From positions 1-32,345 of the forward strand of contig JALRFH010000062.1 in the NCBI GenBank assembly GCA_023253715.1: DNA of 32,345 bases, written 5' to 3'. This DNA comes from Halieaceae bacterium. GTDB taxonomy: Bacteria; Pseudomonadota; Gammaproteobacteria; Pseudomonadales; Halieaceae. Below, piece by piece: positions 1 through 32,345 of the stretch. The notes under the pieces were generated by a model, which worked only from the letters and a program-made list of their open reading frames with translations, was not told where the DNA came from and ran no database searches. Both the position numbers and the translations under genes were made by a program. Numbering within the stretch: position 1 is the first letter of the stretch; each line of letters begins with the position of its first letter.

Positions 1-341
1 CCGAGACTATCAACATCGATTTTACGTTTGATTCATTTGTTGAAGGTAAATCCAACCAGCTTGCTCGTGCTGCAGGCATACAAGTCGGTGAGAACCCTGG
101 TAAAGCCTATAACCCTTTATATATTTACGGTGGTGTAGGTCTGGGTAAAACGCACTTGATGCATGCTGTTGGTAATCTGATCAAACGTGATAATCCAGCG
201 GCTAAAGTACTTTATATGCACTCTGAAAGCTTTGTTGCCGAAATGGTTAAAGCACTGCAACACAATAAGATTGATGAGTTTAAAAAGCGCATGCGTAGCG
301 TTAATGCCTTACTGATTGACGATGTACAGTTCTTCGCTGGT
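1..341 (+). CDS. dnaA: dnaA internal fragment (AAA+ domain), broken at a junction
   Basis: Internal piece of the replication initiator DnaA, which binds oriC and melts DNA in an ATP-dependent way. Reading from base 3, it begins at the linker/AAA+ boundary ([18 protein letters not shown]), then has the Walker A loop [10 protein letters not shown] (about 132-161) and Walker [10 protein letters not shown] (about 309-335). It ends at FFAG. The expected family continuation (KxRSQEEFFHTFN) is absent: from base 342 the frame reads unrelated residues to a stop at 398, and those bases are tonB on the opposite strand. No start codon or domain I lies in the window, so the 5' side is cut by the window edge and the 3' side by the junction. 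Two sampled 60-base lines are about 38% and 43% G+C against about 52% in the tonB side, so it may come from another genome. Identity is secure; whether the join is biological is doubtful. Confidence 0.9.
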
Positions 342-740
342 GATACCGCGCGTTTGAGCGCGACGTGGGTAAATCGGCGCAACTTTTACGATCGGTAAAT
401 ACTCACCGTCACCCGACGACATCCCCGATGAGTTAATCGTGACATCTACCTTGGCGGTAGGTGCCAAATTCACCACATCCACATCCATATCCATATCGAA
501 CTCCAAAGGCTGCATTTCTGGTGGCGGCTCTTCAGGGTCCTCAACTTTCTCTGGCTTAAGCTCTTTGACGTTCACTTCAATTTCTTTGTTGGGAACGACA
601 ATATCGGCAATTTTTCGTGATTTGATTTCTTCTTGCTCGTATTCACGGTCAATTAGGCTCTGCATCACAAAAAACAGGCCGACTGCGACGGGAACCGCTA
701 CCAGCGCGGCTATAATAACCCTCACAATACTATTGCCCAT
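342..740 (-). CDS. tonB: energy transducer TonB, 3'-truncated
   Basis: TonB carries proton-motive energy from ExbB/ExbD in the inner membrane to outer-membrane receptors. The product starts at 740 with one membrane anchor (about residues 5-27), then a charged and proline-containing periplasmic linker ([14 protein letters not shown]). It enters the TonB C-terminal domain at [20 protein letters not shown] (about residues 114-133). That YPxxA...RGI signature should continue into a GYVxVEFTV-type strand and some 70 more residues. Instead the reading passes at 342/341 into antisense dnaA and stops at 309, adding about 10 foreign residues. It is the last gene of the DUF3450-ExbB-ExbB-ExbD-ExbD operon, starting 5 bases after exbD2. 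The short size without a long proline-rich spacer fits TonB2-type proteins. A TPR-protein gene usually follows in such clusters and is missing beyond the break. Confidence 0.85.
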
Positions 741-745
741 CTCGA

Positions 746-1165
746 TTACACCTCATCATCCGTAGAAATACAGGGTGGTGCTGTCAACAGTGGACGCACC
801 TCGTCAATCAGCTCCTCAACCGCATAAGCAGGGGTATCTTGATCCACCTGAATTACAAGGTTGGCTTGCGGAGCCTCTTTTTTAGCCGCTTCGGTTACAC
901 GATTCACGCGATCTAAAGGCACCTTATTTTTGTTGTAGTAAATGTCGCCCTGACCATCTACCGCAAAAATAATCGTCCCTCTTTCACACGCTTCCATAGT
1001 CGAGGCTTGTGGCTTAAACAGTTCAACACCCGGCTCTTTCACGAACGATGACGTCACGATAAAGAAGATCAGCATGATGAATACCACATCAAGCATAGGG
1101 GTTAAGTCGATCTGCCCCTCGTCATTAGCACTGCGACGTCGCGCGGCTTGATCTCTCATGCTCAT
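746..1165 (-). CDS. exbD: biopolymer transporter ExbD, second copy
   Basis: ExbD/TolR-family proton-channel subunit of a TonB energising complex, 139 aa. A short cytoplasmic N-terminus (residues 1-20) leads into one membrane helix (about 22-42) with the family motif DLTPMLDVVFIMLIFFIV. D26 is the candidate essential proton-carrying aspartate. The remainder is a periplasmic domain. It overlaps the preceding exbD by 4 bases, so translation is probably coupled. Compared with the first ExbD it has two cysteines, C60 just after the membrane helix and C132 near the C-terminus, both predicted periplasmic, and a longer acidic tail ending in DDEV. Two consecutive exbD genes are known in TonB2-type clusters, and the copies probably form a heterodimer (inference). 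Confidence 0.93.
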   Translation of the reverse strand: MSMRDQAARRRSANDEGQIDLTPMLDVVFIMLIFFIVTSSFVKEPGVELFKPQASTMEACERGTIIFAVDGQGDIYYNKNKVPLDRVNRVTEAAKKEAPQANLVIQVDQDTPAYAVEELIDEVRPLLTAPPCISTDDEV

Positions 1166-1572
1166 TTTTTACCTCCAGCGCTCGCCCAGTTCACCGCACC
1201 GGCACCCGCTTCACGAGCGGCGTCAGCGACGTCAACCACAGCATTTGCTCGAGCGCCTTTTTCCACCTTAATGGTGACCGCCTGTTCGGGATCACTCGCC
1301 AGCAGACGTTGAATGTTTGCTCGAACAGATCGCACGTCTACACGACGGTTCTCCATCCAAATTTGATTATCGCTGCGAATATTTACCAAAATACTGGTCG
1401 CATCGCTTGGATCCGACTTGGAGTTATCGGGACGATTCACATCGATCCCGGCCTCTTTGATAAAAGAGGCAACAACGATAAAGAAGATCAGCATGATAAA
1501 CACCACATCAAGCATTGGCGTTAGATCAATTTCCGCTCCATCTTCTTCTTTTTGTTTCGCAAGTTTGCGCAT
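1162..1572 (-). CDS. exbD: biopolymer transporter ExbD, first copy
   Basis: ExbD/TolR-family protein, 136 aa, with a cytoplasmic N-terminal segment, one membrane helix (about residues 18-38, motif DLTPMLDVVFIMLIFFIV) and a periplasmic domain to the C-terminus. D22 is the candidate proton-relay aspartate. The helix is nearly identical to that of the next ExbD while the periplasmic parts differ strongly, so the two are paralogues rather than a recent tandem duplication. It lies 30 bases downstream of the short exbB, with a purine-rich AAGGAC upstream of the ATG, and overlaps the next exbD by 4 bases. Role: proton-driven energisation of TonB together with the two ExbB-like proteins of this operon. 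Confidence 0.93.
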   Translation of the reverse strand: MRKLAKQKEEDGAEIDLTPMLDVVFIMLIFFIVVASFIKEAGIDVNRPDNSKSDPSDATSILVNIRSDNQIWMENRRVDVRSVRANIQRLLASDPEQAVTIKVEKGARANAVVDVADAAREAGAGAVNWASAGGKK

Positions 1573-1602
1573 TGGTCGAAAGTCCTTTGTGTCGCCAGAC
1601 CA

Positions 1603-2124
1603 TTAATGATCTGCCGTCAATTGATCCTCAAGTGATTCCTGCTCGCGCTCCGCGATCCTTTGCAAATAGGTATTCGCAAACAAACCGGACAGCGCCGCCA
1701 CCATTCCCGCCATTGTAGGAATTGTTGAACGCTCGACCCCGCCAGCCATGGACTTCGCATCGCCACCACCGGTTACAGCCATTACGTTAAACACTTCGAT
1801 CATACCGGTCACGGTACCCAGTAGACCCAACAGCGGGCACAAGGCAACCATCGTGGTAATGATGGGCATATTGTTGTTAATCACTTCTTTACTCTGCGAC
1901 ACCAAACGCGTGCGTATCTGCTTTGCGTTCCAAGACTGGCGTTCTGCACGACTCTCCCACTTGTCAATCAACAAGCGACGCTCAGCGCGCCAGACGAAGG
2001 TGAAGAACCAAAAACGCTCAAAGATCAGGGTCCACATAACGAACACAAGCATGGCGATCAGCCAGAGTACATTCCCGCCTTTATCCATAAAGGCGAGAAT
2101 GGTTTCAGTAATGCCTCCAGACAT
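1603..2124 (-). CDS. exbB: MotA/TolQ/ExbB proton channel family protein (short ExbB)
   Basis: Polytopic inner-membrane subunit of the ExbB/ExbD motor, 173 aa. Three membrane helices are visible: about 17-42, 88-114 and 132-154. The second holds the family signature ALCPLLGLLGTVTGMIEVF and the third begins at STIPTMAGMVAAL. A charged cytoplasmic loop separates helices 1 and 2. The start is supported by a ribosome site (AGGAG, 7 bases before the ATG) that overlaps the TAG stop of the upstream long exbB, so the two are translationally coupled. Length and topology match the ExbB2 protein of Vibrio-type TonB2 systems. Confidence 0.93.
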   Translation of the reverse strand: MSGGITETILAFMDKGGNVLWLIAMLVFVMWTLIFERFWFFTFVWRAERRLLIDKWESRAERQSWNAKQIRTRLVSQSKEVINNNMPIITTMVALCPLLGLLGTVTGMIEVFNVMAVTGGGDAKSMAGGVERSTIPTMAGMVAALSGLFANTYLQRIAEREQESLEDQLTADH

Positions 2125-2134
2125 AGTCTAGCTC

Positions 2135-3559
2135 CTACTTATGAGACGTCTCGGAGTGCTCGGCAATGATGCCGGTCGCTTGCTCGTTCAGCAGGTGAAT
2201 CACACGCTGCGCACGACCATTTACCAAGGTGTGCAACAAGACCGTTGGGATTGCTACGAGCAGACCAAGAACCGTCGTTACCAATGCGCTCGAAATACCG
2301 CCCGCCATGGCTTTAGGATCACCTGCACCGAAGATCGTAATGGCCTGGAAGGTAATAATCATACCCGTTACCGTACCCAAGAGACCCATCAAAGGTGCCA
2401 CTGCCGCGATGATCTTGAGCAGCGTCAAGCCCGACTCCAGCTTCGGAGTTTCACGCATAACACCTTCTGCCATCTTCAGCTCCAAGGTCTCTGGATCCAT
2501 CGATGGGTTGTCTTCGTGAATTTTCAATACACGACCCAATGGGTTGTTGGTGTTGGCTGAAGACGCTTTCAACTGTGCATTCACCTTGCTTGAAACCAAA
2601 GACAAAGCAATCAAACGGTACACAGCAAGCAGCAGCGCAAACACACCCACCGCGGTAATGGCATAACCCACCGCACCACCTTGATGCCAGCGCTCTTCCA
2701 GCGTGGGCGAATCAATGATGGCGGCTAGGAATGAACCACCGGTGGGTCCAGTTGGGTCAATACCAAACTGATACATACCGCTTGACGCGTTAGCTAAGTC
2801 GGCGGCCCAACCGGTGTATGAACCCGCGGGCTGACGTGGCAATTCGCTCAGGTTACCGTTGTTGTAGGCCAAGTAGTTACCGTTGGTATCGACAATGTTA
2901 AACGCACCCACACGAATCACATCGCGAGGAGCGCGCTCACCTGAGGGCGTAGCGACCTCTGCGGTGAACTTAACGACGTTGCCCGTTTCGGTAATTTCTC
3001 GAAGCAGCTCGTACCATACGCGCTCGATTTCCTCGATGCGAGGCAACTTGTCAGAACCTGACATTTTCGCAATCAGATCTTTCAAGAAACCTTCACGGTT
3101 TGCGTACTGTGAAGACACCAGCGACACTTCGATATTGGAAGACAAGTCCCCTGCCGCCGCAGTCAAGTGTCCGAACAACTCGGTCAAAGCACCCAACTTT
3201 TCTTTCAACTGCTTTTGCTTCGCAGCAATCAACAGCTCGTTGTCTTCAAATTTGTTTTCAAGCTGAGTACTTAACCGCTCTTGACGCTCACGCTCGGCTT
3301 CCGCTTCTTTCAACAGACGCGCCTGATCCGCTTTTGCTTTGGCAAAACGCGCTTCACGAGCTTTGTTCTCTTTGGCGTCGGTTGCCTGGCCCTGCTTAAC
3401 AAACTGGAGCAACTGCTCTAAGTTTGCGGCGGCTTCCGCACGAGGGTCAACTTGTGGTTCTGCGGGGGCCTCGGCTGCATCTTGCGCAAAGGTCACACCT
3501 GAAACGACCAGAGCACCGCCCAAAGTCAGGGCTGCAAAAATTTTATTTAACGCTTTCAT
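2135..3559 (-). CDS. TtpC-like long ExbB (periplasmic coiled coil plus MotA/TolQ/ExbB domain)
   Basis: A 474-aa inner-membrane protein of the TonB2 energising system. Residues 1-25 form a signal peptide ending near TFAQ. Residues about 45-130 are a highly charged, heptad-like coiled coil. A periplasmic domain runs to about 295, and membrane helices are at about 298-322, 380-405 and 423-447. The C-terminal part has the ExbB core, APLMGLLGTVTGMIITFQAI. In Vibrio the equivalent TtpC is needed for TonB2-dependent iron uptake (known for the family). Its ATG overlaps the TAA of the DUF3450 gene by one base (TAATG), which implies translational coupling. It probably bridges the motor to TonB across the periplasm (inference). 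Confidence 0.92.
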   Translation of the reverse strand: MKALNKIFAALTLGGALVVSGVTFAQDAAEAPAEPQVDPRAEAAANLEQLLQFVKQGQATDAKENKAREARFAKAKADQARLLKEAEAERERQERLSTQLENKFEDNELLIAAKQKQLKEKLGALTELFGHLTAAAGDLSSNIEVSLVSSQYANREGFLKDLIAKMSGSDKLPRIEEIERVWYELLREITETGNVVKFTAEVATPSGERAPRDVIRVGAFNIVDTNGNYLAYNNGNLSELPRQPAGSYTGWAADLANASSGMYQFGIDPTGPTGGSFLAAIIDSPTLEERWHQGGAVGYAITAVGVFALLLAVYRLIALSLVSSKVNAQLKASSANTNNPLGRVLKIHEDNPSMDPETLELKMAEGVMRETPKLESGLTLLKIIAAVAPLMGLLGTVTGMIITFQAITIFGAGDPKAMAGGISSALVTTVLGLLVAIPTVLLHTLVNGRAQRVIHLLNEQATGIIAEHSETSHK

Positions 3560-4338
3560 TAGTTAGCCTCCGGTGCAGCTACAGGCATGTTTAGGAGTTC
3601 AATTGTGGCTTGTTTCTTGGCAATACGAACGCCCTTGCGAATCGCAGCAGCGTAATCGCCTGCAGGCAGGTTATCCCAAGACTTGGTGTCGGGATTCCAA
3701 ACACCACTTTCTTCACCATCGGTCGTTTGATAAACCAAAGACACACGACCAATACGCAGGAAGTCGACGTCGCGAGTTACGCCATTGAGTTCGATCGTGT
3801 CGCTGTATGTCTCCATACCGCGACCGTATTGAAGCTCGATATTATAAGCCTCTAATACCTGACGGAATTTTTCTGCCACTGTGATGTCAGATCGGTCGAC
3901 GTTATCGCGCAAAAACTCGATGCGCGCACGACGCTCGTCTAAGTTGAAAGGCACATCCAGCTCAACGAACTGCTCTAGACCGTCGATCATCCGGATAACC
4001 AAAGGCATCATTTGACGCTGAATCACCGTCACTTCATCGATCGAATTATCGATGTCAGCGATACGGCGCTCTTGGTTGTCGATTTGACGCTGCAAACGTG
4101 CGTTGTAGACCTTTAAACCGTCTACTTGCTTCATTACTGTTTTGTAGTCCGTCAGCAGATCACGTGCTTCTTCCGCTAAGCGGTCGATCTTCGCTTGAGA
4201 CTGTTTAGCAGCAGCAGTTTTCTCTTCGCCAACTTTTATGATGGCGTCTAATGTGTTGGCTTGCGATGCTACCGAGCAAAAAGCCCCGGTCGCAACAACA
4301 GTAGCCATCAACACAGATTTTAGTCGATGCGTAGTCAT
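3559..4338 (-). CDS. DUF3450 domain protein, first gene of the TonB2-type operon
   Basis: A 259-aa exported protein. The N-terminus MTTHRLKSVLMATVVATGA through ASQA is a signal peptide of about 28 residues. Residues about 33-110 are a long coiled coil rich in K, Q, E and D, and the rest is a soluble periplasmic domain with the family motif GRVSLVYQTTDG. DUF3450 genes regularly head ttpC-exbB-exbD-tonB clusters in gammaproteobacteria (established context). The biochemical role is not known to me; a periplasmic partner of the TtpC-like ExbB is the natural inference. A candidate sigma70 promoter sits 34-63 bases upstream of the start. No recognisable Fur box was found there, so iron regulation is not shown by sequence. 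Confidence 0.9.
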   Translation of the reverse strand: MTTHRLKSVLMATVVATGAFCSVASQANTLDAIIKVGEEKTAAAKQSQAKIDRLAEEARDLLTDYKTVMKQVDGLKVYNARLQRQIDNQERRIADIDNSIDEVTVIQRQMMPLVIRMIDGLEQFVELDVPFNLDERRARIEFLRDNVDRSDITVAEKFRQVLEAYNIELQYGRGMETYSDTIELNGVTRDVDFLRIGRVSLVYQTTDGEESGVWNPDTKSWDNLPAGDYAAAIRKGVRIAKKQATIELLNMPVAAPEAN

Positions 4339-4371
4339 GAGGGTTGCTTATCCTATAGTCCAACTTGTGTG

Positions 4372-4401
4372 ATTTTAGAATCTGATAAAAAAGGGGCTCA
4401 A
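4372..4401 (-). promoter_or_regulatory. candidate sigma70 promoter for the TonB2-type operon
   Basis: On the minus strand TTGAGC (-35, 4 of 6 matches) and TAAAAT (-10, 5 of 6) are separated by 18 bases, about 34 bases before the DUF3450 start codon. The rest of the 239-base gap 4339-4577 shows no convincing gene, Fur box or strong terminator. Confidence 0.35.
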
Positions 4402-4577
4402 CAAGCTCGCGTTAAACCCCACCGATAACGGTAATCCGTGCCCCCGATTTAAACGTACAACATGGCAATTTTCAATGAAATCTCTCGCACATTTCCAAGT
4501 GTTTTTGCGTTTGTGTAGATCGGTTACACATTTCTCCGCATCAGCCCAGCAAGGTAACACCGGCACCGTATCGGTTT

Positions 4578-5102
4578 TTACTGAGACTCACCATCCTTGC
4601 GCTTATATGTGACAAAATGACAAGAAAATTCATCCTTTTCAGACTGCTGTGGATGCTCGGAAGTCACCGCCTCCCACTGCCCCCAGTCAATGCAATCGAG
4701 CACCGTATCACCCTCGGGCTCAGCATCGATGTGCGTGACGATTAAACGATCCGTGAAAGGCAGTGCTGACGCGTATATTTGCGATCCACCAGCGATAATT
4801 ATTTCGTTCTGGTCGACCGTGCAAAACCGCCGTGCAGCGTCCAGAGCCTGTTCAATACTGGCGCACAAAATCACGCCCTCGGGCAGTTTAGGCTGCCCAG
4901 ACGACACAACGATACATTGCCGGTTCGGCAACAGCCCAGGTAGGGACTCGAAGGTAAGGCGACCCATGATCATGGGCTTTCCTAAAGTAACACGCTTGAA
5001 AAACGCCAAGTCGGTCGGCACATGCCAAGGCAAATCACCTTGACGCCCAATTACACCATTAGCGGCGATCGCAAAAACCGCGGAAACTAAAGGCCTGTTC
5101 AT
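4578..5102 (-). CDS. folA: dihydrofolate reductase
   Basis: Reduces dihydrofolate to tetrahydrofolate with NADPH, regenerating the cofactor oxidised by the neighbouring thymidylate synthase. 174 aa, slightly longer than E. coli FolA. Visible landmarks are the Met20-loop equivalent [18 protein letters not shown] with W26 and the catalytic acid D31 (E. coli W22/D27), the NADPH segment [15 protein letters not shown], and the [10 protein letters not shown] glycine pair. The ATG overlaps the TGA of thyA by 4 bases, so folA is the downstream partner in a coupled thyA-folA pair. The C-terminal tail KRKDGESQ is unremarkable. Confidence 0.97.
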
Positions 5103-5932
5103 ACTGCCACCGCACCCGCGATGTGTGCGTGCGGCTCGTAACCAATGATCTCGAAATCCTCAAACCGATAATCGTAAATAGAATCAGGTTTGCGGATAAT
5201 CTGCAGCGTCGGCAGGGCTCGCGGCTCACGCTCAAGCTGTGTCGCCACCTGCTCAAAATGATTGCTGTAGATGTGCGAATCGCCGGTACTAATAATGACC
5301 TCCCCGGGGAGCAAATCGCATTGCTGACAGAGCATGTGGGTGAGCAATGCCAAACTGGCAAGGTTGTAGGGCAAACCCAGGAACGAATCGCTCGAGCGAA
5401 TGTAGAGCTGGGCAGATAGACGCCCATTAGCCACATAAAACTGATACAAAAGATGACAGGGCGGCAAGGCCATTTTGCCCTGTTTTACGTTGTCTTGCGG
5501 ACTCAAAGTTTCGTCGGGCAAGTACTCGACATTCCAACCGTGGAACAGAATCCGGCGCGAATCAGGCTTATTTTTCAGACAGTCGACAACGTAATCAATT
5601 TGATTCACGCTACCGCCATCGGCGGTTGGCCACGCTCGCCATTGCGCACCATAAATCGGACCTAAGTCCCCCTCTTCGGTCGCCCACTCATCCCAAATTG
5701 ACACACCGTTTTCACGCAACCACGCTGTATTGGTATCACCCCTTAAAAACCAGATCAGCTCGTTCGCAATACTTTTAAAATGCAATTTTTTGGTGGTCAG
5801 AAGCGGAAAACCGTCATTCAAATCGTGCCGAAACTGACGCGCAAATACCGAGCGCGTGCCCGTCCCCGTGCGATCCGATTTATCGACACCCTGCGCCATA
5901 ATGTCCCGCAGCAATTCCAAGTAAACCTTCAT
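5099..5932 (-). CDS. thyA: thymidylate synthase
   Basis: Converts dUMP and methylene-tetrahydrofolate to dTMP and dihydrofolate. 277 aa. The nucleophile is C159 in [11 protein letters not shown]. The substrate-binding arginine region [14 protein letters not shown] lies near the N-terminus, and the dUMP-binding stretch [18 protein letters not shown] and GDSHIYSNH follow the catalytic cysteine. It overlaps folA by 4 bases and starts 10 bases after lgt, giving the order lgt-thyA-folA; lgt-thyA is also adjacent in E. coli. No key residue is missing. Confidence 0.97.
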
Positions 5933-5942
5933 AAATGACGTC

Positions 5943-6746
5943 CTAACCCCGCTGTTTGTTTGACGAGCCGTGTGAATACGCCCACCACAGTAAATACAGA
6001 CCCAAGAGTATCATGGGCACACACAAAATTTGACCTCGCGTCATCCAGCCAAACGCCTGAAACCCCAAATGCGCATCGGGTTCGCGAAAAAATTCAGCAA
6101 GAAAGCGCAAACAGCCATACCCCAAGGCAAACAACCCCGCGGCCGACCAGCGAGGCCGCCGCTGTCGCGTAAACCAGTAGACCACAGCAAACAGGGTTAC
6201 GCCTTCAAGCCCAAACTGATAGAGCTGCGATGGATGCCTGGGTAGTTGCATCGGGTCATTGGGGAACACCATGGCCCAAGGTACGGTGGCCGCACGGCCC
6301 CACAACTCCTGCCCAATAAAATTCCCCAAACGCCCCAGCGCCAAGCCAATAGGCGCAAGTGGTGCGACAAAATCGAGAAGATCCCCCAAGGCCACCTTGC
6401 GTGTCTTGGATAGGTAATACACGGCAGCGATCACACCCAACAACCCACCATGAAAGGACATACCCCCTTCCCACACACGCAAAGCCCAGCTCGGATCGGC
6501 CAACAAGCGATCAGTACCGTAAAACAAGATGTAGCCCAGCCGCCCACCCAACACAATGCCGATGGCTGCGTAAAAAATAAGATCATCGACCCAAGCCTCG
6601 CGCCACACCGAGCCCGGCCGACGGCACTCTCGTTGCGCCAACCACCAAGCGAACGCCAAACCGGCCAAATAGGTCAAGCCATACCAATGTATCTTTAAAG
6701 GCCCTAATTCGAGCGCGACGGGATCGATGGCGGGGTAAGCCAGCAT
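5943..6746 (-). CDS. lgt: prolipoprotein diacylglyceryl transferase
   Basis: Inner-membrane enzyme that attaches diacylglycerol from phosphatidylglycerol to the lipobox cysteine of prolipoproteins, the first step of lipoprotein maturation. 267 aa, close to the pseudomonad length. The product is polytopic (about seven helices) with the Lgt signature [14 protein letters not shown] at residues 138-151 and the essential histidine region GGMSFHGGL (H99). The start is supported by GAGG 8 bases before the ATG. It is the first gene of lgt-thyA-folA. The 88-base gap to the divergent NRDE gene (6747-6834) must hold promoters for both directions, but I cannot assign them confidently. Confidence 0.97.
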
Positions 6747-6834
6747 AGTGAAAGCCTCGTTAAAAAGCGCCTAGGGTAGCACCCCTGCGCCAAAGATTGG
6801 TGTAACCTGTGTGTTTTTAGCAGGATAAACTGCC

Positions 6835-7629
6835 ATGTGCCTTATTGCTATCGCGTGGCAAGCGCACCGTCATCTGCCACTGGTTATTGTTGCCAATCGC
6901 GACGAATTTTACCAGCGCGAAACGCTCGCCATGCATTATTGGCCGGACCAACCTGGCCTGCTCGCAGGCCGGGACTTGCAGGCCGGCGGTACCTGGCTGG
7001 GCGTCAATCAGCGGGGGCGCTTCGCAGCCATAACGAATGTCCGCGAGACAGCGCCGCAAAACACAAGCACCTCACGAGGCAACCTCCCTGGCCTGTGGCT
7101 GAACACCCACGTCACCAGCAGCGAGCTTCTCAAAACCCTGGAACAAAGTGCGTCTCTGTACAGCGGTTACAATGTGTTATTTGGCGATCAGACTCAGTTG
7201 ATTTGGGCCAGCAATCGAGGTCCTAAGGGCTTTGAGCATCGCCACCTCGCCAGCGGTATTTATGGACTGGGCAATGCCTCGCTGAACACGCCGTGGCCAA
7301 AACTACGCCTAGCCAAACAGCGCCTAGCCAAACAACTTCAACTCGACCAACCCAGCCTGGAAGATTTTAGCTGGGTCACAGCCGACACCTGCACCCAAGA
7401 CGATCTCAGCAACTTTGCCCCTACCGACATGGAGGAAAGCTGGCTGCGGGCCTTGAGCGCGCAATGGATCAAGACGCCCACCTACGGCACCAGAGCACAG
7501 ACCCTTATTACCATGAACAATCAGCGAGATTTGACTTGCCACGAACGTTCGATCGATGCCAGCGGCAATGTCAGCAGCGAAAGAGCGTTTGCGTTTACGG
7601 TGCCAGGCCCACCGCCTCGTCCAGACTGA
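6835..7629 (+). CDS. NRDE (TANGO2) family protein
   Basis: A 264-aa protein of the NRDE/TANGO2 family. The diagnostic N-terminus is complete: MCLIAIAW, then VIVANRDEFYQRET with N21-R22-D23-E24, and GGTWLGVNQRGRFAAITNVR. The conserved Cys2 follows the initiator methionine, as in Ntn-hydrolase-like folds, but the bacterial function is not established. Eukaryotic TANGO2 has been linked to lipid/haem handling and Golgi organisation. AGGA lies about 10 bases before the ATG. The gene sits between lgt and ptsP, which are neighbours in E. coli, and on the opposite strand to both. Its last 35 bases overlap the end of ptsP in a convergent arrangement, so the tail TVPGPPPRPD is encoded antisense to the ptsP terminus. 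Confidence 0.88.
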   Translation: MCLIAIAWQAHRHLPLVIVANRDEFYQRETLAMHYWPDQPGLLAGRDLQAGGTWLGVNQRGRFAAITNVRETAPQNTSTSRGNLPGLWLNTHVTSSELLKTLEQSASLYSGYNVLFGDQTQLIWASNRGPKGFEHRHLASGIYGLGNASLNTPWPKLRLAKQRLAKQLQLDQPSLEDFSWVTADTCTQDDLSNFAPTDMEESWLRALSAQWIKTPTYGTRAQTLITMNNQRDLTCHERSIDASGNVSSERAFAFTVPGPPPRPD

Positions 7630-9898
7630 CAGGCACAAATTGTTGCATCCCGCGCTCAGACAAGAACGCCCCAAGCGCTGCTTGAATTTGCTCTGAGTGA
7701 TCCATGTCCACAACGTCATTCAGCAAGTCGCGAGCATCATCCAGCAAGACCGAGCGCAGCGCCTTTTTCACCTTGGGCAAACTGATCGAGTTCATCGACA
7801 AAGTGTCATAACCCATTGCCGCCAATAACACGGCAGCACTGGGATCACCCGCCAATTCACCACAGATACTGACAGGCTTACCTTCTGCCTGAGCCCCTTC
7901 GGCCACCAACTTTAAGGCCTGGATCACGGCGGGATGGTAGGCGTGATACAAATCTGCCACCCGCGCATTATTGCGGTCCACCGCCAGCAAATATTGCGTT
8001 AGGTCATTCGAGCCTACACTCAAAAAATCCACTTTCCTGGCCAAAGCTCGCGCTTGATAAACCGCCGCAGGCACTTCAACCATAACGCCAACCGGTGGTC
8101 GAGAGCCCAGCTCATACCCCTCCTGCAGCAGCTCTTGATAACAACGCTCCACCAGGTCTAAGGCCTCTTGCAACTCAGACATGTTACTGACCATGGGCAA
8201 CATAATACGCAAATTACCCAGACCTGCGTTTGCCTTCATCATCGCTCGAACTTGGGCGAGGAAGATTTCGGGATGGTCGAGAGTCACCCGCAAGCCACGC
8301 CATCCTAGAAAAGGGTTTGCCTCGTCAATCGGAAAATAGGGCAAAGCTTTGTCACCCCCAATGTCCAAGGTCCGCATGGTCACTGCTTTGGGCGCAAAAG
8401 CCTCGAGCTGCTGTCGGTAAAGCTGTCGCTGCTCTTCCTCGCTGGGAAAGCGCTCTTGCATCAAAAATGGCACTTCCGTTCGGTATAAACCCACCCCTTC
8501 CGCGCCGCGGTCGAGCGAAATCGCCACATCCGCCATCAAGCCCGTGTTGACATACAGGGGAATGCGTCGACCATCGGCTGTTTCGCAATCCACATCGCGT
8601 AAGGACTCCAGGTCTTTGCTTAAAGCCGCCTCTTGTGCCACCAGCTCTTCGAAGCGCTCCAACAGCATGGTGGTCGGATTTAAATGCACGACGCCGTTAT
8701 AGCCATCGATAATAACGGTCTTACCTTCAAGACGCGTATAGGGTAAATCCACTGCGCCCATCAGAGTGGGAATACCCATCGCTCGCGCTAAAATTGCGAC
8801 ATGAGAATTACCCGAACCTCGGACAGATATTAGGCCAACCAGGTTTTCTCGGGGCACCTCGCCCAGCATCGACGCGGTCAGTTCCTCACCTACCAACACC
8901 ACACGATCAGAGTACTCTCGCTTGTCATGCGCCTCTGCTTGCAGATAGCTGAGTACTCGCGTCCCCAGATCTTTGACATCAACCGCACGCTCGCGCAGAT
9001 AAGAGTGCTCCATTTGTTCAAAGTGACGAATATGTTCAATCATCACCTGACTCAAAGCACCCTGCGCCCAATTGCCCGCTTTAATGAGCGTTGCGACCTC
9101 AGCGCCAATCGTGGAATCATCCAAAATACTCAAATAAACGTCGAACAGCGCCCGATCTTCAGCGTTTAACTGTTCAGCCAAATTCTTTGACACCGCACGC
9201 ACATCAGCTCGTACCGACTCCAAAGCTTGTTTAAACGCACGCAACTCTGCACGCCGGTCGCTCGTTTGTTTCTTAGGCACTGCGTAAAGATCAGCAACAG
9301 GGGACACCACCGCCACCTGACCCACGGCCACGCCCGGTGACCCACCGATACCGGTGACCCGAGTCGACCCCTGAGGGCTGGCGCCGGCATCAGCATATTC
9401 TTCCTGAATTGATCCGGTCACCTGAGCGTGCGCGATAACGCCCGCCAACTGCGCGGACATCGTCACTAAAAACGCTTCATCACTCTCGTCAAATCGCCGC
9501 CGCTGAGCTTGCTGCACCACGAGCACGCCCAACACAATCTTGTGGTGAATAATCGGCACACCTAGGAAGGCATGAAAAGGCTCCTCACCAATACCAGATA
9601 GCAATTGGAAGTGTGGGTGTTCAGAGGCGTTATCAAGATTCACCGGCTCTTCGCGAGTGGCCACCAAACCCACGAGACCCTCATCGTGCGCAAGACTTAA
9701 CAAGCCGATCTGATTTTTGTTAAGACCCTCGGTCGCTCGAAACACCAAGCGATTGGTTACTGGATCACGCAAATACACCGAGCACACCTGCGTCCCCATG
9801 GCGTCGCGTACCCGGGTCACGATGATTTTAAGCGCCTCTTCGAGCGATTCGGCGGCGTTTACACGTTGCACAATACTGCGCAACATCTCCAGCATCAT
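7595..9898 (-). CDS. ptsP: phosphoenolpyruvate-protein phosphotransferase PtsP (EI-Ntr)
   Basis: Enzyme I of the nitrogen PTS. It takes phosphate from PEP and passes it to NPr and EIIA-Ntr, a regulatory rather than sugar-transport cascade. 767 aa in family order: GAF domain (about 15-155, FLGVPIIHHKIVLGVLVVQQ), PEP-utilising N-domain (about 180-310), mobile phosphohistidine domain with H366 in SGNSHVAILARAMGIPT, and PEP-binding TIM barrel (about 420-720) with VGSNDLTQYLLAVDRNN. The start has two ATGs (MMLEML); the second equals the usual family start, so residue 1 is uncertain by one. It follows rppH after 7 bases, as in E. coli. The 3' end overlaps the convergent NRDE gene by 35 bases. ptsN and ptsO are not in this window. 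Confidence 0.96.
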   Translation of the reverse strand: MMLEMLRSIVQRVNAAESLEEALKIIVTRVRDAMGTQVCSVYLRDPVTNRLVFRATEGLNKNQIGLLSLAHDEGLVGLVATREEPVNLDNASEHPHFQLLSGIGEEPFHAFLGVPIIHHKIVLGVLVVQQAQRRRFDESDEAFLVTMSAQLAGVIAHAQVTGSIQEEYADAGASPQGSTRVTGIGGSPGVAVGQVAVVSPVADLYAVPKKQTSDRRAELRAFKQALESVRADVRAVSKNLAEQLNAEDRALFDVYLSILDDSTIGAEVATLIKAGNWAQGALSQVMIEHIRHFEQMEHSYLRERAVDVKDLGTRVLSYLQAEAHDKREYSDRVVLVGEELTASMLGEVPRENLVGLISVRGSGNSHVAILARAMGIPTLMGAVDLPYTRLEGKTVIIDGYNGVVHLNPTTMLLERFEELVAQEAALSKDLESLRDVDCETADGRRIPLYVNTGLMADVAISLDRGAEGVGLYRTEVPFLMQERFPSEEEQRQLYRQQLEAFAPKAVTMRTLDIGGDKALPYFPIDEANPFLGWRGLRVTLDHPEIFLAQVRAMMKANAGLGNLRIMLPMVSNMSELQEALDLVERCYQELLQEGYELGSRPPVGVMVEVPAAVYQARALARKVDFLSVGSNDLTQYLLAVDRNNARVADLYHAYHPAVIQALKLVAEGAQAEGKPVSICGELAGDPSAAVLLAAMGYDTLSMNSISLPKVKKALRSVLLDDARDLLNDVVDMDHSEQIQAALGAFLSERGMQQFVPVSLDEAVGLAP

Positions 9899-9905
9899 AG
9901 CTTTT

Positions 9906-10430
9906 TTAATCCTGCTGCAAAGTCACGTCTACTGGCGCGCAATCCGCAAGTTCCTGCATCGCCAGCCGGTATACTTCTCGTTTAAAATGTATCACCTGAC
10001 CAATGGGATGCCAGTAGTCCACCCACTCCCAATGATCAAACTCTGGCGCACCATGACCATCCAATTGAATGGCGTCATCAGTTGCCAACAATCGTAACAA
10101 AAACCATTTTTGCTTTTGACCCACGCATTTCGGCCCGGGACCTTTACGCCAGTACTGCCGCGGCAAATGATACCGCAACCAGCGATCTGTTTGCCCCAGT
10201 ATCTCTACGTGGTGCGCCTGTAATCCAACCTCTTCTTGCAATTCTCGATACAAGGCCTGTTCAGGGGTCTCGCCTGAATCAATCCCTCCTTGCGGAAATT
10301 GCCAACCGTTTTTACCGCCAATACGACGGGCCCAAAACACTTTGCCGAGGTCGTTACAGATGATAATGCCGACATTCGGCCGAAAACCATCTTCGTCAAT
10401 CACGACTCGCCTCTTTTCCGTAGATTTCAT
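9906..10430 (-). CDS. rppH: RNA pyrophosphohydrolase
   Basis: Nudix hydrolase that removes pyrophosphate from 5'-triphosphorylated mRNA, exposing it to RNase E. 174 aa. The N-terminal [12 protein letters not shown] and [16 protein letters not shown] match RppH, and the full Nudix box is at residues 48-70 (G48, E54, R62-E63, E66-E67, G69). The downstream WRYHLP-type segment appears as [12 protein letters not shown], followed by GQKQKWFLL. It is upstream of ptsP with a 7-base gap, presumably one transcript. A TATAGT -10-like hexamer lies about 16 bases upstream on the minus strand with no clear -35. Confidence 0.96.
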
Positions 10431-10504
10431 GTTAACCTTGCCACTATAGCACGGAGTCGGGTTTTCGCGACTGCCTGATCGACATTCTCACCTAAAGGCA
10501 TACT

Positions 10505-11164
10505 ATGGCACTGGCAATTTTTGACCTTGATAACACGCTCTTAGGCACTGACTCTGACCACCAATGGGGCGAGTATCTTTGCGATCAGGGCTTGGTAGCA
10601 GCCGACGCATTCCGCGCTCGCAACGATCAATTTTACCAAGATTACAAATTAGCAAGGTTGGATATTCAAGCGTACCTGCGTTTCGTTCTCAGCACGATTA
10701 AAGGGCTGAGCACGCGCGAAGTGACGGCGCTTCACACTGCGTTCTTCCGGACCCATATAGCGGCTCACATGCTGCCTCGAGCCCAAGCTTGCATTGATCA
10801 GCATCGCGCCAAAGGCGATACCTGCTTGGTGATTACCGCCACCAGCCGATTCATTACTGAGCCAATTGTCAGAGCCTTTGGTATCGATGAATTAATTGCA
10901 TCAGAAGCGGAAATCGTGGACGGTCGCTACACCGGCGAGCCCCAGGGCACACCCAGCTTTGCGGAAGGGAAGGTCGCGCGCCTCGAGGAATGGTTGCGAG
11001 GCAAGCCAGAGCTACAATCTACCGAGCACTACTTCTACAGCGATTCTCGCAATGACTTACCTCTTCTCGAGCAAGTACAGCACCCCATCGCAGTCGATCC
11101 CGATGACACCTTGCGGCAGATCGCGACCGAGCGCGGCTGGGGAATTTTAAGTTTTAGAGACTAG
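10505..11164 (+). CDS. HAD-IB family phosphatase (SerB-like; possible histidinol-phosphatase)
   Basis: A 219-aa HAD hydrolase of subfamily IB. Motif I is FDLDNTLLG, with nucleophile D7 and acid D9. Motif II (VITATSRF) is near the middle, and motif III/IV is the K of [10 protein letters not shown] and [13 protein letters not shown] helical cap lies between motifs I and II. In Pseudomonas the homologous gene also lies next to rppH-ptsP, and I recall PA0335 being reported as a histidinol-phosphate phosphatase; transferring that role here is inference. It is divergent from rppH. The last bases CTAG (11161-11164) supply its TAG stop and, on the other strand, the TAG stop of gcvH. Confidence 0.85.
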
Positions 11165-11547
11165 TCCTCACAACTGGCGTCGTATTGCTCTGCGGTGAGC
11201 AGCTCATCAATACTGCTGGGATCGTCTAGACGCATTTTAAAGAACCAACCATCACCGTAGGGATCTTCATTAATCACTTCAGGGTTGTCTTCGAGATTGT
11301 CGTTGACAGCAATAATTTCGCCCCCAATTGGGGCATAAATGTCTGAGGCCGCTTTGACCGATTCCACGACACCCGCTTCGTCGCCAGCGCCTAGCTGTGC
11401 ACCTACCTCGGGGAGCTCAACAAACACCACATCACCCAGGGCCTCTTGTGCATGATTGGTGATACCGATGGTCGCTGTGCCGTCGTCTTCAACGCGGATC
11501 CACTCGTGACTGCTAACGTAACGTAATTCTGCTGGTGATTGGCTCAT
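11161..11547 (-). CDS. gcvH: glycine cleavage system H protein (lone gcvH)
   Basis: Lipoyl carrier protein that shuttles the aminomethyl group between the P, T and L proteins of glycine cleavage. 128 aa, normal length. The lipoylation segment is [15 protein letters not shown] with K65 as modified lysine. The N-terminal [12 protein letters not shown] and [14 protein letters not shown] match the family. In E. coli ubiI is followed by gcvT-gcvH-gcvP; here only gcvH remains at that position, and gcvT and gcvP are not in the window. A purine run GGGGGAAAA precedes the ATG, and a promoter candidate lies in the 53-base gap after ubiI, so it may be transcribed on its own. Confidence 0.97.
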
Positions 11548-11572
11548 GGTTTTCCCCCAATTAGAAAAGCGT

Positions 11573-11600
11573 ATTCTACCCTAGACCTACAGAAAGACAA
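11573..11600 (-). promoter_or_regulatory. candidate sigma70 promoter for gcvH
   Basis: On the minus strand TTGTCT (4 of 6) and TAGAAT (5 of 6) are 16 bases apart, 25 bases before the gcvH ATG and immediately after the ubiI stop codon. This would uncouple gcvH from the ubiquinone operon upstream. Confidence 0.4.
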
Positions 11601-12797
11601 TCAGGCGAGACCCATTGCGATTCTGGCCACTTTACGTTTTACAGGACTTAGCTTGTTAAACGTCGACATTCCCGCATTGCGCACCCAGCGCACGAGAGGA
11701 TTAGGCTGATCAAATAAGCGAACAAAACCCTCCATGGCCCCAGCAACGACCAAATTATCGGTTTTACGGCGACGCTGATAACGCGCCAACACCAGAGAAG
11801 ACCCCAGATCTAAACCCCTGTTGGAGGCTCGGCTCAACTCTTCGGCCAGCACCGCCACATCGGCAAAGCCTAGATTAATTCCCTGCCCCGCTAAAGGGTG
11901 AATAGTATGCGCAGCATCGCCCACCAACACGCAACGCTTGGCTTGATAGTTCATCGCATGACGCTGACGCAAAGGCACACAGGTACGCTGTGATACCGCC
12001 TTGATCGCACCTAACTGAATCTCACTTTTTTGCTCAAGCGCCTGTGCGAACTCACGGTCACCAAGCTGCATCAAGCGCGCGGCCTCGTCCTCGTGGGCTG
12101 ACCATACAATCGATACAAATTGCCCACTTGGATGACGTAGGGGCAAAAATGCGAGGGGACCCGTGCGCAAAAACCACTGTCGCGCCACCTGCTCGTGCGA
12201 CCGCTCAGTTTGAACCGTCGCAACAATCGCAGACTGGCCGTAGGGCCATTCGACCACGTCGACCCCCATGTATTGCCGAATTGTCGATAGCGCGCCATCG
12301 GCTCCAACCAAGAGCTGGGCACACCAAGTTTGACCGGACTTTAATTCAACTCGCACCTCAGATTCGCTGGTTTCAATGGCATCGATTTCTTCTAACATCA
12401 ACGTCCGCACGCGACTCTGTTTCAATTTGTCATGCAAAGTGGCCAAGAGTACAGAGTTCTCTACGATCGCACCCAAGTCATCGACTTGCAGCTCAGCGGC
12501 ATCAAATTGCACCAAGCCTGTTCCCTCGCCGTCCCACACCTGCATCGACTGATACGGTTGACGACGAATTGCCTGCAAATCCAGCCCCTGCTCACCCAGA
12601 AACCGCCAAGAATTGGCAGCCACCGCACTCACTCGAGTATCATAATCGTGTACCGTTTGGGGCTCCTCGCTATGTCTCTCAGCCCATGAGCCGCGCTCGA
12701 TAATCGCCACATCAACGCCTTGACCGTCTAAGGCGAGGGCGAGGCTAGCGCCCGCCAAGCCGCCACCAACAATCACAACATCACAGTAATTAGACAT
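11601..12797 (-). CDS. ubiI: FAD-dependent ubiquinone hydroxylase UbiI/VisC type
   Basis: Flavoprotein monooxygenase of the UbiH/UbiF/COQ6 family; UbiI introduces the C5 hydroxyl in aerobic ubiquinone synthesis. About 398 aa from the chosen ATG. Features are the N-terminal FAD dinucleotide fold CDVVIVGGGLAGASLALAL, DTRVSAVAANSWRFL, the VGADGALSTIRQ segment and the second FAD motif GDAAHTIHPLAGQGINLG. A TTG codon at 12812 would extend it by five residues, but the ATG at 12797 has AGGG 5 bases upstream and overlaps ubiH by only 8 bases, so I prefer it. It is the third flavoprotein/peptidase gene of pepP-ubiH-ubiI, as in E. coli. UbiI versus UbiF is not fully certain from sequence; gene order favours UbiI. 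Confidence 0.88.
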   Translation of the reverse strand: MSNYCDVVIVGGGLAGASLALALDGQGVDVAIIERGSWAERHSEEPQTVHDYDTRVSAVAANSWRFLGEQGLDLQAIRRQPYQSMQVWDGEGTGLVQFDAAELQVDDLGAIVENSVLLATLHDKLKQSRVRTLMLEEIDAIETSESEVRVELKSGQTWCAQLLVGADGALSTIRQYMGVDVVEWPYGQSAIVATVQTERSHEQVARQWFLRTGPLAFLPLRHPSGQFVSIVWSAHEDEAARLMQLGDREFAQALEQKSEIQLGAIKAVSQRTCVPLRQRHAMNYQAKRCVLVGDAAHTIHPLAGQGINLGFADVAVLAEELSRASNRGLDLGSSLVLARYQRRRKTDNLVVAGAMEGFVRLFDQPNPLVRWVRNAGMSTFNKLSPVKRKVARIAMGLA

Positions 12798-14004
12798 AGT
12801 CGCCCTCGCCAATAGCGCCCGCCGCGATCGCTGTAAAACGCTGCTTAAACGCAGGTATCACGTCCATCAAACCCAAAGCAAAATTGCGCACAGCACCCAC
12901 CACCCCAGTGTACTGAAACAGGTCAGGCAGTAGATCACTGGCATTAACCGTACGCCATTGATCCACAGCTCTACGTTGCGCATAGGACGACAGCGCCGCG
13001 CTCGAAAAATCATTGTTGTGCACGCATTGTGACAGCACATCGGTCAGGCTTCGAATATCCCGCACCGATAAATTAAACCCTTGGCCGGCAACAGGGTGCA
13101 GGGTATGCGCTGCGTTACCCAAGACGACGATACCCGCCCGCACTTGCTCGATACGATGCATCATCTGTAGAGGATAAACGCTGCGCGTACCCACTTGTTC
13201 GATACGCCCCAATCGATAGCCAAACTGAGCTTCTAAACTTCTGCAAAATTCCCGATCCGTGAGCGCCATGAGCTCATCAATTTGGTTCTTAGGCGCAGTC
13301 CAGACTAAGGCGCAACGATTTACGCCATCCGCGCTGCCTAGAGGTAGCATCGCCATCGGCCCCTGTTCGCTGAAACGCTCATACGCACAGTGACCGTGAT
13401 GCATCGCGGTAGCGACATTGGCAATAAGCGCGCTGTTCGCGTAGGACTTAGACTCACGCAACATACCCAAACGCTGCGCCAAAGCAGATTGGCCACCGTC
13501 GGCAATAATCAGACAGTCCAGAAACATCGCCTCGCCCTGAGCGTCAAACAGTTCTACGCCGCAAGATTTGGGATTGATATGCTTAATTTCTCTCGGCGCA
13601 TGCACGCGTACTCGACTGTGCTTGAGTCGCCCAGCGAGCGCCTCGCCCAGAAGCCGATTTTCGATAACACCGCCGAGCTGCGGCCAGTTGACTTGCTCGG
13701 CGGTCAACACAGCCGAACCCATGCGCCCCTTATTAGAAACGTGAATAGACTGAATTGGACAAGCTTGCCGAGATATCTCCAACAGTCCTAGACCGCTCAT
13801 GTACCCTAAGGTGTCAAAGCTTAAAGCCGTCGATCGGTCGTCAAAAGACGGCTGAGACAAAGGGCGCTCTAAGTCGAGTGGCGCAACATCAAAAACATGA
13901 ATAGCACAGCTCGCCGAAAAAGCATCCTCGAAGGCCAAAGCGGCAAGCAAACCCACCATGCCACCGCCGACAATGCCGATGTTTGGTCTTATTGATTCAT
14001 CCAC
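12790..14004 (-). CDS. ubiH: 2-octaprenyl-6-methoxyphenol hydroxylase UbiH
   Basis: Flavin monooxygenase of aerobic ubiquinone biosynthesis, acting on the C1 position. 404 aa. The N-terminal FAD fold is IGIVGGGMVGLLAALAF, the UbiH-type segment is FDDRSTALSFDTL, and the second FAD motif is GNAAHTLHPVAGQGFNLSVRD, with the asparagine typical of UbiH rather than the aspartate of UbiI. It overlaps pepP by 16 bases upstream and ubiI by 8 bases downstream, consistent with one coupled operon. The two hydroxylases here are clear paralogues. No truncation is seen. Confidence 0.93.
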   Translation of the reverse strand: MDESIRPNIGIVGGGMVGLLAALAFEDAFSASCAIHVFDVAPLDLERPLSQPSFDDRSTALSFDTLGYMSGLGLLEISRQACPIQSIHVSNKGRMGSAVLTAEQVNWPQLGGVIENRLLGEALAGRLKHSRVRVHAPREIKHINPKSCGVELFDAQGEAMFLDCLIIADGGQSALAQRLGMLRESKSYANSALIANVATAMHHGHCAYERFSEQGPMAMLPLGSADGVNRCALVWTAPKNQIDELMALTDREFCRSLEAQFGYRLGRIEQVGTRSVYPLQMMHRIEQVRAGIVVLGNAAHTLHPVAGQGFNLSVRDIRSLTDVLSQCVHNNDFSSAALSSYAQRRAVDQWRTVNASDLLPDLFQYTGVVGAVRNFALGLMDVIPAFKQRFTAIAAGAIGEGDYV

Positions 14005-15302
14005 AACTCGATCTCTTCAATCGTTTTAGGGGCCAGCTGAGTCAGCACTTCGGGGCCATTTTCACCAATCAGAACATCGTCTTCAATTCGGATACCAATG
14101 CCGCGCCAACATTCATTCACGCTGGTGTTGTCAGCAGCAATGTAAATCCCAGGCTCTACGGTTGTTACCATACCGGCCCGCAAATCGCGCCAGTTCCCGT
14201 TTCGCTGGTAATCGCCCACGTCGTGAACATCAAGCCCCAGCCAATGCCCAACACGATGCATGTAGAACGACTGATAGGCTTTGACTTCAATCAAGTCTTC
14301 CACGCGTCCTTGCAAAATACCCAGCTCTGACAAACCTTCGGTGATCACTCGCACGCTAGCATCGTGACTGGCTTGCCACGGTAGGCCCACCTGCAATTGC
14401 TCGATCGCGGCTTGCTGGGCCTGCAACACGATATTGTAGACAGCTCTCTGCTCTGGGCTAAACCGACCGCTCACTGGGAAGGTTCGGGTTACGTCGGCCG
14501 CATACATTTGGTACTCGCAACCGGCATCGATCAGCACCAACTCCCCATCGCGCAGACATCGACTGTTTTTGTCGTAATGCAAAGTGCAGGTATTTGGCCC
14601 ACTTCCAACGATGGGTGCATAAGCCTGCTCACGTGCGCCGTGTCGACCAAATACATACTGCAACTCGGCCTCCAACTGGTACTCATACACACCGGGAGCA
14701 GCCGCTCGCATAGCCGCTTTGTGGCCTGCGACCGTAATTTCAGCAGCCTTGCGCATCACAGCAAGTTCGGCTAAGTCCTTGATCAGACGTTGCTCGTGCA
14801 GCAGACGATGCAAATCAATCAAATCGCCCGGAGCCAAACGTAAACTCGAAGCATGCTGACGCAAATGCGCCAAAATACTCAGCACCCGCTGGTCAAAATC
14901 GGACCTGAGGCCGACCGAGTAATACACGTGCTCGCGCCCCTCCATTAAGCCCGGCAAAATGTCATCGATATCGTCCAGAGGAAAAGCATCGTCAAAGCCG
15001 TAGTCACTGACTGCGCGCTCAGGACCAATTTGCTCGCCCTCCCATAAGGCTGTTTTGGGATCGGGCTCGGCACAAAACAAAATGGCTTCGCCATGTTGAC
15101 GCCCGGGAACCAATACGATCAGCGCATCAGGCTCATCGAACCCGCTGAGGTACCAGAAATCGCTGTCTTGGCGAAACCGGAAGTGGGTATCACGACTTCG
15201 AATTTTTAGCGAAGCTGCAGGCACTAAGGCTACCGCATTGTCTAACATTGCGGCCATTAAGCGCTGTCGGCGGGCGGTATAATTTACAGAAGACATGAGC
15301 AT
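13989..15302 (-). CDS. pepP: Xaa-Pro aminopeptidase
   Basis: Manganese metallopeptidase removing N-terminal residues before proline. About 437 aa, the E. coli PepP length. The N-terminal non-catalytic domain contains HFRFRQDSDFWYLSGFDEP. The pita-bread domain shows all metal ligands: two aspartates in LIDAGCEY and AADVTRTFP, the histidine in HRVGHWLGLDVHD, and glutamates in TTVEPGIY and GIGIRIEDD. The start is ambiguous between ATG 15302 and ATG 15296 (MSSVNYT); CTGAG upstream fits the second slightly better. It starts 9-15 bases after ygfB and overlaps ubiH by 16 bases. Confidence 0.96.
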   Translation of the reverse strand: MLMSSVNYTARRQRLMAAMLDNAVALVPAASLKIRSRDTHFRFRQDSDFWYLSGFDEPDALIVLVPGRQHGEAILFCAEPDPKTALWEGEQIGPERAVSDYGFDDAFPLDDIDDILPGLMEGREHVYYSVGLRSDFDQRVLSILAHLRQHASSLRLAPGDLIDLHRLLHEQRLIKDLAELAVMRKAAEITVAGHKAAMRAAAPGVYEYQLEAELQYVFGRHGAREQAYAPIVGSGPNTCTLHYDKNSRCLRDGELVLIDAGCEYQMYAADVTRTFPVSGRFSPEQRAVYNIVLQAQQAAIEQLQVGLPWQASHDASVRVITEGLSELGILQGRVEDLIEVKAYQSFYMHRVGHWLGLDVHDVGDYQRNGNWRDLRAGMVTTVEPGIYIAADNTSVNECWRGIGIRIEDDVLIGENGPEVLTQLAPKTIEEIELWMNQ

Positions 15303-15311
15303 GACTCAGTA

Positions 15312-15896
15312 TTAGTGCCAGATACGCTCGTGCTCATCTTCCACAGAGAGTTCGTCTTCGTCGAGCGCATAGGTGGAGTACAAATTCAGGACAACCACTC
15401 GAACGTATTCCAGCAGTTCAAAAAAATCATTCTCTTGCTCATCGAAATCGTCGAAGTCGCTCACCTCGACTCGGGCGATTTGAGCGAGGTCTCTGAGAAT
15501 CTCTGCTGACTCCGTAGTCACCTGATCCGATTGCGTGACGCCTGCAGCAAAACCCTTGAGGAACCCCTCGCACCACAAAGCTAAACCTTCCGAGCGGATC
15601 TCCAATTCGTCGTCATCGTCAGGCACTAGAGGCGAAAATCCATAGTCCGGATCACACAAGGCGCGCAAACTCGCCGCGGCCGCCTGTTCGGTGGCAACCA
15701 TCAAATCCCCAGTAATCGACTCTTTTAGGGCGTGCCCCATCGCCGCCAACAAATCGTCCTCCCGCAGCCCCGAGACTAACAGACCCACCACGCAGCCGTG
15801 CCATTCGGATGGCGACAAATCCACGCCCTCCATCAAAAACAGATCAGCGACCTGATCGAAGTCACTGGCCAGCACTTCGTCACTTTCTATCCACAT
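15312..15896 (-). CDS. ygfB: UPF0149 family protein YgfB
   Basis: A 194-aa acidic protein of the UPF0149/YecA-like family (E. coli YgfB 192 aa). Family landmarks are the PSEWHGCVVGLLVSG segment, WCEGFLKGFAAG near residue 105, and a C-terminal VRVVVLNLYSTYALDE stretch. In Pseudomonas YgfB has been linked to repression of an alternative lytic/amidase response; the function here is unknown. It heads ygfB-pepP-ubiH-ubiI and is divergent from the TIGR02449-zapA genes, the order seen widely in gammaproteobacteria. AAGG lies 9 bases before the ATG. Confidence 0.9.
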   Translation of the reverse strand: MWIESDEVLASDFDQVADLFLMEGVDLSPSEWHGCVVGLLVSGLREDDLLAAMGHALKESITGDLMVATEQAAAASLRALCDPDYGFSPLVPDDDDELEIRSEGLALWCEGFLKGFAAGVTQSDQVTTESAEILRDLAQIARVEVSDFDDFDEQENDFFELLEYVRVVVLNLYSTYALDEDELSVEDEHERIWH

Positions 15897-15932
15897 AAAA
15901 TACTACCTTGTCGCAACACGCTCCTGTGCGCG

Positions 15933-15961
15933 TTGACCTAAAACGATGTCCCTACTATAGT
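15933..15961 (+). promoter_or_regulatory. sigma70 promoter for the TIGR02449-zapA operon
   Basis: TTGACC (5 of 6) and TATAGT (5 of 6) are separated by exactly 17 bases. Expected transcription start is near 15968, about 20 bases before the ATG at 15989. The position rules out the longer TTG-initiated reading that would begin at 15908. Confidence 0.75.
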
Positions 15962-15988
15962 AACCGAGAATTCATCGGTATACCGCAA

Positions 15989-16198
15989 ATGCCTTCACAT
16001 AAACCCGAAGCCCTAGAGCAGAAAATCGACCAGCTGATTGCCCTGTGCAAAGAGCTCAACGCCGAAAACCAGATGCTACTGGAACAACGTAGCAGTTGGT
16101 ATCGTGAGCGACAAACCTTGATCGAGCAGAACCAAGCTGTCAAAAATAAAGTCTCTAGCGTTTTAGCGAAATTACAAGCGATGGAGCGCAGCGCGTGA
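15989..16198 (+). CDS. TIGR02449 family small coiled-coil protein (ZapB-like)
   Basis: A 69-aa protein that is almost wholly a coiled coil: LEQKIDQLIALCKEL, then NQMLLEQRSSWYRERQTLIEQN and a final helix ending in AKLQAMERSA. It matches the TIGR02449 small-protein family found immediately upstream of zapA in many gammaproteobacteria. The protein looks like ZapB in size and heptad pattern, and a division-related role with ZapA is inferred from linkage only. A TTG at 15908 in the same frame would add 27 residues but lies upstream of the promoter, so ATG 15989 is chosen. No strong ribosome site is visible. Its TGA overlaps the zapA GTG by 4 bases. Confidence 0.82.
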   Translation: MPSHKPEALEQKIDQLIALCKELNAENQMLLEQRSSWYRERQTLIEQNQAVKNKVSSVLAKLQAMERSA

Positions 16199-16524
16199 AC
16201 AAGCCCTCAGGCGTCACTATCAGCCTGCTCGACAAGCAGTATCAGATCGCTTGCCCTGACGAAGAGCGCGAGGACCTCACGCTCTCGGCACGCTACCTGG
16301 ACCAACAAATGCGCAACATCAAAGCCTCCGGCAAAGTGGTCGGCCTTGATCGTATCGCCATTATGGCTGCGCTCAATATTAGTCACGAACTACTCAAACT
16401 CAGTCGCGAACACAAAGCCTCTTTAGGGCAGGCGCAAGACTCGGTCGACACGGCCTCGTCGGCCAAACTGTGCGAGAAAATCGAAGAAGCGCTGTATGAG
16501 CTACGTCAACTAAAGATTAATTAA
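16195..16524 (+). CDS. zapA: cell division protein ZapA
   Basis: Widely conserved FtsZ-ring stabiliser that bundles FtsZ filaments. 109 aa, GTG start in a GTGA overlap with the preceding gene. The N-terminal globular part has VTISLLDKQYQIACPDEE followed by LSARYLDQQMRNIKASGK and GLDRIAIMAALNISHELL, the core ZapA signature. The C-terminal half is a charged helix for the coiled-coil dimer. It lies directly upstream of the 6S RNA gene, the arrangement conserved from E. coli to Pseudomonas. Confidence 0.95.
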   Translation: MNKPSGVTISLLDKQYQIACPDEEREDLTLSARYLDQQMRNIKASGKVVGLDRIAIMAALNISHELLKLSREHKASLGQAQDSVDTASSAKLCEKIEEALYELRQLKIN

Positions 16525-16546
16525 TTCGCGGTATCGTTGCCGCGAA
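16525..16546 (+). terminator. 7-bp hairpin between zapA and ssrS
   Basis: TTCGCGG and CCGCGAA flank an 8-base loop one base after the zapA stop and just upstream of the ssrS -10. There is no T-tract, so it is either a weak terminator/3'-end stabiliser or part of ssrS control. Confidence 0.35.
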
Positions 16547-16551
16547 TCGGT

Positions 16552-16557
16552 TATACT
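16552..16557 (+). promoter_or_regulatory. -10 element of ssrS
   Basis: TATACT lies 7 bases before the inferred 5' end of 6S RNA (16564). No convincing -35 is visible at the usual distance. Confidence 0.6.
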
Positions 16558-16563
16558 TAGGAC

Positions 16564-16743
16564 GGATTCCTGGCATATGCGCCAGACTTTTGTGTCCGCG
16601 AGCCGATATCAGTAAATCAGGGGCAAGCTCGCAGCGTCGGTGTGCACGTCCGCCCGTCGGAAAGCCTAAAGCACTGCAGTAAGTCCCGCCTTGAACCGTT
16701 GGGTTCAAGGGCGCCTCTGTCAGCGGTATGTTGGGAGTCCTTT
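16564..16743 (+). ncRNA. ssrS: 6S RNA
   Basis: 6S RNA mimics an open promoter and sequesters sigma70 RNA polymerase in stationary phase. The terminal stem is formed by GGATTCC (16564-16570) and GGAGTCC (16734-16740), paired along their length with one G-U. Conserved blocks in order are GAGCCGATAT, the CGTCCGCCCGTCGGAAAGCCT region, and CCTTGAACC...GGGTTCAAGGGC, which line up with E. coli 6S RNA. Length is about 180 nt. It lies between zapA and fau as in E. coli, where the transcript is processed from an ssrS-fau precursor; the 155 bases to fau contain no other clear gene. The 3' boundary is approximate. Confidence 0.9.
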
Positions 16744-16898
16744 TCGATCCACTGTGCAGCATTGCGTCAACACCTTAAACTCAGGCAGGTCCTGCACACA
16801 CTTGAGATCGAATACTCACCCATGGCAGGATCCATTCTAGAACCCAAGGCCACGCTCGTTGTCGGGGTACACCACCAAGTGATCGTGGAATTTTTGAG

Positions 16899-17486
16899 AT
16901 GAAGACAAGCATCGCCGAGCAGAAAAAAGCGCTCAGAGTCGAACTTAAACAGCGGCGTAGTGGCATTTCGAGCACGATCAAAACGCTTGCAGGAAAGCAG
17001 GTCGCGCAATTCGCAAGCGAACTGGCAATCGCAGGGCTTAAGGTGGGCCTGTACGCGCCCCTGCCACAAGAACTTCCTACCCAAGCCCTTGCAGCAGTGC
17101 TGTGGCAGAGTGGCAGCCAAATCTACCTACCCTGCATTCAAGCCAATCGCCGACTCATCTTCAGACTGTGGGAGCCCGGCGCGATCTTGCAGACCGAAAC
17201 ACTGGGCATTCCAACACCACCACAAAGCAGCCAAGAGCTCGCCATTGAACAGCTGGATGTCGTGTTTATGCCATTGCTGGGCTTCGATCGCAAGGGCCAT
17301 CGCTTGGGGATGGGCGGAGGGTATTATGACACAAGCCTTGCACAGGCTTCAGACGCTCTAAAAATAGGTTTGGCCTTTGACTGCCAAGAGGTTGAGGCCG
17401 TCCCTGTCGAGGATCACGACATCGCCTTGGATCTGTTGATTACGGAATCGCGCGTCTTGCGCTTCCGACAATCTTACTCTGAGTAA
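16899..17486 (+). CDS. fau: 5-formyltetrahydrofolate cyclo-ligase
   Basis: ATP-dependent enzyme (YgfA) converting 5-formyl-THF to 5,10-methenyl-THF, linked to folate homeostasis and persister formation in E. coli. 195 aa. The N-terminal basic region KKALRVELKQRR, the central VGLYAPLPQE and the family signature DVVFMPLLGFDRKGHRLGMGGGYYD are present. It is the canonical downstream partner of 6S RNA. No strong ribosome site is obvious. Its last 13 bases overlap a small convergent ORF on the minus strand. Functionally it complements folA and thyA, which are elsewhere in the window. Confidence 0.96.
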   Translation: MKTSIAEQKKALRVELKQRRSGISSTIKTLAGKQVAQFASELAIAGLKVGLYAPLPQELPTQALAAVLWQSGSQIYLPCIQANRRLIFRLWEPGAILQTETLGIPTPPQSSQELAIEQLDVVFMPLLGFDRKGHRLGMGGGYYDTSLAQASDALKIGLAFDCQEVEAVPVEDHDIALDLLITESRVLRFRQSYSE

Positions 17487-17620
17487 ACGCCCGCTCGCAG
17501 CAACGCTTCGGTGTTGTGAGCCTGCGTCTTATCGACGAAAACAGGTCCCACCACAGACAACAAAGCCCCCACCACAAAGCAAAAAGCGAGTATAACTAAA
17601 GCATCCGGTTTACGTTTCAC
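17474..17620 (-). CDS. small single-pass membrane protein, 48 aa
   Basis: A GTG-initiated ORF reads VKRKPDALVILAFCFVVG, then ALLSVVGPVFVDKTQAHN and a short tail ending in RAGVYSE. It has a positively charged start, one hydrophobic segment of about 19 residues (7-28) and a polar C-terminus: a typical small type II or signal-anchored membrane protein. AGGAAG lies 11 bases before the GTG. It occupies most of the gap between fau and ilvA and overlaps fau convergently by 13 bases. I do not recognise a function. Coding status is supported by composition and the ribosome site, not by comparison. A 16-base palindrome lies about 53 bases upstream of the start. Confidence 0.6.
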   Translation of the reverse strand: MKRKPDALVILAFCFVVGALLSVVGPVFVDKTQAHNTEALLRAGVYSE

Positions 17621-17672
17621 GACTTAACCCACTTCCTAATATCGGCTCCTCTCTGACGGAGGGCTCGCTTGT

Positions 17673-17688
17673 AATAATGTGCATTATT
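17673..17688. promoter_or_regulatory. operator-like palindrome AATAATG-TG-CATTATT
   Basis: Perfect 7-bp arms around a 2-base centre in the non-coding gap between the small ORF and ilvA. The size suits a dimeric regulator site for the small ORF promoter. No regulator is identified. Confidence 0.35.
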
Positions 17689-17766
17689 CACATTCGGCCG
17701 AACAAATTAGCACCGCCCGCAGGGATAGGCAAGCACGTGCCAAAAAAAAATCTCCAGCCGCAGACA

Positions 17767-19311
17767 CTAAGCGAGCAACGCGTCCTGATCGGTGCTGGCC
17801 AAAAATTGCTGGTAGGCCGTGTTGTTGGTTTCATTCCAAAACCGGTAACCAAGGCGATTAAACGCATCCTCTAGCAAGGGCTCGTCTTTCTTACCCGCCT
17901 GAAAACCAACCAATACGCGACCATAGGCCGCTCCGTGGTTACGATAGTGGAACAAACTGATGTTCCAACGCTGCCCAAGGACGGATAAAAACTTCGCTAA
18001 AGCGCCAGGCCGCTCCGGAAACTCAAATCGATACACCAATTCTTCACCGGCTTTCAGAGGAACATGACCTCCAACCATAAAGCGCACGTGCAGTTTTGCC
18101 ATTTCATTGTCGGTCAAATCTTCGACCTGATAACCCGTCTCGCGCAAGGACAACAATAGGTGCTCCAAGTCATCGCCGGCCGGGTTGACACTCAACCCCA
18201 CAAAGACCCGAGCCTTATTCGCGTCTGAGTAACGGTAATTAAACTCCGTGATATTGCGCTTGCCGATAGCCTGGCAAAACGTTTTGAAAGCACCCGGCCG
18301 CTCGGGGATCACCGCGCTCAACACAGCCTCACGTTTCTCGCCAATTTCGGTGCGCTCAGAGATATAGCGCAAACGGTCAAAATTTGTGTTCGCGCCGCTA
18401 ACGATCGTCAGCAAAGTCTCGCCTTCAATCTGGCCTTGTTCGATGTACTTTTTCAGCCCCGCCAGAGCCAAGGCGCCAGCCGGTTCGGCAATACTGCGAG
18501 TATCTTCAAAGATATCTTTGATCGCCGCACACATTTCATCGCTGCTAACCGTAATCACGCCATCAATCAAGTCTTTAATCACTCGAAAAGTTTCTTTGCC
18601 AATTTGCGCTACCGCGCAACCTTCAGCGAATAACCCCACCTCTTTCAAGGTGCCACGTCGTCCCGTACGCATCGCCAAATCGAGGCAGGCTGCATCGTCA
18701 GGCTCAACGCCATAGACTTTCGTACCCGGCCATATGTATTTGACGTAGGCGGCAACACCCGCCAATAAACCACCGCCCCCGACCGGCACAAAAATGGCAT
18801 CGGGTGCTTCACCCAACTGACGCACAATTTCAACACCGATAGTACCCTGGCCAGCGATGACATCCGGATCGTCATAGGGGGGGATGTAGACCAAGCCTTG
18901 TGTTTGAACCAATTTCTTCGCGTATGCAGCGGCCTCTTCAAAAGTGTCGCCATGCAGAACCGTTTTGGCACCCCGCCCCCTCACCGCTTCGACTTTAATC
19001 AAGGGGGTGGTTTTGGGCATCACGATTGTGGCTTTGACCTTCATCGATGCCGCCGCCAAGGCCAAACCTTGCGCATGGTTGCCCGCCGATGCCGCCACCA
19101 CGCCGCGGCTGAGCTCTTGCTTGGACAGCTTCGACATTTTATTGTACGCGCCGCGACACTTGAACGAGAACACCGGCTGCATGTCTTCACGCTTTAGCAA
19201 TATGCGATTGCCAAAGCGCTGCGACAACAGCCGCGCATCGTCAATGGGTGTTTCCCGCGCGACGTCGTAAACACGCGCGTTTAAGATGCGTTTTATGTAT
19301 GATTGGGGCAT
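17767..19311 (-). CDS. ilvA: threonine deaminase (biosynthetic)
   Basis: PLP-dependent enzyme that deaminates L-threonine to 2-oxobutanoate, the first committed step to isoleucine, normally feedback-inhibited by isoleucine. 514 aa, the full biosynthetic length. The catalytic domain (1-320) has PLP lysine K51 in [20 protein letters not shown] and the glycine loop [12 protein letters not shown]. Two ACT-like regulatory domains follow (about 325-400 and 420-500), each with the FPERPGA/IPERPGA turn. This distinguishes it from the short catabolic enzyme. It is divergent from rpiA across 116 bases. On the minus strand a run of nine T follows the stop within about 25 bases, with only a weak stem. 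Confidence 0.97.
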
Positions 19312-19427
19312 GGCGTCGCTGGCGTAGTAAAGTCAGCGCGTACCATACCAAACTACGCCTAAAGTTTCAGCTCATTAACGCGGATGACTTCAGGCTAATT
19401 ACACACCTAGACAGCAGAGAGCAGTCG

Positions 19428-20105
19428 ATGAGCAAGACACAAGATGAACTTAAGCGCGAAGTCGCCCAAGCAGCATTGGATTTTATTGCCCCCAAGCTAA
19501 CGCCCAACAGCATGCTGGGAATAGGCACCGGCTCGACCGCCAACGAGTTTATCGACCTGCTGGGCGAAAGTGGCTTAGTTTTTTCAGGCACAGTGGCTTC
19601 ATCCGAGGCCTCTGCTCAACGCCTGCGAGATCATGGTATTCCCGTATTAGACTTGAGCTTGGTTGACTCACTGCAGTTTTACATCGACGGTGCAGACGAG
19701 GCTAACCGTGCACTCGAGCTGATTAAGGGCGGCGGCGCCGCACTGACCCGAGAGAAAATCGTCGCGGCCGCCAGTGAATTTTTTATCTGTATTGCCGACG
19801 AGTCCAAAGAAGTCGAAACGCTCGGAAAATTCCCCCTACCCGTTGAAGTCATCCCGATGGCCGAAAACGTCGTCATTAGTGCTCTCAGAGCGATGGGGGG
19901 CCGCCCTGTAGTTCGCGAAGGCGTCATTACCGACAACCGCAACATTATTGTCGACGTGCATGACTTTATGATCACCGAACCTAAAGCGATCGAAACCGCG
20001 ATCAACCAGATCACCGGGGTCGTTTGTAATGGTTTATTTGCGCACCGGGGTGCAGACCTTTTGCTTTTGAGCGGGCAGAGCGGCGTGCGCCAGATTCAAG
20101 CCTAA
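19428..20105 (+). CDS. rpiA: ribose-5-phosphate isomerase A
   Basis: Interconverts ribose-5-phosphate and ribulose-5-phosphate in the pentose phosphate pathway. 225 aa from the ATG at 19428; the open frame extends upstream to 19248 but that part overlaps ilvA and has no family similarity, so it is excluded. Motifs: [15 protein letters not shown] (phosphate loop), the catalytic DGADE, and [14 protein letters not shown] with the substrate lysine. GAGAG lies upstream of the ATG. It is followed 2 bases later by the marC-family gene. The ilvA/rpiA divergence is common in pseudomonad-like genomes. Confidence 0.97.
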
Positions 20106-20107
20106 CC

Positions 20108-20698
20108 ATGGATCCCTTCACAGCTTTCGTAACGCTTGCCTTGGTCATGGACCCCCTGGGAAACGTTCCGCTGTTTTTGTCGGTCTTAAAAGACGTCCCA
20201 AGCGAGCGTCGAGTCAAAGTCATTTTACGCGAGCTTATTATCGCGCTGATCGTGATGCTCTTATTTTTGTACGCGGGCGAGAAAATGCTGAATTTACTGG
20301 GCTTACAGCAAGAAGCCATCGCTATTGCCGGAGCAATTATCTTGTTTTTGATCGCGATCCGTATGATCTTTCCGTCACCCTACGGCATCATGGGCGGAAC
20401 CCCCGAAGGAGAACCCTTTATCGTACCGCTCGCCATCCCCGCGGTCGCAGGCCCCTCGGTATTGGCAATTTCTATGTTATTGGTCAGCAACGACCCGGCA
20501 CGAATGCTCGAGTGGACGATGGCGCTGATTTTCGCCTGGCTGGTCACATCGGCAGTCCTACTCGCCTCCCCATTGTTGCTGCGTGCATTGGGTAATCGCG
20601 GCTTGATTGCCAGCGAGCGCTTGATGGGAATGATCCTAGTGATTATTGCCGTACAGATGTTTTTTAACGGGGTCAGTCAGTTTTTGCATCTGAATTAA
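20108..20698 (+). CDS. MarC family integral membrane protein
   Basis: A 196-aa inner-membrane protein with about six hydrophobic helices. Family landmarks are the N-terminal MDPLGNVPLFLSVLK and the repeat-like second half starting at PLAIPAVAGPSVLAISMLL. MarC/YhgN proteins have no firmly established function; the earlier link to multiple antibiotic resistance was withdrawn for MarC itself. The ATG is 2 bases after the rpiA stop, so it is probably cotranscribed and coupled. It is convergent with dtd, 36 bases apart. Confidence 0.9.
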   Translation: MDPFTAFVTLALVMDPLGNVPLFLSVLKDVPSERRVKVILRELIIALIVMLLFLYAGEKMLNLLGLQQEAIAIAGAIILFLIAIRMIFPSPYGIMGGTPEGEPFIVPLAIPAVAGPSVLAISMLLVSNDPARMLEWTMALIFAWLVTSAVLLASPLLLRALGNRGLIASERLMGMILVIIAVQMFFNGVSQFLHLN

Positions 20699-20734
20699 GC
20701 TCACAAGCAAGCGCGTAAGCGAACACCAAAATCC

Positions 20735-21172
20735 TTAGAACGACAGACGAAAAGTCACCGGACCGTCATTGACTAGATGGACCTGCATGTCAGCACCAAA
20801 ACGTCCGATTTGAACATCGAGTCCTGAGCGCTGTACGCAGCCCACCCAGTAATCAAACATCACCGCAGCCTCAGCAGGCGCCATAGCACTGGAGAAGCTT
20901 GGACGGAGACCCTTGCGCGTATCCGCCGCCAGCGTAAATTGTGAGACCAACAGAAGACTACCACTGATATCGTGCACCGAACGATTCATCCGCCCTTCGT
21001 CATCCGCAAACACACGATAGGCTAACAGTCGCTCAGCGGCTCTTTGGCATAGCTGTTCGGTATCGTGTTTTTCCAAGCCAGCAAACACTAAAAGACCCTG
21101 AGGAATACTGGCGACTCGTTCGCCTGCGACGTCCACCGCGGCAGTGTTGACTCGTTGCAACAAAAGCTGCAT
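20735..21172 (-). CDS. dtd: D-aminoacyl-tRNA deacylase
   Basis: Hydrolyses D-aminoacyl-tRNAs (and Gly-tRNA-Ala), protecting translation from mischarging. 145 aa. The N-terminus MQLLLQRVNTAAVDV, the catalytic-site segment SQFTLAADTRKGLRPSF and the C-terminal NDGPVTF cross-subunit motif are all present. A TTG at 21184 in frame would add four residues, but ATG 21172 matches the family start and has GGGGGTAGG just upstream. It is downstream of typA, from which a strong hairpin separates it, so expression may rely on readthrough or a local promoter. Confidence 0.96.
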   Translation of the reverse strand: MQLLLQRVNTAAVDVAGERVASIPQGLLVFAGLEKHDTEQLCQRAAERLLAYRVFADDEGRMNRSVHDISGSLLLVSQFTLAADTRKGLRPSFSSAMAPAEAAVMFDYWVGCVQRSGLDVQIGRFGADMQVHLVNDGPVTFRLSF

Positions 21173-21189
21173 GCCTACCCCCAATACAG

Positions 21190-21213
21190 AAAACCCCGCC
21201 GCAGCGGGGTTTT
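21190..21213 (-). terminator. Rho-independent terminator after typA
   Basis: AAAACCCCGC and GCGGGGTTTT form a perfect 10-bp stem with a 4-base loop, 3 bases after the typA stop. On the minus strand it is followed by CTGTATT, giving a modest T-rich tail. It lies before dtd, so it would cut or reduce typA-dtd readthrough. Confidence 0.8.
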
Positions 21214-21215
21214 GT

Positions 21216-23030
21216 TTACGCCGCGCGAGAGGCGCGCTTGCGCTCGTGTTCGACCAACAATTTTTTACGCAGCCGAATCGCAGTGGGCGTCACCTCGACA
21301 AGTTCGTCGTCTTCAATGAACTCCAGTGCTTGCTCTAGAGTATGACGGATCGGCGGCGTCAACAATAAGTTTTCATCCGTGCCCGCGGCGCGGATATTGG
21401 TCAACTGCTTAGCCTTGGTTGGATTCACCGTCAAATCATTAGAACGACTGTGCAACCCGATAATCTGACCTTCATAGACCTCAATATTGGGATCGATAAA
21501 TAAACGCCCTCGATCCTGCAAAGTAAACAATGAATACGCTAGGGTCTTGCCTTTTACCATAGAAACCAACACGCCGTTCACACGCTTGGCAATTTCCGTG
21601 TGCTTAACGGGAGCGTAGTGATCAAAGATGTGGGTCATAATCCCACCACCCGAGGTCAGCGTCAGAAATAAGGAACGAAACCCAATCAAACCGCGCGCCG
21701 GCACCATAAATTCGAGCCGGACACGTCCATTGCCATCCGGCACCATGTTTTCGAGCTCAGCGCGGCGATTACCGAGCTCCTCCATAATGGCGCCCTGATG
21801 CTTGTCTTCACAGTCAATCACGAGCTGCTCATAAGGCTCTTGCATCACACCATTGATTTCTTTGCGAATCACCTCTGGACGTGAGACACCCAATTCAAAG
21901 CCTTCACGGCGCATGGATTCAATCAATACCGATAAGTGCAATTCGCCGCGACCCGATACAATGAATTTATCGGGCGAATCACCCTGGACGACCCGCAAGG
22001 CCACGTTGTGAATCAATTCACGCTCTAAACGCTCTTTAATGTTGCGCGAGGTCACAAATTTACCGTCTTTGCCAGCAAAGGGTGAGTCGTTAACTTGAAA
22101 GGTCATACTGACAGTGGGCTCATCAACCGAGAGTGCTGGCAAGGCTTCCACTTTGGTCGGATCACACAGTGTGTCCGAGATGTTAAGTCCGTCAATCCCC
22201 GTGATGCAGACAATGTCCCCCGCCTCCGCTTGCTCAACCTCGACGCGCTCAAGCCCATGGAAACCCATAACTTGCAGTATCTTGGCATTGCGCTTTTTGC
22301 CTTCGCGATCCACCACCGCCACCGGGGTGTTAGGCTTTAGCTTGCCACGAGTTATACGACCGACGCCAATGACGCCCACGTAGCTGGAATAATCGAGCGC
22401 CGATATCTGCATCTGCAAAGGCGCAGCCGCATCGACTTCGGGCTCTGGAACACGCGCAATAATCTCGTTAAACAAGGGCGTCATGTCATCCGCCATAGCG
22501 CTGGGATCTAGACCCGCGATACCCTGAATCGCAGAGGTGTAGACAATCGGGAAATCCAATTGGGTGTCGTTGGCGCCCAATCGGTCAAACAAATCAAAGA
22601 CTTGATCGATCACCCAATCCGGGCGCGCACCGGGGCGATCAATTTTGTTCACTACAACAATGGGATTCAGGCCACGTTCAAATGCTTTGGATGTTACGAA
22701 GCGCGTTTGAGGCATGGGGCCATCCACAGCGTCCACCAATAACAACACGGAATCGACCATCGACAACACCCGCTCAACTTCGCCGCCGAAGTCAGCGTGC
22801 CCAGGGGTATCCACGATATTGATACGATAATCAGACCAGCGAATTGCCGTGTTTTTCGCCAAGATCGTAATGCCTCGCTCACGCTCCTGATCGTTGCTAT
22901 CCATGATCCGCTCAGCGCCATCGGAACGGCGATCCAGAGTGCCTGATTGCTGCAACAAACAATCCACCAAGGTTGTTTTACCGTGGTCAACGTGTGCAAT
23001 AATCGCAATGTTACGAAGCTGTCTAGTCAA
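21216..23030 (-). CDS. typA: ribosome-associated GTPase TypA/BipA
   Basis: Translational GTPase of the EF-G/LepA family involved in 50S assembly and stress and low-temperature growth. 604 aa. G1 is AHVDHGKTT (12-20), followed by G3 DTPGHADF and G4 [12 protein letters not shown]. Domain II and the BipA-specific C-terminal region follow ([28 protein letters not shown]). The start is TTG: an in-frame TAA lies three codons upstream, GAGG is 9 bases before the TTG, and the N-terminus then matches the family ([16 protein letters not shown]). A TATACT -10 lies 46-51 bases upstream on the minus strand (23076-23081). Confidence 0.96.
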
Positions 23031-23201
23031 GGGGTGTTACCTCAGTAGGATGGGGCTAGGCCAAAAATGGCGCGCAGTATACAGTAGGCGATCAGTCCAA
23101 TCTATGGCAGTTTTACCGTTACTCGAGGTAAAAGGACACGATTTTAGTCGCCTCGCAAAGTGCGCACTAAACCATCGAATCAGCGCGACCCGCGGTAAAT
23201 T

Positions 23202-23237
23202 GCACCAAAATAAGGCGATTGCGCACCAAAATAGGGC
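23202..23237 (+). promoter_or_regulatory. two tandem NtrC-like binding sites upstream of glnA
   Basis: GCACCA-AAA-TAAGGC (23202-23216) and GCACCA-AAA-TAGGGC (23223-23237) resemble the NtrC consensus GCACCA-N3-TGGTGC, each with a perfect left half and a 3-4 of 6 right half. Their starts are 21 bases apart, two helical turns, and they lie about 85-120 bases upstream of the sigma54 core, as expected for an enhancer. Confidence 0.65.
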
Positions 23238-23320
23238 AAAAGTTAAAACAACGAACACATCAAAGCGCCACCAGACCACAAAAACCGTGCGAAAACTCAA
23301 AATTCGGTGCACAATCAACA

Positions 23321-23336
23321 TGGCACACATATTGCT
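23321..23336 (+). promoter_or_regulatory. sigma54 (-24/-12) promoter of glnA
   Basis: TGGCAC-N5-TTGCT is an exact match to the RpoN consensus. Expected transcription start is about 12 bases downstream (near 23348), leaving a leader of about 90 bases before the glnA ATG. Confidence 0.88.
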
Positions 23337-23439
23337 TTTATCCTGTCAGCGATTATGAACCAAGGAACACCACTTCGGGGCGCCTCGGGTTCACACAACC
23401 GCAAACAGGCAAAAGCCCGCAATTAACGGAGGAATTACA

Positions 23440-24846
23440 ATGTCAGAGCATACTCTGGATCTCATCAAAAGCAGCGAAGCCCGCTGGGTGGACTTGCGTT
23501 TTACCGACACCAAAGGTAAGGAACAACACGTCACTATTCCCGCTTCAGAAGTTGACGAAGACTTTTTCGAAGACGGCAAAATGTTCGATGGCTCATCGAT
23601 CGCCGGCTGGAAGGGTATTAACGAATCAGACATGATCCTTATGCCTGATGATGCAGCATCAGTACTGGACCCATTTACCGACGACGCGACGGTGATCGTT
23701 CGTTGTAACATCGTCGAACCCTCCACGATGCAAGGTTACGACCGCGACCCTCGTTCGATTGCACAACGCGCTGAGGAATTCCTGAAAACTACGGGTATCG
23801 GCGACACCGCATTCTTCGGTCCAGAGCCAGAGTTCTTTGTATTCGATGATATCAAATGGCACGCTGACATCAGTGGTGCGGGCTATACCATCAACTCTGA
23901 AGAAGCTGCTTGGGCGTCAAACCTGCACTACGACGGTGGTAACACCGGTCACCGCCCTGGCGTCAAAGGCGGCTATTTCCCCGTTCCTCCAGTCGACTCA
24001 TTGCACGAATTACGCGCTGCAATGTGTGTTGCGATGGAAGAAATGGGCCTACCTGTAGAAGTACACCATCACGAAGTGGGCACCGCCGGCCAATGTGAGA
24101 TCGGCGTTAAATTCAACACGCTGGTCAAAAAAGCCGATGAAGTGCAAATTCTGAAGTACTGCGTACTGAACGTAGCACACGGCTTCGGCAAAACGGCTAC
24201 CTTCATGCCCAAGCCACTGGTCGGCGACAACGGCTCAGGTATGCACGTACACCAGTCAATTAGCAAAGACGGTGTGAACATCTTCGCAGGCGACGGCTAC
24301 GCTGGACTGTCTGATACCGCGCTGTACTACATCGGCGGCATCATCAAACACGCTCGCGCCTTGAATGCGTTCACCAATGGGTCAACCAACAGCTACAAGC
24401 GTCTGGTACCCGGATTTGAAGCGCCTGTTATGCTGGCTTACTCAGCGCGTAACCGCTCTGCGTCAATTCGTATCCCCTACGAGCCAAGCCCTAAAGGCAA
24501 GCGCGTAGAAGTGCGTTTCCCTGACCCAACCGCCAACCCATACTTAGCGTTTGCAGCCATGCTGATGGCGGGTATCGATGGCATCAAAAACAAGATTCAC
24601 CCCGGCGACGCAGCAGACAAAGATCTTTACGATTTGCCTGCGGAAGAAGCCTTGGCGATTCCAACCGTATGCTCTTCGTTGCAGCAAGCACTTGAGTCAT
24701 TGGACGCGGACCGCGCGTTCTTGACCGAAGGCGGTGTATTCTCTGACGACATGATCGATGCCTACATCGACCTGAAAATGGCAGACGTGACTCGCTTGAA
24801 CATGACAACTCACCCTGTTGAGTTCGACATGTACTATTCTTGCTAA
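23440..24846 (+). CDS. glnA: glutamine synthetase, type I
   Basis: Condenses ammonia and glutamate to glutamine with ATP, the central ammonium-assimilation enzyme. 468 aa, a dodecameric GSI-beta type. Landmarks: [13 protein letters not shown], the metal-binding [25 protein letters not shown], the ATP site [16 protein letters not shown], and the adenylylation tyrosine Y397 in DLYDLP. The adenylylation site implies control by GlnE as well as transcriptional control by NtrC through the sigma54 promoter upstream. GGAGG precedes the ATG by 7 bases. A strong terminator follows, so glnA can be transcribed alone, apart from ntrBC. Confidence 0.98.
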
Positions 24847-24867
24847 GCATCGCGACGCAACACCACC

Positions 24868-24895
24868 AAAGCCCGCCTCTGGCGGGCTTTTTTTT
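24868..24895 (+). terminator. Rho-independent terminator after glnA
   Basis: AAAGCCCGCC-TCT-GGCGGGCTTT, a perfect 10-bp stem with 3-base loop, followed by five more T (eight in all). It lies about 20 bases after the glnA stop. Confidence 0.92.
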
Positions 24896-24969
24896 GGTAA
24901 TCGTTTATTGCTGACAGGGACTGCTGGCTCTGCTAGTCTGCAGGTCTTGTCCTTAGATTCGGTTTCAAA

Positions 24970-25503
24970 ATGCGCATAGCACTGTGGTTTTTGATGCTCA
25001 CGCTGGCCAGCCTAGCGCATGGCCAAACGCGAATTTATAAAATTGTTGATCAAGAGGGCAATGTCACCTTCACTGATAAACCGCCGATGAGCTCACAACG
25101 GGAGTCCAGCTCGGTAGAACTCAACCAAATTAATATTAGCGCCCCACCAAAAGAACGAAGCCGCGCCACAAGCAGCGAGATCAGCAAACCAGAGCGCACG
25201 ATCGATTACGATATTACGATCACCAGCCCGCCTGACAGCACCACCATCCCTATGGGGCCCGGCAATTTTTCGCTGAGCGCCTCGATCACACCCGCACTGG
25301 AGCGGGGCGACCAATTGCAACTCGTCCTCAATGGCGAACCTTACGGCAAACCCCAAAACTCCGAAAATTGGCGCCTAACCAATATCCTGCGCGGCGCGCA
25401 CGACCTATCCGTTCAAGCCATTGATGACTCAGGGAAGGTGTTATCACAGTCGCGCCCCGTGCGAGTTTACGTGCTTCGCCCCTCCAAACTCTACCGCAAT
25501 TAA
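24970..25503 (+). CDS. DUF4124 domain protein, exported, between glnA and ntrB
   Basis: A 177-aa protein with a signal peptide (MRIALWFLMLTLASLAHG, cleavage near residue 18). The DUF4124 segment RIYKIVDQEGNVTFTDKPP follows, then a low-complexity linker (about 45-75). From about 78 the C-terminal domain looks beta-rich and Ig-like (ITSPPDSTTIPMG, LVLNGEPYGKP, LRGAHDLSVQAIDDSGKV). The function is unknown to me. DUF4124 genes beside the glnA-ntrBC locus occur in pseudomonad-like genomes. A possible sigma70 promoter (CTGACA, 17 bases, TAGTCT at 24911-24939) lies in the gap after the glnA terminator. An NtrC dyad starts 2 bases after its stop codon. Confidence 0.82.
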   Translation: MRIALWFLMLTLASLAHGQTRIYKIVDQEGNVTFTDKPPMSSQRESSSVELNQINISAPPKERSRATSSEISKPERTIDYDITITSPPDSTTIPMGPGNFSLSASITPALERGDQLQLVLNGEPYGKPQNSENWRLTNILRGAHDLSVQAIDDSGKVLSQSRPVRVYVLRPSKLYRN

Positions 25504-25504
25504 C

Positions 25505-25519
25505 GCACCAATTTGGTGC
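25505..25519. promoter_or_regulatory. perfect NtrC dyad upstream of ntrBC
   Basis: GCACCA-ATT-TGGTGC is a perfect match to the NtrC consensus dyad. It lies 112 bases upstream of the sigma54-like core at 25631, a normal enhancer distance. Confidence 0.85.
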
Positions 25520-25534
25520 ACGCCAGCTCAAACT

Positions 25535-25551
25535 GTGCTCAAATAGAGCAC
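25535..25551. promoter_or_regulatory. second dyad GTGCTC-N5-GAGCAC
   Basis: Perfect 6-bp inverted repeat with 5-base spacer, centred 31 bases from the NtrC dyad. The arms are not the standard NtrC arms. It could be a weak second NtrC site or a site for another dimeric regulator. Confidence 0.45.
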
Positions 25552-25582
25552 TCAAGGTCGTCGACTGGACCATTGAGGCGCC

Positions 25583-25610
25583 AAAACGCACATTTTGCGG
25601 TGTTTTTTTT
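25583..25610 (+). terminator. possible weak terminator after the DUF4124 gene
   Basis: AAAACGC can pair with GTGTTTT (one G-U) around a 10-base loop, followed by further T to give a run of eight. The stem is A-T rich and weak; the T-tract is the main support. Confidence 0.35.
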
Positions 25611-25630
25611 ACACTAATGGCACCAAAAGT

Positions 25631-25646
25631 TGGCGCTATTCTTGCT
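25631..25646 (+). promoter_or_regulatory. sigma54-like promoter of ntrBC
   Basis: TGGCGC-N5-TTGCT matches the RpoN consensus at all positions except one in the -24 element (TGGCAC expected). It lies 62 bases before the ntrB start and downstream of the NtrC dyad. Confidence 0.7.
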
Positions 25647-25707
25647 TGGTCAGTTTCGATATTTGCATAGATTGGCAGACTAAAATCTGCCGCAACTTGG
25701 AACACAC

Positions 25708-26763
25708 ATGGCACCAATGGACACAATAGACAGCTTGAGCACCGGCGTAATCACGCTGGACAGCGACTTGTGCATCAGCGCCATGAATTCTGCGAGTGAA
25801 GCGATGCTGTCTGCGTCAAAGGCGCGCTTAAGCGGCACCCATTTTATCGATTTGCTAAAAAACGCTGATGACGTCATTCCGCAAATCCGCGCCGCCATTG
25901 AAGCCCAAACCCCAATCACTCAACGCAGTGTCACCCTACAAAATAACGGCAACGAACCCATCACTGCGGACCTTACGATTACCCCATCGCGGCAGGATCG
26001 TGGTGGGGGCCTGCTTATCGAGCTGCACCCCATCGATCGCATTATGCGCATCAGTCGGGGACAAAACCTGCTGCAGACAACCGAAACAACCCACCAAATT
26101 GTGCGCGGATTGGCACACGAAGTGAAAAACCCATTAGGAGGCATTCGCGGCGCGGCGCAGCTATTGGCTCGCGAATTGAGCGACCCTGACCAGCTCGAGT
26201 ATACCCAAATCATCATTCGCGAAGCCGACCGTTTGCGCGCCTTGGTTGATCGCCTGCTGGGCCCCAACAAACCCGTTGATCGCATCCCTTTGAATATTCA
26301 CGAAGTGCTTGAACACGTCCGCCGCCTACTGGAGGTGGAAGCAGACCGAGACATCCAGATTGAGCGCGACTACGATCCAAGTCTGCCCGAAATCGTTGGC
26401 GATCGGGCGCAGTTAATTCAAGCCATCCTCAACATCGCGTTGAACGCAATCCAAGCTTCCGACGATCTGCGCACTTGTATTATTCGGCTTCGTTCACGGG
26501 TTCTGCGGCAATTCACTATCGGGGCCATTCGGCATCGCTTGGTGTGCAAAATTGATATCGAAGACAACGGCCCAGGCATCGATGAAGCACTTATGGGACT
26601 GATATTTTTGCCCATGGTTACCGGCCGAGCCGAGGGTACTGGCTTAGGACTCTCCATATCACAAAGCATAATCAATCGGCACGGTGGCTTGCTGGAATGT
26701 CAGAGCAAACCAGGCAAAACCGTATTTTCACTCTATCTTCCTCTGGAGCTAGATCATGACTGA
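25708..26763 (+). CDS. glnL: nitrogen regulation sensor kinase NtrB (GlnL)
   Basis: Cytosolic histidine kinase/phosphatase that phosphorylates NtrC when nitrogen is scarce and is switched by PII. 351 aa, no membrane helix. A PAS domain (about 5-105) is followed by the H-box GLAHEVKNPLGGIRGAA with phosphorylated H137, then the ATPase domain with N-box NIALNAIQAS, G1 DIEDNGPGIDE and G2 GTGLGLSISQSI. Start choice: MAPMDTI is retained, the second ATG being three codons later. Its TGA overlaps the ntrC ATG region by 8 bases. Transcription probably initiates at the sigma54-like promoter and/or reads through from upstream. Confidence 0.96.
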   Translation: MAPMDTIDSLSTGVITLDSDLCISAMNSASEAMLSASKARLSGTHFIDLLKNADDVIPQIRAAIEAQTPITQRSVTLQNNGNEPITADLTITPSRQDRGGGLLIELHPIDRIMRISRGQNLLQTTETTHQIVRGLAHEVKNPLGGIRGAAQLLARELSDPDQLEYTQIIIREADRLRALVDRLLGPNKPVDRIPLNIHEVLEHVRRLLEVEADRDIQIERDYDPSLPEIVGDRAQLIQAILNIALNAIQASDDLRTCIIRLRSRVLRQFTIGAIRHRLVCKIDIEDNGPGIDEALMGLIFLPMVTGRAEGTGLGLSISQSIINRHGGLLECQSKPGKTVFSLYLPLELDHD

Positions 26764-28174
26764 TACCTCAAATGTATGGGTGGTAGACGACGACGATTCA
26801 ATTCGCTGGGTACTGGAGCGGGCGCTGAGCCAAGCGGGAATCAAATCTCGCTGCTTTGAGGAGGCCGACAGTCTGCTGGATGAAATTGCCTATGAGCAAC
26901 CGGACGCAATCATTAGTGACATCCGCATGCCTGGAACCGATGGCCTAGCGATGCTCAATGCATTGCATGCCAGCTACCCCGAATTACCGATCATCATCAC
27001 CACCGCGCACTCAGATCTAGACAGCGCAGTGGCATCGTATCAGCAAGGTGCCTTTGAATATTTGCCCAAACCCTTTGATATTGACGATGTCATTGCCATC
27101 ACTGAACGGGCAATCTCGCATCGCCGTAAATCGTTGAAAAACTCCGACCTCCAAGAGGACGCCCTTCCCACCACTGAAATTATTGGCGAAGCGCCAGCCA
27201 TGCAAGAAGTGTTTCGGGCGATTGGGCGCTTGGCGCACAGCAACATCACAGTCTTGATCAATGGTGAATCGGGTACTGGCAAAGAGCTCGTCGCTCGCGC
27301 CCTGCACCGTCACTCTCCTCGCGCCAAGGCGCCCTTTATCGCGCTGAATATGGCCGCCATACCACGCGATCTCATGGAATCGGAATTATTCGGTCATGAA
27401 AAAGGAGCCTTCACCGGTGCGGCCCAAAAGCGTGAAGGACGCTTTGAGCAGGCCAACGGAGGCACCCTATTCCTAGACGAAATCGGCGACATGCCCGCCG
27501 AAACGCAAACTCGCTTACTTCGAGTGCTTGCCGACGGCGAGTTTTATCGCGTCGGCGGCCATTTGGCCGTCAAATCCGATGTTCGAATTATTGCGGCGAC
27601 GCATCAAAACTTAGAAGAACTTGTCCGCAAAGGCGACTTCCGCGAGGATTTATTTCATCGCCTAAATGTTATCCGTATACACATCCCCCGACTCGCGGAA
27701 CGCCGCGAAGATATCCCAAAATTGATGCAATACTTTTTCCAACGCGCGGCCGAAGAATTGGGAGGCGAGAAAAAAATCTTGCTACCCGAGACGGAAAAAT
27801 ACCTCTGCAGCCTCGATTGGCCCGGAAACGTGCGGCAATTAGAGAACACCTGCCGCTGGATTACAGTGATGGCCTCAGGTCGAGAAATACACATCAATGA
27901 TTTACCCCAAGAATTGCGCGAACCCGCCGTTCGCGATGCTGCCGAAGCCCCTTCAGATTGGGGTGGACAACTGCGCGAATGGGTCCATCTGCAGTTAGCA
28001 TCGGGTCGTCAGCACATTCTTGAAGAGGCCACACCGCGGTTTGAGCGCATCGTGATTGAAGCCGCCCTTCACTACACCGGCGGGCGCAAACGCGACGCGG
28101 CGGAGCTGTTGGGATGGGGACGCAACACCCTCACACGAAAAATGAAAGAATTGGAACTATCCAGTCGCGGCTAA
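26756..28174 (+). CDS. glnG: nitrogen regulation response regulator NtrC (GlnG)
   Basis: Sigma54-dependent enhancer-binding activator. 472 aa in order: receiver domain (1-120) with phosphoacceptor D55 in [11 protein letters not shown]+ domain (about 140-380) with Walker A GESGTGKE, the sigma54-contacting loop GAFTGA at 217-222 and Walker [12 protein letters not shown]; Fis-type HTH at the C-terminus ([24 protein letters not shown]). All parts needed for RpoN activation are intact, and its likely target sites lie upstream of both glnA and ntrB. The start overlaps ntrB by 8 bases, indicating coupled synthesis. Confidence 0.97.
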
Positions 28175-28192
28175 GCGCTTTAAACTAGCGCC

Positions 28193-28669
28193 ATGTTTCA
28201 TGTCGTGCTGTTTGAACCTGAGATCCCACCCAATACGGGCAATATCATGCGCCTGTGCGCCAACACGGGCTGCGCGTTACACTTGGTCGAGCCTTTAGGG
28301 TTCAGTCTGGACGAAAAACGCCTGCGCCGCGCAGGCATGGATTATCGCGATATTAGCGTGGTCAACAGCCATGAAAGCTGGGACGTCTGCCTCGACCATA
28401 TCCGCGCGCAAAACCCCACGGCACAGGTCTTTGCGTGCACCACCAAGGGTTCACAAGCGCACACAAAGGCTGCATTCAAAGCCGGCGATATTATTCTGAT
28501 GGGGCCTGAAACTAGGGGGCTACCACACACCATCATCGAAGCAACGATGCCACAATACCGGCTACGTATTCCTATGATGCCCGAATCAAGAAGCTTGAAC
28601 TTGTCCAATGCTACCGCAGTGATTCTTTATGAAGCACTGCGGCAGACAGGGTTTGAAGGACTGAGCTGA
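28193..28669 (+). CDS. trmL: tRNA (cytidine/uridine-34 2'-O)-methyltransferase TrmL
   Basis: SPOUT-class enzyme that 2'-O-methylates the wobble base of tRNA-Leu isoacceptors using SAM. 158 aa. The N-terminus FHVVLFEPEIPPNTGNIMRLCANTG, the GMDYRD segment and the knot motifs LMGPETRGLP and PMMPESRSLNLSNATAV are all present. It starts 18 bases after ntrC, so may ride on the ntrBC transcript. It is convergent with secB, only 4 bases separating the stop codons. Confidence 0.96.
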   Translation: MFHVVLFEPEIPPNTGNIMRLCANTGCALHLVEPLGFSLDEKRLRRAGMDYRDISVVNSHESWDVCLDHIRAQNPTAQVFACTTKGSQAHTKAAFKAGDIILMGPETRGLPHTIIEATMPQYRLRIPMMPESRSLNLSNATAVILYEALRQTGFEGLS

Positions 28670-28673
28670 TCGC

Positions 28674-29174
28674 TTAGTGTGTCGCTTCGTTTTGCTCAGC
28701 GGCTTGCGCTTGCGCCTGCGCCATCGCTTGCTGATACAAGGCGTCAAAATTGACGGGGGCTAACATTAAGGCGGGGAAGCCACCTTTGACGACCATGGTA
28801 TCAATGCTCTCTCGCGCATAAGGGAATAAGATGTTGGGGGCGGCAGTACCCACCAGTCGACGAAGAGTTTCACCCTCAAAGCCCTTGATAAAGAAAATAC
28901 CGGCTTGCTGCACTTCCACCAAAAACGCAGTCTCGTCTTCAATTTTCGCTGTTACCGTGATGGTCAACACCACTTCGAAATTACCATCTTCGTCGATTTT
29001 ATCGCTCTTGGTGTTCAAATCGATGTTAATTTTAGGCTGCCATTGCTGACGGAACACGCCGGGCGTTGCTGGCGACTCAAAAGAGACGTCTTTCGTGTAG
29101 ATGCGCTGCATCACAAATTGCTGTTCTGGCGCCTGTGCTGCACCCGCTTCTGCTGTAGTTTGCTCGTCGGCCAT
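28674..29174 (-). CDS. secB: protein-export chaperone SecB
   Basis: Tetrameric cytosolic chaperone that keeps preproteins unfolded and hands them to SecA. 166 aa. After an Ala/Gln-rich N-terminal tail the family core starts at FVMQRIYTKDVSFESPATP and continues with VVLTITVTAKIEDETAFLVEVQQAGIF and LFPYARESIDTMVVKGGFP. An upstream ATG (29189) is in frame, but ATG 29174 has GGAGG 8 bases upstream, so it is chosen. The C-terminal tail is Ala/Gln-rich. It is downstream of grxC and the rhodanese gene, matching E. coli yibN-grxC-secB. Confidence 0.97.
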   Translation of the reverse strand: MADEQTTAEAGAAQAPEQQFVMQRIYTKDVSFESPATPGVFRQQWQPKINIDLNTKSDKIDEDGNFEVVLTITVTAKIEDETAFLVEVQQAGIFFIKGFEGETLRRLVGTAAPNILFPYARESIDTMVVKGGFPALMLAPVNFDALYQQAMAQAQAQAAEQNEATH

Positions 29175-29194
29175 GTAGCCGTCCTCCATTATGG

Positions 29195-29449
29195 TTAGTT
29201 AAAAAATGTATCCAGTTTACCGGCGCGCTCAAGCGCAGCCATGTCATCGTAACCGCCAATATGCGTGGCACCAATCCAAATTTGTGGCACCGATGTGCGA
29301 CCCGCTTTACGCGCCATCTCTTGACGCAACTGCGGATCACCATCGACAGCGATCTCTGTGTAGCGAATACTTTTGGCATTCAGCAGATGCTTGGCACGAA
29401 TACAGTAAGGGCAAAAACGCGTAGTATAAATAACAACGTCGGGGGTCAT
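29195..29449 (-). CDS. grxC: glutaredoxin 3
   Basis: Small thiol-disulfide oxidoreductase using glutathione. 84 aa. The redox motif is C13-P-Y-C16 in YTTRFCPYCIRAK, with the conserved cis-proline TSVPQIWIG and the GSH-binding GGYDDMAAL. The chosen ATG 29449 gives the usual length and overlaps the rhodanese TGA by 4 bases; a longer reading to 29485 overlaps the rhodanese gene more and adds unrelated residues. Its stop lies 20 bases before the secB ATG, within the run that carries the secB ribosome site. Confidence 0.96.
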   Translation of the reverse strand: MTPDVVIYTTRFCPYCIRAKHLLNAKSIRYTEIAVDGDPQLRQEMARKAGRTSVPQIWIGATHIGGYDDMAALERAGKLDTFFN

Positions 29450-29871
29450 GATTTGGTCACCACAGGCAGTTGCAGAGCATCCCATTCCATCATGCCGCCT
29501 TTCATTTTATACACCTCGCTGTACCCAGCATCCAGTAACTGTTTGCTCGCACCAGCGGCCGTTTGGCCCATGCGACATACCACAATGATGGGTTTGTCTT
29601 TGTAGGCATTTAACTCATTCATTCGCGCAGCCAACTTAGCATTCGGAATGTGGACACTATCGGCAATGTGACCTTTTTTGTAATCGGCAGCCTCTCGGAT
29701 ATCCAAGAAAATACCATCATGACTGTTCACACGACCAATCGACTGTTGTGGTGTCAGAGCAGGCGCACCACGCGACATTTCATGGCGCACAAACATCACG
29801 ATCAAGACCGCCAACGCCGCGAATAAAACCCACTGCTGCCCGACAAACTGTAACAATAAACTTGTGTTCAT
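29446..29871 (-). CDS. rhodanese-like domain protein (YibN type), membrane anchored
   Basis: A 141-aa protein with an N-terminal membrane anchor (about residues 12-29, WVLFAALAVLIVMFV) and one rhodanese domain. The domain has FLDIREAADYKKGHI and the active-site loop VVCRMGQTAAGA with C99. E. coli YibN has the same layout and sits in the same place before grxC-secB; YibN has been linked to the membrane insertion machinery, while a sulfurtransferase role is inferred from the fold. It is divergent from gpmI. A TATACT -10 lies on the minus strand at 29930-29935, 59-64 bases upstream. Confidence 0.92.
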   Translation of the reverse strand: MNTSLLLQFVGQQWVLFAALAVLIVMFVRHEMSRGAPALTPQQSIGRVNSHDGIFLDIREAADYKKGHIADSVHIPNAKLAARMNELNAYKDKPIIVVCRMGQTAAGASKQLLDAGYSEVYKMKGGMMEWDALQLPVVTKS

Positions 29872-29929
29872 GATTTACCCACTTAAAGGCTTGATTGTGC
29901 CCGTGTAGAGTTGCCCCGCTAAGCCGCGC

Positions 29930-29935
29930 AGTATA
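29930..29935 (-). promoter_or_regulatory. -10 element for the rhodanese-grxC-secB operon
   Basis: TATACT on the minus strand, within the 14-mer CTGTATACTGCGCG that also occurs in the typA promoter region (around 23076). No convincing -35 is present. The gpmI side of the 220-base gap has a TACAAT hexamer on the + strand at 30039-30044. Confidence 0.45.
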
Positions 29936-30091
29936 CAGGCTCAGGCCTCGTCTCACCAGAGCTCAAGACATCTAAGCCAAGAGGCGGCGCTGAAAGGTGT
30001 ATTTCGCATCAAACCTACTCGGCAGTGCCAGCTTCCGTTACAATAAGCCCCTGACGATGATCGAGCTTAAATCACCCGGAGACACCCAACA

Positions 30092-31633
30092 GTGGCTGAT
30101 AAAACGCCTACACTTCTGATTATCTTAGACGGCTTTGGTTACCGCGAAGCGGTGCAGGACAACGCCATTGCCAATGCGAATACACCCACATGGGACCGAC
30201 TTTGGTCACAACAGCCGCACACACTGATTTCAGGCTCAGGCTTAGACGTCGGATTACCGGATGGACAAATGGGCAATTCCGAGGTCGGACACATGAGCCT
30301 GGGCGCGGGTCGAATCATTTACCAACAAATCACCCGAATCGACAAAGCCATCGACGACGGCGAATTTTACCGCAACCCAACCCTGTGCCAAGCAGTCGAT
30401 AGCGCGACAGCGCAGGACGGCGCGGTACACATCTTCGGACTTTTGTCACCCGGCGGCGTTCACAGCCATGAAAATCACATTATCGCCGCCATAAATTTGG
30501 CAGCCCAGCGGGGCGCTGACAGAATTTATTTGCATGCCTTCCTCGACGGTCGCGACACCCCGCCACGCAGTGCAAAATCCTCCTTAGAAACCGTCGAGGC
30601 CACTTTTGCTGCAATTGGCAAGGGGCAAGTGGCCAGTGTAGTGGGACGTTACTATGCCATGGATCGAGACCAGCGCTGGGACCGCGTCGAACAAGCCTAC
30701 ACCTTAATCACCGAGGGCCAAGGCAAATTTACAGCAAACTCACCACTCGAGGCCCTAGAACGAGCCTATGCGCGCGATGAGAATGATGAGTTTGTGGCGC
30801 CCACCGCTATTGCCAGCGATGCGCCCATTCGAGTCGAGGACGGCGACAGCATAATTTTTATGAACTTCCGCGCCGACCGCGCTCGCGAAATTACCCAATG
30901 TTTTGTCGACCCGAACTTTAGTGGCTTCGAGCGCCGGCGAAACATCAAGCTTGCCAGTTTCACCTCGGCAACCGAGTACGCCAAATCACTAGCGACCGAG
31001 ATTGCCTTTCCCAGCGAGAGCCTAACCAATGTGCTAGGCGCCTATCTCGCGGACTTGGGCAAGACTCAATTGCGCATCGCCGAAACCGAAAAATACGCTC
31101 ACGTGACTTTCTTTTTTAGTGGAGGGCAAGAGGCCCTATTCGCAGGCGAACGTCGTGAACTCATACCGTCTCCCGACGTGGCGACTTATGATTTAAAACC
31201 CGAGATGAGCGCCCCTGAAGTGACGGCCAAACTGTGCGAAGCCATCCGCTCAAAACAATTCGATTTAATCGTCTGCAACTACGCCAACGGCGATATGGTT
31301 GGGCATACCGGCAATTACCAAGCGGCCATTAAAGCGGTAGAGGCGCTGGATCAATCACTCTGCGAGGTAGAGCGAGCCCTCATTGAAGCCGGAGGCCAAG
31401 CACTGATTACCGCTGACCACGGCAACTGTGAGCAAATGCTCGACTACGCGAGCGGTCAGCTTCACACCCAGCACACGACCGAGCACGTCCCGCTCGTGTA
31501 TATCGGGCCTAAAAATCTGAGGTTAAAACAAACGCAGGGGCGCTTAGCTGACATCGCTCCGTCACTTTTGACTCTGATGGATCTGCGTATCCCCACCGAA
31601 ATGACTGGACAATCACTGATTGAAAACACCTAG
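30092..31633 (+). CDS. gpmI: 2,3-bisphosphoglycerate-independent phosphoglycerate mutase
   Basis: Manganese-dependent glycolytic enzyme interconverting 3- and 2-phosphoglycerate. 513 aa, GTG start with GGAGA upstream. The N-terminal [12 protein letters not shown] supplies a metal aspartate, S63 in [12 protein letters not shown] is the phosphoserine nucleophile, [12 protein letters not shown] is the substrate region, and the C-terminal metal ligands are in [23 protein letters not shown] and [10 protein letters not shown]. It is divergent from the rhodanese gene and overlaps envC at its end, matching the E. coli order gpmM-envC. Confidence 0.97.
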
Positions 31634-32345
31634 AGCCTTCACACTGAGCTTACTGCTGCCGAGCGTCTGCTTCGCACTGGCAGCGGTTAGCGTCAGCGTG
31701 AAGCCGCAAACCGAAGAACGAGATCAAGCCGCCGAAAAGTTACAGCAGGTAAGCGATCAAATTACTCAGGTCGATGCTCAGCTAAAACGCAAAATCGAAG
31801 AAATCCGCCAGTATCAAACAGAAATAGAAACGACCGAGCGCGCTATCTTAAAGGCCCGTGAGCAGATTGTAGAGACACAACTGACGCTGACACAACTGGA
31901 CACCGAGCTGCTTAAAATCCAAGCGAAACTGAGTATCGCCACCGAAGAATTAGCGGCTGAAGAACAGCGCATAAAGACCCTGCTGCGTGGCCTATTCGTG
32001 AATCGCGACAGCAACACGCTGAAGCTATTGTTATCGCAAGAAAACCCCGCGACGCTCGCACGTAATCTTGTGTTTCACGCCAAAGTACTGAAGCAACAAA
32101 ATATTCAGATCGATACCCTCGTCGCGCTCTTAAGCAAACTCGATCAAGCCCAACAAGACCTTGAACAAAATCGCGCACAACGCCAACAAACACTCGCCGC
32201 CTTGCAAGGACAAGAACGCACCCTCAACCAACAGCAACTCGAGCGCTCGAATGCTTTAATCAAGGTCACCCAATTGGCCGAATCTCTGCAACTACGAAAA
32301 CAACAGCTCGAGCAAGATCAAGCGAGACTACAATCCTTAATCGAC
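31620..32345 (+). CDS. envC: murein hydrolase activator EnvC, 5' part (continues past the window)
   Basis: Periplasmic activator of the division amidases AmiA/AmiB, recruited by FtsEX. Only 242 codons are visible. The start is TTG at 31620: an in-frame TGA lies immediately upstream, and the reading gives a good signal peptide ([20 protein letters not shown]). Then comes a long antiparallel coiled coil typical of EnvC, with the turn around [20 protein letters not shown]. The C-terminal degenerate LytM domain lies beyond the window. It overlaps the gpmI end by 14 bases in another frame, indicating coupling. A weak GGA lies about 10 bases before the TTG. Confidence 0.9.

Follow-up and report, generated by a model that had tools for sequence, protein, structure and literature searches.

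The first 341 bases of the window, a 32,345-nucleotide stretch that is the entire contig C90 of a Halieaceae draft genome (2.70 Mb spread over 250 contigs, with completeness of 83.3% and contamination of 2.65%), very probably belong to the dnaA gene of another gammaproteobacterium and have been wrongly joined to a tonB operon, so that we are dealing with a chimeric contig end and not with a feature of the organism. This was also the reading favoured by a first-pass annotation made from the letters alone, and it draws its support from the different closest relatives of the two sides and from contig C202 of this genome, on which tonB continues. The features that bear on this reading are collected in Table 1.

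Table 1. Features at the two ends of the window, with the evidence for each
Position	Strand	Feature	Evidence
1..341	+	Internal dnaA piece assigned to a foreign source, 113 codons from base 3, ATPase domain	Bac_DnaA, 158 bits; identity to G678
339..341	.	GGT shared by both sources	G678 dnaA, G004 tonB and window compared
339..740	-	tonB, start codon at 740, cut after RGIT, TonB_C domain absent	Reading frame, comparison
412..523	.	112 bases, exact reverse complement of the first 112 bases of C202	Own-genome search
746..1165	-	ExbD/TolR family protein	PF02472, 76 bits
1162..1572	-	ExbD/TolR family protein, second copy	PF02472, 97 bits
1603..2124	-	MotA/TolQ/ExbB proton channel protein	PF01618, 75 bits
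2135..3559	-	Longer MotA/TolQ/ExbB protein	PF01618, 106 bits
3559..4338	-	DUF3450 protein	PF11932, 290 bits
32205..32345	.	Right contig end, exactly 141 bases identical to the left end of C36	Sequence comparison

Results

The dnaA piece is bounded by the contig end on its left and by the junction with tonB on its right. Bases 3-341 of the forward strand encode 113 DnaA residues without a stop, ending in FFAG at 341, and their match to Bac_DnaA (PF00308) spans profile positions 2-110 of 162, which makes this part of the ATPase domain alone and not an intact dnaA. Over the 113 residues the encoded protein is 68-70% identical to its counterparts in three congeners, whereas those congeners are 91-97% identical to one another. 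The same comparison made as a local alignment (107 residues) gives 72-74%, and the nucleotide identities of the dnaA side to the three genomes are 66, 69 and 73%. Judged by these identities, the piece is not from the window's genus. The bin's own dnaA (the bin is G000) was not found: its sole strong Bac_DnaA match is the foreign piece, another match lies on C183 with 24 bits (the cut-off being 23), and a search of the genome for Bac_DnaA_C gave no match at E <= 0.001. Since the bin is 83% complete, the missing gene is unremarkable.

The first-pass annotation had reasoned that the piece looks foreign because its G+C content is low, and this argument fails. The low content itself is real: the piece has 41.9% G+C, sampling 1584 stretches of 341 bases from the rest of the window turned up none so low, its six 60-base lines range from 38.3 to 48.3%, and the window as a whole stands at 52.6%. 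The two values sampled earlier in dnaA hold (38.3% for bases 1-60 and 43.3% for 121-180), but the figure of about 52% given for tonB does not, as bases 342-740 have 48.4%. The corresponding stretch of dnaA is, however, poor in G+C in the congeners too. It has 42.5% in G004 against 52.3% in the 55 kb around that genome's tonB, where 35 of 2735 sampled stretches are as low; it has 44.3% in G002 against 50.7% in the 56 kb around tonB; and for G001 the comparison is shorter, with 44.0% in 241 bases of dnaA and 46.8% in the surrounding 8 kb. Low G+C is thus uninformative on foreignness here and we rejected it as evidence; the conclusion of a foreign origin is grounded in sequence identity, not in composition.

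The source of the piece was sought in several sets of genomes. The first set held 117 genomes, namely the window's own and 116 relatives; with the window excluded, the best E-value for the dnaA side belonged to G079, from another family of the order (72% nucleotide identity), and the second to G043, from the window's own family (76% over 226 bases). A scan of named genomes gave at most 77% amino acid identity over the best segment among the best 80 matches. The piece matched 249 of 369 genomes in a sample of the class, the top one by E-value at 74% nucleotide identity, and the stronger matches there lay outside the window's order. A DnaA tree (90 distinct rows of 112, 113 columns, many forks unresolved) groups the window's piece with G256 and G368, both from one family of another order, with support of 100/97, and places the congeners among Halieaceae, apart from the window's piece. 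That the family labelled f1 is Halieaceae we infer from the named Halieaceae rows among the f1 genomes in the tree.

This placement preceded the discovery of G678, which stood far ahead at 87% nucleotide identity when the family of G368 was searched (141 of 210 genomes matching, with the runner-up at 74%). G678 is a draft of 1.4 Mb in 170 contigs, 76% complete, from another order of the same class, Gammaproteobacteria, and it agrees with bases 3-341 at 296 of 339 nucleotides and, in the encoded protein, at 112 of 113 residues. The DnaA reading of its gene extends beyond the point at which the window's breaks off, and when the 6 kb around its dnaA were compared with the window's genome, bases 3-341 were the sole matching DNA.

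A plasmid or phage origin was considered and rejected. A 600-base query matches 14 plasmid and 5 phage records at 60-80% identity, and no record covers 80% of it; all five phage rows, and all eight of the plasmid rows listed (8 of 14), match inside query bases 10-340. Two phage records, MG065686.1 (L139, Campylobacter phage A18a) and MG065691.1 (A11a), each of about 174 kb, contain a dnaA-like stretch whose score and query range equal those of two E. coli records among the plasmids. The entry for A18a carries the label UNVERIFIED, and perhaps both records contain bacterial DNA. Among the relatives, two had a pair of dnaA matches on separate contigs, G044 (C125 and C158) and G116 (C12 and C308); these are perhaps mixed bins.

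At the junction, the first-pass annotation had DnaA intact through FFAG to 341 and TonB, on the reverse strand, intact down to RGI from 342, and both readings are confirmed. TonB continues with one further residue, T (bases 339-341), and then diverges from C202 and from G004. On the dnaA side, all 102 aligned homologues have K directly behind the last matching residue, and the window has D, supplied by a tonB codon. The junction reads GCTGGTAAA in the dnaA of G678, TCCGGTGAT in the tonB of G004 and GCTGGTGAT in the window. As GGT occurs in both sources, the switch could lie anywhere from 338/339 to 341/342; the earlier description of a base-precise join at 341/342 must therefore be relaxed by three bases, while its statement that no spacer intervenes stands.

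The other side of the junction has quite different affinities. Bases 339-1600 are 87, 85 and 81% identical in nucleotides to three congeners in the set of 117 genomes, and collinearity with G004 extends over window bases 339-16745 (81%) and 17202-32173 (78%). A fourth congener, G003 (73% complete), had no match to the dnaA side or to the tonB side. Between the two collinear blocks, some 456 window bases (16746-17201) have no aligned counterpart in G004, in which the spacing is almost equal. The taxonomic comparison proposed in the first-pass annotation gives different answers for the two sides: the closest organism on the left is G678, at 87%, and leads to another order, whereas from base 339 onwards the closest are congeners, at 81-87%.

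No Pfam family matched the part of tonB at 342-740. A search of the window's own genome with bases 342-1600 found C202, which overlaps the window within tonB (Table 1) and beyond the overlap encodes the TonB C-terminal domain (TonB_C, 57 bits) and a 445-residue protein that starts 14 bases past the tonB stop and matches TPR families. The parts of tonB and the TPR gene are adjacent, in the same order as on C202, in G004, G002 and G001. C202 is itself collinear with G004 over 3-15067 and 15571-18393 (75-77%), as far as the compared stretch extends. Because C202 carries both the tonB C-terminus and the TPR gene, neither is to be called missing from the organism, which is what the first-pass annotation had cautioned. 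Near tonB, no dnaA match occurs in the stretches compared, which span 55 kb in G004, 56 kb in G002, the 4.7 kb contig of G001 and 20,000 of the 20,172 bases of C202; in G004 the two genes lie about 0.4 Mb apart, if its single contig is a circle.

Further observations concern the contig ends. A default MEGAHIT run finishes at k=141, and the 141-base overlap with C36 at the right end fits what a de Bruijn assembly at that k would give. The overlap with C202 has 112 bases, not 141, and the simple k=141 picture leaves it unexplained. Bases 412-523 are identical to C202 and, over 110 aligned bases, 79% identical to G004. Of the 70 sites at 342-411, 16 differ from C202 and 3 from G004, so that two allele types meet at 411/412. 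Patches as close to G004 are uncommon in the window but not unique (82 of 3135 sampled 70-base stretches). The contig end at 342-523 suggests mixed strains, or else recombination, and C202 may be of a different strain from this contig end.

Discussion

We propose that bases 1-341 would derive from the chromosome of a different gammaproteobacterium, a relative of G678, and that the two organisms were presumably sampled together. The join to the tonB operon would then be artificial, made in the library or during assembly, probably through a chimeric molecule of the library, or a chimeric read, whose extension ran on into the other organism. The three bases shared at the join are too few to confuse an assembly graph, which favours a chimeric molecule or read over an assembler led astray by a repeat; repeat-induced misassembly is not favoured, with GGT alone common to both sources. 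The gene that was cut also has its continuation elsewhere in the assembly, on C202, with the qualification that bases 342-411 are a different allele from C202.

The alternative is a real insertion in a minority strain, since illegitimate recombination can produce a sharp junction at which three bases are shared. Horizontal transfer would have brought a foreign dnaA piece into tonB, joined illegitimately at GGT, truncating tonB and breaking the tonB-TPR pair, and the allele difference between C202 and the adjoining part of tonB at 342-411 is in favour of this reading. We consider this very unlikely. The same assembly and three congeners have the arrangement intact, the foreign piece appears solely as a fragment of a core gene that runs off the contig end and has its left flank outside the contig, and a 36-base pattern of the junction had no exact match in viral_contigs, a collection that may omit records near the window's genome. 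It is extremely improbable that the genome's own dnaA was relocated beside tonB, for although the bin holds no other strong DnaA match and the piece resembles congener dnaA genes in G+C, the former may simply reflect the incompleteness of the bin, and a protein so far from the congeners and at all but one residue identical to that of an organism from another order argues strongly against such a rearrangement, short of a replacement of dnaA by a foreign copy.

We therefore return to the chimeric contig end and to what it means for curation. Neither a dnaA of this species nor the position of its origin should be read from bases 1-341, and a loss of tonB or of its TPR partner should not be recorded. 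A dip in G+C alone is poor ground for calling a piece foreign. The case resembles interspecies chimeric contigs from metagenomes in that sides with closest relatives in different orders abut at a contig end and that the continuation of tonB sits on another contig; it differs from those of the kind that form at long shared repeats, as the join here shares three bases.

The operon to which the piece was joined has a recognizable layout of its own. Upstream of tonB stand, in order, a DUF3450 gene, two genes with MotA/TolQ/ExbB matches and two with ExbD matches, the latter doubled side by side at 746-1572. In the TonB2-type arrangement, exbB2 and exbD2 follow one another between ttpC2 and tonB2. 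By analogy with TtpC and TtpB of Vibrio, the longer MotA/TolQ/ExbB protein at 2135..3559 may be TtpC-like on place and family, and the DUF3450 protein at 3559..4338 may be TtpB-like on place. A TonB_C domain followed by a TPR gene, as a TonB2-type operon would have, is found on C202 and not in the window, and the order is upheld in the three congeners. The TonB2-type operon of Vibrio vulnificus has six genes in all; it opens with ttpB2, which lies upstream of ttpC2, and closes with ttpD2, which lies downstream of tonB2 (PMC6957404). With C202 included, the operon studied here resembles the Vibrio one by family, running from DUF3450 through a long ExbB-like protein, ExbB, ExbD and TonB to TPR, and departs from it in having two ExbD genes.
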